Assembly: GCF_900141915.1 (NCBI RefSeq)
Contig: NZ_FQZG01000007.1
Span: forward strand, 1 to 64,000
Source: Tessaracoccus bendigoensis DSM 12906
Lineage (GTDB): Bacteria > Actinomycetota > Actinomycetes > Propionibacteriales > Propionibacteriaceae
Reading direction: 5' to 3'
Length of the DNA stretch: 64,000 nucleotides
Part shown: one piece after another, positions 1-64,000 of the stretch
Layout: the number at the start of each line of letters is the position of its first letter
Position numbering within the stretch: position 1 is the first letter of the stretch
Notes under the pieces: model-generated
What the model saw: only the letters and a program-made list of their open reading frames with translations
What the model was told of the DNA's origin: nothing
The model's database searches: none
Made by a program: the position numbers and the translations under genes

Positions 1-45
1 CCAATGGCCGATTTTCCCCAGGGTGAGCAGCCGGTCAGAACCAAG

Positions 46-105
46 CAGTGGCCAATACTCGACCCCAGACACGGCAGAAACGACCACTGGCCGATTTTCC
101 CCGGG
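46..105. repeat. Dispersed intergenic repeat, copy at left edge
   Basis: This roughly 60-bp unit contains TGGCCAATACTCGA near its left end and CGACCACTGGCCGATTTTC near its right end. The tail of another unit (GGCCGATTTTCCCC) lies at 5-18. Two further copies occur near 3.7-3.9 kb with the same blocks in the same order. It lies outside recognisable genes. Whether it is a REP-like element, an RNA or a mobile fragment cannot be decided from the sequence. Confidence 0.7.
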
Positions 106-142
106 GTGGGCGAGGCCGAAACGGCCGCCGCCACCGCCACCA

Positions 143-1360
143 TCAGACAGCGACGGCGTCGAGGGGGACCCCCGGATCGCGCAGCTTCGCCGCATCCGCC
201 GGCCGACCGGCCTTCAGCAGGGCATCGATCGCGTCGCCCTGGTCCCAGACGTTGACGTTCATCACCGCCCGCGGGACGCCATCGCCCCGCAGCCAGAACG
301 AGATGTATCCCTCATCGGTGTCGCGGGTCACGAGGGTGGCGCCGTCGGGGATGACTCCCCGGAACTCCATCCCGAGGTCGTACTGGTCGGTGTAGAAGAA
401 CGGCGGCAGGTCGTAATGCGCCTCGTCGCCGACTACTCCGCGGGCGGCGATGGCCGGCTGGCTCAGCGCGGTGGCCCAATGCTCGACCCGGATGCGGCCG
501 CCCACCCACCGGTTCTCCGCGTTCGCGATGTCTCCGACGGCGAAGATCGCGGGATCGCTGCTGCGGAGCGAGTCGTCGACAAGCACGCCGCCCTCGACCT
601 CCAGCCCTGCCGCCTGCGCCAACTCCACGCGGGGTTCAGCACCGACCGCGATCAGGACGGCGGCTGCCTCCACCCGGCGTCCGTCGCCGAGCGTCACCGA
701 CTTGACGGCGCCACGCTCGCCGTCCCCGTCGATCGACGCGATGGTCGAGTTGAACGCGAACTCGACGCCGTGTTCCCGGTGCATCGCCACGAAGCGTGGG
801 GCGACCTCGTCGCCGAGCTGCCGCAGTACCCGGTCTTCTCGCACCACGACCGTGACGGGGACCCCCATCGTGCGGGCCACCGCGGCGACCTCGAGCCCGA
901 TCCAGCCGCCGCCGTAGACGACCAGCGGCCCACCGGCGGTGAGGACGGCGCGCAGTTGGTCCGCATCCTCGAGCGTGCGCAGTGTCTGCACCCCAGAGCG
1001 GCCCACACCAGGCAGGTTCAGGGTGCGGGGCCGGGACCCGGTGGCCAGGATCAGGCCGTCGTAGGCGAGGCTTGAGCCGTCCGAGAGGTGAACCAGCCGA
1101 CCCGCCGCGTCGACGTCGGTGGCGAAGATCCCGAGCCGCGCCTCGACCTCGTTGTCCGCGAACCATCCTGCCGCCAATGGCGTGAACTCCTCCAACGCCT
1201 TCCCACCGACGAGATACTCCTTCGACAGCGGGGGCCGCTCATACGGCAGATGGGCCTCGCCGCCGACCAGGACAATGCGGGCCTCACCGTCAAGGTCACG
1301 CAACTCCTCGACGGACTTTGCTCCGGCCAGCCCTCCACCAATCACCACATATGTGCTCAT
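143..1360 (-). CDS. FAD/NAD(P)-dependent oxidoreductase, ferredoxin/rubredoxin reductase type
   Basis: This 405-residue cytoplasmic flavoprotein most likely passes electrons from NAD(P)H to a ferredoxin or rubredoxin partner. An FAD-binding GGGLAGA motif lies at the N-terminus, a second dinucleotide motif (VYGGGWIGLE) is central, and FAVGDIA precedes a reductase C-terminal domain. A longer frame extends upstream, but the ATG at 1360 is preceded by AGGAG at good spacing and begins directly with the nucleotide-binding strand, so I chose it. No ferredoxin or P450 partner lies next to it. Family assignment is firm; the electron acceptor is unknown. Confidence 0.9.
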   Translation of the reverse strand: MSTYVVIGGGLAGAKSVEELRDLDGEARIVLVGGEAHLPYERPPLSKEYLVGGKALEEFTPLAAGWFADNEVEARLGIFATDVDAAGRLVHLSDGSSLAYDGLILATGSRPRTLNLPGVGRSGVQTLRTLEDADQLRAVLTAGGPLVVYGGGWIGLEVAAVARTMGVPVTVVVREDRVLRQLGDEVAPRFVAMHREHGVEFAFNSTIASIDGDGERGAVKSVTLGDGRRVEAAAVLIAVGAEPRVELAQAAGLEVEGGVLVDDSLRSSDPAIFAVGDIANAENRWVGGRIRVEHWATALSQPAIAARGVVGDEAHYDLPPFFYTDQYDLGMEFRGVIPDGATLVTRDTDEGYISFWLRGDGVPRAVMNVNVWDQGDAIDALLKAGRPADAAKLRDPGVPLDAVAV

Positions 1361-1505
1361 GACAGCTCCTATCCTTCTGGGTTCGAGCCTATGTCGGGGG
1401 GTCGGCCGCTGGGTCTGATTCGGCAGGCTGCATGCACCTGGCCGACGGTTTCCCGCCTCTGGATCACCGGCGCGCCGGGGAGTAGAATCTCGGGCTATCT
1501 CCCCC

Positions 1506-1527
1506 GGAGCAGGCCGTGCCCTGCTCC
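1506..1527. terminator. Possible hairpin terminator between divergent genes
   Basis: The arms GGAGCAGG and CCTGCTCC are perfectly complementary around a 6-nt loop. No T-run follows, so this may be a structured leader rather than a terminator. The rest of 1361-1638 shows no gene. Confidence 0.3.
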
Positions 1528-1638
1528 CGGGCATTCGCACTTGGCTACGGACGACGACCAGGTTTCGACCCGGCCCCAGAACGGCCCCGGGTTTGACGGC
1601 GGGGCATGCGTCAGCTGACGGCAAGGAACGTGCGCTCC

Positions 1639-2571
1639 ATGGGAAACAACGACGAAGACCGCGTGCCGATCATTGAGGCGCGCCTGCTACGCACCGACGA
1701 CCTGATCGACCTGCGACTCGAGGCGACCGGCTGCACGCTGGAACCGATCGACGGCGGCTCGGAGCTGGTCTGCGGGCCCGACTCCGCGCTGGTGCTCCAC
1801 TTCCCGCCGCAGCACATCGGCGAGCAGGTCTGGCAGACGATGCCGGCCCCGCCCGCGCCCCCGCCCACGCCGTCGCAGCACGTCGCTGCCGGGCCGACCC
1901 GGATCGTCTACCAACTCGCGGAGGGCACCCGGATACCGTTCACGCTCGACGGCGTGCTGGCGGCCCTGCCCGACCTGCCGCTGCGCGTCTCGAAGCTCGC
2001 CACCGCGGCTGGTGAAGCGCTGGACGGGGCAGGTCCCGAACCACCGGCAGACGATGAGACCGCCATCGAGGCGCCTTACCACCTGGTGGTCTCCCCCGGC
2101 CCACAAGGCGCCTTCAGCCACGCCGTCGCACCCGTCGGCCCGCCCGGCCGGGCAGAGCTGTGGCGCACCCGGCTCACCGTCCGCCGGGATGACGGCACCC
2201 TCGACGACGCCGACGCCGGGCGGCGCATCGTCCGGGCACTCTGGAACCGCGATCAGGACCAGGCACCGGCCGACTTCATCCCGGGCAGCGACGATGACCA
2301 GCCTCTGAAACCGTTCGACCGGTACGCCATCGTCGCCCAGACCCATGGGGGCATCCCGGAGAATGCCGACACCCCCCTCCTCGTGGCGAATCTCGCCCTG
2401 TCCAGCCTCGGCGCCTGGTTCGACTGGAGGCAGACCTGGGAGTTCGGGCAGAGCATCGCTGACTACCGCCACCAGGCGTTCATGGGCCGTGACGGCTACG
2501 TGCGCGTCGTCTACCGGCTGTTCAGTTCCTCGGCGAGCATCACGAGGATGCCGCTGGGGCCACGCAGATAG
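1639..2571 (+). CDS. Hypothetical protein, apparently truncated at the C-terminus
   Basis: I read 310 residues from the ATG at 1639, which has an AAGGA-type site upstream; an ATG at 1606 is also possible. The protein is acidic, with a Pro-rich stretch near residue 65 and no signal peptide or membrane segment. It resembles the N-terminal part of long uncharacterised actinobacterial proteins (from memory). After the block GRDGYVRVVYR the sequence becomes the antisense of the neighbouring VOC gene's 3' end, and a stop comes within about 18 codons. A recombination event seems to have cut the gene. No function can be assigned. Confidence 0.55.
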   Translation: MGNNDEDRVPIIEARLLRTDDLIDLRLEATGCTLEPIDGGSELVCGPDSALVLHFPPQHIGEQVWQTMPAPPAPPPTPSQHVAAGPTRIVYQLAEGTRIPFTLDGVLAALPDLPLRVSKLATAAGEALDGAGPEPPADDETAIEAPYHLVVSPGPQGAFSHAVAPVGPPGRAELWRTRLTVRRDDGTLDDADAGRRIVRALWNRDQDQAPADFIPGSDDDQPLKPFDRYAIVAQTHGGIPENADTPLLVANLALSSLGAWFDWRQTWEFGQSIADYRHQAFMGRDGYVRVVYRLFSSSASITRMPLGPRR

Positions 2572-2948
2572 GTGAGCCGGTAGGCGTCCTCGTACGTGGC
2601 GACGCCGCGGAGCGGGTAACAGCCGTGCCGGGCGGCAACCGCGAGGGCCGCGTCGAGGTCGTCGACCGAGAACGCCACGCGGTGCATGCCGATCTCATTG
2701 GGGCGCGTCGGGTCCGTCTCGATGGCTTCGGGATGGAGGTACTCGAAGAGTTCGAGCATGCCCTGGCCGTCCGGCGTCTGCAGCATCGCGATCATGGCGT
2801 GGTTGCCGTCGAGGTCGACGGCGGTGTCGGCCCAATCGCCGCTGACCTCCTGGCGCCCGAGGACGGTGAGGCCGAGGTCGGTGAAGAAGGCGATGGCGGC
2901 TTCCAGGTCTCTCACCGCGATGCCGACGTTCTCGAGTTTGATGACCAT
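2511..2948 (-). CDS. VOC (glyoxalase/bleomycin-resistance fold) family protein
   Basis: This 145-residue protein starts MVIKLENVGIAVRDLEAA and continues through AFFTDLGL, the first beta-alpha-beta unit of a VOC module. It ends with RGPSGILVMLAEEL, typical of the metal-ligand Glu strand. Two VOC half-modules fit the length. Members are metal-dependent lyases, isomerases, dioxygenases or drug-binding proteins; the substrate here is not evident. Its last 61 bases overlap the end of the convergent truncated gene, which probably marks the junction of a rearrangement. Confidence 0.85.
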   Translation of the reverse strand: MVIKLENVGIAVRDLEAAIAFFTDLGLTVLGRQEVSGDWADTAVDLDGNHAMIAMLQTPDGQGMLELFEYLHPEAIETDPTRPNEIGMHRVAFSVDDLDAALAVAARHGCYPLRGVATYEDAYRLTYLRGPSGILVMLAEELNSR

Positions 2949-3099
2949 TGCCCGACTCTACGCTTCGGCTGATGGATCGCCCGCGAGCCCGACGGCGGTC
3001 CCGTCAGGAACTGCACCTTGCCGTCGAGACGGAAGCACCACCTGGCGGACTCACGCTGGCGTGTCTCCGCGTGTGCCGATGTCGACCATGATGGGCATC

Positions 3100-3657
3100 A
3101 TGACCACCCACTACTTCACCGCCTGCAGCCTCGATGGTTTCATCGCAACCACCGAGCACTCGCTGGGCTGGCTGCTGAAGCAGGACTTCGACCAGGACGG
3201 CCCCATGTCGTACCAGGAGTTCGAGCGTTCCATCGGGGCGCTCGCAATGGGGGCGTCGACCTATGAATGGGTGCTCCGGAATGACCCGGACGGTTGGGCC
3301 TACCGTCAGCCGACCTGGGTGTTCACCCACCGTCGGCTGCCGATCCCCGAAGGCGTCGATGTGCGGTTGACCAGTGCAGACGTCCGTCAAGTGCATGCCG
3401 AGATGACGGCGGCCGCGCAGGGACAAGACCTTTGGGTCGTCGGAGGTGGCGATCTGGCCGGACAATTCTGCGATGCAGAGCTGGTGGACGAGGTGTGGGT
3501 GCAGTACGCACCGGTCACGTTGGGTGCCGGAGCACCGTTGCTGCCCAGGGCGTTGGACCTCGAACTCATCGATGTGGCCCGCAACCGGAGCTTCCTCTGC
3601 GGCCGCTACCGGGTGCTCGGCCGACCATCGGACGTTCCGGCCGGTCGTGACGGCTGA
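3100..3657 (+). CDS. Dihydrofolate reductase family protein (RibD C-terminal-like)
   Basis: This 185-residue protein has the DHFR/RibD-C fold signature: an N-terminal strand with SLDGFIA, a central MGASTYEW, and WVVGGGDLAGQFCDAELVDE for the NADPH-binding GG motif and following helix. Such YyaP/YwjB-like proteins are predicted NAD(P)H-dependent reductases, usually not the housekeeping folate enzyme. I chose the ATG before TTHYFTAC; in-frame ATGs at 3088 and 3091 are also possible, and none has a clear ribosome site. It stands alone, followed by the tandem repeat block. Confidence 0.85.
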   Translation: MTTHYFTACSLDGFIATTEHSLGWLLKQDFDQDGPMSYQEFERSIGALAMGASTYEWVLRNDPDGWAYRQPTWVFTHRRLPIPEGVDVRLTSADVRQVHAEMTAAAQGQDLWVVGGGDLAGQFCDAELVDEVWVQYAPVTLGAGAPLLPRALDLELIDVARNRSFLCGRYRVLGRPSDVPAGRDG

Positions 3658-3729
3658 AGTCGCGGGCGATGGCGCGTTTGGGTCGGGGCCCGCGTGCGTC
3701 GTCGGACGTTGTGAGGGACAATCGCCGGG

Positions 3730-3920
3730 CATTGGCCCATACTCGGCACCAGACCACCCAGAATCGACCACTGGCCGATTTTCGGAGACCCCGCCCGGGG
3801 TTCGGGGACCCGCACCCAAACGGCGTCGCAGGGCATTGGCCCATACTCGACACCAGACCACCCAGAATCGACCACTGGCCGATTTTCGGAACCGCGCCCG
3901 GGGTTCGGGGACCCCGCCCG
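3730..3920. repeat. Tandem pair of the dispersed intergenic repeat
   Basis: Two nearly identical 57-bp cores lie at 3730-3786 and 3834-3890, 104 bp apart; I see one mismatch between them. Each is followed by a CCCGGGGTTCGGGGACC segment. The cores share TGGCCxATACTCG and CGACCACTGGCCGATTTTC with the copy at 46-105. The block fills most of the 347-bp gap between the DHFR-like gene and lacI. Confidence 0.85.
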
Positions 3921-4004
3921 GGGAGGGTTCGGGATCCCGCGCCGGTCAGGGACCCGCGTCGGCCCCGTCGGGGAGACCACAGGCCCGCACGGTAGGGTGA
4001 CCGG

Positions 4005-5066
4005 ATGGGGAAGAAGGTCACGGCCAAACAGGTGGCAGATGCCGCCGGGGTGTCGCGCAGCGCCGTCTCACTGGTCTTCAACGGCCGCGGTGACGACTTC
4101 CTTGCGACCGAGACCCAGCAGCGGATCCGTGAGGTCGCCGGGCAACTCGGTTACACCCCGAACCTGGTTGCCCGCAGCCTCCGGAACCAGCAGACCAAGC
4201 TGATCGGAATCCTCTCCAACGCCGCCGTGACCGGTCCGTTCGACGGCGAGATCATCGGCGGCGCCGACGCCGTCGCCCGGGAGCACGGCTACCTGACGCT
4301 GTCGGCGGACACGGAGAACCAGGCCGACCAGGGGGCCGATACGCTGCGCCGCCTGCTCGACCAGGGCGTGGACGGCCTCATCTATCTGACCGTCGGGCTG
4401 CACGAGACGCGGGTGCTGGACGACTTCATGCGGGTACCCGCGGCCCTTGCCAACTGCTTCCCAGGACCGGGGTCACCCGAAGGCGCCGACCTGCTCCCCC
4501 GCTTCATCCCGGACGAGGTATCCGGCGGGCGGGTCGGGACCGAGCACCTGATCGGGTTTGGGCACCGTCGCATCGGGCTGCTGCGTGGCGAGCAGGACAC
4601 GCCCGCATCGGGGTGGCGTGAGGATGGCTTCCGGCAGGCGATGGCCGCGGCAGGGTTTCCGGTGGACGAGTCACTCGTGGCCGAGGCCGGTTTCCAGATC
4701 TCGCCTGGCTACCACGGAGCGATGCGACTGCTCGATGTATCGGCCGAGCGACGTCCCACCGCGCTGGTCGCCCCCAACGACCGTGTCGCGATCGGGACGA
4801 TCCTGGCGGCCGGCCGGTTGGGGTTGAGGGTGCCGGAAGACCTGTCGGTGGTGGGCTATGACGACCAGCGCAACGTCGCCTCGGACATGGTCCCGGCGTT
4901 GACGACCGTTGCGCTGCCGCTGTCTGAGATGGGCCGCCGCGCGATGAGGGCGGTGCTCGCCGCCGTCGAGCCCGACAAGTTCGACGCCGCGACAAGACCG
5001 GTCGGTGAGGTCAGGTTGGAGTGCGGGTTGGTCGTCCGCAAGTCGACGGCCCCCGTCTCAGGCTGA
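4005..5066 (+). CDS. LacI-family transcriptional repressor
   Basis: This 353-residue regulator has an N-terminal LacI HTH (VTAKQVADAAGVSRSAVSLV, residues 4-23) and hinge helix (NLVARSLRNQ). A periplasmic-binding-protein-like sensor domain follows, with LIGIL at its start and VVGYDDQ near its end. It converges on the GH32/ABC sugar operon. A perfect palindrome typical of LacI-family operators lies upstream of that operon, so the simplest reading is that this protein represses it until a fructose-containing sugar binds. Start and length are normal for the family. Confidence 0.93.
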   Translation: MGKKVTAKQVADAAGVSRSAVSLVFNGRGDDFLATETQQRIREVAGQLGYTPNLVARSLRNQQTKLIGILSNAAVTGPFDGEIIGGADAVAREHGYLTLSADTENQADQGADTLRRLLDQGVDGLIYLTVGLHETRVLDDFMRVPAALANCFPGPGSPEGADLLPRFIPDEVSGGRVGTEHLIGFGHRRIGLLRGEQDTPASGWREDGFRQAMAAAGFPVDESLVAEAGFQISPGYHGAMRLLDVSAERRPTALVAPNDRVAIGTILAAGRLGLRVPEDLSVVGYDDQRNVASDMVPALTTVALPLSEMGRRAMRAVLAAVEPDKFDAATRPVGEVRLECGLVVRKSTAPVSG

Positions 5067-5069
5067 GCC

Positions 5070-5148
5070 CCGACGGATAAGTGCGGTCACAACGACCGAA
5101 TCGAAATTTCGGGCTTTTGCGGAGCATCCAGCCGCACTTATCCGTCGG
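5070..5148. terminator. Long inverted repeat between convergent lacI and GH32 gene
   Basis: CCGACGGATAAGTGCGG (5070-5086) is repeated as its exact reverse complement at 5132-5148, a 17-bp perfect stem around a 45-nt loop that contains the small palindrome CGAAATTTCG. The position between two gene ends suits a bidirectional terminator. The long loop and sharp ends would equally suit a MITE-like repetitive element. Confidence 0.6.
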
Positions 5149-5155
5149 ATTCCCC

Positions 5156-6442
5156 TCAGACCCGCAGATCCCAGGCGCTGACGCCGACTCCTTCTCCGGC
5201 CTCGATCCGGTACTTCTCGGCCCCCTCGGGGTAGGCCCGCAGCGTGTCAGACCTGGCGCCTTGAGGGAACACCTCGATCATCGAGGCGTCGATGAGCAAT
5301 GTCACGGAGGAGCCGACACCGATCACCCCCTGCCAGATCACCTGGCGGGCCTCGCCGTCGGTGAGCACCAGGGAGGCCTCCCCCGCACCCGACAACTCGA
5401 CCCACGCACGGTCGGGCAACTCGTCACCGACGACAGGTTCGCCACGGAGCCCCACCAACTCCCTTGCTGGGACGAGCCGCGCGACATCGCCGTCGACGAC
5501 CACCTCACGCGGGAACGTCAGCGACCCCGTCCAGCCGACGGCGTCACTGTCCTCGAGCGTGCGGCCGCGCACGCCATCGATCCCGGAGGTCTCCCTCGCC
5601 CAGCCCCAGAGCAGCACCCGGCCGTCGACCTGTACGGCCTGCGGAGCGTAGAACGACGGGTTGTCCTCGATCAGACCGTGGCTGCGCGGGGTGAACGACG
5701 GATGTCCGGTGTCGGCGTCGATGGCAAGGTCGCCGACCAGGTAGCCGACCCCCGTCAGGTCATCCTGGCGCCACAGCGACACCATCAGCACCCAGTCGTC
5801 ACCGACGCGCACCAGCTGCGGGCACTCCCAGATGTTGCTTGGCGGCAACTGGTCCGCAACCGGATCGTCGCCGTAGAGCAACACCCCCAGCTCGCGCCAT
5901 GCACCCAGATCGGTCGTGTCGTAGAGCAGGATGGCGCCCCGGCCGTCGGCGAGCCCGGCACCCTGGATGCCCCACCGTCGACCATCAAGCTCGAACAGGA
6001 AGGGGTCACGCACCGCGGTGACGCCCTCGGTCGAAGGGAAGGGTGCGGCGACCTCCTCCTGCCGGAGCCACTCGTCGGCGTCGGCGCCGCGGCGCGCGAT
6101 GACGACCCGCGAGCGGTCGTAGTCGAGGGTAACCCCCGAATAGACGAGCGTCGGCACGCCGTCCTCGACGGTGGCCACGCCCGACCAGCAGCCGGCCGGG
6201 TCGAGGCCGTCCGGATCGGGGCGCAGCGCGATGGGATGCTCCTCCCAGCGCAACATGTCAGGGGAACTGACGTGCCCCCAGGTGATGTGGTTGTGCCGCG
6301 CCGATTCGGGGTTGTACTGGAAGAACACGTGCCAGCGCCCATCGGCAAAGTGGATGCCGTTCGGGTCGTTCAGCCAGCCGGTGGCGGGTCGGCCGTGCAG
6401 GGAAGGGAAACTGCGGTCGGGATGTGCTGCTGCGGAGGTCAT
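5156..6442 (-). CDS. GH32 beta-fructosidase (sucrose/fructooligosaccharide hydrolase)
   Basis: This 428-residue glycoside hydrolase family 32 enzyme hydrolyses beta-fructosidic bonds. The three catalytic-site motifs are visible: WLNDPNG with the nucleophile Asp, RDPF with the transition-state Asp, and WECPQ with the acid/base Glu. A beta-sandwich C-terminal domain follows. There is no signal peptide, so it should act in the cytoplasm on sugars imported by the ABC system encoded upstream. It is last in the operon, 60 bp after the second permease gene. Confidence 0.93.
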   Translation of the reverse strand: MTSAAAHPDRSFPSLHGRPATGWLNDPNGIHFADGRWHVFFQYNPESARHNHITWGHVSSPDMLRWEEHPIALRPDPDGLDPAGCWSGVATVEDGVPTLVYSGVTLDYDRSRVVIARRGADADEWLRQEEVAAPFPSTEGVTAVRDPFLFELDGRRWGIQGAGLADGRGAILLYDTTDLGAWRELGVLLYGDDPVADQLPPSNIWECPQLVRVGDDWVLMVSLWRQDDLTGVGYLVGDLAIDADTGHPSFTPRSHGLIEDNPSFYAPQAVQVDGRVLLWGWARETSGIDGVRGRTLEDSDAVGWTGSLTFPREVVVDGDVARLVPARELVGLRGEPVVGDELPDRAWVELSGAGEASLVLTDGEARQVIWQGVIGVGSSVTLLIDASMIEVFPQGARSDTLRAYPEGAEKYRIEAGEGVGVSAWDLRV

Positions 6443-6502
6443 GCTCGATTCTTTCGCGTTGCGGGCGGGGCCGGACGGAAATCGCCCGGCCCCGGGGTGG
6501 GA

Positions 6503-7363
6503 CTACTTGCCTGCGCCTGCCGTCAAGCCCTCACGCAGGGTGCGCTGGCCGAAGAGGAACACCACGAGCGCCGGAATCATGGACAGCACAACACCGGCCA
6601 GGACGACCGAGATGCTGCCGGTGCCCATGTTGCCCTGCAGCGTCACCAGGCCGAGCGGCAAAGTGAAGTTCTGCTCGGAGATCGTCAGGATCAGGGGTCT
6701 GAAGAACTCGTTCCAGTGGAAGTTGAACGCGAGGATGCCGACGATCGCCAGGCCGGGCATTGCGAGCGGCGCGTAGATCGACCAGAAGATCCGAAGCGGC
6801 GACGCGCCGTCGACGGTGGCGGCCTCGGCCAACTCCGTCGGCAGCCCCAGGAAGTACTGGCGCATCAGGAACGTGCCGAACGCCGTCGGGATCGCGGGCA
6901 GGATCAGCGCCAGCAGGGTGTCGGAGAGTCCCATGCCGCGGATCAGCATGAACACCGGCACGATGGTCACCTGGACGGGGATCATCATGGTGGCCAGCAC
7001 GAGTGAGAACAGCGCCGACTTGCCCTTGAACTTCAGGAAGGCGAACGCGTACCCGGCCAGCGCCGCCGACAGCATCTGGCCGACGGCGATCAGCCCGGTG
7101 ACCAGGGCGCTGTTGAGCACCAACAGGCCCATGTTGAGTTGGCGGAACACCTCGGCGTACGAGCCGAAGTCGGGGTTGAGTGGGATGAAGGACGGCGGGA
7201 GCGTCAGCCCCTCGGCCGGAGGGCGCAGCGACGTCGAGAACGTCCACAGCACCGGGCCGAGGATGAGCGCGCCGACGAGCACGAGGACCAGGATGCGAAG
7301 CGCCATTCCCCAGTCGAACGGGCGACGGCGCTTGGCCGTTGCGGTGATGGTCTGAGTGGTCAT
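6503..7363 (-). CDS. Carbohydrate ABC transporter permease, MalG type
   Basis: This 286-residue inner-membrane protein has about six hydrophobic segments and the EAA loop characteristic of binding-protein-dependent permeases (ELAEAATVDGASPLRIFWSI, about residues 176-195). It would form a heterodimer with the upstream MalF-type permease. No cognate ATPase is encoded here, as is common in actinobacteria where one MsmK/MalK-like ATPase serves several systems. It begins 10 bp after the other permease gene. Confidence 0.93.
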   Translation of the reverse strand: MTTQTITATAKRRRPFDWGMALRILVLVLVGALILGPVLWTFSTSLRPPAEGLTLPPSFIPLNPDFGSYAEVFRQLNMGLLVLNSALVTGLIAVGQMLSAALAGYAFAFLKFKGKSALFSLVLATMMIPVQVTIVPVFMLIRGMGLSDTLLALILPAIPTAFGTFLMRQYFLGLPTELAEAATVDGASPLRIFWSIYAPLAMPGLAIVGILAFNFHWNEFFRPLILTISEQNFTLPLGLVTLQGNMGTGSISVVLAGVVLSMIPALVVFLFGQRTLREGLTAGAGK

Positions 7364-7373
7364 CTCTGATTCC

Positions 7374-8270
7374 TCACTGGTAGAAGACGTAGCGCTTGCT
7401 GAGGCGGAACTGGAGGGCGGTGACGGCCATGATGAGAAGCATGAGGATCAGGCCGATGGCCGATGCCTTGCCGAACTCGAGCCGTTTGAACGCCGTCTCG
7501 TAGATGACCATGACGACGGTGCGGGTGGCATCGCCCGGCCCGCCGCGCGTCAGGACGTATGGCTGGTCGAACATCTGCAGCGCGCTGATGATGGCCATTA
7601 CGGAGGCGACCAGGGTCGTGGGGCTGATCAGCGGGATCGTGACGTTGCGGTGCTTGCGCCACCCGGTCGCCCCGTCGATCGAGGCGGCCTCGTAGACCTC
7701 CTTCGGGATGCCCGCCAGGGCACCCAGGAACAGCAGGAACGAGAAGCCGAAGTTCTGCCACACATACACCAGGATGATGACGGTGGACGCGCCGGTCGGG
7801 GTGGTCAGCCACGGCACCGCCGGGATGCCGACGAGGCCGAGGAACCAGTTGACGACGCCGAACTGCTCGTTGAACAGGTAACCCATGAAGATCGACACGG
7901 ACGCGGCCGACAGGATCAGCGGGAAGAAGAACGCCGAGCGGAAGAACACCCGCAGCCAGTTGGGGAGGCGCTCCTGCACCAGGACGGCCAGGAGAAGGGC
8001 CAGCCCGAGTTGCAGCACGACCGCGATCACGACGAACAAGATGGTGTTGCCGAAGCTCACGAGCACCGTCGGGTCCGCTGCGGCCTCAGTGAAGTTCTGG
8101 AAGCCGACGAACTCGGGGTTGCTGATGATGTCCCAGCGGAAGAACGCCAGCACCAGGGAGCCGACGATCGGGATGAGGGTGAAGATCCCGATGCCGGCCA
8201 GCGTCGGCGCCAGGAACAGGTAGGCCATCAGGGACGACCCACGGGATCTGGATACGGACTTGGCGCTCAT
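7374..8270 (-). CDS. Carbohydrate ABC transporter permease, MalF type
   Basis: This 298-residue permease has six predicted membrane segments. Its N-terminus is short and basic (MSAKSVSRSRGSS), and its EAA loop includes EAASIDGATGWRKHRNVTIP. Its ATG overlaps the stop of the solute-binding-protein gene (ATGA), so translation is probably coupled. Together with the next gene it forms the membrane channel of a CUT1-type sugar importer. Confidence 0.93.
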   Translation of the reverse strand: MSAKSVSRSRGSSLMAYLFLAPTLAGIGIFTLIPIVGSLVLAFFRWDIISNPEFVGFQNFTEAAADPTVLVSFGNTILFVVIAVVLQLGLALLLAVLVQERLPNWLRVFFRSAFFFPLILSAASVSIFMGYLFNEQFGVVNWFLGLVGIPAVPWLTTPTGASTVIILVYVWQNFGFSFLLFLGALAGIPKEVYEAASIDGATGWRKHRNVTIPLISPTTLVASVMAIISALQMFDQPYVLTRGGPGDATRTVVMVIYETAFKRLEFGKASAIGLILMLLIMAVTALQFRLSKRYVFYQ

Positions 8271-9700
8271 GCGTTACTCCTAAGTGCCAGTTCGAGATCG
8301 CGCTGCAGCGACTGCAGTGCGCTCTTCATCTGGGCCTCGCTGCCGCTGACGGCGAGCGAGACGTTCTTGATCAGTGCGGTCTCGACCGAGCCCTGCTGCG
8401 GCGGCGCCGGGATCGGCCCGGTCGCGGGGAACCGGTCGAGCGTGTCGTAGAACCGCTTCCAGTGCTTCGGACCTTTCACGCCGAACAGTTCCTCGTTGAC
8501 CATCGAGCGCCGCGACGGCGTCGTGTTCGGGTTGCTGAAGATCAGCTTCATGCCCTCGAGCGAGGCCGAGAACTTGAGCCACTGCCAAGCGGCCTCCTTG
8601 TCCTTCGCGGTCTTCATGATCGCGTAGCCGGCGGTGCCGAACTGGTGTCGCTGCAACTCCGAGCCCTCGCCGGTGGCCCAGCGGGGGAAGAACTGGACGT
8701 CGTAGTCGGTCGGCTTCATGCCGGCCTCGTGCAACCCCTGGACCCAGTAGCCGCCCGCCGGGGTAGTGCCGACGCGGCCGGATGCAAACTGACCCACCAG
8801 CGTGTTGCCGCCGCCGCCCTCGGGCCGGACGCCGAGGCCGTCGACGACCAGCCCACGCAGGAAGTCGAAGCTCTCGTAGACCTCGGGCGCGTCCGCGTTC
8901 GGCTGCTGCCAAAGGTAGCCGCCGGACAGCAGCGACCTGGCCGGGCTGTCGCCGTAGAACTCGTCCCAGAGCCATTCACCACCGGGCGCCTTCTCCTCCT
9001 TCAGGAAGGAGGTGTTGTTGGCGTACAGCCATGGCACCACACCTCCGAAGAGGCGGTTGGTCCAGTAGTAGGGCACGAAGTCGCCGCTGGCGGCCTGCTT
9101 CATGGAGGCGAGCGCGGCCCGGAAGTCCACCTGCGTCCAGTTCTCCGCCGGGTCGGGCAGCCTCGCCGCGTTCCATGCACTGGTGTTGTAGTACATGTTT
9201 GCCGCGTTCCAGTCGATCGGAAGCTGGTAGAGGTGCCCGCGGTACATGAACGCCTCGACGAGGCTCGGGTGGACGTCGGCGAAGTACTCGCGCATGTCCT
9301 CCTTGTCGCGGGTGACGTACTCGTCGATGGGGTGCGCGAGGCGCTCCGCGAACAGCTGCGCCCCCTCCGTCGCGACGTTGACGATGTCCGGCGGGGTGCC
9401 GGCTGCGACCATGGTCAGGATCTTGCTGAAGAAGTCCTGCCAGTCGACCGACTGGATGGCCATGATCCGCACCTTGATGCCGGGGTTCTGCCTTTCGAAC
9501 TCCTTCACCAGGTTCGCGCGAGCCTCCGCGTCGGCCTGGGTTCCGATGATTGCGATGGTGAGCCGGTCCTCACCACGCCCGGGGATGTCGCTGCCCGTCA
9601 GCCGCGGCCAGGCCGCGACGGTGGCGCCGACGGCCCCGAGACCGATCGCGCCGAGCAGGGCACGTCTTGTGACGTCGCCTCTTCTTGTCGAGTCGCCCAT
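8267..9700 (-). CDS. Extracellular sugar-binding protein of ABC transporter
   Basis: This 477-residue protein is the first gene of the fructoside operon. It starts at the ATG at 9700, preceded by AAGGAG. The N-terminus carries a twin-arginine-like motif (TRRALLG) and a hydrophobic stretch without a lipobox cysteine, suggesting Tat export. The mature part reads as a type-1 extracellular solute-binding protein, with FERQNPGIKV and later GYAIMKTAKDKEAAW. It should capture sucrose or fructooligosaccharides and hand them to the two permeases; the sugar is inferred from the GH32 partner. Confidence 0.9.
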   Translation of the reverse strand: MGDSTRRGDVTRRALLGAIGLGAVGATVAAWPRLTGSDIPGRGEDRLTIAIIGTQADAEARANLVKEFERQNPGIKVRIMAIQSVDWQDFFSKILTMVAAGTPPDIVNVATEGAQLFAERLAHPIDEYVTRDKEDMREYFADVHPSLVEAFMYRGHLYQLPIDWNAANMYYNTSAWNAARLPDPAENWTQVDFRAALASMKQAASGDFVPYYWTNRLFGGVVPWLYANNTSFLKEEKAPGGEWLWDEFYGDSPARSLLSGGYLWQQPNADAPEVYESFDFLRGLVVDGLGVRPEGGGGNTLVGQFASGRVGTTPAGGYWVQGLHEAGMKPTDYDVQFFPRWATGEGSELQRHQFGTAGYAIMKTAKDKEAAWQWLKFSASLEGMKLIFSNPNTTPSRRSMVNEELFGVKGPKHWKRFYDTLDRFPATGPIPAPPQQGSVETALIKNVSLAVSGSEAQMKSALQSLQRDLELALRSNA

Positions 9701-9739
9701 GACTCTCCTTCGTTTGGGTTGCGGCCTCACGGACCGGTC

Positions 9740-9753
9740 CTAACACGTGTTAG
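9740..9753. promoter_or_regulatory. LacI-type operator palindrome
   Basis: CTAACACGTGTTAG is a perfect 14-bp palindrome about 40 bp upstream of the start codon of the binding-protein gene. Its centre and symmetry suit a LacI-family dimer, most likely the regulator encoded at 4005. Confidence 0.75.
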
Positions 9754-9811
9754 TCACACTACGTCGCCCACCGCGCGGTGTCAAGCGGATCACCGGAATC
9801 ACCCTCCTCCG

Positions 9812-9943
9812 ATCGAGGCCGGGGCCACCGGCTACCTGCTCAAGGATGCATTCCCCGAAGAGCTCATCGAGGCCGTCCGGGCGGCGGCGCGCGGCGAGTC
9901 GATGCTGGCGGCCGAGGGCTACCGGCGACGAATCCTGAAATGA
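9812..9943 (+). pseudogene. Fragment of a NarL-type response regulator
   Basis: This open stretch encodes IEAGATGYLLKD followed by PEELIEAVRAAARGES, the alpha4-beta5-alpha5 end of a receiver domain in NarL/LuxR regulators. The phospho-acceptor half is absent upstream and the DNA-binding HTH is absent downstream. It is therefore a decayed piece in the gap between the sugar operon and the monooxygenase gene. The rest of 9754-10087 shows no gene. Confidence 0.7.
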
Positions 9944-10087
9944 CGACTAGAATCACCGTCACCCTCAGCTACATCGACGCGTGATGTTTCGGATCGCCAG
10001 GCTGGGGGTAAGTGTGTTCCCGGGGGATTTCTAAACGAGTCGGGGGGATAGCCGGACAGGAGCCGACGCCGTGAAGCAACAACTCCC

Positions 10088-11281
10088 TTGGGAACCGCCG
10101 TGCGGGTCCTGATCGTCGGTGCGGGGATCGCCGGCCCCACCCTGGCGTACTGGCTGCAGCGCCTTGGCCATGGCGTCACTCTGGTTGAGAGCGCACCGGA
10201 ACCACGCCGGGGCGGTTACCTCGTGGATTTCTGGGGAGCGGGGTTCGACGTCGCTGAACGGATGGGGATCGTGCCCCGGTTGATGGACGAGGGCTACCGC
10301 ATCCACGAGGTCCGCGAGGTCGCCTCCAGCGGCAAGCGGATCACACACTTTGACCCAAGTAAGCTCACCGGGTTGAGCGACGGTCGCTTCGTCAGCATCG
10401 CCCGGGCCGATCTGGCCCTGGCCATCTACGACGCGATGGGGCAAGGCGTGGAGACGATCTTGGGCAACACCGTGTGCGCCCTGGATGACGACGGCGAGAG
10501 GGTACGCGTCGAGTTCTCAAACTCCCGCTCCAGAGAGTTCGACCTCGTCGTTGGTGCGGACGGCCTGCATTCACGGGTCCGCGCACTCACATTCGGACCG
10601 GAGAAGGACTTCGAACGCGACCTCGGAATCGCGGTCGCTACCTTCGACCTGGTCGGGTACCGCCCACGGGAGGAACTCGTGGCGGTGACCCACACCCGGG
10701 TCGGGGCACAGGTGCTCCGGGTCCCGATGCACGACGACGCGACGATGTTTTGTCTCATGTTCCGCCACCGCGGGGAACTACCGGATGACCGACGCGTGCA
10801 GCACGCGCTGCTGCGTGCACGGCTGGGCCACATCGGCTGGGAGGTGCCAGCGATCTTGGGGGCGCTGCCCCGGGCCCGCTCGTTCTACATCGACCGTGCG
10901 AGCCAGATCAGGATGCCCTCATGGTCGCGTGGGCGCATTGTCCTGATCGGTGACGCCGCGGCCTGCCCTTCGCTGTTGGCCGGACAGGGGGCAGCCTTGG
11001 CGATGATCGAGGCATACGTCCTGGCATGCGAACTGCGCCGGACCGGTGGAGATCACAGGGCCGCGTTTGCAGGCTACGAGCGACAACTGGCTGGGCTCGT
11101 CCGAAAAGAGCAGGACGCGGCGGTTGGTCTTGGGGGTGCGTTCGCCCCCCGCAACCTCACGCAACTGCTGCTGCGTAAAGCGGCAATCGGCCTCATGTCC
11201 TTCCCCTTCACGGCGAACCGGATGGCTGGTCGCAGCCTGCGCGACCCGATCATGCTGCCGTCGATTCCCTTGACGAGCTGA
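10088..11281 (+). CDS. FAD-dependent monooxygenase (PHBH/UbiH-like)
   Basis: This roughly 397-residue flavoprotein monooxygenase has the three diagnostic motifs in order: GAGIAGP near residue 11 for FAD, GADGLHSRVR near 157 (the DG motif), and GDAAACPSLLAGQG near 288 (the GD motif). Such enzymes hydroxylate aromatic or polyketide substrates, and some inactivate antibiotics such as tetracyclines or rifamycins; the substrate is not evident. The start is uncertain: TTG at 10088 or GTG at 10100, both with weak ribosome sites. It appears monocistronic. Confidence 0.88.
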   Translation: MGTAVRVLIVGAGIAGPTLAYWLQRLGHGVTLVESAPEPRRGGYLVDFWGAGFDVAERMGIVPRLMDEGYRIHEVREVASSGKRITHFDPSKLTGLSDGRFVSIARADLALAIYDAMGQGVETILGNTVCALDDDGERVRVEFSNSRSREFDLVVGADGLHSRVRALTFGPEKDFERDLGIAVATFDLVGYRPREELVAVTHTRVGAQVLRVPMHDDATMFCLMFRHRGELPDDRRVQHALLRARLGHIGWEVPAILGALPRARSFYIDRASQIRMPSWSRGRIVLIGDAAACPSLLAGQGAALAMIEAYVLACELRRTGGDHRAAFAGYERQLAGLVRKEQDAAVGLGGAFAPRNLTQLLLRKAAIGLMSFPFTANRMAGRSLRDPIMLPSIPLTS

Positions 11282-11434
11282 CCGCACCGAAGGCCTGAGG
11301 GCGGAACGGCCAACCCGACGAATGGCGCCATTTTTCGAGGTACTGTGCCGCCAGAGGTTCGTCCGCAACCCCCCACGAGCAGGCCTTCCCCGAAGTCGGC
11401 TCGGTGCACCGACGATGATTTGCGAGGCCACGTC

Positions 11435-14410
11435 ATGACCCGAGGAACCCTCCACCCCCGACGAACCGCGCTGGGTCTCCCAGCCCTGACCGTCGCCGTT
11501 CTGTTGACTTTGACAATGGGCTGGTTGATACCAGGCCCGTCCCAGGCCAGGGCAGACGGCCCGACGACCTTCTCGAACACCTCTGCCATCGCCATCCCGG
11601 CGACAGGATCGCCCAACCAGACCGGCCCCGCTTCGCCCTACCCGTCCACAATCGCGGTTTCGGGCCTTGCCGGAAGCCTGTCGAAGGCGACAGTCACCTT
11701 CCACAACCTCACTCATGGCGCACTCAACGACGTCGATGCTCTCCTGGTCGCCCCTGGCGGCCAGAACCTCGTGGTGCTCTCCGACATCGGCGACCCCAAC
11801 TCCCTGGCAATTGCCAACAACACGACCCTCACCTTCGACGACGCCGCGGCGGGCCCGGTCTCCGCCCCACCGGCGATGGTGCAGAGCGGGACATACCGGC
11901 CGACCAACGTTGCAGGCGGCGGTACCGACTCGTTCCCTGCCCCGGCCCCGGCCCCCTCGACCCAGACCACCCTTGCGGGAGCCTTCACGGGCATCAACCC
12001 GAACGGCAACTGGCAACTCTTCGTGGTCGACGATACGAGCGGCGACGTCGGGAACATGGCCGGAGGGTGGAGCCTCACACTCACGACGGAGGTCGCGGCG
12101 GTGGCGACGGCTACGACGGTCACGTCGTCGAATGCGACGTCGACCACGGGAGCACCTGTGACGTTCACGGCCACCGTCGCTTCTGCAGGCGGGCCTGTCA
12201 CGGCGGGCACCGTGCAGTTCTCCGACGGCGCCACCGCACTGGGGGCCCCGGTGCCGGTCAGCGCGGGCGGGGTCGCAACGTTTAGCACCTCAGGGCTAGC
12301 GGAGGGCACCCATCTGATCCGCGCCACCTACAGCGGCGCCTCGGGATTCCTGACCAGCAACGGCAGCCTCACGCAGCGCGTCGACAACGCGACCGTGGTC
12401 ACGGGCAACACCTTCTGCAACGCCGGCCCGTTGGCCGTCCCCCTGCTCGGGACCGCGCAGCCGTACCCGTCGAACGTGTTCGTCTCCGGCATCACCGGCA
12501 CGGTGACGAAGGTGACGGCGACGTTGAGAGGCGTCTCCCATACGGCCCCGATCGACCTCGATGTTCTGCTTTCCGGCCCGACCCCCACCAACAACGTGAT
12601 CCTGCTGAGCGACGCGGGCGGCATCTCGCCCGTCAGTGGCCTGAACGTTACGTTCGATGACGACGCCGCGAGCGGCGTTCCGGCCGCCCTCACGAGCGGG
12701 TCGTTCCGGCCAACCAACGCAGGCGAAGGGCCCGACACGTTCCCCGCCCCAGCACCGTCACCCGCCGTCGGGGCCACCCTTGCCACCTTCGCGGGCGCGA
12801 ACCCGAACGGAACCTGGAGCTTGTGGGTGACCGACGATGCCAGCGGGGATGCGGGCGGAATCTCGGGCGGCTGGTGCCTGACGATCGAATCGGTGAGCCC
12901 GACCACGACCTCCCTGACAGCTTCCCCCAACCCCTCCACCGTCGGCGGTTCGGTGACGCTCAGCGCATCGGTCGCCTCCGGCGGCACGGCCGTCAACTCG
13001 GGAACGGTCACATTCAATGACGGATCGACGGTGCTCGGCACCGCGCCGGTGCTCGCGGGCACCGCCACCCTGACCACTTCGGCCCTGGCGGTCGGCACCC
13101 ACACGATCACGGCCAACTACGGCGGCACCGCGTCGCTCCAGCCGAGCACCGCCACCATCAGCCAGGTCGTGCGCCAGGCCACCACAACCACGGCGTTGAG
13201 CTCCAGCCCCAACCCGTCGGTCGTCGGTGCAGCGGTTGCCTTCACGGCCACCGTGGCCTCCGCAGGCAACCCGGTGACGACAGGCACCGTCACCTTCAGC
13301 GACGGCGGAACCGCGCTCGGCACCGTGCCCGTCGCCTCTGACGGCACCGCGACCCTGACCACTTCGGCCCTGACAGTCGGCACCCACACCGTCACCGCCA
13401 GCTTCTCAGGCACGACGGCACTTCAATCCAGCAGCGACACCCTCGACCAGGTCGTGCGGCCGATCGTCACAACCACGGCGTTGCTCTCCGGCCCCAACCC
13501 CTCCGTCGTCGGCGAGACCGTGGAGCTGAGAGCCTCGGTCGCATCGCTCGGGTTCCCCGTCACCACTGGAACGGTCACGTTCAGCGAGGGACCGACCACG
13601 CTCGGCACCGCGCCTGTCGCCACCGACGGCACCGCAATCCTCAACACGTCATCCCTGGCGGTAGGCAGCCACTCCATCACCGCCACCTTCAGCGGGACCG
13701 CGACGCTCCAGGGCAGCAACGGCACCGTCACCCAGGTAGTCACTTCGGCCCCCACACCAACACCGACGCCCACGCCGTCCCCGACACCCACGCCGTCCCC
13801 GACACCGACACCGTCCCCGACACCCACGCCGTCCCCGACACCCACGCCGTCCCCGACACCGACACCCACACCCACACCAACCCCCACACCGACTCCTACC
13901 CCCACGCCGTCCCCGACACCCACACCCACGCCGAGCCCGTCGCCCACCCCGAGCCCGTCGCCTTCACCGACCGTGACGCCTCCGAACCCCCACAGCGACC
14001 TGTACTCGATTCCGGGGTATCACTTCGTCAACGGTCGCAAGTGGTACACCACGTGCGAGCCGTACTCGCAGACGCAGCGATGCCGCACGGACATCTGGGC
14101 GACGCAGGTGGTTCGAGTCCGCGGCGAGTACCGGTGGGTCACCGGCTGGTACTTCAACACGCTGACGTATCTGCCATACATGACCCGAGCCCAGTGGGGA
14201 ACCAACCCGCTGGCGAACACCGGTGAGTGGACGGCGTCCGACGGGCGGCGGTGGCGCACCGAGTGCGACACGCCGGTCTCCGGCCGCAACGGCTGCCGGA
14301 CCTGGGTCTGGGTGAGCTACATCGCGTCCGACGGCTTCGACAGGTCGGGCAACCGGACCTACGCCTGGCAGCAGGGTTGGGTGGTGAACAACCTGGTCCG
14401 CTTCCGCTGA
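11435..14410 (+). CDS. Secreted multi-domain Ig-repeat protein with P-domain-like repeats
   Basis: This 991-residue protein has a signal peptide (basic start, hydrophobic core, ending near residue 37). Two related P-domain-like modules follow (about 45-220 and 315-485), each ending in a GGWSLT/GGWCLT motif. Ig-like beta modules of the Big_5/Ig_3 type lie after each module, one near 222-310 and three between about 490 and 765. A Pro-Thr-Ser linker occupies about 772-847. The C-terminal 140 residues are rich in Trp, Tyr and paired Cys and contain two related halves (RKWYTTCEP and RRWRTECDT). A surface or matrix adhesive role is likely. No LPXTG motif is seen, so the terminal module may mediate wall attachment. 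Confidence 0.85.
13751..13975 (+). repeat. Low-complexity coding tandem repeat (Pro-Thr/Pro-Ser linker)
   Basis: Imperfect 18-bp units (such as ACGCCGTCCCCGACACCC) encode PTPSPT-type hexads in the secreted Ig-repeat protein. Such tracts usually vary in copy number between strains by slippage. The antisense open frames here (Gly-Val-Gly-Asp repeats) are shadows. Confidence 0.9.
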
Positions 14411-14423
14411 CTTGCGGCCAGCC

Positions 14424-14461
14424 GAGCAGCGCCCGGACCGAGCCCGGTCCGGGCGCTGCTC
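14424..14461 (+). terminator. Strong hairpin terminator after the Ig-repeat gene
   Basis: GAGCAGCGCCCGGACC (14424-14439) pairs perfectly with 14446-14461 around a 6-nt loop, starting 14 bp after the stop codon. There is no T-tract, as is common for actinobacterial terminators. Confidence 0.8.
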
Positions 14462-14521
14462 ACGAACGAGCGGCTCGGGACTGTACCTTCAACGGTGCAA
14501 CTCCGACCCAGGAGGGACGAG

Positions 14522-14845
14522 ATGACAGTGCAGGACGAGCCGGCGGTTGAGTCGCCCCGGACGGAGGGGCACGTGACGGCCAACATCGCCGCCAAGCCGT
14601 TGATGGACAAGGCGTTGATCGCACAGCTGGGCGGCGACGCCAACAAGCAGGGGCTGGGAATCGACGGCGAGGGTGGGGTTGCTCGCGCAGTTGACGAAGC
14701 TGGTCGTGGAGGCGGCGCTGGGGGCGAGTTGGCCGCCCACCTGGCCTATGACAAGCATGAGCGGGCCGGTGAGGAGGGGACGGGAACGCCCGCAACGGCG
14801 CCCGGTCCAAGACTGTGCTGACCAAGGCCGGCCCGATCCAGGCAT
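14522..14845 (+). pseudogene. Degenerate 5' fragment of an IS256-family (Mutator-type) transposase
   Basis: The reading starts MTVQDEP after an AGGAGG site. Across three frames it shows blocks typical of the IS256 transposase N-terminus: LLAQLTKLVVEAAL, ELAAHLAYDKHERAG, then SKTVLTKAGPI. At least two frameshifts separate the blocks, and the DDE catalytic part is missing. It is the left end of an insertion sequence cut by later rearrangement. It marks the start of a gene-poor, decayed region. Confidence 0.75.
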
Positions 14846-14913
14846 CCTGCGAGACCCGGCTCCTCGTCGGCCAGCAAGCCGCCGCGCTCCCGCTCTGTCG
14901 CAAGGTGTGGAGG

Positions 14914-15715
14914 CTACGCCGACGGCAACTCAGCAGCGGAGGCAATGGCAGCCCGTGCTTCGGTGCGACCAGACGCGCCATCTGCGATCACAGTCACCAG
15001 GGCATCGATGCTCTCGTGGTCGGCGTCAGCAGGGAACATCCACTGGACATCACTTCGTTCTGTGGTGACGCCGATGGTTGGCCGCACTCGCTCTCCGTGA
15101 TTTGTTCTCGGACGCACGTACTTCACCTCATCGAGTGGGTACGTGGTGCCAAGCTCGCCACGACGTGGAAGCGCCTTCGGTGTCGCGGTGACGATTCGAC
15201 GGTCAGTCACCGCGACGAAGGTGCTGGACGTGAGTATCTCGACCATTGCGCCAACCTTTCCGGGGGCGAGCGCGTCCCAGGCCGTATCGACACGCTTGGC
15301 CAGGAGCACTGGCACCACTCCTGTGAGGTTGTGCGCGCCGGTCTCGTACGGGAACGCAATGCTGCGGAGTTCTTCACCGTCCTCCAAGAACCACCGAAGC
15401 ACGTGCAGATAGGGATCAAGATCGAGCCCTTCGGGTGCGCACACTGTGGTCGGCAATGCAGGCATCTCGACTGCTGGCTGGAGCATGACGGCCAGGGCTC
15501 GATGGCATCGAGGAGCTGCCTGCAAGTGAGCTGAGACGCCTTTGCGTCCTTCCGCTTCTTCGTGAGAGGCACGGTAGCGCGACCTGGGAGCTCGGCGATG
15601 ATCCGTAGCTCACGCACGAGTGACTCGGTCAACGAGCGGATTTCGGAGAGTGACTCGTTGATCTCGGCAGGCGTGTTCCGGGCGATCCGGTCGAAGAGCT
15701 GCGGAGCACAACCGA
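14914..15715 (-). pseudogene. Broken hypothetical gene (two-part reading frame)
   Basis: The downstream part (14914 to about 15486) reads as a roughly 190-residue protein with DLDPYLHVLRWFLEDGEEL, LLAKRVDTAWDALAP and STFVAVTDRRIVTATP, a pattern suggesting a PH-like YokE/bacterial SHOCT-type domain. The upstream part, in another frame, reads APQLFDRIARNTPAEI, then SLTESLVRELRIIAELPG. The two would join by a one-base change near 15490. It could instead be an intact shorter gene starting at 15486 or 15525. The function is unknown. Confidence 0.4.
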
Positions 15716-15737
15716 CCCTTCGAGATGCTCCTCGACC

Positions 15738-15838
15738 CCCAGGTCAACGCCAACGCGCTGACCTGGGCCGCAGACGCACACAAGGCCCGAACCTCCACCA
15801 ATGTTTCCATTGGCAAGAGTTCGAGCCTTGTGCGTCTG
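15738..15838. repeat. Two strong stem-loops upstream of an HTH remnant
   Basis: CCCAGGTCA/TGACCTGGG (15738-15746 with 15759-15767) form a perfect 9-bp hairpin. Immediately downstream, 15771-15792 pairs with 15819-15838 with few mismatches, and the loop itself holds CCAATG/CATTGG. No T-run follows. They sit directly before a recombinase-associated HTH fragment, as do hairpins at 28.0 and 35.3 kb. Confidence 0.65.
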
Positions 15839-15985
15839 GTGGACCTGCGTAGAGAGTTTGAGAACCCCTGCCCACCCTTGAAAACCCTGTCTTTGCGTAG
15901 GTCACGCGGCTTCTACAAGCAGGACCGCCGTTCGTCGGGGCCGACGGTGGCGCACTCCCGGGGTCGGATGGTGCGGTCACTTGAG

Positions 15986-16300
15986 ATGCCTCAAACCCTT
16001 CTGCGCCCCGAGCAGGTCGATGACCTGGTGGCGGAGTATCGGGCGGGAGCGACGCTCGTGGAACTGGCATCGCGATTCGGCGTGATCCGCCGAACGGTTG
16101 CCGCGTACTTGACACGCCGGGCGGTCCCAATCCGACGCGGGAGTTTCGACCCTTCCAGCATCCACGAAGCAGCCGACCTCTACCTCAGCAGGTTGACGCT
16201 GGTAGAGGTCGGCGGGCGCTCGCATCGCACGGCATCGTGATCTGGCGCGGCGGGCGCCGTGGTTCTCGCATCACTACATCCGTTGCTGCCGCACGTCCTC
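15986..16300 (+). pseudogene. Frameshifted small HTH protein (recombinase-associated type)
   Basis: From the ATG at 15986 the product reads LLRPEQVDDLVAEYRAGATL then ELASRFGVIRRTVAAYL, a helix-turn-helix of the kind encoded just after large serine recombinases in actinobacterial elements. A second HTH repeat begins (LYLSRLTLVEVG) but is interrupted. The expected continuation (RALASHGIVIWRGGRRGSR) is in another frame after about 16213. The recombinase itself is absent. Similar small HTH units occur at 28268 and 35407. Confidence 0.6.
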
Positions 16301-16368
16301 ATCATCGTCGCCGCCAACGGAACACTGACCACGACCGTCGATGGAACACCCTTCCCAGCACCCGACGA

Positions 16369-16633
16369 GACCGCGTGGACGCGATGTACCACCAGGGCCC
16401 GGCCTGGAGCTGGGCTGCTCGGCCCCTTCCTGAGCACTCACCTGCCCACCCATCGCGACCCCGCCGCCGTCCGCGACCTCCTGGACGCCGCCCTGACCGG
16501 CCTGACCCAGGGGCGCGTCGGCAGTGTCAGCGAACCTTTCGACGGTGACCCGCCGCACCTGCCGCGAGCCGCCAGCGCCCAGGCCTGGGGAGTCGCCGAG
16601 CTGCTGCGCGTCTGGCGCCAGCTCGACGGCTGA
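16369..16633 (+). pseudogene. C-terminal fragment of a glycogen-debranching-type enzyme
   Basis: MYHQGPAWSW in one frame continues as LLGPFLSTHL, then GSVSEPFDGDPPHLPR and AQAWGVAELLRVW in the next. These are the C-terminal signature of amylo-alpha-1,6-glucosidase (GDE_C) proteins, which usually read YHQGTVWPWLLGPF and SEIFDGDxPHxPRG. A one-base insertion near 16415 shifts the frame. The N-terminal bulk of the enzyme is absent, so it is a remnant. Confidence 0.7.
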
Positions 16634-16692
16634 CTCCGTTATGGGGCCGACTCACCAGGAGCATTGACGCGGCGCTGAGAACTCGCTTCGAG

Positions 16693-17286
16693 TTAGCGCG
16701 GATCGGTGCCGTAAAGCACGGCGGTCGGCGCACCAACGGCGGTGCCGAGCTTCGAATCCGGGTCGTAGGCGCCGACGTGCAGCTCGGTGACCTTGCCCTT
16801 GGAGTAGACCTTCTGTCCCGGACCGGCGGTCTTTCCGGTGAATCCCGCCTCCTCGATGGCTGTCCGGATGTCTGCCGCAGTCGTGGTGGCACCGTTACCG
16901 GGCCACCACATGGTGAAGCTCGGTTCGCCGGCGTCGTCGGTCCAGGTGATCGTGCACGCGGGCTCGGAGGGCAGCTTCACACCGATCGCGTCGGCGATCG
17001 CCCCGGCCTGGTCACTGGCCTCGGCGATGTTCGACAGGGAGGCGAAAACCTCGAACACGGTTGCGGGGCATCCTGCTGACTCGGCAGTCGTCTCCGCGGG
17101 TGTGCTTGCGGGAGTCTCCGCGGGCGTGCTTGCGGGAGTCTCCGCTGGTGTGCTTGCGGGAGTCTCCGCTGGTGTGCTGGCGGGCGGAGTCGGCTGCGAG
17201 GTCTCCCCGGATCCGCTCGCACATCCCGCGAGTGCCACGGCTATCAGTAGAGCCATCGCCGTCGAGGCGGCCTTGCGTGCGGTCAT
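16693..17286 (-). CDS. Predicted lipoprotein with Thr-Pro-Ala-Glu repeat linker
   Basis: This 197-residue protein starts at the ATG at 17286, with a GGAAGG-type site upstream. Its signal peptide ends in a lipobox (VALAGC, Cys about residue 22), so it should be lipid-anchored outside the membrane. Four copies of an eight-residue STPAETPA unit form a wall-spanning linker. A C-terminal globular domain of about 120 residues follows, with one likely disulphide pair. The globular part resembles small actinobacterial secreted proteins of unknown role. It is monocistronic. Confidence 0.8.
   Translation of the reverse strand: MTARKAASTAMALLIAVALAGCASGSGETSQPTPPASTPAETPASTPAETPASTPAETPASTPAETTAESAGCPATVFEVFASLSNIAEASDQAGAIADAIGVKLPSEPACTITWTDDAGEPSFTMWWPGNGATTTAADIRTAIEEAGFTGKTAGPGQKVYSKGKVTELHVGAYDPDSKLGTAVGAPTAVLYGTDPR
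17090..17184. repeat. 24-bp coding tandem repeat in the lipoprotein gene
   Basis: Four near-identical 24-bp units of the form GTCTCCGCGGGTGTGCTTGC plus GGGA encode the STPAETPA linker on the minus strand. Copy number is a likely strain-variable trait. Confidence 0.9.
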
Positions 17287-17565
17287 GATCGATCCTTCCC
17301 CCAGGTCCGTGTCATCATCCAGTGCCGACAACGTGTTGCGAGTCTCGCATTCGTCCCGGATCTCTGTCAATGAGTCCGCCGCCCGCCTTGACCTGGGCGG
17401 CCGCCGCCTCGCGATCGCCGGCGAAGACCCTGGCCTGGGGTCGTCGCGTCAGGTTCCGGTTCTCGTTGTGGCGACGGCGATCTTTAGCGACTCGATGACC
17501 GGATGGCTCCGGGCCAGCAGGTGCCGGACCTCGGGGGAGAGCAGCGCTAGGGCGCAGGAGACGAC

Positions 17566-18072
17566 GTGCGCCTGACGACCTCGGGTTCACTTGGGCACTG
17601 GCTGTCGCCCCGCGCGCGTAAGCATCTCGGAGCGGGGATGGAGAGAGTTGGCGTGAGCGTCTACGATCACACCACTCTGACGCGCGTGGAAAGCGACCCA
17701 CGCCCGAGCCCGCCGATCCGCCGCCGCGCTGTCCTCCATACTGCGAGCGGTAGCCGCATCCCATCCGATCTGACAGTGTGGGCCGGCGGCTTCGCCGTCT
17801 CGGCATTGGCGACCGAGGCCGGACTCTCGGTCGATCGGATCGGCAGGGTACTCGTCGACGATCAGCTGAGGTCTGTCAGCCATCCGAACGTCTTCGCTGT
17901 GGGCGACGCCGCCGCCAGGACAGCAGGAGGCGCAGTATCCCGGATGTGCTGTCAGACGGCGCTGCCGATGGGTGCAGCCGTAGCGAGGATCATCGCTGCT
18001 GACCTGCGAGGCAGACGGCTCGCCGCGCCGCCCTCTCGGTGCGCGAATCCCCGACATGGAAACGCAAAGTGA
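17566..18072 (+). pseudogene. Partial NADH-dehydrogenase-like pyridine-nucleotide oxidoreductase
   Basis: The frame encodes the C-terminal half of a type II NADH-dehydrogenase-like flavoprotein: LTVWAGGF, RVLVDDQLRSVSHPNVFAVG and DAAA correspond to the FAD-contacting region. CCQTALPMGAAVARII follows, and then the frame ends. The N-terminal FAD and NAD Rossmann domains are missing. No clear start is seen, and the preceding 17287-17565 holds no intact gene. Confidence 0.65.
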
Positions 18073-18096
18073 GAATGACAACGTTAGGAAGTGATC

Positions 18097-18267
18097 ATGG
18101 CTCATCTGAACGAGATCGTGATCGACGCGTGGCATCCAGCCGCCCTCGCACGTGGCCCGTGCGGTTTGTCGTGGCGAGCGTCGGGCGGGCTGGACGCGCG
18201 TCCGGTCGCAGTGGACACGCCCTCCGACTGCCTCACGATGACTCGGCGCGGTAGTCGCTGGGGGTGA
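18097..18267 (+). pseudogene. 5' remnant of a VOC-family gene
   Basis: The ATG at 18097 follows an AGGAAG site and opens MAHLNEIVIDAWHPAALAR, a common N-terminus of actinobacterial VOC-domain proteins. The similarity is lost after about 19 residues, and the frame stops at codon 57 inside the convergent AraC remnant. It is probably a deletion scar. Confidence 0.45.
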
Positions 18268-19008
18268 AACCGAGCACGTTGCGGAAATCGCCGGTGAGGT
18301 GGGCGTGGTCGGTGTAGCCGAGATCGGCAGCTATCGTTGCGAGGGAAATGTCAGGTTGCTCGCGCACCAGTTGAGCGGCGTCCTGGAGTCGCCGGCGTCG
18401 GATAATGGCGGCCGGTGGCAGACCGATGTATCGGTGTGTCATGCGTTGCAGCGTGCGCAGCGACACCGCAAGCCGCACGGCCGCCTCGGTGGGAGTGTTC
18501 GCGCCGCCCTCACCGATCAGCACTTCCGGCATCGTGTTCGCGTGCCGAGCAACGGCCGGGACTCACAGGCACGGGCGCTGAGCCATCGCGTGAAAGCGTC
18601 GACGGCCTTCTCATGTCGCTCGCTTGCACTACCCATCGCCGCGACAACCTGCGCGTGAAGAGCGGGAGCGTCCAGGGGTTGCTCGGTATCGACAAGCGAG
18701 CTCGGATTCGAGGTCAACGTGCGCACGGCCGCGGGTCGCAGAAGTGCACCCACTGCCCAGCCGCTACCGCGCAGCTTCCGTTCGCTCATCCGCGTCGTTG
18801 CACCCACGAGCGATACCCCGCGCGGCTCGATGACGAGGTTCAGGGCGGGATAGCTGACGACGGTCTGACGTGATACGACGCCCGGTTCGAGGTCCCACTC
18901 CGGTATCCAGAACCACTGAACCAACTCCTCCACCGCTTTTGGGGGCGCGAATCGGTGGAACGCAGGCAGTCGCGACGGAAACAGCACCCCTCGCGACTGG
19001 TCGAACAT
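18233..19008 (-). pseudogene. AraC-family regulator with a frameshift
   Basis: From the ATG at 19008 the first frame encodes a DUF6597-like sensor domain (AVEELVQWFWIPEWDL, YPALNLVIEP). After a frame change near 18525-18550 the second frame encodes the AraC double HTH: SLRTLQRMTHRYIGLPPAAI, then IAADLGYTDHAHLTGDFRNV. Together they would give a normal protein of about 258 residues. It diverges from the VOC gene at 19086 and probably once controlled it. A sequencing error is possible. Confidence 0.8.
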
Positions 19009-19085
19009 AGTTCCAGGGTAGACGAGCCGACAGAGTGGCGCGCATCTCCAAGCGGCCGGCGCAGTCACGATCGTACGGTGGCTGT

Positions 19086-19592
19086 ATGACAGAGAAAGAA
19101 ACACCAAGCCGGGGAGTCACCGGCTCATTCACAACCGAGGGTCGGCCTCACGGCATGACCTCACTGACCCCTTTCCTAGCGCTGACGGACGCCGCTGGCG
19201 CGATCGAGTTCTACCGCGACGCCTTCGGCGCACGCGTCATCGACGTCACCGAGATGAACGGTCAGCTGGTTCACGCCGACCTCGACTTCGGACTCGGCCA
19301 ACTCCAGCTGGGTGTTCCCAGCCCGGACTACCAGCTCGTGCCCCCGCCGGAAGACGACAAGGCCTGCTACTCCCTCGGACTCTATGTCCCCGATGTCGAT
19401 GCCGTCGTCGCGCGCGCGGTCGCGGCCGGAGCAACGATCCGCGAAGAGCTCTCCACCTTCGTCTCGGGCGACCGCTACGCCAGCATCCGCGACCCATTCG
19501 GCGTGCGCTGGTCGGTAATGAGCCGCGTCGAGGACCTATCCGAAGAAGAGAGCTCCCGCCGGGTTGCAGAGTGGGCCGCATCGTACTCATAG
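19086..19592 (+). CDS. VOC family protein (PhnB-like glyoxalase fold)
   Basis: This 168-residue single-polypeptide VOC protein reads SLTPFLALTDAAGAIEFYRD and AFGARVID in the first half, and SLGLYVPDVDAVVARAVAAG and IRDPFGVRWSVMSR in the second. This resembles PhnB/EphP-type proteins whose substrate is generally unknown. The start at 19086 is divergent from the frameshifted AraC gene, whose start is 77 bp away. Confidence 0.85.
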   Translation: MTEKETPSRGVTGSFTTEGRPHGMTSLTPFLALTDAAGAIEFYRDAFGARVIDVTEMNGQLVHADLDFGLGQLQLGVPSPDYQLVPPPEDDKACYSLGLYVPDVDAVVARAVAAGATIREELSTFVSGDRYASIRDPFGVRWSVMSRVEDLSEEESSRRVAEWAASYS

Positions 19593-19658
19593 GACGTCCG
19601 CGCGGGTTGGTCAGCTTTGGCACGCACTCGCCGCCTTGGTGTCGGCGTCGTGGACAGA

Positions 19659-20486
19659 TCAACCCGCCGCCGGCGGCTCGTTTGACCGGCTCCTGTCGTG
19701 CATCAACTTCTCCACACCGTCCAGAATGGTGCGCAACCCGAAGTGATAGGCACGCTGTGGGTCGGTGGCCGCGTTGTACTCCTGTCCGGCGGCGGCCCCG
19801 ATCCGGGACGCGTGTGGGTACTTCGAGGAATCAATCAGCGCAGCAAGCACTGGACCGGCCTTGCTCCACCACTCGCCCTCAGAATCGCCCGTCACCTGAC
19901 TGGTGTCAGTTAGGTCGACCGCTAGGCGCGCAGCGGACCTCACATGCTGAAGCACCAGGGCGAGTGTCAGATCCATCTCGACATCGTTGAGGCCGAGCCC
20001 GTCTAGCTGACGGAGCTCGGTGTCGTACTTGGCGATCGTTCCGGGTCCAAGAACGGGCCGCGCCTCATCGACGGCGAGGAGCCATCGATGGCGGGCGAGC
20101 AGACGCCAGTTCTGCTCGGCAACTGCTTCGATGGACTGCCGCCAGGTGGCTTGCTCGGCGATACCCTCCGCGCCCTGGTACGCCTCACCGTTGACCCGAT
20201 CCACCATGAGGTCGATGAGTTCAGCCTTGCTGGGAACGAAGCTGTAGAGCGACATCGTTCCCACCCCCAACCGCTCTGCGAGCTTGCGCATGGACAGGTT
20301 GTCGATGCCCGTCTCGTTGGCGAGCTCGATCCCGGCGTCGAGGATGGCGTCCAAGCTGATCCCGGACCGCCCTGTCCTGTTGTCGCCGTGCCAGAGCAGC
20401 GCGATGGTCTTCAGCGGGTCTCCTCGTCCCGTGTGTTCAACCACGTCGTCTCGATCCTCCTCGGTTGGGAACAAGTCCTTCGCCAT
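19659..20486 (-). CDS. TetR/AcrR-family repressor with TetR_C-type sensor domain
   Basis: This 275-residue protein has an extra N-terminal segment of about 40 residues. The TetR HTH follows (AILDAGIELANETGIDNLSM, then LAERLGVGTMSLYSFVPSKA), then a TetR_C_1-like ligand-binding domain of about 150 residues. It is divergent from the DrrAB-like exporter genes with a 60-bp shared promoter containing repeated GTACGATAC blocks. It most likely represses the exporter until a toxic compound binds. Confidence 0.9.
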   Translation of the reverse strand: MAKDLFPTEEDRDDVVEHTGRGDPLKTIALLWHGDNRTGRSGISLDAILDAGIELANETGIDNLSMRKLAERLGVGTMSLYSFVPSKAELIDLMVDRVNGEAYQGAEGIAEQATWRQSIEAVAEQNWRLLARHRWLLAVDEARPVLGPGTIAKYDTELRQLDGLGLNDVEMDLTLALVLQHVRSAARLAVDLTDTSQVTGDSEGEWWSKAGPVLAALIDSSKYPHASRIGAAAGQEYNAATDPQRAYHFGLRTILDGVEKLMHDRSRSNEPPAAG

Positions 20487-20491
20487 ACACA

Positions 20492-20535
20492 GTACGATAC
20501 AGTGTACGCTCGTATGGTGTACGATACGGCGTACG
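20492..20535. promoter_or_regulatory. Repeated operator between tetR-type gene and ABC exporter
   Basis: GTACGATACAGTGTACG (20492-20508) and GTACGATACGGCGTACG (20519-20535) match at 15 of 17 positions and start 27 bp apart. Each is itself near-palindromic (GTAC...GTAC). They fill the divergent intergenic region and are the likely TetR-protein binding sites. Confidence 0.7.
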
Positions 20536-20546
20536 GAAGGTGAGGT

Positions 20547-21506
20547 ATGAAGGCTGTCATTGAAGCGGAAGCGGTCGGGAAGACCTATGGACGAGGAGAT
20601 GGCGAGGTCGGACTACACCGGCTGAGCCTGGAACTGGAGCAAGGCCGCGTGCTGGCGCTGCTGGGTCCCAACGGCGCCGGCAAGACGACCGCCGTGCGTG
20701 GGTTGTCCACGCTCCTGCGGTTCGACAGGGGCAACGCTCGAGTTGCCGGGTACGACGTCAGCGCCCAGCCGAAGCAGGTACGCCAGCGCATCGCTTTGGT
20801 AGGGCAGTCGGCTGCCGTCGACGAGCAACTCACGGCGATACAGAACCTCGTCCTCTTCGCGCGGCTTCGCGGCCTAGACCGTTCTGCCGCGATGCGCCGC
20901 GCTCAGGAGCTGACCGGTCAGTTCGGCCTGACCGAAGCGGCAACCCGAGCCGTCCAGGGATTCTCCGGAGGCATGCGACGCCGACTCGACGTGGCGGCGA
21001 GCATGATCGTTCGTCCGCACGTGCTCTTCGTCGATGAGCCCACCACGGGGCTAGACCCAGCGGCACGTCGCGACCTGTGGCGTGCGCTCAGGTCACTCGT
21101 CGCGGACGGCACGGCGATCCTGCTGACCACGCAGTATCTCGAAGAGGCCGACAGCCTCGCAGACGACATCATCCTTCTGGATCGCGGATATGCCGTCGCT
21201 CAAGGTTCCGCGGACCATCTCAAGAGCATGGTCGGGCCACCCGTGATTCAGCTCCACTTCCAGGATGAGGCTGACGCGCACCGCGCGATACCGCTCCTCC
21301 AAGACGTCGATCCTTCCGCCACGCTCGATGACACGAGGACGACAATCACCCTGCACGCAGAAGCAGAAAACCTGACCCGCAGCGTTCAGGTCCTGGCTGG
21401 GATAGTCCTCCCCACCGAAGTCACGATGCGTAAGCCATCGCTCGATGAAGTCTTCTTGACCCTCACGGGACACGACACGCAGGCCGCCGAGGAGAAGTCA
21501 GCATGA
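20547..21506 (+). CDS. ABC exporter ATPase, DrrA-like
   Basis: This 319-residue ATPase has Walker A (GPNGAGKTT, about 35-43), the signature GFSGGMRRRLDVAAS and Walker B (VLFVDEPTTGLDP). The extended C-terminal domain is typical of daunorubicin-resistance DrrA proteins (PSLDEVFLTLTGH near the end). It pairs with the overlapping permease gene to export a hydrophobic drug or metabolite. Expression is probably controlled by the divergent TetR protein. Confidence 0.93.
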   Translation: MKAVIEAEAVGKTYGRGDGEVGLHRLSLELEQGRVLALLGPNGAGKTTAVRGLSTLLRFDRGNARVAGYDVSAQPKQVRQRIALVGQSAAVDEQLTAIQNLVLFARLRGLDRSAAMRRAQELTGQFGLTEAATRAVQGFSGGMRRRLDVAASMIVRPHVLFVDEPTTGLDPAARRDLWRALRSLVADGTAILLTTQYLEEADSLADDIILLDRGYAVAQGSADHLKSMVGPPVIQLHFQDEADAHRAIPLLQDVDPSATLDDTRTTITLHAEAENLTRSVQVLAGIVLPTEVTMRKPSLDEVFLTLTGHDTQAAEEKSA

Positions 21507-22324
21507 CCACCACATCAACTGCGCATCGCGCACCCGTTGTCGCCGCGCCTGGGTTGTTCACAGCAGCATGGATCATCGCCGGTCGGACCATCGGCTCCTG
21601 GCGCTCGCAGCTCGGAGCCGTGGTCATCGTCTGGCTCTTCCCTGTCTTCGTGACGTTGCTCTTCCTCGGCCTGTTCGGTGGCGCGCTGCAGGTACCCGAG
21701 GGCACAACCTACGTCGACTTCCTGATTCCAGGGATGTTGGCCGTCACGATGCTCTTCGGTCTAGAGACCACGACGCTCACTGCCGCTGCAGACGCAGCGC
21801 GCGGAGTCAACGACCGGTTCCGCACCTTCCCGATCAACGCCGCGTCGATTGTCCTCGGCCGCTGCATGGCGGACACGATCAGCTCGCTGGTGAGCCTTGC
21901 GGCCATGGTGACCTTTGGGCTGCTGATCGGCTGGCGCACGGCGCTATCGCCTGGGTCCGCGCTGGCGGCCATCGCGCTCCTGCTGCTGTTGCGGTTCTCG
22001 CTGCTATGGATCGGGCTCTACGTCGGGTATGGCGCTTCTGTCGAGTCGGTCGCGTACGTGCAGGTTCTCGTCTGGCCCATCGCCTTCTTTTCCAGCGTCT
22101 TCGTGAACCCCGCGTCGATGCCAGCATGGCTGGGCACGATCGCGGAGTTCAATCCCGTTTCCGCGACGGCGACCGCCGTCCGAGAACTGCTCGGCGAAAC
22201 CGCATGGCCGACAATCAGCGTCGCGGGTGAGTTTGCGCTCGGGCTGGCCCTGATCTGGCCCCTTCTTCTCACCGCGACCTTCCTGCCGCTCAAGGCGAGG
22301 AGATTCCGAAACGGGGGACAGTGA
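21503..22324 (+). CDS. ABC-2 type exporter permease, DrrB-like
   Basis: This 273-residue membrane protein has six hydrophobic segments and the ABC-2 core (LIPGMLAVTMLFG, NDRFRTFPINAASIVLGRC). Its ATG overlaps the ATPase stop (ATGA), showing tight coupling. It forms the membrane channel of the exporter. Confidence 0.92.
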   Translation: MTTTSTAHRAPVVAAPGLFTAAWIIAGRTIGSWRSQLGAVVIVWLFPVFVTLLFLGLFGGALQVPEGTTYVDFLIPGMLAVTMLFGLETTTLTAAADAARGVNDRFRTFPINAASIVLGRCMADTISSLVSLAAMVTFGLLIGWRTALSPGSALAAIALLLLLRFSLLWIGLYVGYGASVESVAYVQVLVWPIAFFSSVFVNPASMPAWLGTIAEFNPVSATATAVRELLGETAWPTISVAGEFALGLALIWPLLLTATFLPLKARRFRNGGQ

Positions 22325-22338
22325 AGGAACCGGAAGTG

Positions 22339-22640
22339 ATGCAGGAAGTCCACACGGAACAGGCCGCGGTTGAGGCGATGTATCGGCGGCTCGACCGAGA
22401 CCTGGCGGATGCACGCGATGCATATCGGCAGGCAACGGCGATCCGATTGAAGACCCGCACGACTTGCACGCGCGGGACGTTGAGGTCGGACGCCTGACGC
22501 GGATCTTCACGGAACGGCAGGTTGCCGGACACGCACTTGCTTCGGTTGGATCGACACGACGAGCGGGACGTCGATACACATCGGCCGTGTTGGTCCACGC
22601 GACGATAGCGGGGTCACCACCTCCACGTCGCGGTCAAGGC
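22339..22640 (+). pseudogene. N-terminal remnant of a HelR/HelD-like RNA-polymerase-associated helicase
   Basis: Three frames together spell the N-terminus of actinobacterial HelD/HelR: QAAVEAMYRRLDRDLADARD, then EDPHDLHARDVEVGRL, then CFGWIDTTSGTSIHIGRVG. HelR proteins displace rifampicin-stalled RNA polymerase. Two frameshifts (near 22440 and 22530) and the loss of all ATPase motifs make it non-functional. It follows the DrrB-like gene by 14 bp. Confidence 0.7.
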
Positions 22641-22730
22641 CAACTAGCGGCGCTGCTTGTAGATGTCTCTGAGTCCGTTACTCTCGCAGGACTCGCGAGC
22701 CACGAGAGCGCGACACAACCGACACCGATT

Positions 22731-22767
22731 CGGTGTTCGCCCACCAGGTGTAAACTCAGGGGTTACA
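22731..22767 (+). promoter_or_regulatory. Promoter with operator before the HTH/membrane-protein pair
   Basis: TTCGGT (near 22731) and TAAACT (22751-22756) have -35/-10 spacing of about 16 bp. The -10 lies inside the dyad TGTAAACTCAGGGGTTACA (22749-22767). The right half CAGGGGTTAC nearly matches CAGGGGTGAC at 24002-24011 before the next transcript. Confidence 0.55.
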
Positions 22768-22793
22768 TCGAGTGTCGGAGGAAGGGGCGTGGC

Positions 22794-23231
22794 ATGACAA
22801 CTGTCGCCGAGCTGCTGGACCATGGCCTGTCCGACTGGAGCCACGTCCTGGCTCACCGTGCAGACGAAGCGGTCATCGACGCGGTGCGAGCCAGATTCAT
22901 GGGCGCAGGGGTTCCAGTCGAGCTCGTCGCCGACACTCTTCGAGACGGCGGCGCCGCCCTGCATCAGGCGGTGGCGTCCGAACGCTCCGACTGGGCGACT
23001 CCGTTCGGCGGTCTGTTGGCCGTGGCGTTGCTGACTGCGGAGGTTGCCGCCTACTGCTCTCATCTGGTTGCGCGGGCCTCGGCCGTCCGGTCAGTTGCAG
23101 TGGATTCCCTGCTGGAGGACTTCAGCGCCGTAGCAGTGGCGTCTGAACTCGGCGTGTCACGACAGAAGGTGTACGAGATTGGCCGGGGAGGTGCGAAGCT
23201 CCGCGATGCACTGAGGCAGGCGAACCGATGA
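22794..23231 (+). CDS. Small HTH DNA-binding protein
   Basis: This 145-residue protein has an ATG preceded by GGAGGAAGG. Most of it is helical (AVIDAVRARFMGAGVPVELV). A C-terminal helix-turn-helix reads FSAVAVASELGVSRQKVYEI. It overlaps the following membrane-protein gene (ATGA). The shared promoter motif suggests that it may control both its own operon and the ABC exporter at 24046, but that is inference. The family is not recognised. Confidence 0.7.
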   Translation: MTTVAELLDHGLSDWSHVLAHRADEAVIDAVRARFMGAGVPVELVADTLRDGGAALHQAVASERSDWATPFGGLLAVALLTAEVAAYCSHLVARASAVRSVAVDSLLEDFSAVAVASELGVSRQKVYEIGRGGAKLRDALRQANR

Positions 23232-23941
23232 CCAGGAGCACGCATGGGATGGACTTCTCGGCGCCTGATGCCCCGCTGCTGCATCCGCTCGATATCGAGG
23301 AGGCGCGGAGCTACTACTTGGTGGCGACACTCCTGCGTGCCTTCGTGTCGCCGGCGGTTCTCACGGCCCTGATGCTGTGCCTATGGGCGGTCAGCAACAA
23401 TCCCGTAACTCCCGTCCTCGGCCCCGTCGTCGCAGTCACGTTGATCGCCTACGTCGAGCGGAAGTTCCGCACCGACGCGTGGGCGTACGTACCACGTCGC
23501 CGTCAAGACGCCGGGCGGGACGAACCGGTCGCCCTCGCTTCGCTGGCACGGGGCGTCGAGGTCGCGCTTCTGGCCGGAGCAATGGTCGGCTTCGTCTCCA
23601 GCCTCGGCGTTCGCGCCGTGCCGACACAGGTCGGCTCGATTGCGCTGGGTGTAGTGGTCGGGCTGGCACTGATCGTCGTCGGGACCTGGCTCTGGGATCG
23701 TTCCGCCCCTCGCGACCACCGGTTCGCCCTTTCCCCGATAGTGGTCGGCGACCTGTCCGGGGCTCTAACACTCGCGATACTCGCACTGGGCGCATCCGCC
23801 ATCCTCGGCCGCACAGCAATCCACCTGCCCGAGGCGCTTGGCGGGTTCGCGCTGATTGTGAGCACGACCACGCTGTGGCTACTCCTACGCCTCATTCCCG
23901 TCCACATCCGCTGCCTACCCCCCAACATCGACATGCCCTGA
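23228..23941 (+). CDS. Integral membrane protein of unknown function
   Basis: This 237-residue protein has about six hydrophobic segments (for example LRAFVSPAVLTALMLCLWAV and IALGVVVGLALIVVGTWLW) and a basic cytoplasmic loop (YVPRRRQDAGRD). It is translationally coupled to the upstream HTH gene and is followed 104 bp later by an ABC exporter. It could be a membrane sensor or partner for the HTH protein. No known family is evident. Confidence 0.65.
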   Translation: MTRSTHGMDFSAPDAPLLHPLDIEEARSYYLVATLLRAFVSPAVLTALMLCLWAVSNNPVTPVLGPVVAVTLIAYVERKFRTDAWAYVPRRRQDAGRDEPVALASLARGVEVALLAGAMVGFVSSLGVRAVPTQVGSIALGVVVGLALIVVGTWLWDRSAPRDHRFALSPIVVGDLSGALTLAILALGASAILGRTAIHLPEALGGFALIVSTTTLWLLLRLIPVHIRCLPPNIDMP

Positions 23942-23950
23942 ACCACCCTT

Positions 23951-24011
23951 GTCGCCCCTGGGTTGACAGTTCTGGGTGCATGTGTGAAACTAATGTCACC
24001 CCAGGGGTGAC
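23951..24011 (+). promoter_or_regulatory. Promoter with two related palindromic operators
   Basis: GTCGCCCCTGGGTTGAC (23951-23967) and GTCACCCCAGGGGTGAC (23995-24011) are 17-bp dyads whose starts are 44 bp apart. TTGACA (23963-23968) is 17 bp from GAAACT (23986-23991), so one operator overlaps the -35 and the other lies at the transcription start. It probably drives the ABC exporter at 24046. Confidence 0.65.
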
Positions 24012-24045
24012 GCAACGCTTCTGGGGTGAGCCGAGGTGGTAGACC

Positions 24046-24795
24046 ATGCCAATCATCAGTGTCGAGTCGGTTCGCAAGACCTTCGGTGAGGTGCTTGCGA
24101 TCGACGATCTCACCTTCGCCGTGGACGAGAACGAAATCTTCGGCATTCTCGGCCCGAACGGAGCGGGGAAGACCACGACCGTGGAGTGCATCGCCGGGAC
24201 GATCACTCCCGACCGGGGCCAGGTCACAGTGCTAGGCGCGGACCCGGCCCGGCAGCGCAGCTTGGTGCGCGAGCGGGTCGGGTACCAGCTTCAGTCGACC
24301 GCGTTGCCGCCCGCTTTACGTGTCGGTGAAGCGATGGAGTTGTTCGCAGCGTTCTACGAGTCACCAGCCGATGTCGGCTCGATGCTCGATCTGGTGGGGA
24401 TGACCGGCGAACGGCGCCGACCGTTCGGGAAGCTCTCGGGTGGCCAACAGCAGCGGCTCTCCATAGCGCTGGCGCTGGTCGGGCAACCACAGGTCGCAGT
24501 CTTCGACGAGCTGACGACCGGCCTGGACCCTCAGGGCCGCCGGGATGCCTGGCAGCTGATCGAACAGATCAGGAACCGTGGAATCACCGTCATTCTCGTC
24601 ACGCACTTCCTTGATGAGGCCGAGCGCCTGTGCGATCGGATCGCGATTATCGACAAGGGACGGTCACGCTTCATCGGTTCACCCACTGAGCTAATGGACG
24701 CGACGCCACATGCGTCGACGTCTCCCCATCGACTTGAGGACGCCTACCTGCGACTGCTCGACCAAGACACCGCATCAACGGCCCGGGGGATGTGA
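24046..24795 (+). CDS. ABC exporter ATPase
   Basis: This 249-residue ATPase has Walker A GPNGAGKTT (about residue 36), signature LSGGQQQRLSIALAL and Walker B VAVFDELTTGLDP. The Walker-B-adjacent residue sequence is DELT rather than the commoner DEPT. The protein is of the CcmA/YadG exporter type and is paired with the permease starting 2 bp after its stop. The substrate is unknown. Confidence 0.92.
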   Translation: MPIISVESVRKTFGEVLAIDDLTFAVDENEIFGILGPNGAGKTTTVECIAGTITPDRGQVTVLGADPARQRSLVRERVGYQLQSTALPPALRVGEAMELFAAFYESPADVGSMLDLVGMTGERRRPFGKLSGGQQQRLSIALALVGQPQVAVFDELTTGLDPQGRRDAWQLIEQIRNRGITVILVTHFLDEAERLCDRIAIIDKGRSRFIGSPTELMDATPHASTSPHRLEDAYLRLLDQDTASTARGM

Positions 24796-24796
24796 C

Positions 24797-25549
24797 ATGC
24801 GCGCCACCATCGCACTGACGAAAGTCGAGACCCTGCTCCTCCTGCGAAACCCGACGAGCATCTTCATGGCTCTCCTGCCTGCGCTCCTTCTCATGCTCCA
24901 GGCCTACGTCATCCCAGGTACCACGAACCCTGTGGGCGGAACCGATCGTGCCCTCGCCGATTTGCGCCCCATCGACTTCTTCGTTCCGGTGGCTGTCGCA
25001 GTGGCAATGGCCAGCATCGCCATCACCAACTACCCGTCCTCGGTGGGCTCCTACCGCGAGACCGGCATCCTTCGCCGCCTGGGCGTGACCCCTGTGGGCG
25101 CGCACCGAGTGCTGCTCGCGCAATGGGCGGTCAGCGCGTTCTCGCTGGGCGCAGCCATCCTGCTGACGCTGTCCGTCGCCTGGTTCGCCATCGGAACCTC
25201 GACCCCACGCAACCCCGCCGCAGCGACGGCCATCGTCCTCGTGGGTGCCATCGCCATGATGGCTCTCGGCTCAATCATCGCCGCAGTCGCCCCCAGCGCG
25301 CAGGCAGCCTACGGGCTCGGACTGCTGGTGTTCATGGTGACGATGTTCACCGCAGGCATCTGGACCCCCGGCCCGCTGATGCCGGAGACGATTCGCACGA
25401 TCTCCGCCTTCACACCAATGGGAGCGATGACACAAGCACTCACAGACGCCTGGTTCACCGGCACCGTGTCACTCCTCCCATTCATAGTGATGACCGTGTG
25501 GGCCCTACTCGCTAGCGCCTTGGCCATCAGGGTCTTCCGATGGACGTAG
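24797..25549 (+). CDS. ABC-2 type exporter permease
   Basis: This 250-residue membrane protein starts MRATIALTKVETLLLLRNP and has six hydrophobic segments. The conserved region YRETGILRRLGVTPVGAHRV is typical of ABC-2 permeases. It works with the ATPase encoded immediately upstream. The pair resembles exporters that confer antibiotic or peptide tolerance. Confidence 0.92.
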   Translation: MRATIALTKVETLLLLRNPTSIFMALLPALLLMLQAYVIPGTTNPVGGTDRALADLRPIDFFVPVAVAVAMASIAITNYPSSVGSYRETGILRRLGVTPVGAHRVLLAQWAVSAFSLGAAILLTLSVAWFAIGTSTPRNPAAATAIVLVGAIAMMALGSIIAAVAPSAQAAYGLGLLVFMVTMFTAGIWTPGPLMPETIRTISAFTPMGAMTQALTDAWFTGTVSLLPFIVMTVWALLASALAIRVFRWT

Positions 25550-25622
25550 AAGATCACACCTCTTGAACATCACCGACGCCTACGTCGGACTCAACAGTGC
25601 ACAACGCCGCATCCGGTCGATC

Positions 25623-26873
25623 TCATGGCTCAGAGTGGCCGAGCCCGGCGAGGAACTGCAGCAGATCCTCCGCGACCAGCCCCGGCTCCTCGAGCGCCGC
25701 GAAGTGGCCACCGCGCGGCATGATCGTGAAGCGCTCGACGGCGAAGAAGCGCTCGGCAAGCTCGCGCGGCGCCGTCGCCAGGTCGGTGGGGAACAGCGCG
25801 AACGCCGTGGGCACGGTGACGGCGGCGGGCGCCCAGCCAGCGGCATCGCCCCAGTCGGCGGCCTCGGCATCGCCGGGGCCCGCTACGTCGGCGGCCTGCT
25901 CCCACGATCCTTCGCCGCCGGCCTCGGCATCGCCCCAGTCGGCGTCGGCCCAGCCGGCGTCGTCACCGGCCTCCCAGCTCATCGCGGGCTCGGAGTAGAG
26001 CCGCATCGCCGAGCGCACCGTCGAGGTCAGGTGCATCAGTGCGGCGTTCGCGATCACGTGGTCGTCGGCGATGCGGCTCTCGGACCAGGCGTCGTAGAGG
26101 CTGCCGAGCCAGGTCGCGAGGCCGAACGGGGTGTCGGCCAGCACGGTCGCGACCATGTTCGGCTGCATCGTGTTCGCGGTGAGGTACAGGGCCTCATCGC
26201 CGAACTTCTCGATCGACTCGAGGTACGCGGCCTCGGCCGGGCCGGCCGTCGCCTTGTCGATCGTGTAGGCGAGGTCGAACGGCACGTCGGTGAGGTGCAG
26301 CGCGATGATGCCTTCCGGGTGCTGCTGGGCGATGGTCTGCGCGACGGCGCTGCCCCAGTCGCCGGCGTGCACCGCGTAGCGCTCGTAGCCGAGCGCCTGC
26401 ATAAGGGCGTGGAAATCGGCGGCGGGGATGTCGCGAGACATCTCCCCTTCCGGCTCGTCGCTGAGCCAGAACCCGGCGATCGCGGGGGCCACGACGTCGT
26501 GGCCGGCGGCGGTGAGCAGCGGGATCAGGTCGATAAAGCGCAGTGGCGAGTCGGGCCAGCCGTGGATGAGCAGGATCGGCGCACCGGTCGGCGCCTCGGC
26601 GCGCGCGCGGATCGCGGCGATCCTGCGCCCGTCGTCGCTCCTCGTCTCGACGTAGCCGAGACCCGCGATGCGATCCTCTACCTCCCGCCAGTCAAAGCCG
26701 CCCCGCCACCGCTCAAGCAGGCTGCGCTGGCGCGACTGGTCGTGGCCGGGCGCCTGCGCGGCCGCGGGCACGATGCGGGGCAGCTGCACCGCCGTCACCC
26801 TCGCATCGAGGGCGTCGAGGGCCTCCTGCGAGACGCGGGGCAGCTCGGTGCTGGGGGTGGTCGCGGTGTTCAT
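25623..26873 (-). CDS. Epoxide hydrolase (alpha/beta hydrolase) with an unusual insertion
   Basis: This 416-residue protein has the EHN N-terminal domain (FDWREVEDRIAGLGYVETR), the oxyanion HGWPDSP motif, the nucleophile Asp in HAGDWGS (about residue 172) and the catalytic His in RGGHFAALEEP near the end. It should open epoxides to diols. Between the cap and the last strands (about residues 300-345) lies an acidic Trp/Ala/Gly-rich insert with repeated ADWGDA, encoded by an internal duplication. It lies 76 bp after the AraC-family gene and probably in one operon with it. Confidence 0.88.
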   Translation of the reverse strand: MNTATTPSTELPRVSQEALDALDARVTAVQLPRIVPAAAQAPGHDQSRQRSLLERWRGGFDWREVEDRIAGLGYVETRSDDGRRIAAIRARAEAPTGAPILLIHGWPDSPLRFIDLIPLLTAAGHDVVAPAIAGFWLSDEPEGEMSRDIPAADFHALMQALGYERYAVHAGDWGSAVAQTIAQQHPEGIIALHLTDVPFDLAYTIDKATAGPAEAAYLESIEKFGDEALYLTANTMQPNMVATVLADTPFGLATWLGSLYDAWSESRIADDHVIANAALMHLTSTVRSAMRLYSEPAMSWEAGDDAGWADADWGDAEAGGEGSWEQAADVAGPGDAEAADWGDAAGWAPAAVTVPTAFALFPTDLATAPRELAERFFAVERFTIMPRGGHFAALEEPGLVAEDLLQFLAGLGHSEP

Positions 26874-26949
26874 GAGGGGTTCCTTTCACTCGGTGCATCC
26901 AGGATCCGTCGCCCGACCCGCTCACCGATTGGAAGAATCGGCCACGGTT

Positions 26950-27705
26950 TCAGCCGACCTCGGTGCCGCCGACCTCCCTGCTGTCGAACGGGCTCATGTC
27001 GCCGCGCAGGATCTGCCCGGGCGTCGCCCCGGCGAAGAGTCGGAAGTCGCGAGTCATGTGCGACTGGTCGGTGTAGCCGGCGGCGACGGCGGCCTCTGCG
27101 GCGGGCAGGCCCGATTGCAGGAGGCGGTAGGCCTCGCGGGCGCGGCGCAGCTGCTCGACGTTCTTGCGGCCGAGGCCGACCGTGCCCGCCATCTGCCGGC
27201 GCACCGTGCGCTCCGAGCCGACGAAGCGCCGCTCGCTGAGCGCGCGCTCGACGAGCGGGTCGGCGACGAGAACGCCCTGCGTCGCCAGCTGCTGCACGAG
27301 CCGCTCGAGGCCGTCGAGGCTCGGCGCGGGGTAGCGCGTGCCGGCGAGCACGAACCAGCGCCCGTCGGTCTCGAGCTCGCGCAGCTCGTCGATGGGTTTC
27401 ACGTCCAGGCCGCGCAGAAACGTGTGCGGCGCGAACTCGACGCCCCAGGCCCGCTCGCCCGCCGAGAGCACCAACTCCCGGGGCGCGGTCGACGGCCCGG
27501 CCAGGGTCGCGGTCGGCGTGCCGTCGGCGCGGGTGCCGAAGGCGAGGCCCCAGAACTCGTTCGCCGCGTCGGTGTACGTGGAGTCCTCGTCGATCGTCGC
27601 CCACCACACCATCGTCGCGAGCGGCACCCGGGCGGGGCGGTAGCCGTAGCCTTCGGGGAGCACGCACGCCTCGGCCCCATCGGGCATCTCGGCGACCTGC
27701 GACAT
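26950..27705 (-). CDS. AraC-family transcriptional regulator
   Basis: This 251-residue regulator has an N-terminal sensor region (residues 1-130, beginning YGYRPARVPLATMVWW). The C-terminal AraC double HTH reads SERTVRRQMAGTVGLGRKNV, then AVAAGYTDQSHMTRDFRLFA. It lies directly upstream of and parallel to the epoxide hydrolase gene, which it may activate. Confidence 0.88.
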   Translation of the reverse strand: MSQVAEMPDGAEACVLPEGYGYRPARVPLATMVWWATIDEDSTYTDAANEFWGLAFGTRADGTPTATLAGPSTAPRELVLSAGERAWGVEFAPHTFLRGLDVKPIDELRELETDGRWFVLAGTRYPAPSLDGLERLVQQLATQGVLVADPLVERALSERRFVGSERTVRRQMAGTVGLGRKNVEQLRRAREAYRLLQSGLPAAEAAVAAGYTDQSHMTRDFRLFAGATPGQILRGDMSPFDSREVGGTEVG

Positions 27706-27870
27706 GGCCCCATCCTACGAGCGCCGATCGTCTCGGGGTGCGTCGGTCGCGAACCCCGCCTCGGCGTCGAAGGTTCCATGCTTGAGGCATGGCAGCAAAC
27801 TCTTCGCGCATCGTGGTGCCTATCGACTCCGAGAACGTGAGCGCCGAGCAGATCACGAACCTCCTCGCAA

Positions 27871-28137
27871 GCCCACGCACGCGCCTACGCGCATTCCGAC
27901 GACGGGAGCAGGAGGCTGGCGAACCACGCGTTCTACACGCGGCTGGAAATCGTCGAGGACGAGCAGCTACGCCCGCAGCTCGCAGAACCGGCCGCAACCA
28001 GCAGCAACGAGGCGAACGTAGGCAAGGAAACCAACGGGAACACTCCGCATCCTCTGATTTCGCGTGCTCCCGTAGGACAACTTGGGTGGACGCAATGGAG
28101 CGCTACAGGAACAGGCGACCACGGGTTGAGCGGCTAG
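27871..28137 (+). pseudogene. C-terminal fragment of a large serine recombinase
   Basis: Without a start codon, this frame encodes HARAYAHSDDGSRRLANHAF then TRLEIVEDEQLRPQLAEP, the usual C-terminal end of large serine recombinases in actinobacterial elements. The catalytic domain is absent. The frame then runs through the hairpin repeat at 28019-28090 and stops. A recombinase N-terminal half ending at the same repeat type lies at 34814. Confidence 0.65.
28019..28090 (+). repeat. Recombinase-linked hairpin repeat, copy 1
   Basis: This roughly 72-bp segment has arms CGGGAACAC (28035-28043) and GTGCTCCCG (28064-28072), preceded by AGGCAAGGAA and followed by TTGGGTGGA. Copy 2 at 35239-35309 has the same layout and frame. 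Confidence 0.75.
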
Positions 28138-28267
28138 TTTCCGCGTGGAATCAAGGGGTTTGCGACGATGCCGACTCTATCGGAGAGCCGGACGACCCTC
28201 TGATCGGGGCGTCGGCGGAACCAAATAAACGACCTCGAACACGGCTCACCGACATCGAAGGGACGCT

Positions 28268-28366
28268 ATGCGAACAGCCCGCGCGCAGGGGGTCAGCGTG
28301 AACGCGCTGGCGTGCCGGTTCGGGATTCACAGAGGCACGGTGTGGGCGAAGACGCGCCCAGCGTGA
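28268..28366 (+). pseudogene. HTH remnant following a recombinase fragment
   Basis: This 32-codon open frame reads MRTARAQGVSVNALACRFGI then HRGTVWAKTRPA, one helix-turn-helix of the small HTH proteins that follow serine recombinases here. The sequence before it, in another frame, reads KRPRTRLTDIEG, the usual lead-in of that family. It is a frameshifted remnant. Compare 15986 and 35407. Confidence 0.5.
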
Positions 28367-28373
28367 TCGGTTG

Positions 28374-28976
28374 CTACTCGTGGATCGAGTAGTCGTAGGT
28401 GTCGCGCACCGCCTGGAAGTCGCTCTCGTTCAGGTGGTGACACCAAGGCTGCTGGGTGCCCGGGAAGCGGACGCGATGCGCACCTGACCAGGAGGCGACC
28501 TCGACATGGCACTGCGGCATCGTCCAGAGCACTTCGACGGCGGGCATCAGGTCATTGTCGGAGGAGAACAGGATCGCGGTATCCATATAGCCGGACATCC
28601 CCAGTCGGATCATGTCCACCGCAATTGCGACGTCGATGCCCTTCTCCGAGGCGCGGGAAGCAGGGTAGTCGGAGGGATACTGGAGGTTGCGGCGGATCAC
28701 GGTGACCTGATCGGAGCGTTCCCACATGGCCGTCTGCCGGTCGTTCGCGGCGGCAGCACCGGGCTGACGTTCCGGGTTCGGACGGCCACGGTAGACGCGC
28801 ACTTCCATCAGTTCGCTCTCACGCCGTCGCCGCCCTGCGAGCAGTTCGCCGATCTTGAGCGGGAAGACGTGCCCCTCGCTCGGGTCGGCACCGAACGGGA
28901 GGAACTGGCGGCGCGCCCAGCCGTGGACGTTCTGGTAGTCCATGAAGACCACCACCCGATCCACGGTGTCGCTCAT
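28374..28976 (-). CDS. NYN-domain (PIN-like) putative ribonuclease
   Basis: This 200-residue NYN/LabA-like protein has the acidic catalytic residues VVVFMDYQNVHG near the N-terminus, EKGIDVAIAVDM in the middle and LFSSDNDLMPAVE later. These match the four-Asp PIN-like nuclease site. The start at 28976 follows GGAGG; a longer frame upstream would translate a terminator hairpin and is unlikely. Such proteins cleave RNA or act in defence islands. It is monocistronic. Confidence 0.88.
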   Translation of the reverse strand: MSDTVDRVVVFMDYQNVHGWARRQFLPFGADPSEGHVFPLKIGELLAGRRRRESELMEVRVYRGRPNPERQPGAAAANDRQTAMWERSDQVTVIRRNLQYPSDYPASRASEKGIDVAIAVDMIRLGMSGYMDTAILFSSDNDLMPAVEVLWTMPQCHVEVASWSGAHRVRFPGTQQPWCHHLNESDFQAVRDTYDYSIHE

Positions 28977-28994
28977 CCATCCTCCGCTGGGTAG

Positions 28995-29031
28995 GAAAAA
29001 AATCCCCGCCAATCCCAGGAGGACGGCGGGG
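28995..29031 (-). terminator. Intrinsic terminator/attenuator in the leader of the NYN gene
   Basis: On the minus strand CCCCGCC (29025-29031) pairs with GGCGGGG (29004-29010) and is followed by a run of seven T (29002-28996). It lies only about 20 bp before the NYN start codon. It therefore either ends transcription from the DUF3052 operon upstream or works as an attenuator. Confidence 0.75.
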
Positions 29032-29201
29032 CAGAATAAGACAAGCATACCCCATCAAGACCCGCGAGTGGGATCAGTCAGTCAGTTCTCCCGGGCTGCT
29101 TCTTGTCTGGCAGTCGGTGCGACGCCAATGCCTGGCCCGCCATGGCTCGCGGTCGGTGGCCCGCGCCCGGGCACCGACCCCGCAGGCGGCGGCACCGAGC
29201 G

Positions 29202-29588
29202 TCATGCCGGTGCGCGTTCGCTGTCTTTGAGCAGTCGCACGCGGAGTGCCGAGAGCGTGGTGCTGTATGAGACTTGCGAGACGGCCTTGAAGCCGTGTTC
29301 GGCAAGTTGCACCCACAGGGTGTCACGGTTCATATCGGTCTTGTTGCCTTTCGCGTAGACAATCCAGACCACCCGTGTCTTGGCGAGCGCATCGCCGTGC
29401 TCGGCCAGCACCTCGTCGACCTCTGCTTGATTCGCTGCGAAGATGATCGCGACATCCGCTTCGTCAATGTCCGTGCCCTCGAAACCGGAGACAGCCAGGT
29501 GCTCGGTGGCGGTGCCGACCGGCCAGATCCAGAGCGTGCTGCCCGGTTTGAGTTGCAGCTTGCGCGCGCGAGCGTCGGTGTCAGTCAT
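29202..29588 (-). CDS. DUF3052-like small protein
   Basis: This 128-residue protein reads LQLKPGSTLWIWPVG near its start and VVWIVYAKGNKTDMNRDTLW later, ending with a VSYSTTLSALRVRLL strand, as in the DUF3052 family. It overlaps the upstream SRPBCC gene by 8 bp and is the third gene of an ArsR-SRPBCC-DUF3052 operon. The function is unknown. Confidence 0.8.
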   Translation of the reverse strand: MTDTDARARKLQLKPGSTLWIWPVGTATEHLAVSGFEGTDIDEADVAIIFAANQAEVDEVLAEHGDALAKTRVVWIVYAKGNKTDMNRDTLWVQLAEHGFKAVSQVSYSTTLSALRVRLLKDSERAPA

Positions 29589-30012
29589 TGGTCGTGCTTT
29601 CATAGTCGAGTGTCTGCACAACCGCCCGCAGCAGCGGATGCAGCTTGCGCCAGCCCCCGCGCAAGAACATGCGCGCGAACTCGGCGCCCAGGCCGCGGAA
29701 GCCGTCTTGCAAGAACTCGAACCGGCATGATGTGGGGCTGAGCTCGGTGATCGTGAACGTCACGATCGTATCGATGGGGCCGCCTTTCCACGACCACGCC
29801 ATGCGGTGCGGCGGTTCGAGTTCGAGCACTTCGAGGTGCACGGTGCCGTCGAACAGCGGTGCCGGGTCGGTGGTCATTGTGAACTGGTGCCCCACTTCTG
29901 GGTGGAAGTCATTCGGCATGAGCCACGTTGACAGCAGTTCCGGCTCGGTGAGCGCGCGCCAGAGAGTTGCGGCTGGAATCGCGAACTCTGCGGTTCGGTA
30001 GATGTTGCTCAT
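29581..30012 (-). CDS. SRPBCC (AHSA1-like) domain protein
   Basis: This 143-residue START-like protein has AEFAIPAATLWRALTEPELL, STWLMPNDFHPEVG and the terminal RGGWRKLHPLLRAVVQTL helix typical of AHSA1-type proteins associated with ArsR regulators. They bind hydrophobic ligands, and the ligand here is unknown. Its start overlaps the stop of the ArsR gene (ATGA). Confidence 0.9.
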   Translation of the reverse strand: MSNIYRTAEFAIPAATLWRALTEPELLSTWLMPNDFHPEVGHQFTMTTDPAPLFDGTVHLEVLELEPPHRMAWSWKGGPIDTIVTFTITELSPTSCRFEFLQDGFRGLGAEFARMFLRGGWRKLHPLLRAVVQTLDYESTTND

Positions 30013-30347
30013 GTGTCTTCTTCCTGTTGCAGTGTCTGGATGGTGTAGCCGAGCCGCTCGAAGCGGTCGTCCCAGAACGTTTCGAGCGAGCTGAGCCAAT
30101 CGGTGATGTCGTGCAGCGGTGCCATCTCAAGGCAGTACACGCGCTCGCGGCCGCGTTTGGCGTAGGTCACCAGCCCGACCTTGCGCAGCTGCGCCAGATG
30201 CTCAGAGACGGTGGGTTGAGAGCCCCCGACGGTGAGGACAAGCTCAGAAACAGCGCGGTTGCCGGTAGCCAGTGCGCTCATGATCGCGCGACGACGCGGG
30301 TGCCCAATCGCACTGAACACATCACGGACTGCAGGAGGTCTGGTCAC
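30009..30347 (-). CDS. ArsR-family regulator of the SRPBCC operon
   Basis: This 112-residue winged HTH starts at a GTG at 30347. It reads VFSAIGHPRRRAIMSALATG and SQPTVSEHLAQLRKVGLVTY, without metal-binding cysteines in the recognition region. This non-metal subtype usually controls an adjacent AHSA1 gene, as here. It ends the broken-relaxase region on its left side. Confidence 0.92.
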   Translation of the reverse strand: MTRPPAVRDVFSAIGHPRRRAIMSALATGNRAVSELVLTVGGSQPTVSEHLAQLRKVGLVTYAKRGRERVYCLEMAPLHDITDWLSSLETFWDDRFERLGYTIQTLQQEEDT

Positions 30348-30354
30348 GCATTCA

Positions 30355-33040
30355 TCATATATAGGTAACTACCGATGAATCAATGCGACCGGCGATAGCT
30401 CTACTGCCTGGCTCCTGCTGTACGGTCGCTTCGGTCACGCGAGGGTCGGCGTCGATGCGTGGCCGGGTGACGCGCTCGACCCAGGCCGCATTGTCCTCGT
30501 TCCAGCGGGGCGGCTCGCCCCATGCGCTCGTCAGTCGCTGCTCGGCGTCGTGGGCAAGGGTCTGCGCGGTCCGGTGCGCTTTGGTGGCGCGGCGCTTGCC
30601 GAACCTGCCGACCGTGCGCAGCCGGTCGCGGGCGGCTCGTTGTGCGGTGTCGGCGGCCTGCCACTCGGCCAACGCCGCCGATGCCTGCTCGGTGAGCGGG
30701 GCGGCAACCTCGCCGCGCACGCGCTCGAGCTGCTGGGTCGCGGCATCGCTCGCGCCTGCTGCGTGGTCGCGCTCATAGCGCTGCGGCTCGCGGAGTTCGG
30801 CGAGTGTATCGGCTGCTTGCTCCCAGAGTGCTGCCCGCCGTTCGGCGTGTTCGGCCTGCGCGGTGAGGGCTGCTATCTCGGTGTTGACGATCTTCACGGG
30901 GCCGTCGTCGACCAGACCCCAAACCGCTTCCGCCGCTTGCTGGGTGGCGTGGGTGCGTCCTCGGTCGGCGCGGTCGCGCTCTACCGCGTCGATGAACTGT
31001 TGCCGGGCGTCGGCGGTGTTCTCAGCGATGATGTGCAACTGGTCTTCTTGCTTGCCCCGGGTCATACCGACGTAGACGGCGGCTCCGCTCATCGCGTCGC
31101 TGAGGATGGTGTGCGATCCCGGCGCGGTGACGCCCTGCACCCCGTAGGCGGTCGAGGCGTAGGCGAGATGGGTGTGCTCGGTGACGTAGGCGGCAGGCAG
31201 GCTGACCGTGTGCTCTCGCTTTCGCCCGCTGCCTGCCTCGACCGCCCACAGCGCCCCGTGGTCGGTGACGTGTTGGACGATCCAGAGTTGCCGGTTCGCC
31301 AACCCGAGGCTGGTGTCGTTCTTCCGGGTCTGGATCAGGTCCACCCACTCACCGGGTGCGAGCTGCGAGGCTTTCGGCACTCCGGTGTAGGTGCGCCCGG
31401 TCTCGGGGTCGGTGTCGCCGGGTGTGAGGCGTGTCCATACGCCGTCACGGTTCCAGCGCCAACCGTGCGCATGCACAAGCGCCGCGACGGACGCGGTGGG
31501 GGTGCCGAGTTCGTGTTGCGCAACATCAGCGGCTTTCTTCGTCGGCGTCACCACCCGCGACAACTTGCCCCGCTCACTACTTGCGGTGATTGCGGTGGCG
31601 AGCATCGTCGTCTTCCCCGCTACCCGCTGCTCCCTCTACGATCACGAGCGGGTCGGTGGAAGCGAGGGCTGCGGCGGCCTCGGCCTGGCCTGCGTCGAGG
31701 CCGGCGGACTGCGCCAGCTCCTGCACGTCCGGCACCGCCGGCTCATCGTCGGGCACTCGGGCGGTGATGAGGTCGCGGAGATCGGTTTCGGCTTGCATGA
31801 CGCGCACGCTCGTCCAATGCGCCACATACTCGGGTCGGGGTGCATCGGGTGGGAGGATCGTGAAGCAGTCCTCCAACGCCAGACGCGACACGACCGTGAT
31901 GAAGTCGCGTATCTCCGCAGGGGTCGCTCGCACACCGTACTCGGTCATGATCCGGGTCGCGTGCTCGGTCACGGTGTGCGCCGTCCACGCCGATGCAGCG
32001 GCGGCGCAACGATCCAGCGTGCGCGACGCAACCACCTGCACGCTCAGATCATCAAGCGACACCAACGCAATAGGCGTTGGCCGTTGCAAGGTGTCGGGGT
32101 CGTATCCGGCCGCGCGTAGCTCGGTCACCCATGCGGCCTCATCGCCCAGCGTGGTGGGCTTCTTCGCGGGCCGCTCGTACGCCCACGCCTCAGCTCGCAG
32201 GCGCGAGGCGACGACCGGCCCGATACTCTCGCCGGGGTGAGCTTCGTGCCATTTCGCTTCGAGGCGGTCGAGGTTGCGGCGCACCTGCACACCCCGCTTG
32301 CTCATCAAGGCGTTGAACGGCTGTAACTCGACCACTTCGCCGGTTGCCGGGTCGAGGGTCAGGCCGTGCCGATCCAGCACCTCGGCAAGCTCGGGGCTGG
32401 CGGCGATCACGGCAGTACCGAGGGCGCGGATCGCGTCCTGCTGCCGGAACAACGCCCCACCGTTCAACCCGCCACTTGCCCGCCGCCCACACCCTCATCC
32501 CGATCTGCATATGGATATGCCGGTGTGGATCGCCTGCCCGCGACGTGCGGTGCGTGATCCCGACGACGTACATCTGCTCGATGGGTACGACCTCCTGCGC
32601 CCCCAGCGACCCCACGCGAGTCACCGAGCGGAGAGCGAGCCAGCGCCGAATCTCCGAGAGCGCGTCCTGCTGGGCCGCATGCAGCGCCGCCGACACCTCG
32701 GGGTGCAGGGCGGCGGCGATCGACAACGACTTGGGGCGTTGATGACCATTGCCATGAACCGGGGCGAGGCCTGCCGATCCGACCCGGCCCGACGAGGCTT
32801 GCCCATCTGCTCCCCGGTGAGCGGATGCGTCCAGTCCACCCACCCCGCATACAACTCGGGTTCAAGACCCACCTCAGCAGCCACCACGCCCGACCCGTCA
32901 AGCTGAGCGAACTGCGCGACGGTCGCTTCCGCGCCCAAGTAGTAGTCGTCAGCGCGGGCACGGTCGGCCTCGACATAGCGCAGCGCATCAGCCCCGGTAC
33001 CCCGGAACGGGAGGACACCGCCCTGCATCACAACCACCAC
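30355..33040 (-). pseudogene. MobF (TrwC/TraA-like) relaxase-helicase broken by three frameshifts
   Basis: Read from 33040 leftwards, the frames join into one roughly 890-residue protein. It has a TrwC relaxase start (MVVVMQGGVLPFRGTGADAL), the metal-binding region GDPHRHIHMQIGMRVWAAGK, a Walker A motif split across two frames (VIVEGAAGSG then KTTMLATA) and the helicase end HLAYASTAYGVQGVTAPGS with VYVGMTRGK. Frame changes fall near 32735, 32468 and 31605, all within runs of G or C. Either the gene is dead or the assembly has homopolymer errors. It is clearly diverged from the intact relaxase at 42552. Confidence 0.85.
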
Positions 33041-33215
33041 CCTGCGCCTGCCTCACTGGCCATCTAGCGTATCAGCAACTACGGCACTTAAATTGCGTCC
33101 ATTCTCTGTGAGGGAGGCGAGAACCTGGGAGGTTATGAGGCAGTCGGGCGACGGAAGGGTGCGCGTGGAAGGCGACGGCGGGCGGCGAAGACGGGGTGTT
33201 GGTGGCGTCAGAGTT

Positions 33216-33689
33216 CTATGAGCAGGCAGCCAGGTGTACCGTTCGGTGCGGTTGGAACCCGTGCCGGTTGTAGAGTCGCACGGCAGGGTTGCCTTCCTCG
33301 ACCGAGAGACTGATCGCCGGAACGCCACGGGATCGGGCTACCTCAGTCACCTGGTGCAGGAGCAGCCCGCCGACGCCTTGGCCCCGGTGCTCGGCATCGA
33401 CCCAGATGCTCAGCTCCGGGATGGTCGCAGCGACGAACCCGTAGCCGGGGTCGTCTGCGGTGAAGTAGCGGAGCCAGACCGCTGCGACAGCCATGCTGTC
33501 GGCGCTCTCGGCGACGAGGCCGAAATCCTGGTCGCTCGGCCAGTTGTCGTAATAGTGGCGAAACTGCCGGGTTTGCTCGACCTCGCGCATCGTGAAGCAC
33601 GGGCCGTTCCAGTTCAGGTTGTCGAGCATCGCTCGCGCGAGCAAGTCGCGGTCTGCCGCCGTCGCGATCCTCACGGAAACATCAGTCAT
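33216..33689 (-). CDS. GNAT-family N-acetyltransferase
   Basis: This 157-residue protein has the acetyl-CoA motif A (LSIWVDAEHRGQGVGGLLLH) and motif B (ISLSVEEGNPAVRLYNRHGF). It follows the hypothetical gene at 33709 by 19 bp on the same strand. The acceptor, a small molecule or a protein N-terminus, cannot be told. Confidence 0.9.
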   Translation of the reverse strand: MTDVSVRIATAADRDLLARAMLDNLNWNGPCFTMREVEQTRQFRHYYDNWPSDQDFGLVAESADSMAVAAVWLRYFTADDPGYGFVAATIPELSIWVDAEHRGQGVGGLLLHQVTEVARSRGVPAISLSVEEGNPAVRLYNRHGFQPHRTVHLAACS

Positions 33690-33708
33690 GCCACACGTTT
33701 TCGTCGGG

Positions 33709-34404
33709 CTATCCAGCGCGGCCTCGGCGTCCGGGCGGGAGGAGCCCTTTGCGGCGGGCGCGGGCGACCCAGCCCTGCGCGGTCGAGAGCGGCACCCGGC
33801 TGATCTCCGCCATTTTCGCCGTCGGGTTCACCTCCCCGTCATCCACGAGGCGGGTGTGCTGCAAAGCGACGACCTCGTAGAAGTCCGGGGTTCGTTTCGG
33901 GTTCCCGAGCGGTTTCATCACGTCCTCGGCGCGCATGATGCGGCCAGAGGGCATGGTGAGCGTGCCGCCCTCGAAGCGGGTGGCTCCGGTGACGGTGAAC
34001 TGGCGGCGGTTGATCGCCGCCTCGATCCTCGACGTGGGAAGGTTTCGGAGCATGGGGCTTGCCACCGGGTCACCGGCCTGTTCGGGCAGGTAGATGATCC
34101 CCGTGATCCGTACCTCACCCATCGGCTCCTGGTGCATGAGGTACTGCCGTTGCAACCGGAGCAGCACGCGCGTGTAGGACTGGACGTGCTGGATGAGGAA
34201 CCAGCGACCATCGCGGCCATCGTTGTACCCGGCCAGTTCCCCGTCCGGCCCTGGCGTCGGATATCTCCGCTTGTCGTACTTCAGCGCGGCATCAATGGCG
34301 ACCGACTCGGCGGAAGATGCGACCACGGGAGGATCGGGCATGACCCAGCCCGGTGGCAGGTCTTCAGCAACCAGCAGCGGAACGTCCTCCACGTCTTGAC
34401 TCAT
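33709..34404 (-). CDS. Hypothetical protein with C-terminal winged-HTH-like end
   Basis: This 231-residue protein starts at the ATG at 34404, preceded by GGAGG. The central part (RRYPTPGPDGELAGYNDGRD, VLLRLQRQYLMHQEP) is unfamiliar. The last 45 residues (EVNPTAKMAEISRVPLSTAQ, then VARARRKGLLPPG) look like a small DNA-binding HTH as seen in actinobacterial prophage and ICE proteins. It is divergent from the recombinase-linked gene pair at 34476. Confidence 0.6.
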   Translation of the reverse strand: MSQDVEDVPLLVAEDLPPGWVMPDPPVVASSAESVAIDAALKYDKRRYPTPGPDGELAGYNDGRDGRWFLIQHVQSYTRVLLRLQRQYLMHQEPMGEVRITGIIYLPEQAGDPVASPMLRNLPTSRIEAAINRRQFTVTGATRFEGGTLTMPSGRIMRAEDVMKPLGNPKRTPDFYEVVALQHTRLVDDGEVNPTAKMAEISRVPLSTAQGWVARARRKGLLPPGRRGRAG

Positions 34405-34475
34405 GCCTCCAGGGTAGTGGAACCTGTGATTCATCTCAAACAATGGCCGTTACGCCAAGAGCGTGCTACCTTGAT

Positions 34476-34817
34476 ATGGCGTATCTGCTATCGCATGAGA
34501 TTGAGGTGAGTGTCCTGACCCCATCCCCGACCCGTCAGCGCCGACCACGCGCGGCGCAAGACCGGGATACGCTCAGGGCAGGGAGTGATCCAGTGCTCCG
34601 GCTCCGCACGATCCGCCGTGCGGAGCCGGACGTAGGGAAGCTGGTGGAGTGGGTGCTGAACATCACCCAGACCCGCTACGACGCCTACCGCGACGGCCAG
34701 CCCGACCCGTATGGCCTCCCGTCCCCTGAGAATCTGAGCCTGACGTCAGACCGGCGAGGCAGAGTAGAAGACGAACAAGAACGCAAACTGCTGCACCAAC
34801 GAAGGAGCACCGCATGA
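34476..34817 (+). CDS. Small protein coupled to a serine recombinase gene
   Basis: This 113-residue ORF, starting MAYLLSHEIEV, overlaps the recombinase start by ATGA (34814-34817). The second half (RRAEPDVGKLVEWVLNITQT, YDAYRDGQPDPYGLP) seems more protein-like than the first, so the true start may be further in. Its coupling suggests a recombinase accessory or control protein. No family is recognised. Confidence 0.5.
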   Translation: MAYLLSHEIEVSVLTPSPTRQRRPRAAQDRDTLRAGSDPVLRLRTIRRAEPDVGKLVEWVLNITQTRYDAYRDGQPDPYGLPSPENLSLTSDRRGRVEDEQERKLLHQRRSTA

Positions 34818-35314
34818 GCACCACGACCGCTCCCACCCTCGCTGCGACCGATGAGCGCACGGAGAACAAGCCAGTGCTGCTGGCCGTCTCCTACCTCCGC
34901 GTCTCCACCCGCGAGCAGGCCGAACGCGGTGGCACCGAGGAAGGCTTCTCCATCCCTGCCCAGCGGGAGGCGAACCACCGCAAGGCCGATGAGTTGAGCG
35001 CGCGGATCGTGCGGGAGTTCGTGGACGCGGGCGAGTCCGCACGCTCCGCCGACCGCGACGGGCTACAGGACATGCTCGCGTTCATCGCCGCAACCCGGGT
35101 GCAGTTCTGTATCGTGCATAAGCTCGACCGGCTCGCCCGCAACCGCGCCGACGACGTCGCCATCCACCAAGCACTCCTCAGCGCCGGGGTCACCCTCGTC
35201 TCAGCTACCGAGTCGATTGATCAGACTCCTTCGGGGAAGGCAAGGAAGCGAAACGGGAACACACCACATCTTTCGATGTCGCGTGTTCCCGTAAGACACT
35301 TTGGGTGGAGTTAG
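34814..35314 (+). pseudogene. N-terminal catalytic part of a large serine recombinase, truncated
   Basis: The 166 codons include the catalytic Ser in VSYLRVSTREQ (about residue 31), FSIPAQREA, the IVHKLDRLARNR helix and TESIDQTPSGKA, which ends the resolvase domain. At that point the frame enters the hairpin repeat and stops after FGWS. The recombinase and zinc-ribbon/coiled-coil regions are absent, so site-specific integration activity is not expected from this copy. Confidence 0.85.
35239..35309 (+). repeat. Recombinase-linked hairpin repeat, copy 2
   Basis: CGGGAACAC (35254-35262) pairs perfectly with GTGTTCCCG (35283-35291), and the loop has an inner ACATC/GATGT stem. It is flanked by AGGCAAGGAA and TTTGGGTGGA as in copy 1. 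In both copies it replaces the end of recombinase coding sequence. Confidence 0.78.
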
Positions 35315-35406
35315 CCCGACAGTGTTCTAACCTCGCCCCCGCGCTTCTCCACGCTTCGTCTGTCCACAAGAGTATCCGTCGACGGTTGCTGCCCGCCAGT
35401 GGTGAC

Positions 35407-35751
35407 ATGGCTGGCCAGCGGGAGCGGTTGCCCCGTCCGGTTCCGCGTCTGACGGAGTTGATGCTGGATGAGGCGCAGCGCAGGTATGAGGACGGAGAGG
35501 TCCTTCGGGTGATCGCATCCGACCTTGGCGTGGGCCGTACCCGTCTATCGGCGCGTCTCCGCGAGCGCGGCGTGTCGCTTCGTCGGGCATCCCCGACTGA
35601 TGAGCAGGTGCTTGAGATGTGCCACCGCTACGAGCAGGGCCAGTCGCTCGCCAGGGTGGGGGCGAGTCTCGGTCTCAACGCGAGCACGGTACGCATCACC
35701 CTTCTTCGTGCTGGCGTCACGCTTCGAGACGCACATGGTCGCGAGCGTTGA
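35407..35751 (+). CDS. Small double-HTH protein downstream of recombinase
   Basis: This 114-residue protein has two HTH repeats: LRVIASDLGVGRTRLSARLR with ERGVSLRR, and LARVGASLGLNASTVRITLL with RAGVTLRD. It lies 92 bp after the truncated recombinase and is the only intact member of the three such genes in the window. It could be the excision/recognition helper or a regulator of the recombinase element, but that is inference. Confidence 0.7.
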   Translation: MAGQRERLPRPVPRLTELMLDEAQRRYEDGEVLRVIASDLGVGRTRLSARLRERGVSLRRASPTDEQVLEMCHRYEQGQSLARVGASLGLNASTVRITLLRAGVTLRDAHGRER

Positions 35752-35823
35752 CTTTCGGCAGTTGAGAGGCGCAGATGGGTCGCTGGGATGTCAGTGCATC
35801 CTGGGTACATGCCGCACGGTCGG

Positions 35824-36597
35824 CTAAGTGATAGCGCCGAGAATCGCTGCCACTCGGGAGGGTAGTAGGTCGTTGGTTCCCGTGGAGGTGACGAGATCGG
35901 CGAGGTTACGCCAAGCCTGTATTCGGACCTCTGTAGTGCTGATTCCGCGCGCCTTCGCAAGACTGGCTTCGACATCAGCGACATTGCCGGGTTGCTGTGG
36001 ACGAGCGCCGCGGCGATTGCCGTCTGGGTGGTCCGTCTCCAGGAGGAGGCGATCGATGGGTATGAGATCAATTGCATCGCTTTGCCGCAGGGTGGCGATG
36101 TTGAGGGAGAAATAGGCTCCGAGTTCGAGTGCGCGGCTTGTGGTGGCGCGGTCGCCGAGCCACCAGTGCAAGATCGCGCCAGTCACCGGGGTTCGCTCAA
36201 GGTGGTCCACGATCTCGCGGGTCGCGCCGTAACTATGGATCGAGATAAGGCGCGGCTTCTTCTGTAGCTGAGAAAGCAGAGATGCGAGTACCTCGTGTTG
36301 CTTGGCGCGGCGAGACGGAGCCCTGGCGTCGAGACCGACTTCACTGACGTATGCGGTTTGGTCGAGTAGCTGATTGAACTCCTCCGGAGCGTAACCGTCG
36401 AGCGCAACCTTGACTCCTGGGTGGACGCCGACACCCCAGATCGTGAGGAGATCGTGCTGCTGGCGGTGGAGCGCGAGCCGTGACTCTGCAAGGGTGCGGC
36501 TCGCTGCGAAGACCACAGCTCGCAGGTTCAGGAGGTCCTGAGGAGTGACCGTCGTGTCGATGTGGGCATGGAGGTCCAGGGGTGGCCAGTTGGTCAC
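35824..36597 (-). CDS. qatD: QatD: TatD-like metal-dependent nuclease of a Qat defence system
   Basis: This 257-residue TatD-family hydrolase has metal-binding LDLHAHID, GVGVHPG, SEVGLDA, ISIHSYGA and LLETDHPDG. I chose the GTG at 36597, whose GTGA overlaps the qatC stop, over a GTG 36 bp upstream. TatD-like QatD is one of four proteins required in the published Qat anti-phage system, and the order A-B-C-D is preserved here. It is the last gene of the operon. Confidence 0.88.
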   Translation of the reverse strand: MTNWPPLDLHAHIDTTVTPQDLLNLRAVVFAASRTLAESRLALHRQQHDLLTIWGVGVHPGVKVALDGYAPEEFNQLLDQTAYVSEVGLDARAPSRRAKQHEVLASLLSQLQKKPRLISIHSYGATREIVDHLERTPVTGAILHWWLGDRATTSRALELGAYFSLNIATLRQSDAIDLIPIDRLLLETDHPDGNRRGARPQQPGNVADVEASLAKARGISTTEVRIQAWRNLADLVTSTGTNDLLPSRVAAILGAIT

Positions 36598-37880
36598 GTC
36601 AGCGTCTCCAGTTCGTGGGCACCGCGGATGCACAGATCGCGCGCATCTCCTGCGGAGTATCCGTGAGGTGGGCGCATCGCCGCGATGTCACTGACCCTGA
36701 CTCCTCGGGCAACGAATCCCCTGATGCTGGGAAGGACCGACGCCTTCTCAAGCTGCGTTTTCGCGGAGTCGTTCGGCGGTGCATCGATGACGTAGTTGCT
36801 CCGATCCGCCAGGTGTGAGGCGGCGAATGATGCTCGGCGCACAAGACAGCCAAAGCATGTTCCACAGTGATCTGTCGCTGATACCCCGAGCCATCTTCTG
36901 TTCGTGAAGGCACAGGAGTTAGTGGCGCTGAGCAACTCCGACGCGGATTCGTCGCCGATCTCGTCCGCCAGCCACCGGAACATCTCGCCCTTCGTATGGG
37001 TGGCGAAGGGATTCGACAGCGTGCCCCAACCACCTGCCAAACCGACGAGGCGAGACAGTTCTGCGAGGAACCAGGGGTGCGTCGTACGTGTGGAGAGGCT
37101 GCCAAGTTGATCGGGGCCGAGTGGCGGGTTTAGTGACGCGAACCCGTTCTCTGGAATCCAGAGCTCGACCTCGTTGACCGAGGCAAACGCGAGGCCGAGG
37201 GCGAGAAAAAGGAACGACCGTGTGCGCGTCGAGTTCTCGTTCCGGAAGCGGTGACCACCGGGCTGCTCCTTGCGTCGAGTAAACACGACCTGTTCGTGAT
37301 GCTGTATAGCCTCGTCCGGATAGAGCTCTCGGATACGTCCGGCGATGTCCCTCTGGATTGGGGAGATTGATGTCGCCCCGACGTGAGAGACAAGGAGATG
37401 CTGTTCCGGTCGAGTACGGGCAAGAAGCGCACCTGCGGCAGAGTCTGCCCCGCCACTCATGAGCACGACCCGCTGCACATCGGGATAGGAGTTGGGCGTG
37501 ACGTCCTCACGAGGGACCCGCGAGGTGCGGAACCTGAGCCCCCAACTGTCGCCCGACAAGAATCCCAAGAGGTCTTGCAGTTCTGTCACGATGGCGTTCC
37601 AGGGCTCTGGGTCGTGGACAGGCACGATCAAGGAGATGTCACGCCGGGTCCAGTTGACTTTGCCGACGCGCCGAGGAACAGAACGATCTGCTGCGTAGAC
37701 CATCGCGGCGAGACGGAACAGTTCCACATTCTCCCGCCGCACGGGGCCAAGCTTGCCCAGCCGCGGACCCAACGAAGTGTTAAAGGTTCCGGCGCCACCG
37801 GCAGGCCAGTAGAAGTTATTTCCGGCAGCTTTGCGGGTGACAGCCGAGGGGACCTGGAAACGAAGATCGAACTGTTCCAT
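36594..37880 (-). CDS. qatC: QatC: QueC-like ATP-pyrophosphatase-fold protein
   Basis: This 428-residue protein has the PP-loop VVLMSGGADSAAGAL (about residue 140) of QueC-type enzymes and a zinc-type DHCGTCFGCLVRR cluster near residue 337. In queuosine synthesis QueC makes a nitrile from a carboxylate. In Qat systems it is thought to modify a protein partner; that target is not visible here. It starts 1 bp after qatB ends and overlaps qatD by GTGA. Confidence 0.9.
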   Translation of the reverse strand: MEQFDLRFQVPSAVTRKAAGNNFYWPAGGAGTFNTSLGPRLGKLGPVRRENVELFRLAAMVYAADRSVPRRVGKVNWTRRDISLIVPVHDPEPWNAIVTELQDLLGFLSGDSWGLRFRTSRVPREDVTPNSYPDVQRVVLMSGGADSAAGALLARTRPEQHLLVSHVGATSISPIQRDIAGRIRELYPDEAIQHHEQVVFTRRKEQPGGHRFRNENSTRTRSFLFLALGLAFASVNEVELWIPENGFASLNPPLGPDQLGSLSTRTTHPWFLAELSRLVGLAGGWGTLSNPFATHTKGEMFRWLADEIGDESASELLSATNSCAFTNRRWLGVSATDHCGTCFGCLVRRASFAASHLADRSNYVIDAPPNDSAKTQLEKASVLPSIRGFVARGVRVSDIAAMRPPHGYSAGDARDLCIRGAHELETLT

Positions 37881-37881
37881 C

Positions 37882-38664
37882 TCAGTCCGCCTCGTGGATG
37901 GTTCTGAGGTACTCCAGACCGTCCTCGATCGCTCGCGTGAACTCGTCAGGGCTAGGCCCGCTCGGGGAGAGGTTCGCGTGCGCGGCGAGTTCTTCTGCGG
38001 CCTGGCGAACCCCGTCCTCGAACGCTGCTCGCTGGGCGCCTGTCATGTCCTTGGTGTTCAGGGTTGATGCGGTCTCCACGAGGTAAGCCTCAGCGAGGAT
38101 CAGTGCGACTGCTTCTTCGGCGATCTGGCCGAGTGTCACGTCTGTCCCGGTGGTCTCGCTCTCAGCAAGCCATTCAGCGAGTCTGCCGACGACTTCCATC
38201 TGCTCGGCAGTCTCGATCGTGCCAGGAGGGAGGTCTTCGCAGACCTTCTGAGCGATCTGGTGAGCGACATCGAAGACGTTGGGGTTCGCTCGCAGCGCGT
38301 CGTAGTCCAGACCGAGGTTACGGAGGGTCTGTGCGTCGCCGGTCCGGTAGGCGTACGCCGCTGCGGCCCCTCGTCCTGCGGAGCGTGCCGATCCAGACAC
38401 TGATCGTGTGAGTGTGTCAGTGCTCCGACGGCCCCGGCTGCTTCCTCCGCCGCTCCGAGAGGATCGGAAGAGAGCGGCAGTGGGGAGAATCCTTCCTGCG
38501 GGTGAGTTTGGGGATGGCTTCAGCGGTGACAGGAGCGTCGGCTGGCTGCCGACGGGAGCCGGAGCTGTGCTGTCACCGCCAGGGAGACTGGCGAGCCAAT
38601 CGTCCAGTCCGTCGCGTACTTCGCCCCCGGCGGCGCTGCCGGAATAGGAGCCTTTTGTGCCCAT
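37882..38664 (-). CDS. qatB: QatB protein
   Basis: This 260-residue protein starts MGTKGSYSGSAAGGEVRDGL, the small-residue-rich N-terminus typical of QatB, followed by Ser/Arg-rich low-complexity sequence and a helical C-terminal half. QatB has no known enzymatic domain; in the family it is thought to be the substrate or adaptor for QatC. The start overlaps the qatA stop by one base (TGATG). Confidence 0.82.
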   Translation of the reverse strand: MGTKGSYSGSAAGGEVRDGLDDWLASLPGGDSTAPAPVGSQPTLLSPLKPSPNSPAGRILPTAALFRSSRSGGGSSRGRRSTDTLTRSVSGSARSAGRGAAAAYAYRTGDAQTLRNLGLDYDALRANPNVFDVAHQIAQKVCEDLPPGTIETAEQMEVVGRLAEWLAESETTGTDVTLGQIAEEAVALILAEAYLVETASTLNTKDMTGAQRAAFEDGVRQAAEELAAHANLSPSGPSPDEFTRAIEDGLEYLRTIHEAD

Positions 38665-40679
38665 CAGTGCTGCCCTCCCTTGGGTGGCGGCGTCGTGAGT
38701 GCCATCTTGATCTTGCCGTCCGCCAGCTGCGCAGCCAGGGCATTGATGACGTCCTGCATGCCCGGGATATCGACACCCGCGAGGATGATCGCAGTGCCGG
38801 GCTGGAGATCGGAAGCCGGGAGCCGGCGGAACACGTCGAGAGCGGTCGGTTGCACGGCGGGATGCACCGTCGCAAGCCTGACGATTCCCGCCACAGCGCC
38901 GCGCTGCTCTTGGACGCGGTCTCGCGCACGAAGACCTAGATGCCGCAGGAGCTGATCGACATCGTCCGTTGTGAGGGCTTGGAGGCTCTCATCCGTGAGT
39001 TGTCGCCTGTCCACCGTACGAGTTGAGGCGAGTTGCGCGGCGAGGTCGCGAAGATGCTGGGGCAATTCTGCACTGAGGAGGAGATCACCACGGAAGGACG
39101 CTGCGAGGTGCAGGTAGGGACTCAAATCCAGATCGTGGAGCTCCGGTGGAAGCTTGGCCCATCGGATCATGTCGTCCGCGAAATGTGGGACAACGCTGAT
39201 CGCAGGAGCCACTGCGGCGACCGGCGGCATTGCGTCGCTCGAAGGCTCGCTGTCAACAGGGTCTGAGGGTCCAGCGACGGTCGATTCGTCCGCCGGAGTG
39301 GCAGGCTCGATCATCGTCTCGGTTCCAGGGGCGACCTCTGGAGCACCTTCGGCGGGGGCCAGTTCTTCCTTGGGCCGGTTTGCCTGATTCTCCAGTGCGT
39401 CAAGACGATCTCGAAGCTCGCCCGTCCGGAGCCAGGAAAGCACCGACTGGAACTGGTCAGGCAGAAGTACCTCAAGCACCATGAGCTTCGCGACCACATC
39501 GAAGTCGAGTTCGATTCCGCGGCGTGCCGCGATGGAACGACGGATGTTCAGATCGTTGAGGAAGCGCTTGATACGACGCGGGTTCCCGCGAAGCTTCTCG
39601 TAGAGGATGGTCATCAGTCGGCGCGCAAACGAAAGTTCGCGCTGCACGTCGAGACCGTCCGGTGCCTTGAGGTCATCGAGCGCGCCGGTCGTGCGGAGCC
39701 GCTGGCACTCGGCGATCACCGCCTTGAGCTGGGGGTCGGTGAGGCGCTTTTCTACACGGTTCTGGAGCTGTAGCAGAAGCACATAAGACTCGGTGTCAAA
39801 GGCGCCTAGCGCGGGGAGCGGAACGGTCGTTTGGACGATCTTGTGCAGATATAGCTTCGACGGTGGCTCGGCCGGGAGCGCATCTTCGTCATCGGGACGC
39901 TCGGCGGGCATACTCCACTCTGGTAAGCGAGTGCGGATGGCGTCCGCGACTCTGTCCTCGTCCGCTGCAATGACGAACGCCATGCCGTCCACGCTGAGAA
40001 AGAGACGGATCGCTTCCAAGGTCTCCACGACCGTATCGACCAAGCATCTGTCTAGGTCATCGACCAGTACCGCCACGCGCCGAACGTGGGCCATTTCATC
40101 GGTTGCCAGGAGTTCGGCGAACTCAGCCTTGAACCCCGCGAGGCCGCGCGGTTCGTCCTTGGCGTCGGTGCCCTCGGGTGCCGATTCTCGGATGAGATTA
40201 AGGACATCATCGACTCCGGGAAGCTGCAATGTGAGCGATGACTTGGCGGCGAGTTTGACCGCCTTTGCCCAGTCGACGCGATCTGACAGCTTCTTTATGA
40301 GCTTCTTGATCTTCTGGCCCTTGGACTCCTCGACGTTCTTGAGACGCTCGGTGAGTTCCGCCGAGATGGCGTCAAGTACTTCTCCGATGAGACTCTCTTT
40401 CGCTCCGACGGCGGGGTCGTATCGCCAAGGATCGGTGCGGACGGTGAGAATCTTGGCTGCCTCAGGGTCGCTCCGCGAGTCGAGGTCAGCCTTGATGAGT
40501 TCGAGAACGGTTGTCTTGCCGCTGCCCCAAGGGCCAGAGAGCCCGATTGCGAGAGGGTCGAGCGCATCATCGAGTACAGCGTCTGAGACCGTCTCTGCAA
40601 TGGCACGTGCGGCGAGGAAGTCGACCTTTGACGGCTCGTCGGACCAGAGGCGACCGCGGAGTTCCTCGGCTGCGCTCAT
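38664..40679 (-). CDS. qatA: QatA: KAP-family P-loop ATPase
   Basis: This 671-residue KAP NTPase has Walker A GLSGPWGSGKTT (about residues 47-58), followed by VRTDPWRYDP, the Walker B VAVLVDDLDRCL, and FVIAADEDRVADAI, as in KAP proteins. The C-terminal part is helical with a Pro/Ala/Glu-rich stretch. It is the first gene of the four-gene Qat operon and presumably the phage-sensing or energising component. Confidence 0.9.
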   Translation of the reverse strand: MSAAEELRGRLWSDEPSKVDFLAARAIAETVSDAVLDDALDPLAIGLSGPWGSGKTTVLELIKADLDSRSDPEAAKILTVRTDPWRYDPAVGAKESLIGEVLDAISAELTERLKNVEESKGQKIKKLIKKLSDRVDWAKAVKLAAKSSLTLQLPGVDDVLNLIRESAPEGTDAKDEPRGLAGFKAEFAELLATDEMAHVRRVAVLVDDLDRCLVDTVVETLEAIRLFLSVDGMAFVIAADEDRVADAIRTRLPEWSMPAERPDDEDALPAEPPSKLYLHKIVQTTVPLPALGAFDTESYVLLLQLQNRVEKRLTDPQLKAVIAECQRLRTTGALDDLKAPDGLDVQRELSFARRLMTILYEKLRGNPRRIKRFLNDLNIRRSIAARRGIELDFDVVAKLMVLEVLLPDQFQSVLSWLRTGELRDRLDALENQANRPKEELAPAEGAPEVAPGTETMIEPATPADESTVAGPSDPVDSEPSSDAMPPVAAVAPAISVVPHFADDMIRWAKLPPELHDLDLSPYLHLAASFRGDLLLSAELPQHLRDLAAQLASTRTVDRRQLTDESLQALTTDDVDQLLRHLGLRARDRVQEQRGAVAGIVRLATVHPAVQPTALDVFRRLPASDLQPGTAIILAGVDIPGMQDVINALAAQLADGKIKMALTTPPPKGGQH

Positions 40680-40888
40680 GGTGCCTCCTCATGTTCAGTT
40701 TCGGGAGGCTAGACGGCGGGTGGCAGCCCGGGCGATTCGGGGGTAGCGACACCCACGTCCGACAGCTCCAGTCTCTAAGCAAGGTTGCCATCTTCCGACC
40801 CAGCACACCGCGCCGACACGCGGGCTACGGCCGATCACCACAGAAGATCGCTGGGCGCGCTCACGCAGCTGCAACCCACGAACCAGGG

Positions 40889-41239
40889 TCAGCCTCGCAC
40901 CAGAGCAGTCTCGGCTTCATGATCCTCACGGCGCTGGCCGTGTTCGTGGATGCGGACGCGGGCGAGGAGGATCAGGCTGATGGGGCCGAGCCAGAGCATC
41001 TTGATTCCGTTCCAGATGGTCAGGAGGACAACGAGGTTGAGCCAGCCTGGACCGCCGCTCTGGATGTGATCGGCGAGGGTGATGGCGATCAGGAAGTAGG
41101 GCACGGCCAGGAGCATCGCGGGGATGCCCCATTTGAGGCCGCGGCGGGTGCGGACGGCATCAATGAGGATGTTCGTCGGCATGTACCGGCGGAGGAACCC
41201 GCGGGTGTGGGTGCTGGTGATCCAGATGGAGCGGAACAT
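40889..41239 (-). CDS. Small membrane protein of actinobacterial ICEs
   Basis: This 116-residue protein has an amphipathic N-terminus (TRGFLRRYMPTNILIDAVRT) and two or three hydrophobic segments (WGIPAMLLAVPYFLIAITLA and LVVLLTIWNGIKMLWLGPIS). It ends basic/charged. Similar small proteins sit next to the relaxase/dprA region in actinobacterial conjugative elements and are often misnamed sulfate permeases (from memory). The role in transfer is unknown. Confidence 0.7.
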   Translation of the reverse strand: MFRSIWITSTHTRGFLRRYMPTNILIDAVRTRRGLKWGIPAMLLAVPYFLIAITLADHIQSGGPGWLNLVVLLTIWNGIKMLWLGPISLILLARVRIHEHGQRREDHEAETALVRG

Positions 41240-41456
41240 GATGGGCCTCTTTTCGACACGCTTCGGTTGTACCGATGAAGCGGCGTGTGGTGAGACCCCG
41301 TGAGGGGGCGGTCCCGAGGGACCAGCAATGGTTGGGTGAGTCCGCCTCTACTGGCGAGTCTACGCCTGACCTTCGATCTTCGGAACCCTTCGCCCTTCGC
41401 TTGCTTCGGCTGGTGCACCTGCTCGGTAGCTCCTGCTACTGGAAGGACGCCCGATC

Positions 41457-42470
41457 ATGGCTTCTCTGTCTGAACACGCCGCTGACGAACGGTCGGCCCG
41501 CGTGCTGTTGTCACTGATCGCCGAAGCGGACGACGACCTGACCGGGTTGCTGCTGGGTCATGAGGGCGCGGTGGCGACGGTCGGTATCCTGGACTCGGAC
41601 GCCCGCGTGCCGGGTGTTGATGCGAACGAGCTGGCGCTACGGCAGCGGCGCGCTCAGGCCCTCACTGCCGGTGTGGACCTCGACAGCATGGTGCCCACGC
41701 TGCTAGACAGCCGGTACTCGATCTTGATGCCAGGCGACCCGCACTGGCCGGCGAGCTTGGCCGATCTGGGTGTGGGTGCGCCGTATGTGCTGTGGGCCGA
41801 CGGCGCGACATCCTTCCTGACCAGCCCCATCAGCGAGATGGTGACGTTCACGGGGATGCGGGCATCGACTTCCTATGGCAACACGGTCACGAGCGAGCTG
41901 GTCGCAGACCTGGCCCGCGATGAGATGGTGATTGTCTCCGGCGGCGCGTATGGCATCGACGCTGCGGCGCATCGGGCCGCGCTGGCCGTCGGCGGAACGA
42001 CGATCGCGGTACTCGCCAGCGGGATTGACCGAAACTATCCGACGGGAAACAGCGGTCTCCTTGACGGGATACGCGGAGTTGGGCTCGTGCTGTCTGAGCA
42101 GCCGCCGGGCGCGCTGCCGTCGCGTTCCCGGTTCTTGGCCCGCGTCCGACTGCTGGCGGCCTTGTCATCGGCAACGGTGATCCCCGAGGCGGGACCTCGC
42201 TCGGGCTCGCTGCGGGTGGCCGACCAGGCCTACACGCTGGGCCGCGCCGTGGGTGCGGTGCCAGGGCCGATCACCTCCATCGCCAGCACCGGCCCCAACC
42301 ACCTGATCCACGAGAACCTGGCCGAACTCGTCAGCACCGGGAACGACGTGACCGATCTGATGGAGCGCCACGGAGCCAACGCGAACCGTCAGCCTCCGCA
42401 GGCACGGGTTTCGGAGTTCGACTCGGACCCGCTGAGTGCGGAACGCGACAGCACGTCTCGAAGCCTCTGA
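41457..42470 (+). CDS. dprA: DprA-like DNA-processing protein of the ICE
   Basis: This 337-residue protein has the DprA Rossmann-like fold: MPGDPHWPASLADLGVGAPY, FTGMRASTSYGNTVTSELVA, MVIVSGGAYGIDAAAHRAAL and IPEAGPRSGSLRVADQA. DprA binds single-stranded DNA and loads RecA. A plasmid/ICE copy may protect incoming strands during conjugation. It faces the relaxase gene convergently with an 81-bp gap. Confidence 0.88.
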   Translation: MASLSEHAADERSARVLLSLIAEADDDLTGLLLGHEGAVATVGILDSDARVPGVDANELALRQRRAQALTAGVDLDSMVPTLLDSRYSILMPGDPHWPASLADLGVGAPYVLWADGATSFLTSPISEMVTFTGMRASTSYGNTVTSELVADLARDEMVIVSGGAYGIDAAAHRAALAVGGTTIAVLASGIDRNYPTGNSGLLDGIRGVGLVLSEQPPGALPSRSRFLARVRLLAALSSATVIPEAGPRSGSLRVADQAYTLGRAVGAVPGPITSIASTGPNHLIHENLAELVSTGNDVTDLMERHGANANRQPPQARVSEFDSDPLSAERDSTSRSL

Positions 42471-42551
42471 CGTTCCAACTCGTCGCCGCCGATGGCCTCC
42501 CGGGCTGTCGGCGGCAGACGCACGCCAACCTGTTCCCACGCCACAAGCCGG

Positions 42552-45500
42552 CTACAGGACGCGCCCCTGCTGTATCTCGACCGAATGGAGGTCGTCGCGA
42601 TCGGTCGCCTCGCGGGTGAGTTGCCGGGCACGGCGGATCGCTGTAGCAGCTCGGGCAGCGTCGATCTTCTGGGCGTCGGACTCAGCAGGGCTGCCGAGCG
42701 CTTGGTCGGTGCTGATCTGGTAGCGGTCGCGGTACGCCGCGACGATCTGCGCGTGGGCACGCCAGGTCGCTGCCATCGTCGCGTCCACCGGCTCCGGGCC
42801 GAGTGTCGTCGTCCAGGCCTTGTGCTCCGTCAGGTCGCGGTGGAGGACGGCGGCGGCGCGCTGCTCGATGAGTTGCTGACGCTCGGTGAGCGCGTCGCGC
42901 ATGTCCTGATCCATGTCGCCGGCGGCGTATGGGATGAGTCCCGCGATCAGGGTCGGCGGTCGGCGGTCGCGTCCTGAGCCGGCAGGTCGGGCGGTGGTGC
43001 GGGCAACGCGGGCGTGCAGGACCGAGGCGATGTCGTCGGCGTCGGCGAACCCGCGAGCGGCGACGAGTCTGGGCAGCAGAGCATCGAGGTCGTGATGGTT
43101 GGCTTCGGCGCGACGCAGCTCGGCTGAGAGCGCCCCGAACGTATCCGCTTCCACTACCTGATCGACCTGCATGTCGGTGAGGCCAGCGCGGGTGAGGAGC
43201 GTGGCCCAGCGATCGTGTTGGCCGGCTTGCGCGATGGTCTCGTATTCGGCCGCGAGGCGCGCGATCGAGCCCCACGCGTCTTGCTCGGCGGCGATGGTCT
43301 CGTGCGCGGACAGTTCCGCGCCGATGTGCTGCAGGACACCGTAGAGCACGGTCTTGGCGTTCGCTTCCGGGCTGTCGCTGGGATGCGGGGCGGCGTGTCC
43401 GTCGTCGGGATGGTCCGTGGCGACGTAGGCGTAGTTGCCGTCCCTGCCACGGGTCATCGCGACGTAGAAGTTCTCCCGCGTCGTCTTCGTGGTCACGACG
43501 ACGTGCGCGGTGTCGGTGGTGACGCCCTGGGCGCGGTGCGCGGTGATGGCGTAGCCCAGATCGACATCTTCAGCGACATAGGCGGCGGGGAGCACCATCG
43601 ACCCACCGAAGCGGCGATGCTCGGGCCGGATGGTGATCGACCCGTCCTCGCCCACGCGAGTGACCTTCCAGCGGTCACCGTTTCGTACCCATGCGTTGCC
43701 GCTCTTCGAGCGCAGGCGCCGCTCGTTGCGGCGGGTGATGATCCGATCCCCGGTCGAGATGCTGCTGCCGTCGTGCAGGATCGCTTCGCGTCCGGGCAGG
43801 AGTGTGCCATCGAGGATCAGGTCGGCACGGGCACGCTGGTTGAGCTGGGTGACGGTCTCAATCGTCTCGGCCACCAGGATCGACGCTCGTCCGCGCTCGG
43901 TGTCCGTTCGCCACGAGGCATAGGCGGCGTCGACCATCGCGTCTGCTGCGCCACCTTGTATCCGGCCATGCTGGGCAAGGACGTCGATTGCGGTCGCACG
44001 GCCATGCCGTAGGTCCAGTGAGGTGGTCTTCTCCCACGCGTGAGTGAAGCGGTGGATGTCGGTGAGTTCGGGCGCATCGTCTCGGTCATGGACGAGCATC
44101 GCGAACGCACCGGCGGCGTCGACGGCCTGCAACTGGCTGTAGTCGCCCACCAACAGCACCTTCGCCCCGGCCTCCTCGGCCTGCGCGGTGATGCGGTCCA
44201 GCGAGGCCGTGCCGGCCAAGGATGCTTCATCGACGATCACGAGCTGGCCGGCGGTGAAGGTCGTGCCGTGGACAAGGTGCATCTGCCACCAGCGCGCCGT
44301 GTTCTGCGCCTCGATCCCCAGCTCCGCGCCGAGCACTTGGGCGGCGGCCTCCGAGGGAGCCAGCCCGACGACGGAACCCGCGCCGTGCTCGGCCTCCCAT
44401 GCCCGCCGCAAAGCCGACATGGCGGTGGTCTTGCCCGCGCCCGCAGGGCCGACCAATACGTCAACGACCCTGCCGGATACCGCGATCCGGGTGAGTGCGT
44501 CGGCCTGATCCGGTCCCAGCAGACGCCCTTCCGCGTCCCGTCGGCCGGTGATCCGTTCAATGACCTCCAACTCGACGGTCGGGGCGTTGCGTGTGCGGGA
44601 GCGCTCAAGCAGACGGTCTTCGGCGGCAAGGAGTGCCTCGGTGGAGAACACGACCCGCCCAACCTCACGAAACCTTGTCGTGCCGTCCGGGCGGCGGAAC
44701 AGCAACGGACTGGACGCGAGCTCGGGTGGGGTCAGCTGCAACGAAGCCTGCTCGGCCGCATCGGTGACCATACCGGTGATGACTTCACGATCCAGGGCAG
44801 TGGCGAACCGGACGCCCATGAGCTGGCGCGACGCCTCCGCGTGCAGGTTCCACCGTCGCCACGTCGACCGGCTTTCGCCTACCACATCCACAACCGACCC
44901 TCCGAGTTCGGCGATCGTCTCCAGCGAGATGTCATCGGCACGCGGCAACCTGACCGGTTCGGAGACAGCAGCCGCCGTGCGCGCCCACCTCGTCGCGTCC
45001 TCACCAACTACTCGACCGGTACGCTCGCGCCACTCGGCGGTCAGGTCAGCAAGAGACCGGACCTGCTTCTCCGGCCGAGTCGCGAGCGTGGCCTGCGCGC
45101 GCAACTTCACTACCGTGCGCGCTGATGGCTGTCTGCCGTGCCGGGCAACATAGGAGTCGATCAGGCGGGCCTTCTCCTGCTCGATCTGCCGAGTACGCGA
45201 GGAGAACTCCGCCACCAGTTCCTCACTGACGGGCTCAAGTTCCCATGCCGGGTTGCGGTCCCTGCCCCGCTCGCGGACCTCCCATCCCACGCCCAGCAGC
45301 CCGGTGATCCGATCTGCCAGCATCGCGTTATACAACTCCGAGACCGCGACCACCGAGGCATGGATCGGCCGGCCGGCCAGCGTGCGCCACTTGCCGTCCT
45401 GGACGGTCAGCACCTTGTTGCTGATGACGACGTGCGTGTGCAACTGGGGGTCGCCTGCCCTGCTGTCGTAGTGATCGAACGCGGTTGCGAGGACTCCCGC

Positions 45501-46112
45501 GACGTCGGCGTGGACGATCGCACCGTCCGGACCAGCAGCCCCAACGCGCGTGGTCGCAATCTCACGTTCGAGGAACGCAAGCACCTCTGCAACTGCCTGG
45601 TGGTGCGCGTCCGCAATCAAGGATTGCGTGCCCGCGTCTGCAACGCCCCACAGCACAGATACCGACTTCGGCGGACTGAACGTGAAATCGAACCCCGCAA
45701 CCGCGCGCCGCGTCCCTCTGGCCGCCTCCTCGGCCTCGATTGCGGCGACTTGTCGTGCGTGGGTGACCGGCCCCATGTTCGGGTCGAGAGCCTGAACTCG
45801 ATGATCGATGCGCTCAGCCAACGTGGGATAGCGGCGGTATGCCTCGCCCAACGACTGCCCTGTGATCGGGTCGCATCCCATCCCGATGAGCAGCTGGAGC
45901 TGAGCTTCCGAGACATGCTCACCGCCGACCAACTCGCCGTTCCCGAGATACGGCAAGCCCGAACCCATCCAGAAACCTGGTGGGGTGCCTTCCTCGGTGT
46001 AATACCTCGTCAGCGGGGTCGAGAGCGACCGGTCGCCGTCGCCGGCCGCGACGGTACGCAGCAGGTACTTGTAGCCCTCGCCAGCACTCATCACCCGCAT
46101 CGAGACCGTCAC
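42552..46112 (-). CDS. traA: MobF-family relaxase/helicase (TraA)
   Basis: This 1186-residue protein is complete. The N-terminal TrwC relaxase domain has FDFTFSPPKSVSVLWG and the histidine cluster LHTHVVISNKV (about residue 224), with the catalytic Tyr expected near the N-terminus (YYTEEG). The RecD-like helicase follows with Walker A VGPAGAGKTTAM (about 560), VIVDEASLAG, and AITAHRAQGVT for superfamily-1 motif VI. It nicks oriT and unwinds the transferred strand, initiating conjugation. It is intact, unlike the broken homologue at 30355. Confidence 0.95.
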   Translation of the reverse strand: MTVSMRVMSAGEGYKYLLRTVAAGDGDRSLSTPLTRYYTEEGTPPGFWMGSGLPYLGNGELVGGEHVSEAQLQLLIGMGCDPITGQSLGEAYRRYPTLAERIDHRVQALDPNMGPVTHARQVAAIEAEEAARGTRRAVAGFDFTFSPPKSVSVLWGVADAGTQSLIADAHHQAVAEVLAFLEREIATTRVGAAGPDGAIVHADVAGVLATAFDHYDSRAGDPQLHTHVVISNKVLTVQDGKWRTLAGRPIHASVVAVSELYNAMLADRITGLLGVGWEVRERGRDRNPAWELEPVSEELVAEFSSRTRQIEQEKARLIDSYVARHGRQPSARTVVKLRAQATLATRPEKQVRSLADLTAEWRERTGRVVGEDATRWARTAAAVSEPVRLPRADDISLETIAELGGSVVDVVGESRSTWRRWNLHAEASRQLMGVRFATALDREVITGMVTDAAEQASLQLTPPELASSPLLFRRPDGTTRFREVGRVVFSTEALLAAEDRLLERSRTRNAPTVELEVIERITGRRDAEGRLLGPDQADALTRIAVSGRVVDVLVGPAGAGKTTAMSALRRAWEAEHGAGSVVGLAPSEAAAQVLGAELGIEAQNTARWWQMHLVHGTTFTAGQLVIVDEASLAGTASLDRITAQAEEAGAKVLLVGDYSQLQAVDAAGAFAMLVHDRDDAPELTDIHRFTHAWEKTTSLDLRHGRATAIDVLAQHGRIQGGAADAMVDAAYASWRTDTERGRASILVAETIETVTQLNQRARADLILDGTLLPGREAILHDGSSISTGDRIITRRNERRLRSKSGNAWVRNGDRWKVTRVGEDGSITIRPEHRRFGGSMVLPAAYVAEDVDLGYAITAHRAQGVTTDTAHVVVTTKTTRENFYVAMTRGRDGNYAYVATDHPDDGHAAPHPSDSPEANAKTVLYGVLQHIGAELSAHETIAAEQDAWGSIARLAAEYETIAQAGQHDRWATLLTRAGLTDMQVDQVVEADTFGALSAELRRAEANHHDLDALLPRLVAARGFADADDIASVLHARVARTTARPAGSGRDRRPPTLIAGLIPYAAGDMDQDMRDALTERQQLIEQRAAAVLHRDLTEHKAWTTTLGPEPVDATMAATWRAHAQIVAAYRDRYQISTDQALGSPAESDAQKIDAARAATAIRRARQLTREATDRDDLHSVEIQQGRVL

Positions 46113-46402
46113 CAGACCACCACCCTTCCAGTCGGCAGGTGGGCAGCGCAGGCGCGGTCGAGAGGGCTGTGACTTCCGCCGTCACCGAGCGGCACTTCCA
46201 CGGTTGAAAGACGTGTGATGGCTCATGTGGGAGGGCTGAAGAAGGGGGTGGCCTGACTCGGTACCTCGCGGCGTGGCGACGGTGAGAACTGGCGTCGTAC
46301 GACAGGTCGGTGGTCGTGCACCTGGCAGGTGTTCAGCCCGGCGAGGCGGTAGCTGCTCGCAGGCATCGCTTGTCCGGGGAGCGCCAAGACTGCGGAGCCC
46401 CT
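46113..46402. promoter_or_regulatory. Divergent intergenic region, candidate oriT/promoter
   Basis: This 290-bp region between the relaxase and methyltransferase starts has no gene. It contains inverted repeats GTGAC(N7)GTCAC (46169-46185) and CACCTGGCAGGTG (46319-46331). oriT often lies beside the MobF gene, so this is a reasonable place to look, but no nic site can be identified by eye. Confidence 0.3.
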
Positions 46403-47515
46403 ATGCACGACCCCACCCAGTACCACCGTCCACTCCGAGTCGGCTCGCTCTTCTCCGGGTACGGCGGGCTCGACCTCGCCGTCGAGCACGTCTTCGACGC
46501 CGAGACGATCTGGTTCTCCGAGAACAACCAGCACGTCGCCCGCGTCTTCGCCCACCATTGGCCCGACGCCCCGAACCTGGGCGACATCAGCACCATCGAC
46601 TGGCACCACGTCGAGCCAGTGGATGTGCTCTGCGCCGGGTTCCCCTGCCAAGACGTGTCCACGGTGGGCAAGCGCGCCGGCCTCGCGCCCGGTACTCGTT
46701 CCGGCCTCTGGTCGCACATGGCCGCCGCCATCGACGCGCTGCAACCAGAACTAGTCGTGATCGAGAACGTGCGCGGACTGCTCTCCTCGCCAGCCATCCG
46801 CGCACCACTGAAAGGAGACGACGATGCGCAACGCAACCCCGCCGATGCAACCCCGGACCTTGCAGCCCTTCGCGACCTGGAATCCGACCCTTGGGGTCTG
46901 GGAAACCTCGCAGCTCGACCTCTTCGCGCGGCCGGCGCCGTACTGGGCGATCTGGCCGACCTCGGGCTGGATGCGCGATGGATCGGCCTACCGGCATCCC
47001 TTGTCGGCGCTCCTCACCCCAGGCTCCGCATCTTCATCCTCGCCTGGCGCTCTGTTCCGGACGCCGCTCGCGACCGACTCGACCCGAGGCGGCGAATCAC
47101 TGGACCAAGTACGGGCGAGGCGCGGAACAATCGCCCTGTCACACCAGATCATCGACCTGGCACTCAACGGACCAACTGGCTCTCAGAACAAGAACGACGA
47201 AGCGGAGACGCTGTGGAACCTGATCGAGGACATCTTCACCGCTGGGGACGCTACACCTACGCCATCGCCCGATGGGAACACGTCACCGGACGGCCAGCCC
47301 CAGCACCCGCGCTCCTGAGCGACGACACCGGGCCGCGACCGTCACCGGCGTTCGTTGAGTGGCTGATGGGCTTGCCTGATGGTTGGGTCAGCAACGCCGT
47401 CCATGGGCTTACTCCGAACCAGCAGATCACCGCCCTCGGCAACGGTGTTCTTCCGCTTCAAGCGAGTCTGGCCGTCAGGTCGATGCTGCATGGTCATTTT
47501 GTGGGCGCTGCATGA
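46403..47515 (+). CDS. C5-cytosine DNA methyltransferase
   Basis: This 370-residue protein starts at the ATG at 46403. Motif I SLFSGYGGLDLA, motif IV GFPCQDVS with the catalytic Cys (about residue 83), motif VI VIENVRG (about 121), motif VIII VGAPHPRLRIF (about 203) and motif X ITALGNGVLPLQ are all present. It should methylate cytosine in an unknown site, protecting element DNA from host restriction. A second gene with its own ribosome site is nested at 46824-47318 in the +1 frame. The 3' end overlaps the convergent flavoprotein gene by 41 bp. Confidence 0.92.
   Translation: MHDPTQYHRPLRVGSLFSGYGGLDLAVEHVFDAETIWFSENNQHVARVFAHHWPDAPNLGDISTIDWHHVEPVDVLCAGFPCQDVSTVGKRAGLAPGTRSGLWSHMAAAIDALQPELVVIENVRGLLSSPAIRAPLKGDDDAQRNPADATPDLAALRDLESDPWGLGNLAARPLRAAGAVLGDLADLGLDARWIGLPASLVGAPHPRLRIFILAWRSVPDAARDRLDPRRRITGPSTGEARNNRPVTPDHRPGTQRTNWLSEQERRSGDAVEPDRGHLHRWGRYTYAIARWEHVTGRPAPAPALLSDDTGPRPSPAFVEWLMGLPDGWVSNAVHGLTPNQQITALGNGVLPLQASLAVRSMLHGHFVGAA
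46824..47318 (+). CDS. Nested gene inside the methyltransferase, +1 frame
   Basis: This 164-residue frame starts with an ATG 7 bp after AAAGGAG. It reads FATWNPTLGVWETSQLDLF, then YWAIWPTSGWMRDGSAY and ALFRTPLATDSTRGGESLDQ, which resembles phage/ICE proteins found next to DNA methyltransferases. Over 44 codons I counted (46850-46982), third-position G/C is 39 of 44 in this frame but only 28 of 44 in the methyltransferase frame. Just upstream the methyltransferase frame shows 41 of 44. So the nested frame appears genuinely coding. The function is unknown. Confidence 0.7.
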   Translation: MRNATPPMQPRTLQPFATWNPTLGVWETSQLDLFARPAPYWAIWPTSGWMRDGSAYRHPLSALLTPGSASSSSPGALFRTPLATDSTRGGESLDQVRARRGTIALSHQIIDLALNGPTGSQNKNDEAETLWNLIEDIFTAGDATPTPSPDGNTSPDGQPQHPRS

Positions 47516-48539
47516 GGCGGCTGACAACGGCCTGGGCATCGCGACCAACTCCGCGCAGAGTCGCTGAGGCAAAGGAACGCTGGTGTTCGAGGCCGACGAA
47601 TCCGAGTCCGGGCATCGTCGTAGAGATGCCAGCTCGGTGCCGGGGTAGACCTGTGGAGTCGAGCGCTGGGGTGCTTGCGAGAAGCGAAACGCTCGGTCGG
47701 TACCCGGTGGCGAAGAGCAGCACATCGGCCTCGCGGCGCCGCCCGTCCACACCTACGAGTCGTCCGTCTTGGATGCGCACGGGCATCGGGTTCCATCCGA
47801 CCGCTGCGCGTCGGAGGGCTGCGCGGTAGCGACCGTCGTCCAGTACCGGCGTCGTCACCGGAAAGAGTGAGTCGAGAACTCCTGCTCGGTCGAGGCCTGT
47901 ACGGACAAGCCACCAATGGAGGTCTTTACCCAGGATGCGCTGTCGTTGCCATCGGATCGGGTGACGTGAGTACATGTTCACCCGAGCCACTGTCCCAAGT
48001 TCGGCAGCGATCTGCACTGCGGAGTTACCGGCACCGAATATCGCGATCCGAGCCCCCGCGAACTCCCCGGGGCTGCGGTACTGCGCCACGTGCAGAACGC
48101 GCCCGCCGAAAGCGTCGATGCCGGGGATCGGTGGGGTGTAAGGAGCGTCGAAGCTTCCTGACGCAACAATGACGCGGTGCCCTCGCACCTCGAACCCGTC
48201 GCCCCGCGCCGCGAGTCCGTTCGCTGTCTGGGTCAGCGACGTGACTCGTCGTTGGTATCGGATGTCCACGTCCAACCGAGATGCATAGCGAGTGAGGTAG
48301 TCCACGACCTCATCGCGATGCGGATACCGATCCGGGTCGCCCGAGAACCCGAGGCCGGGTAGCTGCGAGAACCGGGCGGGCGAGAACAGCGTCAGCGAGT
48401 CGTAGTACCGAGGCCATGATCCGGCAGGCGAGGCGGAGGCGTCGAGGATCACCGACGCAGTTCCCGCTCTGCCGAGGTGGTGAGCGGCGGCTAGGCCGGC
48501 CTGCCCGGCGCCGATCACCAAAGTGTCTGTCGTCGTCAT
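47475..48539 (-). CDS. Flavin-containing monooxygenase-like protein of the arsenic island (ArsO type)
   Basis: This 354-residue protein reads from the ATG at 48539 (a GTG lies two codons upstream). FAD-binding GAGQAGLAAAHHL lies at the N-terminus, followed by the RYYDSLTLFSPARFSQLPGL motif of plant YUCCA/bacterial CzcO-ArsO proteins. NADPH-binding IFGAGNSAVQIA is central, and LLFATGYRPS lies towards the end. It is divergent from an arsR gene, with a long palindrome between them, so it probably belongs to the arsenic response. The substrate (organoarsenical or thiol) is inferred. Confidence 0.85.
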   Translation of the reverse strand: MTTTDTLVIGAGQAGLAAAHHLGRAGTASVILDASASPAGSWPRYYDSLTLFSPARFSQLPGLGFSGDPDRYPHRDEVVDYLTRYASRLDVDIRYQRRVTSLTQTANGLAARGDGFEVRGHRVIVASGSFDAPYTPPIPGIDAFGGRVLHVAQYRSPGEFAGARIAIFGAGNSAVQIAAELGTVARVNMYSRHPIRWQRQRILGKDLHWWLVRTGLDRAGVLDSLFPVTTPVLDDGRYRAALRRAAVGWNPMPVRIQDGRLVGVDGRRREADVLLFATGYRPSVSLLASTPALDSTGLPRHRAGISTTMPGLGFVGLEHQRSFASATLRGVGRDAQAVVSRLMQRPQNDHAAST

Positions 48540-48553
48540 GTCCACGATCGCAT

Positions 48554-48583
48554 CGTATCGTCATTTCCCGAAGTGACGATACG
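48554..48583. promoter_or_regulatory. ArsR-type operator between flavoprotein and arsR
   Basis: CGTATCGTCATTT (48554-48566) and AAGTGACGATACG (48571-48583) form a 13-bp inverted repeat with one mismatch around CCCG. It lies 17 bp before the arsR start and 15 bp before the flavoprotein start, where a bound ArsR dimer would block both promoters. Confidence 0.8.
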
Positions 48584-48599
48584 AGACTAGAATGAAGTC

Positions 48600-48917
48600 A
48601 TGAGTGGTTCGTTGTTCCTGGCGGAGACGCAGGCGTTCCTGAAGGCGCTGGCCAGCGAGACGCGACAGCAGATCATGCAGGAGTTCGCCACCGGCGCGGC
48701 ACTGACGGTCGGTGAGATCGCTGAGAGGTGTGGGATCGGGCAGTCCACCGCCTCGGAGCAGTTGACGATCCTGAGACAGGGGGGTCTGGTGACCTCAACG
48801 CGGACGGGCAAGCAGGTGCGGTATCGGGCGGACCCGAGCCGGATCAGTGACCAGCTGGAGGTGCTGGGCGACTTCCTTGCACGCTGCTGCCCGCCAACGG
48901 GAGCGGGCGATTCCTAG
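48600..48917 (+). CDS. arsR: ArsR-family regulator divergent from flavoprotein
   Basis: This 105-residue winged HTH reads LKALASETRQQIMQEFATGA and IGQSTASEQLTILRQGGLVT. It has no ELCVCDL metal site in the recognition region but has a C-terminal Cys pair (LARCCPP) that could bind As(III). It probably autoregulates through the palindrome upstream. Its end overlaps the arsC stop by 4 bp. Confidence 0.88.
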   Translation: MSGSLFLAETQAFLKALASETRQQIMQEFATGAALTVGEIAERCGIGQSTASEQLTILRQGGLVTSTRTGKQVRYRADPSRISDQLEVLGDFLARCCPPTGAGDS

Positions 48918-49318
48918 CTGGCGAGAGAGGCGATCAGCCCCTCAATACGGGCACGGATGTCGTCGCGGATCGGCCGCACGGCATCGATGCCTTGCCCGGC
49001 GGGGTCGTCGAGCTTCCAGTCCTCGTAGCGCTTGCCCGGGTAGAAGGGGCAGGCGTCGCCGCACCCCATCGTGATGACGACGTCAGAGGCTTGGACGGCC
49101 TCGGGCGTGAGCACCTTGGGCTGCTCTGCGGTGATGTCGATGCCCTCTTCACGCATGGCTTCGACGGCGATGGGGTTGATCTGGTCGGCGGGCATAGAGC
49201 CGGCGGAGCGGACCTCGATGCGGTCGCCGGCGAGGTGGCGCAGATAGCCGGCTGCCATCTGGGAGCGGCCGGCGTTGTGGATGCAGACGAACAGCACGGA
49301 CGGCTTGGTGTCGGTCAT
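48914..49318 (-). CDS. arsC: Arsenate reductase, low-molecular-weight phosphatase type
   Basis: This 134-residue ArsC has the P-loop VLFVCIHNAGRS (CX5R) and later VVITMGCGDACPF. It reduces As(V) to As(III) using thioredoxin or mycothiol; the trxA and trxB genes in the same operon point to thioredoxin. It starts 16 bp after the ArsR-ArsC fusion gene. It is last in a five-gene minus-strand operon. Confidence 0.93.
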   Translation of the reverse strand: MTDTKPSVLFVCIHNAGRSQMAAGYLRHLAGDRIEVRSAGSMPADQINPIAVEAMREEGIDITAEQPKVLTPEAVQASDVVITMGCGDACPFYPGKRYEDWKLDDPAGQGIDAVRPIRDDIRARIEGLIASLAS

Positions 49319-49334
49319 GGTCGGGTCTCTTTCG

Positions 49335-50327
49335 TTAGTGGGTGGTGAGGGAGTCGAGCAGGGTGCGGACGCGGGCGGAGATGTCGTCGCGGATGGCTTC
49401 GACGCCTTCGATGGAGGCGAGGGCTGGGTCTCCGACCGCCCAGTCCTCGTAGCGGACGCCGGGGATGATCGGGCAGACGTCGCCGCAGCCCATGGTGATG
49501 ACGACATCGGCGGCGCGGACCGCGTCGTCGGTAAGGGGCTTGGGGAACCGCGCGGTGGCGGCGTCCTCGCCGTCGATCTGGGTGAGCAGCGAGCGCACGT
49601 GCGGGTGGACATCTGGTGCCGGTCGTGATCCGGCGGAGCGGGCGACGACCTTGCCATCGGCCATCTGGTTGACCAGCGCGGCCGCGAGCTGGGAGCGGCC
49701 GGCGTTCTGTACGCACACGAACAGCACCTGCGGCACACCCGTCCCGCGGTCGCGGGTGAGGTCGGTGAGGCGCTGGCGGGCGAAGCGCTCGGTGAGCGGC
49801 ACCAGGTGTCGGGCGATCTTCGCGGACCGAAGGAGACCGGCGTAGGACTCCCGCACCATCGTCACCACCAGGTCACGACTCAGCGTGTCGTATTCGTCGG
49901 CCAGTTCCTCGGCGAGGCGATCGATGACGTGCGAGTCGACCTCGCGCGGCGATTCGGGACGGTCCTCGGCGGGCTCGGAAACGATGGTGGACGCGAAGCC
50001 ATCCAGGAGGGCCGTGACGGCCGCCTGTCGGGTGGCGACGATGCGGTAGTACACCCAGGTGCCGCGCCGCTCGGACGCGAGCAGGCCGGTGTCCTTCAGG
50101 ACCTTCAGGTGATGAGAGATCGTGGGTTGGGAGACGTCGGCGAGTTCGGCGAGGTCGCAGACGCAGGACTCGCCACGCGGATCGGTGGCGATGGCCGACA
50201 GCATCCGGAGCCGGAGCGGATCGGCCAGCGCCTTCAACGTGTTGGCCACGGCGGTGGCCGCATCGAGGCCGATCGCGTGCGCCTCGGCAGGTGCGCACAT
50301 CTCGACCGTTGTGGGTGTTTCGGTCAT
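49335..50327 (-). CDS. ArsR-ArsC fusion protein
   Basis: This 330-residue fusion has an N-terminal ArsR winged HTH with the metal-type segment GESCVCDLAELADVSQPTIS. A central helical region follows, with AEELADEYDTLSRDLVVTMV (about 140-195), of the three-helix type. The C-terminal arsenate reductase begins VLFVCVQNAGRS (about 204) with MGCGDVCPII. It should sense As(III) and reduce As(V) in one polypeptide. Such fusions are known in actinobacteria. The start at 50327 has AGGACACC upstream, and it overlaps the Acr3 gene by ATGA. Confidence 0.92.
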   Translation of the reverse strand: MTETPTTVEMCAPAEAHAIGLDAATAVANTLKALADPLRLRMLSAIATDPRGESCVCDLAELADVSQPTISHHLKVLKDTGLLASERRGTWVYYRIVATRQAAVTALLDGFASTIVSEPAEDRPESPREVDSHVIDRLAEELADEYDTLSRDLVVTMVRESYAGLLRSAKIARHLVPLTERFARQRLTDLTRDRGTGVPQVLFVCVQNAGRSQLAAALVNQMADGKVVARSAGSRPAPDVHPHVRSLLTQIDGEDAATARFPKPLTDDAVRAADVVITMGCGDVCPIIPGVRYEDWAVGDPALASIEGVEAIRDDISARVRTLLDSLTTH

Positions 50328-51439
50328 GGTGTCCTCCTCAGGTCGGTCGTAGCGGTGTCCGGAGCGTAGGGGTCGGTGTGGAACCAGGCGCGTGCGGCCC
50401 ACAGCGAGACGTAGACGAGGCCGACGAGCACGGGAACTTCGATAAGCGGGCCGACGACCCCTGCGAGGGCCTGTCCAGATGCCGCGCCGAAGGTGCCGAT
50501 CGCGACCGCGATGGCGAGTTCGAAGTTGTTGCCCGCCGCCGTGAACGCCAGTGTGGTGGAGCGGGCATAGCCCAGTCCGAGACCCTTGCCGAGCAAGAGC
50601 CCGACGAACCACATCAGCGCGAAGTAGACCAGTAGCGGCAGCGCGATCCGGGCGACATCGAACGGACTGGATGTGATCGCTTCGCCTTGGAGTGCGAAGA
50701 GCAGCACGATGGTGAACAGCAACCCATAGAGCGCCCACGGCCCCACTCTGGGGAGGAATCGGTTCTCGTACCAGTCGCGTCCCCGGCGCTTCTCGCCGAT
50801 CCACCGCGAGGCGAACCCGGCGATGAGCGGGACGCCGAGGAAGACCAGGACGTTCAGCGCGATCTGCCCCACCGACACTTCCAGACCTTGGGTATCGAGG
50901 CCGAGCCAGCCAGGCAGTACGGTGAGGTAGAACCAGCCGAGCAGCGAGAACGCGACGACCTGAAAGATGGAGTTGATCGCAACCAGCACGGCGGTGGCCT
51001 CTCGATCGCCGCAGGCCAGGTCGTTCCAGATCACGACCATCGCGATGCAGCGGGCCAGTCCCACGATGATGAGCCCCGTTCGGTACTCCGGCAGATCAGG
51101 CAGGAACAGCCAGGCGAGGGCGAACATGACCGCCGGGCCGATGAGCCAGTTCAGCACCAGGGATGAGACGAGGAGGCGCTTGTCGCCCGTGACGGCCGCG
51201 ATCTTGTCGTAGCGGACCTTTGCGAGCACGGGATACATCATCACGAGCAGCCCCAGCCCGATCGGTACCGAGATGCCTCCCACCTCCAAATGAGCGAGCA
51301 CATCGGAGACGGCGGGGACGAGACGACCGAGTAGGAGGCCCGCGATCATCGCCAGTCCGATCCACAGCGGCAGCCAACGGTCGAGGGCGGACAGGCGCTT
51401 CGGAGTGGCGCGTGTGGGCGCCGTTGCGGTCGCGGTCAT
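50324..51439 (-). CDS. acr3: Arsenite efflux permease Acr3
   Basis: This 371-residue membrane protein has about ten segments and the Acr3 (BASS superfamily) hallmarks IIVGLARCIAMVVIWNDLAC, with the essential Cys, and FTAAGNNFELAIAVAIGTFG. It extrudes arsenite using the proton motive force. It is ATGA-coupled to trxA upstream and to the ArsR-ArsC fusion downstream. Confidence 0.95.
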   Translation of the reverse strand: MTATATAPTRATPKRLSALDRWLPLWIGLAMIAGLLLGRLVPAVSDVLAHLEVGGISVPIGLGLLVMMYPVLAKVRYDKIAAVTGDKRLLVSSLVLNWLIGPAVMFALAWLFLPDLPEYRTGLIIVGLARCIAMVVIWNDLACGDREATAVLVAINSIFQVVAFSLLGWFYLTVLPGWLGLDTQGLEVSVGQIALNVLVFLGVPLIAGFASRWIGEKRRGRDWYENRFLPRVGPWALYGLLFTIVLLFALQGEAITSSPFDVARIALPLLVYFALMWFVGLLLGKGLGLGYARSTTLAFTAAGNNFELAIAVAIGTFGAASGQALAGVVGPLIEVPVLVGLVYVSLWAARAWFHTDPYAPDTATTDLRRTP

Positions 51440-51759
51440 GACAGGAGTCCGTCGATCTTCGCGGCGATGGACGGCTTTGGGTGCGCGCCGATCAGCATGT
51501 CGACCCGCTCGCCGTCTCGGTAGAAGGAAAGAGTGGGGATCGAGGTGACACCAGCTGTGGTCACGGTCTCGGGATTGGCGTCCGCGTCGATCTTGACGAT
51601 CTTGACCCGGCCCGCATACTCGGCGGCCAAGTGCTCCAGGATCGGAGCGATGGCCTTGCATGGGCCGCACCACGCAGCCCAGATATCAGCTACGACCGGA
51701 AGCTCTGATTCGAGCACTTCGCTGACAAACGTGGCGTCGGTGACGGGGGTGATGCTCAT
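51436..51759 (-). CDS. trxA: Thioredoxin
   Basis: This 107-residue thioredoxin has the WCGPC active site (about residues 30-34) and cis-Pro in [12 protein letters not shown]. Placed in the ars operon between trxB and acr3, it most likely recycles the arsenate reductases. Both ends overlap neighbours by ATGA. Confidence 0.94.
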
Positions 51760-52733
51760 GCGGAAACCTCCAGAGTGGGAATCTCGATCTGGGTGGGCAG
51801 ATCGAGATTCGACAGATAGTGCTGCGCGTCCAAGGCAGAGGCGCAGCCGGTGCCAGCGGCCGTGATCGCCTGCCGGTAGTTGTGATCCACCAGGTCACCG
51901 GCGGCGAACACGCCGGCCACGTTGGTGCGTGTCGTTGGGTGGGCCACGATGACGTACCCCTCGGCGTCGGTGGACACCTGGTCGGCGACAAGCTCGGAGC
52001 GCGGGTCGTGCCCGATTGCGACGAAAGTGCCCGCCACATCCAGCACTCTTTCGGTGCCTGTGATCGTGTCGCGCAGGCGCAGACCGGTGACGTTCGCCTC
52101 GCCGAGGATCGCGGCCACCTCGCTGTTCCATGCGACCTCGATCTTGGGGTCGGCCAATGCCCGCTCGGCCATGATCCGGGACGCCCGGAACTCGCCGCGC
52201 CGGTGGACGAGCGTGACCTTGGCAGCGAAGCGCGTCAAGAACAGTGCTTCTTCCATTGCGGAATCGCCACCGCCGATGACCGCGATTTCCCGGTCACGGA
52301 AGAAGAAGCCGTCGCAGGTCGCGCACCATGACAGGCCATGTCCCGAGAGTCGCGCTTCCTCAGGGAGACCGAGCTTGCGATACGCGGACCCCATCGCCAG
52401 AATCACGGCGCGCGCCTGGAAGGTTCCGCTGCTGCTGGTCTCGATGACCTTCGTGGATTCGGTGAGTGCAAGACAGGTCGCGTCGTCGTAGATGATGCGG
52501 GCGCCGAAGCGCTCTGCCTGGGCGCGCATCGCTTCCATCAGCTCGGGGCCTTGGATGCCGTCGGTGAAGCCGGGGAAGTTCTCGACCTCCGTGGTCGTCA
52601 TCAGCGCTCCGCCGGCCGTCACTGATCCAGCCAGGACGACCGGTGCGAGGCCTGCTCGCGCGGCGTAGACAGCTGCGGTGTATCCGGCTGGGCCGGACCC
52701 GACGATCACTAGTTCCGCATCTTGCATCGACAT
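51756..52733 (-). CDS. trxB: Thioredoxin reductase
   Basis: This 325-residue flavoprotein has FAD motif [12 protein letters not shown], redox centre [15 protein letters not shown] motif [11 protein letters not shown] and [10 protein letters not shown]. It is first in the arsenic minus-strand operon and supplies electrons to the thioredoxin. The ATG at 52733 lacks a clear Shine-Dalgarno sequence; a CATAGAT-like -10 close by suggests a short or absent leader. The 145 bp upstream to the next arsR gene show no other gene. Confidence 0.93.
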
Positions 52734-52878
52734 GTATCTATGTTGAAGGAGATCGAAGCAAGATGCAACCCGGGGGCGGCGGGTGCTGTTCGGACGCCAC
52801 GGGCAGGCTGGTCGCGCTCCGCGGCGTCGCGGCTTTCGAGGCGGAGTCGGTCGGAAGGGTTGTCGTGGGCCCGGTGGG

Positions 52879-53253
52879 TCAGCAGGTAATCGACGGGTCC
52901 GCCGAGCAGTTGTCCGGGTCCGGCAGTCCGGCGAGGAACGCTCGCACGGTCGCCAGGCCCTGCGGCGTGGCGTGGTAGTGCGCCCACTTGTGGCGCATCT
53001 CCCGGCTGATGAGCCCAGCCTTGACCAGCCGGGCCAGATGGTAGGAGAGGGTTGGCTGGCTGATGCCAAGACTGTCGGGCATGTGACAGGCGCACACGCT
53101 GGAGCAGCAGTTCGCCGAGATGTGATGCAGCAGCTTGACCCGGACCGGATCGGAGAGTGCCTTGAAGGTGGCGGCGACCCGCTCGGCCTCCTCGTCGGCG
53201 AGCGCCGACGCGCCCTGTGGGGCGCAGTCGATGATCGGGAGGTGCTGAACCAT
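52879..53253 (-). CDS. arsR: ArsR-family As(III)-responsive repressor with Cys-rich metal site
   Basis: This 124-residue protein has [20 protein letters not shown] then [11 protein letters not shown] at the start of the HTH, the Cys cluster expected of an As(III) sensor, followed by [20 protein letters not shown]. It also ends CSADPSITC. It is divergent from arsD with two ATTGAC-type inverted repeats between them, and it is probably the main repressor of the arsDA-M and trxB-acr3-arsC transcripts. Confidence 0.9.
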
Positions 53254-53275
53254 GCGCGCCAGCTTACCACCTCAG

Positions 53276-53325
53276 ATTGACAGACGTCGATATGAGCCCT
53301 AGCCTTCATATTGACGAACATCAAT
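53276..53325. promoter_or_regulatory. Tandem ArsR operators in the arsR-arsD promoter
   Basis: ATTGACAGACGTCGAT (53276-53291) and ATTGACGAACATCAAT (53310-53325) are imperfect 16-bp dyads starting 34 bp apart. The ATTGA...TCAAT core is typical of ArsR/SmtB operators. Confidence 0.75.
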
Positions 53326-53342
53326 CCGAGAGAGGCGTCCTC

Positions 53343-53789
53343 ATGATCCAGGTCTTCGAAGGCCCGTTGTGCTGCAACACCGGGGTGTGTGGCCCCGACC
53401 CCGACCAGGCGCTGGTCGACTTCACCGCCGACCTCGACTGGCTTACCCGGCAAGGCGTGTCGGTGCGCCGGGCGAACCTGGCCCAGGACCCCGCCGCGTT
53501 CGCTGACAGCGCCGTCGCGCGGGCGTTCGTGCAGAAGGTCGGCGCGTCCGGGCTGCCGCTGATCGTGGCCGACGACGTGACGGTTGCCACCGGACGCTAC
53601 CCCTCCCGTGCCGAGCTGGCCCGGATCGCCGGCGTCGAGGCGCTCGACGAGAACACGGCGACCGGGTGCTGCGGTAGCGCCACGCCCACCCCGGCAGCGT
53701 CGGTGTGCTGTGGCGACGAGGCCCCGGTGTCGTCGGGATGCTGCGGTTCGGACCAGTCGGTGACCATCCAGTCCGGCTCTCAGGCGTAG
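53343..53789 (+). CDS. arsD: ArsD arsenite metallochaperone
   Basis: This 148-residue protein starts [20 protein letters not shown], with the Cys12-Cys13-Cys18 triad that passes As(III) to ArsA. Three more vicinal Cys pairs lie at the C-terminus (GCCGS, VCCGD, GCCGS). It hands arsenite to the ATPase encoded 12 bp downstream. ArsD is normally an ArsA/ArsB partner; the efflux protein here is Acr3. Confidence 0.93.
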
Positions 53790-53801
53790 GGCTGATCGGA
53801 G

Positions 53802-56345
53802 ATGATCGAGCTGCTGCACAACCCGCCGAGGTTCCTGTTCCTGACCGGGAAGGGCGGTGTCGGGAAGACGAGCACCGCCTGCGCCGCCGCGGTCGACCTC
53901 GCCCGCCGGGGCAACCGGGTCCTGCTGGTCTCCACCGACCCGGCCTCGAATGTCGGCCAGGTCTTCGACCAGCGGGTCGGGTACGCGATCACCCCGATTG
54001 TCGGCGTTGCCGGGCTCGACGCGCTGGAGATCGACCCCGAGGCCGCCGCCGAGGAGTACCGCCAACGCGCACTCGCCCCGATCCGGGACTTCCTCTCGGT
54101 CAAGGACCTCGCCGACGTCACCGAGCAGCTCTCCGGGTCCTGTACCACCGAGATCGCCTCGTTCAACGAGTTCACCGCCTTCCTGGCCGGCAACGACATC
54201 GCGCGAGGCTACGACCACATCGTCTTCGACACCGCCCCGACCGGCCACACCGTCCGGCTGCTCAAGCTCCCCGGCGAATGGACCTCCTTCCTCGAAGACG
54301 GGCTCGGCGATGCGTCCTGCCTCGGTCCGATGGCCGGCCTCGACAAGACCCGCACCACCTACGCCGACGCGCTCACCGCCCTGGCCGACCCGTCCGTGAC
54401 GAGACTCGGCCTGGTCGCCCGCCCACAAACCTCATCGCTGGCCGAGGCGTCCCGCACCGCCGACGAACTCGCCGAAGCAGGCGTCCACGCCACCCACCTG
54501 GTCATCAACGGCATCCTCCCCAGCGAACCCATCTCCGATGTCCTGGCCGACGCGATCCGCGCCGAGGAGACCGCCGCCATCGCCGCCATGCCCGTCAACC
54601 TCGCCGGGCTGACGATCGACCGGCTCCCACTGCGCTCCCGCGACGTGATGGGCCTCGACGCCCTCACCACGCTGCTCTCCGAGGCCCCGGACCACACCCC
54701 GGCGTCAGCCGCACCGCGCGCCAACGCCCCCGCCGGCTCGTCGGACTCTCTGGCCGCGACGATCGCGCAGCTGGCGGCCAAGGATCACGGCTTGGTGATG
54801 GTCGTGGGGAAAGGCGGCGTCGGGAAGACGACGATGGCTGCGGCGATCGCCGTCGGTTTGTCCGACCGCGGCAAGGACGTGCTGCTGACCACCACCGACC
54901 CGGCCGCGCATCTCGCCTGGACGGTCGGCGAAGCGGCGCCCTTCGAGGTCTCCAGTATCGATCCCGTCCAGGCCGTGGCCGACTACAGGCGCCACGTCAT
55001 GGACACCAAGGGCGCGGGCCTGGACGCCGACGGTCGGGCCAACCTCGCCGAGGACCTGCGCTCGCCCTGCACCGAAGAGGTGGCCGTCTTCCAGGCCTTC
55101 GCCGCCGCCGTCGAGCAATCCGCTCACCGGTTCGTGGTCATGGACACCGCCCCCACCGGACACACCCTGCTCCTCATGGACGCCACCGGCTCCTACCACC
55201 GCGAGGTCGTCCGCAACCTGCCCGAGCAGGCCGGGCTCACGCCACTGGCCCGACTCCAGGACCCCGACAACACCAGCGTCATCGTCGTCACGCTGCCCGA
55301 GACCACCCCCGTCCTCGAAGCCACCGGCCTGGCCGCCGACCTCACCCGAGCCAACATCACCACCTGGGGATGGATCGTCAACCGCTCCCTCACCCCGACC
55401 GACACCACCAGCCCCCTGCTGGCCGAACGGATCAACGCCGAACAAACACCTCTGCGAGAGGCCCAGGCGCAGACCGGCCGGGTCGCCGTCGTGCCCTACA
55501 GCGACACCCCTCCCGTGGGTGTGAACCAACTTCGCCAGCTCTCCACCGCCTCGGACCGGGACGCCGGTCACGCTGTCCGTGAGCAGGTACGCCTCCGCTA
55601 CGCGCAAGCCGCAACGGCAGTCCGCGCCGGCGCTCACAACACCGACCTGCTGGCGGACAGTACCTGCTGCTCACCCGCTTCTTGCTGCGGCAATCCCAGC
55701 GCTGACATCGGTGGCTTCGGGGCCGGGCTCTACGACGCGACGGAGGCTGCCGAGTTGCCGCTGGAGGCGATCGAGGCGAGTCTGGGATGTGGCAACCCAA
55801 CCACGGTCGCAGAGCTGTGCGAGGGCGAGCGCGTCCTAGACCTCGGTTCCGGGGGCGGAATCGATGTCCTGCTCTCCGCACGCCGTGTCGGCCAGTCCGG
55901 GTTCGCCTACGGCGTTGACATGACCGACGAGATGCTCGACCTGGCACGCACCAACGCCGCGAACGCCGGAGCGACCAACGTCGAGTTCCTCAAAGGCACT
56001 ATTGAGGATGTACCCCTACCCGACGGCGCAGTCGACGTCGTGATCTCCAACTGCGTCATCAACCTGTCCACAGACAAGCCGGCTGCCTTGGCGGAGATGT
56101 TCCGTGTGCTCGCTCCCGGCGGAAGAATCGGCATCTCCGATGTCGTCGCCGAAGACCATCTCACCCCGGCCGAACGAGCCGAGCGCGGTTCATACGTGGG
56201 GTGCATCGCCGGCGCGCTCTCCAAGAGTGAATACCTTCAGGGCCTCGCCGCAGCCGGATTCACCGACCCTACCGTCGAGTTCACCCACCAAGTCGCCGAT
56301 GACATGCACTCAGCGATCATCCGCGCGACGAAGTTGGTGCGTTAG
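53802..56345 (+). CDS. arsA: ArsA ATPase fused to ArsM arsenite methyltransferase
   Basis: This is a single 847-residue frame. ArsA half 1 has P-loop GKGGVGKTS (about residue 14), and half 2 has GKGGVGKTT (about 335). Each half contains a switch DTAPTGHT and Cys pairs for As(III). From about residue 590 ([17 protein letters not shown]) a complete ArsM follows: [10 protein letters not shown] (about 621), [14 protein letters not shown] motif [12 protein letters not shown] (about 683), ISNCVINL (about 749) and [10 protein letters not shown] (about 800), giving the Cys residues needed for As(III) methylation. No stop or ribosome site separates the parts. The fusion could couple efflux to methylation. 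Confidence 0.9.
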
Positions 56346-56386
56346 CTTCCGGAACCTTCGAAGAGTGAGCTCGCTGGGGATGAGCC

Positions 56387-57319
56387 ATGGAGGCAAGCAG
56401 CGGTGAGATCGACAGCGCAGCGAGCGGCGTGGTTCGGTGGCCGGTGCGCGTCGAGACCGGCCACTACGCGCACCCTGTAGCGCCGGAGGTATATGACTGT
56501 GTGAAGTTCCTGCTGGCCCGCGAGGGCTCAGGGACTATCACCGGTGACTGGGGCGAGCGTCGGTTCCGCATGGGCGATCTGATGCTGGTGGGCTCAGGCT
56601 TGGCTATCGGTGGCGCGCCGGACGGGACGGCAACGACCTCGACAATCTTTGCCGACAAAGACTACGTAATGGATCAGGTGTACTGGCGCTACGCCGATGT
56701 GTTGCAGGACCGGACGGCAGCCGAGACCGTGATGCAACGCGCGTTCGGAACGGGCGCAATCATGATCCGTCTGAACGGCCCGCTGGCAGCCACCTTCGCC
56801 GCGAGAATCGATGAGATCGAGCGGGCGCAGACAATGAGAGAGTTCCATCGGATGCAGGCCGCCTTTGCCGAGGTCTTGCACCTGCTCGGGCAGTTGTTGC
56901 CGTGGAGCCCGGCGCCGTCGCTACGAACCCTGACACACGGGATCGCGGCGATGGTGGCCCGTCGCACCGCCACGCGGCCCGTGCGCAGCGAGGTGCTACA
57001 GGTCCGCAACGCCATCCAGTGTGATCTAGCCCACCGTTGGCTCGTCGCGGAGATGGCCACGACGGCACATCTATCGGTGCGGCAACTACAGCGAGTGTTC
57101 GCTGAGTCGCTGGGCGTGTCCCCGATCACCTTCCTGGGCCTGTTGCGCACCAAGGAGATGGCCCGAATGCTTCGTGACACCGAGATGACAGTCGGCGAAA
57201 TGAGCAGAGCCGTAGGTTGGCGGAGCCGGAGCCACGCTCGGTCAGTGTTCGCGATGTCAACGGGAATGACACCCGAAGGGTACCGGCAGATGGTGCGTGG
57301 TCGGGATCACGACGCGTAG
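56387..57319 (+). CDS. AraC-family transcriptional regulator
   Basis: This 310-residue regulator has an N-terminal cupin-like sensor (HPVAPEVYDCVKFLLAREGS), a central helical region and a C-terminal AraC HTH pair (MATTAHLSVRQLQRVFAESL, then RSRSHARSVFAMSTGMTPEG). It begins 41 bp after arsA-M on the same strand and may be cargo of the arsenic island. The ligand is unknown. Confidence 0.88.
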   Translation: MEASSGEIDSAASGVVRWPVRVETGHYAHPVAPEVYDCVKFLLAREGSGTITGDWGERRFRMGDLMLVGSGLAIGGAPDGTATTSTIFADKDYVMDQVYWRYADVLQDRTAAETVMQRAFGTGAIMIRLNGPLAATFAARIDEIERAQTMREFHRMQAAFAEVLHLLGQLLPWSPAPSLRTLTHGIAAMVARRTATRPVRSEVLQVRNAIQCDLAHRWLVAEMATTAHLSVRQLQRVFAESLGVSPITFLGLLRTKEMARMLRDTEMTVGEMSRAVGWRSRSHARSVFAMSTGMTPEGYRQMVRGRDHDA

Positions 57320-57522
57320 CGTCGGTATCGCGCCAATGTGACGCCCGCCGTCTCGCCGCCTGGTCCACGCGTCGGATAGGCAGGGATGACGCCAGGTTCC
57401 CTGCCGCCACGACTCTCGGCACCCCTTCTCTGTGTTGCTGACCGTCCCCTCCAGGTTGCCTTGGCGCACCTTCCGGACACCGCCTCCATCCCGGAGGCAG
57501 CGCCGGCTGAAGGACGCAAATC

Positions 57523-58623
57523 ATGGTGACCAACGACGAGGGGCGTGCCGCCCGCGAAGCAAAACTCGAATACCTCCACGACACACTCGCTACCACCGTG
57601 GAGGCGCTGGTTTCCGCCGAAGACTGGGTGCGGGCGTTGGAGTTCGCGGCCCGGTTCCGGTCGCGCTCGTTCAACAACACGCTGCTGATCTGGGTCCAGC
57701 ACGAGGCAGCGTTCGAGGCCGGCAAGGTGCCGAACCCGGTGCCGTCTCATGTGGCCGGGTACCGGCAGTGGCAGCAGCTCGGCCGCCAGGTGCAGAAGGG
57801 CCAGCAGGGCTACATGATCTTTGCCCCGGTGACCGGCCGGTTCGCCTCATCCAACCCGGCTGATCCGTCGTCGTGGCACAGGTTGGGGCCACGGGAGAAG
57901 CACAAGGTCAACGAGGTCGTGCGCACCCGAATGGTGGGCGCCCGGCCCGCCTACGTCTGGGACGTGACGCAGACCGAGGGCGATCCGATCCCCGAGACTC
58001 CCGCGCCGAAACTGCTGGACGGCGAAGCCCCGGCCGGGCTGTGGGGCGGCCTGGCGGCCCAGGTCGAGGCGCTGGGGTTCGAGGTCGTGCAGGTGTCGGA
58101 TGCCGGGCAGATCGGCGGCGCGGACGGCCTGACGGACTACACGACGCGGCAGGTGTCGGTGCGCACCGATGTGACCGAGGTGAACCAGGTGGCCACGCTG
58201 GTGCATGAGCTGGCGCATGTGCTGATGCACGACCCCAAGGATGAGGAAGCCCGCCAGCATCGCGGCGTCCGGGAAGTGGAGGCCGAATCGGTCGCGTTGA
58301 TGATCGGTGCCGCGCACGGCCTGGACACCAGCGGTTACACGATCCCGTATGTGGCGGGGTGGGCGTCGTCGGTGAAGGACACCGAACCGGCGGAGGTTAT
58401 CAAGGCCACCGGGGAGCGGGTGCGGAAGACGGCGTTGGGCATTCTCGACCGGCTCGACACTTTCCAGGTCGCCAACGGCACTCCACCCGGCCTCACCCGG
58501 GAGCTGTCTGATCGGGTGGCACCTGGGACGGATGCGGGACGCGAGCGGCCCACGGTGCCGAGCGTGCCGGTGGTCGAGCCCGAGATCGAGCCCGTGACCG
58601 TGTTTGCGGGTCGGGGGCTGTGA
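57523..58623 (+). CDS. ArdC-like antirestriction/zinc-peptidase protein
   Basis: This 366-residue protein has an ArdC-N domain (residues 1-130: FNNTLLIWVQHEAAFEAGKV, YRQWQQLGRQVQKGQQGYMI) and an IrrE-like metallopeptidase site LVHELAHVLMHDP (HExxH at about residue 229) with a downstream Glu in EVEAESVAL. ArdC proteins bind single-stranded DNA and protect incoming conjugative DNA from restriction. It starts the replication/transfer block and overlaps the primase gene by TGATG-type coupling. Confidence 0.9.
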   Translation: MVTNDEGRAAREAKLEYLHDTLATTVEALVSAEDWVRALEFAARFRSRSFNNTLLIWVQHEAAFEAGKVPNPVPSHVAGYRQWQQLGRQVQKGQQGYMIFAPVTGRFASSNPADPSSWHRLGPREKHKVNEVVRTRMVGARPAYVWDVTQTEGDPIPETPAPKLLDGEAPAGLWGGLAAQVEALGFEVVQVSDAGQIGGADGLTDYTTRQVSVRTDVTEVNQVATLVHELAHVLMHDPKDEEARQHRGVREVEAESVALMIGAAHGLDTSGYTIPYVAGWASSVKDTEPAEVIKATGERVRKTALGILDRLDTFQVANGTPPGLTRELSDRVAPGTDAGRERPTVPSVPVVEPEIEPVTVFAGRGL

Positions 58624-59546
58624 TGTCTGGCCCGGGCCGCTTGACGGCGGCGATCAACGAGATGGGCCTGGCGACGCCGCTCTCGGTGGCTGCTGCCGGG
58701 TTCGCGTGGGCCGGTGTTCCGGTGTTCCCGTGCGCGCCGGGCGGCAAGCATCCGATCACCGAGCACGGGTTCCACGATGCGACCACGAATCTCGCTCAGG
58801 TGCGTCAGTGGTGGCGACGGTTCCCGCAGGCGAACATCGGCGTCCCGACCGGTCGGCCATCTGGGGTGGTCGTGGTGGATGTCGATGTTCATGGCGTCAA
58901 CGGATTCGCGGCCTGCCGCCGAGCCAAGGAGGCGGGCCTTCTCTCGGGGTGGGAGGTGGTCGTCCGGTCGCCCTCGGGCGGGCTGCACGCCTACTACCCG
59001 ACTCACCAAAGTGCCGAGCAACGGTCGTGGCAGGCGGGCCGGGCCGGGATCGACTTCCGAGGTGACGGTGGCTACATCATCGCGCCACCTTCACGCCGGG
59101 CTGTCAACGGCGAATTGGCCCTGTACCAGGTGACCGCTGTCAGCGAGGCGCCGGGCAAGGCCCTGGATGCGACGATGCTGCGGGACTTTCTCGATCCGCC
59201 CCGGCCCCCGCGCCCACGTTCCTATCGAGGCAACGGTGAGTTGGACGTGCGGCGGATCGCCGAGTGGGTGGCGCGTCGGCCGGAGAACGAACGTAATCAT
59301 GGTTTGTTCTGGGGCGCGTGCAAGTTGGCCGAACGGGGGGTCGGGCAGGCGGAGGCGTTTGGTGTGCTGACCCGCGCGGCGATGAGTGCTGGCCTCGGTG
59401 AGCGCGAAGCCGCACGGACGGTCCGGTCGGCCTACCGCACCGTCAACGATGGCCATGTCAGTTCGGGCATTGCGGCCGTCGGTACGGAGGAGTTCGCGGT
59501 CTCGGTCGCAGAATCGCCGGACGCGATAGTGCGGGGGCTGCCGTGA
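58623..59546 (+). CDS. Bifunctional primase-polymerase (PrimPol)
   Basis: This 307-residue archaeo-eukaryotic-type primase has WWRRFPQANIGVPTG, the catalytic VVVDVDVHG (about residue 85), SPSGGLHAYY with the catalytic His, and a C-terminal helical PriCT-like region (GLFWGACKLAERGVGQAEAF). It primes lagging-strand or post-transfer synthesis. There is no fused helicase. The ATG at 58623 overlaps the previous stop; a GTG at 58620 is an alternative. Confidence 0.9.
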   Translation: MSGPGRLTAAINEMGLATPLSVAAAGFAWAGVPVFPCAPGGKHPITEHGFHDATTNLAQVRQWWRRFPQANIGVPTGRPSGVVVVDVDVHGVNGFAACRRAKEAGLLSGWEVVVRSPSGGLHAYYPTHQSAEQRSWQAGRAGIDFRGDGGYIIAPPSRRAVNGELALYQVTAVSEAPGKALDATMLRDFLDPPRPPRPRSYRGNGELDVRRIAEWVARRPENERNHGLFWGACKLAERGVGQAEAFGVLTRAAMSAGLGEREAARTVRSAYRTVNDGHVSSGIAAVGTEEFAVSVAESPDAIVRGLP

Positions 59547-60262
59547 CCAGACTTGTTGGAGCGGGTGGTCGCCGTTGGGCCGTGGTCTCGGCGGCGTCTG
59601 GAACTGTGCTGATCGCTGCCGGGGCGTTCTGGTTGTCGTTCACGGCGTTGGCTGATCTGGCGCGTCGCTCGGGCATCTCGTCCGGACAGGCATGGATATG
59701 GCCGCTGCTGGTGGACGGTCTGATCGTGGTGTCCACGGTCGCAGTCGTCGCGCTGGATGGTCGGCGGGCTGCGTGGTACCCGTGGGCGCTGCTGATCTGC
59801 GGAGCCTTGGTGTCGGTTGCAGCGAACGCGATTCACGCGATCGTGACAGCGGATGCCGATGTCCCCGCGCTACTGGCCGCGTCGGTCGCGGCCGTGCCTC
59901 CGGTCGTGCTGCTGGCCAGCACCCACCTGGCGGTCGTGCTCATCCGCTCCACCAGAACCGACCCCGTGCCGGAACCAGACGCACCGGCTACTGCGCATCC
60001 GCTCGCTATCGCCGAGCTACTACCACTCAACACCGCAGGTGAGGCTGACGAGCAGGTTGCAGAGTCGAGCGTCGAGGAGTCTGCGCGTAGGGCCGTCTCG
60101 CCTGTGGAGCGGGTCTCGCAGCGGGTAGAGGCGGCGCGGCTGCGGGGCGAGGGGTGGTCGAACAAGCGGATCGCCCAAGAGTTGACGGTGCATCCGTCCA
60201 CTGTGGGGCGTTGGTTTGCCACCGACGCTTCTGAGATTCCCGAAGACAGGAGAGAACGATGA
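59543..60262 (+). CDS. DUF2637 membrane protein with C-terminal HTH
   Basis: This 239-residue protein starts at a GTG overlapping the primase stop. Four hydrophobic segments (including TVLIAAGAFWLSFTALADLA and PLLVDGLIVVSTVAVVAL) define DUF2637, common in actinobacterial plasmids and ICEs. The last 60 residues carry a basic HTH (LRGEGWSNKRIAQELTVHPS). It probably works as a membrane-tethered transfer/replication regulator. Function is not established. Confidence 0.82.
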   Translation: MTRLVGAGGRRWAVVSAASGTVLIAAGAFWLSFTALADLARRSGISSGQAWIWPLLVDGLIVVSTVAVVALDGRRAAWYPWALLICGALVSVAANAIHAIVTADADVPALLAASVAAVPPVVLLASTHLAVVLIRSTRTDPVPEPDAPATAHPLAIAELLPLNTAGEADEQVAESSVEESARRAVSPVERVSQRVEAARLRGEGWSNKRIAQELTVHPSTVGRWFATDASEIPEDRRER

Positions 60263-60642
60263 CCATTGACCAGCACACCACGCCGGACCCCGAGCCTCCG
60301 GCCGCTCCACGCCGCGATCTACCCGCTGAGGGCGGAGCCTCCGCGCCGGAGGCGGTGCAGGCCGCCGATGTCGACCGTGGGAGCAGGGACACGAAGGAGT
60401 TGGAGGTTGAGCGGCCAGCGCGGGGGGTGGACTGGGTGCGCCCTTCCGACTTGCTTTCGCGGGCGAGTGGAGCGTTGGCGCGCAGCGGTATCGACTTCCA
60501 GGCCGGACTCGCGCAGCGCGCCCGGTCGGGGATCGTCGCCGGGGCCAAGGCGTCGGCTTCGCGCGTGCGGCGGCTTGCCCCGTTGTCTGCCTTCGGGCGA
60601 GGCGAGCCCGCTGTTGAGCAGCGTGGCCTGGAAAGGACCTGA
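60259..60642 (+). CDS. Hypothetical ICE protein
   Basis: This 127-residue protein overlaps the DUF2637 gene (ATGA). The first half is Pro/Glu/Ala-rich and disordered. The second half (VDWVRPSDLLSRASGALARS) is helical and basic. No domain is recognised. It probably belongs to the transfer operon by coupling. Confidence 0.65.
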   Translation: MTIDQHTTPDPEPPAAPRRDLPAEGGASAPEAVQAADVDRGSRDTKELEVERPARGVDWVRPSDLLSRASGALARSGIDFQAGLAQRARSGIVAGAKASASRVRRLAPLSAFGRGEPAVEQRGLERT

Positions 60643-60736
60643 TCGGGGGTGATCCATCATGCACGCCATCACGTTCGTCATCGGTATCGCCCCAGTTTGG
60701 GAGGCGATGCGTACCTGCTTGCCAGGAGGTGCCGAG

Positions 60737-61578
60737 ATGACCACACGCACGATGACTGCCGACGAGGGCGGCACAGAGGACTTCACCACGGGCGAGGGAC
60801 TGCGCGCCTTGTTGCGACGGCTCCACGAAGCGGGGCCGGATGCGTGGCGCACTGATCCCGTCGCGGCACGTCTGATGGCCTTCGCTGCGGAGAAGTACGA
60901 GGCCCTGGCCAGGAAGCACGGCCTTGATCCGTGGGAGGCCGCTACCGCCGCGTTCGATGTGATGCGCACCCGTTCGGCGCGTGAGGCCGTCGACCCCTGG
61001 GGTGTGGTGACCCACGCCGTCCGAATTACCTGCATCTTTGAGGAACGCGCCGCCTGCTCTGCTCGGTGCACCAGGCCCGACGTCCGCACGTCTTGGTCTT
61101 CCATGACGCCGAGCGCCTTTCGGAGCGCGACAACCCGCTCGATGACTACCACTCCGCTTTCCACACCACCGACACGACGCCCGACGACGAACACGGTGCT
61201 GAAGGCCACACGTCAGCGGTCTCGGCCGTGGAGGACGCGATCGCGTTCATGACGCTGCTCGGCTGGCCTGCCGCTGCCGCGCGGGCTGGAGTCGAGCATG
61301 TCTGCCAAGCGCTCGCGCGGGCGGGATCACGGCAGTCCGCGTTCGAGGTACTGCGCCGCGACCGGCACGCCCAAGCCCTGCTCGACCTCGACGGCGAGGC
61401 ATGGTCAGCGCTGCTGAAGACTCTGCTGGGCAACCAAGCTCCTGGCATGTCCGCGACCACGGCAGGCCGGGGCATCCTGCTGCGCCTGCTGATCGGCGAA
61501 ACGCTACCGGTGCTGCTGCATGATGACGACCTGGTGCTCACCGTTGCCCTCGCCGCTCCAGGGAGTGGACGATCATGA
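60737..61578 (+). pseudogene. ICE-conserved hypothetical gene with a frameshift
   Basis: The start at 60737 follows AGGAGG. Frame 1 reads LRALLRRLHEAGPDAWRTDP, DPWEAATAAFDVMRTRSARE and VTHAVRITCIFEERAA. Then the sense passes to another frame near 61054: RPHVLVFHDAERLSERDNPL to LPVLLHDDDLVLTVAL. A one-base change would give a protein of about 280 residues. It overlaps the ParB-like gene by ATGA. It is either a real inactivation, a sequencing error or recoding. Confidence 0.75.
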
Positions 61579-62594
61579 GCGGCGATGGGCGGATCGAGCT
61601 CAAACGATCGGTCGATTCCATCGTCATCGGCCACCGGCATCGCACCGACTTGGGCGACCTCGATGCGCTGGCGGCGTCCATCGACCGCGATGGCCTGCTG
61701 CAACCCCCGACGATCACGCCTGACGGGGTGCTGGTGTGCGGGCGGCGCCGTCTTGCGGCGATCCAGCAACTCGGCTGGCGCACCGTCAACGTGTGGGTGC
61801 GGTCCGGTATCTCGGATCGGCTCGGGCACCTGTTGGCCGAACAGGACGACAACGTGCTCCACAAGCCGCTGACCCCGCTGGAAGCCACCACGCTCTACCG
61901 GGAGCTGAAGGAGTTGCTTGCCGAGGACGCCGCCGCACGGCAGGCCGCCACCCGGTTCAGCAGCGGCTACCAGCCCGGAGCGACGGGCGAACCGGCTGAC
62001 AGCGACGGTGGCGGAAAGTTTCCGGCACCGTCCACGCCGTCGGGCGAAACCCGTCAACAGGCAGCAGCGATGATCCCCGGTGCCGGCTCGTACAAGACGC
62101 TCGACAAGATCGAGTACGTCCAGCAGGCCGCGATGCGCGAAGACCTGTCCGCCGAGGCGCGCGCTGAGATCGCGCAAGGCCTGGCAGACATCGAGGCCGG
62201 TGGCCCCGTGCATCCGGTCTTCACCCGCGTCCGCGAACTCCTGGCCGACGCACCGGGTGCGGTGGACTTGGAGGCGATGGCGCAAGAAGCACTCGCCCGC
62301 GCCAAGCAGGCAGGCTCGAAGACGAAACGACGCACCCCTGCGGTGGCGGCAACCCCGGTGTGGACGACCCGCTCCTTCGTCGTGATCTGGAGCGAGTTGG
62401 ACGGATGGTGGACTCACTACGACCCCGATACCCTCGCCGATGCCCTGGCTGCCGGTGAAGTGGAGATGTTCCTGACGATCGCGGACGGCACCAGCGAGTT
62501 CGCCGCCGCGCTCGAAGCTGCCCGCGCCCGCCAAGAGACGGCCGAAGACGGCGACGGTGCTGTGGAGCCGGTGCGACACCTGCGCGCTCTCTAG
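61575..62594 (+). CDS. ParB-like nuclease/partition protein
   Basis: This 339-residue protein has a ParB N-terminal domain (SIDRDGLLQPPTITPDGVLV, CGRRRLAAIQQLGW, AEQDDNVLHKPLTPLE) and a KorB-like helical middle (MIPGAGSYKTLDKIEYVQQA). A basic linker and a small C-terminal domain follow. No ParA gene lies next to it, so a role in ICE regulation or transfer rather than partition is possible. Confidence 0.88.
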   Translation: MSGDGRIELKRSVDSIVIGHRHRTDLGDLDALAASIDRDGLLQPPTITPDGVLVCGRRRLAAIQQLGWRTVNVWVRSGISDRLGHLLAEQDDNVLHKPLTPLEATTLYRELKELLAEDAAARQAATRFSSGYQPGATGEPADSDGGGKFPAPSTPSGETRQQAAAMIPGAGSYKTLDKIEYVQQAAMREDLSAEARAEIAQGLADIEAGGPVHPVFTRVRELLADAPGAVDLEAMAQEALARAKQAGSKTKRRTPAVAATPVWTTRSFVVIWSELDGWWTHYDPDTLADALAAGEVEMFLTIADGTSEFAAALEAARARQETAEDGDGAVEPVRHLRAL

Positions 62595-62644
62595 ACTCCT
62601 AGCAGCGTCCACACAGGCTGGTCGGGCAGGCGCACCTGCTCGGC

Positions 62645-63313
62645 ATGAGTCCGACAGATACCCTTTCCCGCCGGCGACTGATCGTGATCGCCGTCTCCGC
62701 CGCGCTGCTCGTGATCCTCACCGGGGTCGGCGTGTACGGCCTTCTCTCCGGCCCGCGCACCCAGGCACCGCCCGACGCGCCAGCGCCGTCATCGTCTGCC
62801 TCGCCAGGTGATCCTCACCAGGTTCCGGACACGCTGCCCACGATCCCAACGACCCGCGACCCGGAGCGGTTCGCCCGCAACGTCGCGGAGGCGCTGTTCG
62901 CGTGGGACACCGGGTCGGGCCTGATGCCGCTGGACTACACCTCCGTCGTGTTGGCGGTAGGCGATCCGAGCGGGCACGAGCAGGCCGGACTGGCCTCCGA
63001 CATCTCGGGCTACCTGCCCTCGCGGGAAGCGTGGATAGAGCTGCGCCAGTACGCCACGCTCCAGTACCTCGACGTCACCAGCCTGTTCGTCCCGGATGCC
63101 TGGGCTGACGCCGTGACGCAGGCCCGGCCAGGCCAGCTCCCAGACGGTGCGACCGCGATCACAGTCGAGGGCATTCGGCACCGTTCCGGCCTGTGGCAGG
63201 GCCAGCCCGTCACCAGTGAGCACGAGGTCGCCTTCACGGTGTTTCTCGCCTGCCCCACCGGATCGTCTTGTCATCTGCTGCGGCTCTCCCAGCTCGACAA
63301 CCCTCTTCGATAG
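62645..63313 (+). CDS. Membrane-anchored conjugation protein, TcpC/VirB8-like
   Basis: This 222-residue protein has one N-terminal membrane segment (RRLIVIAVSAALLVILTGVG), a Pro/Ser-rich linker and an extracellular domain (ARNVAEALFAWDTGSGLMPL) with a Cys pair near the end (FLACPTGSSCHLL). This layout matches TcpC/VirB8-like scaffold proteins of Gram-positive transfer systems. The assignment is moderate. Confidence 0.65.
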   Translation: MSPTDTLSRRRLIVIAVSAALLVILTGVGVYGLLSGPRTQAPPDAPAPSSSASPGDPHQVPDTLPTIPTTRDPERFARNVAEALFAWDTGSGLMPLDYTSVVLAVGDPSGHEQAGLASDISGYLPSREAWIELRQYATLQYLDVTSLFVPDAWADAVTQARPGQLPDGATAITVEGIRHRSGLWQGQPVTSEHEVAFTVFLACPTGSSCHLLRLSQLDNPLR

Positions 63314-63325
63314 CCGGCGGGACCG

Positions 63326-64000
63326 ATGATGAAGAAGACGGCCATCACCGCGGTGATCCTGATGCTGTTCGGGCCGACGATCCTGCTGCTGAGCGTTGCG
63401 GTACTGATGAACCCCGCCGCTGCCGCGTGCGCGACTGGGGCTGGTACCGGGATCATCGTCGGGAACATCCCCGACCAACTCCGAGTGACCACCGCGAACG
63501 GCGAGATCTTCACGCTCAATCGTCAGCAGCTCACCCACGCGGCCACCATCATCACCGTCGGCGGTGGAATCGAGGGGGTGGGCCGTCCCGGCGTCAAGGT
63601 CGCGCTGATGGCAGCGCTCACCGAGTCAACGTTGCGGATGCTCACGAACACCGGCGCCTACCCCGAATCGGCGAACTACCCCAACGACGGCAACGGCGGC
63701 GACCACGACTCCCTCGGCCTCTTCCAGATGCGTCCGCGATCCGGCTGGGGCACCGTCGCAGAACTCATGGACTCCAACTACCAGGCCCGCGCGTTCTTTG
63801 GCGGCCCAGGCGGTCCCAACTACCCGAGCCCGCGCGGGCTGCTCGACATTCCCGGTTGGCAGCAGATGGACCCCGGCGAAGCCGCCCAAGCCGTGGAGGT
63901 GAGCGCGTTCCCCGACAGGTATCGCAACTACGCGCCGGTGGCTGACCGCATCCTCGATACCCTCACCGGCAGCGGTTCCGGCGCGGGCCGGCCTGCGGTA
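63326..64000 (+). CDS. Secreted cell-wall hydrolase-like conjugation protein (partial)
   Basis: The 225 codons run off the right edge without a stop. It starts MMKKTAITAVILMLFGPTIL, a signal peptide or anchor. An unfamiliar stretch follows, then TESTLRMLTNTGAYPESANY and DHDSLGLFQMRPRSGWGTVA, the lysozyme/transglycosylase-like core of actinobacterial conjugation hydrolases, often joined to an M23 or NlpC/P60 domain. It would open peptidoglycan for the transfer channel. It begins 12 bp after the TcpC-like gene. Confidence 0.8.
   Translation, partial: MMKKTAITAVILMLFGPTILLLSVAVLMNPAAAACATGAGTGIIVGNIPDQLRVTTANGEIFTLNRQQLTHAATIITVGGGIEGVGRPGVKVALMAALTESTLRMLTNTGAYPESANYPNDGNGGDHDSLGLFQMRPRSGWGTVAELMDSNYQARAFFGGPGGPNYPSPRGLLDIPGWQQMDPGEAAQAVEVSAFPDRYRNYAPVADRILDTLTGSGSGAGRPAV

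Follow-up and report, generated by a model that had tools for sequence, protein, structure and literature searches.

Hairpin repeats between serine recombinase and helix-turn-helix genes in Tessaracoccus bendigoensis as predicted ends of elements inserted at tRNA genes

Introduction

A stretch of 64,000 nucleotides from Tessaracoccus bendigoensis DSM 12906 (contig NZ_FQZG01000007.1, positions 1 to 64,000; here called the window) contains two copies of a repeat, at 28019 and 35239, each standing between a piece of a serine recombinase gene and a small gene, or gene remnant, for a helix-turn-helix (HTH) protein. The preliminary description of this DNA took the repeat for a possible recombination or transposon end; it contained neither a tRNA target nor a tandem array nor an open frame over the junction. 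The locus thus raises the question of what the repeat is the end of, and why recombinase and HTH genes meet there.

Results

Comparison with an intact recombinase placed the junctions and recovered both recombinase pieces named before, a C-terminal one at 27856-28035 (aa 467-525, 69%) and an N-terminal one at 34814-35239 (aa 1-139, 86%). Both indeed lead into one shared repeat, the two copies of which are 82% identical over approximately 71 bp; the N-terminal piece reaches the copy at 35239 via an out-of-frame internal deletion. The HTH genes reported behind the repeat were found as well, as a remnant with a frameshift near 28260 after the copy at 28019 (28086-28357) and as an intact ORF after the copy at 35239 (35407-35748; Pfam Sigma70_r4 5e-6 on the ORF 35305-35748). 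The label "hairpin" suits the copy at 35239, which folds strongly (z -4.2), but not the copy at 28019, which is unfolded (z -0.14). A third HTH remnant, said to follow strong stem-loops, is present at 15839-16240; however, folding showed ordinary structure ahead of the HTH at 15986 (z +0.6), and the remnant is preceded by the end of a different recombinase subfamily and not by this hairpin.

A search of 60 genomes, including that of the strain itself, gave 13 matches to the repeat in 5 genomes. Eight adjoin the 3' end of a complete tRNA gene, two a tRNA-end fragment and three an HTH left end. This placement of the repeat is not due to chance. Together with the mapped junctions, the search supports the suspicion of a recombination or element end near recombinase and HTH genes, and the repeat turned up neither as ordinary coding DNA nor at random sites. 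The explanation of the hairpin as ordinary coding sequence was rejected, since the 40 bp adjacent to the core showed a mean conservation of 0.92 compared to 0.73 in the preceding 40 bp (54 right ends, after L083, L087 and L088 of the 57 candidates gave none), and since codon-position bias is absent in the last 12 codons. Likewise, the right att half showed counts of 1300/1125/1153 without such bias in 47 rows, omitting W28, W35, L082, L089, L019, L017, L011 and rows with a stop or of too short length.

The contig comprises a tandem array of elements from 15839 to 81344 at a tRNA-Ala(CGC) gene, with the tRNA at contig position 81345. Judged from the sequence, the window positions 15839, 28086 and 35305 are element junctions within this array, the repeats at 28019 and 35239 are right ends of integrative elements with large serine recombinases, and the HTH pieces are left ends of the neighbouring elements. 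The predicted features are as follows.

15662..15838, plus strand: E5 right end, remnant of a recombinase C-terminus from a second subfamily of serine recombinases, whose frame continues into the next element; GTTC at -21..-18
15839..16240, plus strand: E4 left end with core GTGG, att arm and HTH remnant; 61% to the HTH of C129; GAAC at +23..+26
27856..28085, plus strand: E4 right end, decayed recombinase C-terminus (aa 467-525) leading into the att arm; arm word GCTC, not GTTC
28019..28090, plus strand: repeat copy 1, a right att arm whose inverted repeat is degenerate; 82% to copy 2; no RNA hairpin fold
28086..28089, plus strand: core GTGG at the E4/E3 junction; both ends of family 1, the nearest thing to an attP in the window
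28086..28357, plus strand: E3 left end, att arm and HTH gene frameshifted near 28260; its two frames match the left-end protein of L049 at 76% and 87%
28377..29048, minus strand: NYN-domain protein, cargo of E3 (Pfam NYN 1.3e-10)
30355..33040, minus strand: relaxase-like gene of E3, broken into three pieces; two match NCBIfam MobF (1.4e-5) and TraA_Ti (2.8e-8) with scores under the curated cut-offs
34814..35239, plus strand: E3 recombinase, aa 1-139 only, with the middle deleted and out of frame with the end
35235..35304, plus strand: repeat copy 2, E3 right end with intact consensus att arm and hairpin; fold z -4.2
35305..35308, plus strand: core GTGG at the E3/E2 junction
35305..35748, plus strand: E2 left end, att arm and in-frame HTH ORF of 148 aa; the arm resembles the E2 right arm at contig position 76449
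35824..40679, minus strand: Qat anti-phage genes just inside the E2 left end (PADLOC QatD 2e-33, QatC 2e-75, QatA 2e-80)

The third piece of the relaxase-like gene (32624-33040) gave no match in the profile scan, and the ORF in the place of QatB gave none with PADLOC. Repeat copy 2 is 100% identical over 75 bp to a locus of Acidipropionibacterium jensenii (L056). The E5 right end matches DNA just past tRNA-Ala(CGC) genes at 87% over 157 bp (L140, G019) and 139 bp (L146, G032). As a side observation, the two ends of E4 are of different types, and E4 may be a merger of decayed elements.

The intact recombinase of E1 showed the Pfam domains PF00239 Resolvase (3e-30), PF07508 Recombinase (2e-11) and PF13408 zinc ribbon (6e-10) in that order, and its catalytic domain matches that of TP901-1 (PDB 3bvp, E 7e-10). 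Only serine-recombinase domains were found, and no tyrosine recombinase as in integrases of the SSV type; the curated model of the SCC Ccr recombinases was not reached, with CcrB at 110 bits against a cut-off of 900. Ten ORFs were scanned (five of L049, three of G030, two of E3) and contained restriction-modification, TetR, DUF5343 or NYN domains or gave nothing. The defence genes in the elements examined were Qat and a BsuBI/PstI-type restriction-modification system.

In 66 of 74 related loci, a tRNA gene on the opposite strand lies within 400 bp downstream and the right end adjoins the tRNA 3' end; the loci being related, such counts refer to loci and not to independent events (L065 and L186 are apparently the same record, L081 is identical with the G030 locus, and L071 agrees with G030 in its left end). 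Among the remaining eight, L074 is a tandem junction, L087 is truncated, L057, L064, L086 and L088 have their end at most 120 bases from the match, no tRNA was found for L058, and in L173, beside a tRNA-Ala end fragment, the recombinase stops ahead of the element end. In all 66 tRNA-adjacent loci the recombinase stop lies past the tRNA 3' end and none lies before the junction, i.e. in the inserted state the recombinase frame continues into the antisense tRNA. The element end is read in another frame in L082, L089, L171 and L188, and in L178-L183 (tRNA-His) the stop codon is formed by the junction itself.

At the other side, GTGG opens the left end in 13 loci from a single family; the DNA outside differs in nine of them and is the right end of another element in four. 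The element is bounded by the GTGG core on both sides, next to the HTH at its start and next to the tRNA at its end. From this core the HTH frame opens with one and the same phase in all 17 listed left ends. For one element, in G015, an empty site could be compared: the DNA outside the HTH end matches the native 3' flank of tRNA-Ala(TGC) from base 1 or 2 in 7 of 31 loci, and two further loci match from base 10. At the sequence level, this comparison confirms the left end for this element, which is also the one with a displaced native flank at its far end, including a native terminator-like hairpin. Joining both ends gave an in-frame recombinase-HTH fusion in 12 of 12 elements, these being the ones among the loci studied for which the left end was located as well. 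The left ORF showed third-codon bias from codon 1 onwards (111/206/389 in 12 left ends, omitting W28 due to its frameshift), and the tandem junction C97:76449 is one fused frame of 656 codons. A structure model of the HTH tail was of low confidence (pLDDT 53) and was set aside.

The reconstructed circle joint has an attP-like layout, in which arms of TACGGGAACA[C/G]GCGAC are inverted around the core GTGG. The two consensus arms share an exact run of 10 bases, which was equalled in 149 of 200000 shuffles. GTTC, the T-loop word of tRNAs, stands at a fixed place in 61 of 66 right arms and with one mismatch in the other five, while left arms carry GAAC at +23..+26 in 15 of 17 cases and with one mismatch in two; the E4 right arm reads GCTC and the C129 arm GGTT at this place. 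Both att arms share with the tRNA the word GTTC, or its complement, at a constant spacing. No circular form was seen among viral contigs, where the sole exact match to the attP pattern (L195) lacked a tRNA as well as any match to recombinase or HTH and was rejected as a chance match. Across 396 genomes sampled from the phylum, the pattern was matched solely by the genome that holds the window, with two mismatches, and the plasmid collection gave no plasmid-borne copies at E 1e-60.

The hairpin showed a z below -2 in 26 of 38 main-family loci and in 25 of 28 other loci, with z-scores based on single-base shuffles and the main-family loci L186 and L187 counted in the other group. Read in the direction of the tRNA, it is followed by 4.1 and 4.3 T in 10 bases, compared to 2.2 and 2.8 in the other direction; 56 other tRNA flanks, which may include other islands, showed 3.9. 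The hairpin resembles, as far as these features go, a replacement terminator of the tRNA. All 14 pairs are kept in 25 of 46 right ends of the main family, and the arm on the core side is far more conserved than the opposite one. An RNA hairpin was not borne out by covariation in this family: two of the 14 pairs were changed on both sides yet still pairing, in one sequence each, and the pairing was broken in many other cases. Rfam at gathering scores gave no match in the window from 27500 to 36000.

Discussion

Taken together, the repeat is very probably the end of serine recombinase elements that target tRNA genes, with the HTH piece as the other end and the integrase frame split by insertion. 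In the excised circle, recombinase and HTH would form one protein with attP lying within its gene. Integration would cut off the HTH and substitute residues read from the antisense tRNA. The att arms may mimic the tRNA T-loop, which would account for many tRNAs as targets, and the hairpin could stand in for the tRNA terminator displaced by the insertion. Most likely, the swap of tails would distinguish a form with HTH, which integrates, from one lacking it, which stays resident, and thereby act as a built-in timing control.

The open frame could also be passive. In this case the att site would just lie where the recombinase gene has its 3' edge, and the tail would have no function. The HTH would be a small DNA-binding protein of its own, either a repressor or a directionality factor, with translation starting at the core GTG or ensured by coupling. 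We consider this a realistic alternative, although not a probable one. Every left end shown could start at the core GTG, some have an ATG at codon 4 as well, and the tRNA-derived tails vary in length and sequence, so that the recombinase seems to tolerate different tails. However, the upstream DNA differs between insertions and therefore offers no fixed ribosome site in the inserted state, while the left ORF shows third-codon bias from its first codon and keeps its phase in every left end listed. It is rather unlikely that the hairpin is primarily an RNA element, i.e. a terminator for the tRNA and perhaps the recombinase, with its place in the att arm secondary. Its recurrence in subfamilies of different sequence, the T-rich tract placed towards the tRNA, like that of other tRNA flanks, and the native hairpin moved to the far end in G015 would fit, whereas the scarcity of pairing-preserving double changes, the uneven conservation of the two arms, the 12 of 38 main-family loci short of z -2 and the missing fold of the copy at 28019 speak against it.

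That HTH genes of the host serve as a second target, with insertion beside pre-existing ones, is highly improbable. Hairpin-HTH junctions without a tRNA do occur (window 28086 and 35305, C129, L074), but elements sited at tRNA genes carry the same HTH within their distal end and the native tRNA flank in G015 follows directly outside the HTH end, by which HTH genes were rejected as targets; moreover, the HTH-side arm of E2 resembles its right arm 41 kb away. Equally remote is an origin of the boundaries from tyrosine-integrase islands at the same tRNA genes. Direct repeats of tRNA-Ala of 26-27 bp exist beyond the element in G030 and on contigs C144 and C138 of the strain's own genome, yet the family element in G030 ends at 210802, 11 kb before the first of them, and the immediate neighbour of the tRNA in the 66 loci used is the serine recombinase itself. 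No tyrosine integrase was found inside short elements among the eight scanned ORFs of L049 and G030. More likely, the direct repeats are part of further islands in a stack at this tRNA.

Returning to the split of the integrase gene, a more far-reaching and only tentative proposal, which we hold to be doubtful, is a directionality switch. The recombinase-HTH protein of the circle would integrate at any tRNA with a standard T-loop, and insertion would swap the HTH for antisense-tRNA residues, locking the element until a neighbour or newcomer supplies an HTH end. At tandem junctions such as C97:76449, two different elements would together restore an active fusion, and arrays could exchange tails in this way.

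With their Resolvase, Recombinase and zinc-ribbon domains, the enzymes are like the large serine integrases of the TP901-1 and A118 type, but differ in their tRNA targets and in a gene that spans the predicted attP. Serine integration at tRNA genes is rare; the Mycobacterium AICEs (tRNA-Leu) and phage phiRSM1 (tRNA-Ser) resemble the present elements in this respect (PMC3218068, 2011). Each of them is described there with one tRNA gene, however, and the account of them in that paper mentions neither an integrase reading into the tRNA nor a C-terminal part at the far end. The integrase IntP of phage Mx8 has its attP within its gene, as predicted here, and receives a new 3' end upon integration (PMC6070905, PMC4383910), but belongs to the tyrosine family in the usage of PMC4383910 and to a single phage, and the treatment of IntP in both papers describes no separate HTH domain. 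Archaeal "suicidal" integrases of the SSV type would share with the present ones the site inside the integrase gene and the split on insertion, besides the many tRNA targets and an att translated in frame (PMC8371274). According to the section of that review on them, they are tyrosine recombinases, exclusively archaeal, and their catalytic part is detached by the split; in the present enzymes, by contrast, the catalytic, recombinase and zinc-ribbon domains are left in one piece. In a literature search, no serine integrase came up whose own gene contains its attP, the nearest precedents being the tyrosine enzymes of Mx8 and SSV. Engineered fusions of an integrase with its RDF, as presented in PMC5737554, change the direction of a serine integrase once the partner protein is fused. 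They are laboratory-made, while the fusion here would be a natural one, made and broken by insertion, in which the HTH is only a candidate for an RDF.

The Islander paper states in its passage on serine integrases that these are not known to target tRNA genes (PMC4383910, 2014), and the 2021 review calls recombinases that disrupt their own gene exclusively archaeal in the part devoted to them (PMC8371274). A family spread over Actinobacteria would bend both statements. T-loop mimicry would give a simple rule by which one enzyme family can use many tRNA genes, which matters for the finding of islands and for integration tools, and the putative natural fusion would allow a direct test of whether a C-terminal domain sets the direction of a serine integrase.

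Elements stacked at tRNA-Ala(CGC)

The contig of which the window forms bases 1-64000 (C97) comprises 95,078 bases of a 4.13 Mb genome and carries a GTGG core at 15839, 28086, 35305, 76449 and 81345. This core is the joint shared by both ends of an integrative element, of which the right end lies on the 3' side of a large serine recombinase gene and the left end at a helix-turn-helix (HTH) gene.

Elements and cargo on C97
15839 to 28086: element E4, 12.2 kb between cores
28086 to 35305: element E3, 7.2 kb between cores
35305 to 76449: element E2, 41.1 kb between cores
76449 to 81345: element E1, 4.9 kb between cores
35824 to 40679: QatA, QatC and QatD homologues (anti-phage Qat set, PADLOC), directly inside the E2 left end

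The element ends, the tRNA target and the arrangement of E4, E3, E2 and E1 as a tandem array stacked at tRNA-Ala(CGC) (81345) are well supported at the level of sequence. Both ends of E1 and E3 belong to family 1, whose right end is a repeat present at 28019 and 35239. E2 is regarded as one element because its right arm (76449) and left arm (35305) have GTTCNAACCNNGCCCC in common, and E4, whose two ends differ in type, may have arisen by merging of decayed elements. Left of 15839 lies the end of one more element (E5), from a second subfamily, and this end matches the DNA directly after tRNA-Ala(CGC) in two relatives (G019 and G032). Since the recombinase of E3 has its middle deleted and is out of frame, and the last part alone is left of that of E4, both would depend on another copy; additional full-length recombinases in the same genome are more distant. 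Outside the array, a 92-bp direct repeat occurs in three copies (38-129, 3722-3813 and 3826-3917; 62% and 86% compared to the reference copy).

Regarding the cargo, the third open reading frame of the E2 Qat set, in the place of QatB, gave no PADLOC match. E3 encodes an NYN-domain protein and a broken relaxase-like gene, which scores below curated cut-offs. A BsuBI/PstI-type restriction enzyme and a methylase are encoded by two other elements, one at locus L049 and one in genome G030, with PADLOC agreeing for L049.

The right end and the tRNA genes

As reported in the preliminary description and confirmed here, a C-terminal (27871) and an N-terminal (34814) serine-recombinase piece each meet one copy of the repeat, and an HTH gene or remnant follows each copy. 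The two copies share 82% identity across about 71 bp. The hairpin ascribed to both copies held for 35239, which folds strongly as RNA (z -4.2), but not for 28019 (z -0.14), and the strong stem-loops proposed ahead of a third HTH remnant (15986) were not recovered, the structure there being unremarkable (z +0.6). A search of 60 genomes, including the own one, gave 13 matches of the repeat in 5 genomes: eight adjoin a tRNA gene for Ala, Met or Val in complete form, two a tRNA-end fragment (own contigs C144 and C138) and three, located at 28086 and 35305 in the window and on own contig C129, an HTH gene or its remnant.

An intact recombinase is located beyond the window at C97:79719, and its frame crosses the repeat directly into tRNA-Ala(CGC), which is encoded on the opposite strand. 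Scanning genome contigs with this recombinase gave 45 loci, whose records, judged by name, we take to be Actinobacteria except L046 and L088; these two family elements come from MAG records assigned by name to Caldisericales and Spirochaetia, reflecting misbinning or wide transfer. A second search, made with the recombinase at C97:74889 (49% identical), covered 196 genomes of the order and matched 41 of them at E 1e-60, including the own one; 29 new loci were fetched. An opposite-strand tRNA gene lies at most 400 bp downstream of the recombinase in 66 of the 74 loci (Ala 47, His 7, Val 6, Met 4, Lys 2). The other eight comprise four at a contig edge, one truncated, L074 as a tandem junction, L058, for which no tRNA was found over this distance, and L173, where an early stop precedes the element end and the neighbour is a tRNA-Ala end fragment, with no complete tRNA.

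In all 66 tRNA-adjacent loci the recombinase frame stays open up to the tRNA end and terminates inside or past the tRNA gene, which it reads antisense. Nine of these loci have the stop at most 11 bases from the tRNA end: at six tRNA-His loci (L178-L183) it is created by the junction itself, and at L082, L089 and L188, as also at L171, the element end is read in another frame.

Further arrangements were observed around these loci. On own contig C98 (L092, 1421-7487), two more recombinases have their 3' ends against tRNA-His and tRNA-Arg(tct), convergently. On C129 (L090, 1688-2847), recombinase residues 152-295 lie on the opposite strand directly beside residues 305-544, an inversion within the gene. 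Copies of 26-27 bp of the tRNA-Ala 3' end occur at L126/L127 (G030 contig C15, 222239-222265 and 237503-237528), both preceded by the same DNA, and on C144 and C138; they appear to mark additional islands stacked at this tRNA.

The left end and the joined reading frame

The HTH reading frame starts exactly at the GTGG core. Among 13 starts aligned in one left-end family, the external DNA differs for nine, and the other four (L073, L126/L081, C97:76449 and window 28086) adjoin a different recombinase element at its right end. In genome G015, the element at tRNA-Ala(TGC) extends for 22.65 kb from the tRNA to its HTH end (3091197), and the DNA just beyond is the native tRNA-Ala(TGC) 3' flank of relatives without the element. 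Among the 31 loci compared, the match begins at base 1 or 2 in seven (72-87% over 146-427 bp) and at base 10 in two more; the matching stretch contains the terminator-like hairpin of the tRNA. As far as sequence comparison goes, this empty site settles the left boundary for this one case.

Joining the element ends at the core, as in the predicted attP, leaves the frame from recombinase to HTH open in all 12 elements with both ends located (E1, E2 and ten others), with a tail of 91-148 residues. The natural tandem joint at C97:76449 comprises a single uninterrupted frame of 656 codons, and the joints at window 15839, C129 and L074, the last with undetermined bases in its sequence, also read through. 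The reading frames are well supported at the level of sequence. In 12 left ends, pairwise changes by codon position amounted to 111/206/389 for HTH codons 1-20, 362/399/818 for codons 21-50 and 252/327/978 for codons 51-89, which shows, as judged from the substitution pattern, coding selection from the first codon. The last 12 codons on the recombinase side showed no codon-position bias (1300/1125/1153, 47 rows). Because the DNA outside the left ends varies between insertions, the inserted HTH has no fixed ribosome site. The selection on its first codons would be most easily explained by synthesis within a recombinase-HTH fusion. Such a fused protein would presumably be made from an excised circle, and the swap of its tail may serve a purpose.

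In the portions of the literature available, a serine integrase fused to its directionality factor favoured attL x attR (PMC5737554). The integrases of Mx8 and SSV are noted to reach across attP (PMC4383910), and integration gives the Mx8 integrase a new 3' end (PMC6070905), as predicted for the present elements. The same portions call serine recombinases at tRNA genes rare, naming Mycobacterium AICEs (tRNA-Leu) and phage phiRSM1 (tRNA-Ser) (PMC3218068), which resemble the present elements in this respect, and the Islander work states that serine integrases are not known to target tRNA genes (PMC4383910). In this literature, which includes few subscription papers, no description of a serine integrase with attP inside its own gene was found.

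Hairpin and proposed target recognition

In the main family, the core-side arm of the hairpin is near-invariant and the other arm variable. All 14 pairs are kept in 25 of 46 sequences, and a pairing-preserving double change was observed at only 2 of the 14 pairs, in one sequence each. Fold scores of z < -2 were obtained at this place for 26 of 38 main-family and 25 of 28 other loci. Past the hairpin, the ten bases in the tRNA direction average 4.1 T in the main family and 4.3 T in the others. On the recombinase side the means are 2.2 and 2.8, and in 56 other tRNA flanks the ten bases following the best stem average 3.9. The hairpin would accordingly combine an att arm with a replacement for the tRNA terminator displaced by insertion.

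In 61 of the 66 loci, among them subfamilies with otherwise different arms, the right arm contains GTTC at a constant position, and the other five show one mismatch to it; in shuffled right arms, GTTC occupied a fixed place in 0.6% of cases. Relative to the GT of the core, the motif lies at -21 to -18. Since the distances in the 66-locus count were measured from the tRNA's own T-loop GTTC, the spacing between both motifs is constant; by our count, the T-loop GTTC takes the mirror position. Five of seven tandem right arms carry GTTC, E4 GCTC and C129 GGTT. Of 17 left ends, 15 have GAAC at +23 to +26 in the left arm and the remaining two differ from it by one mismatch, and therefore the left arm lies 5 bp further out than the right one. 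A serine-integrase structure paper, in the part available, describes a zinc-ribbon motif shifted by 5 bp between attP and attB half-sites (PMC3783163). The crossover is placed by these data to within GTGG. Altogether, the att arms appear to mimic the tRNA T-loop, and the constant length of T-arm and acceptor stem would allow related enzymes many tRNA targets.
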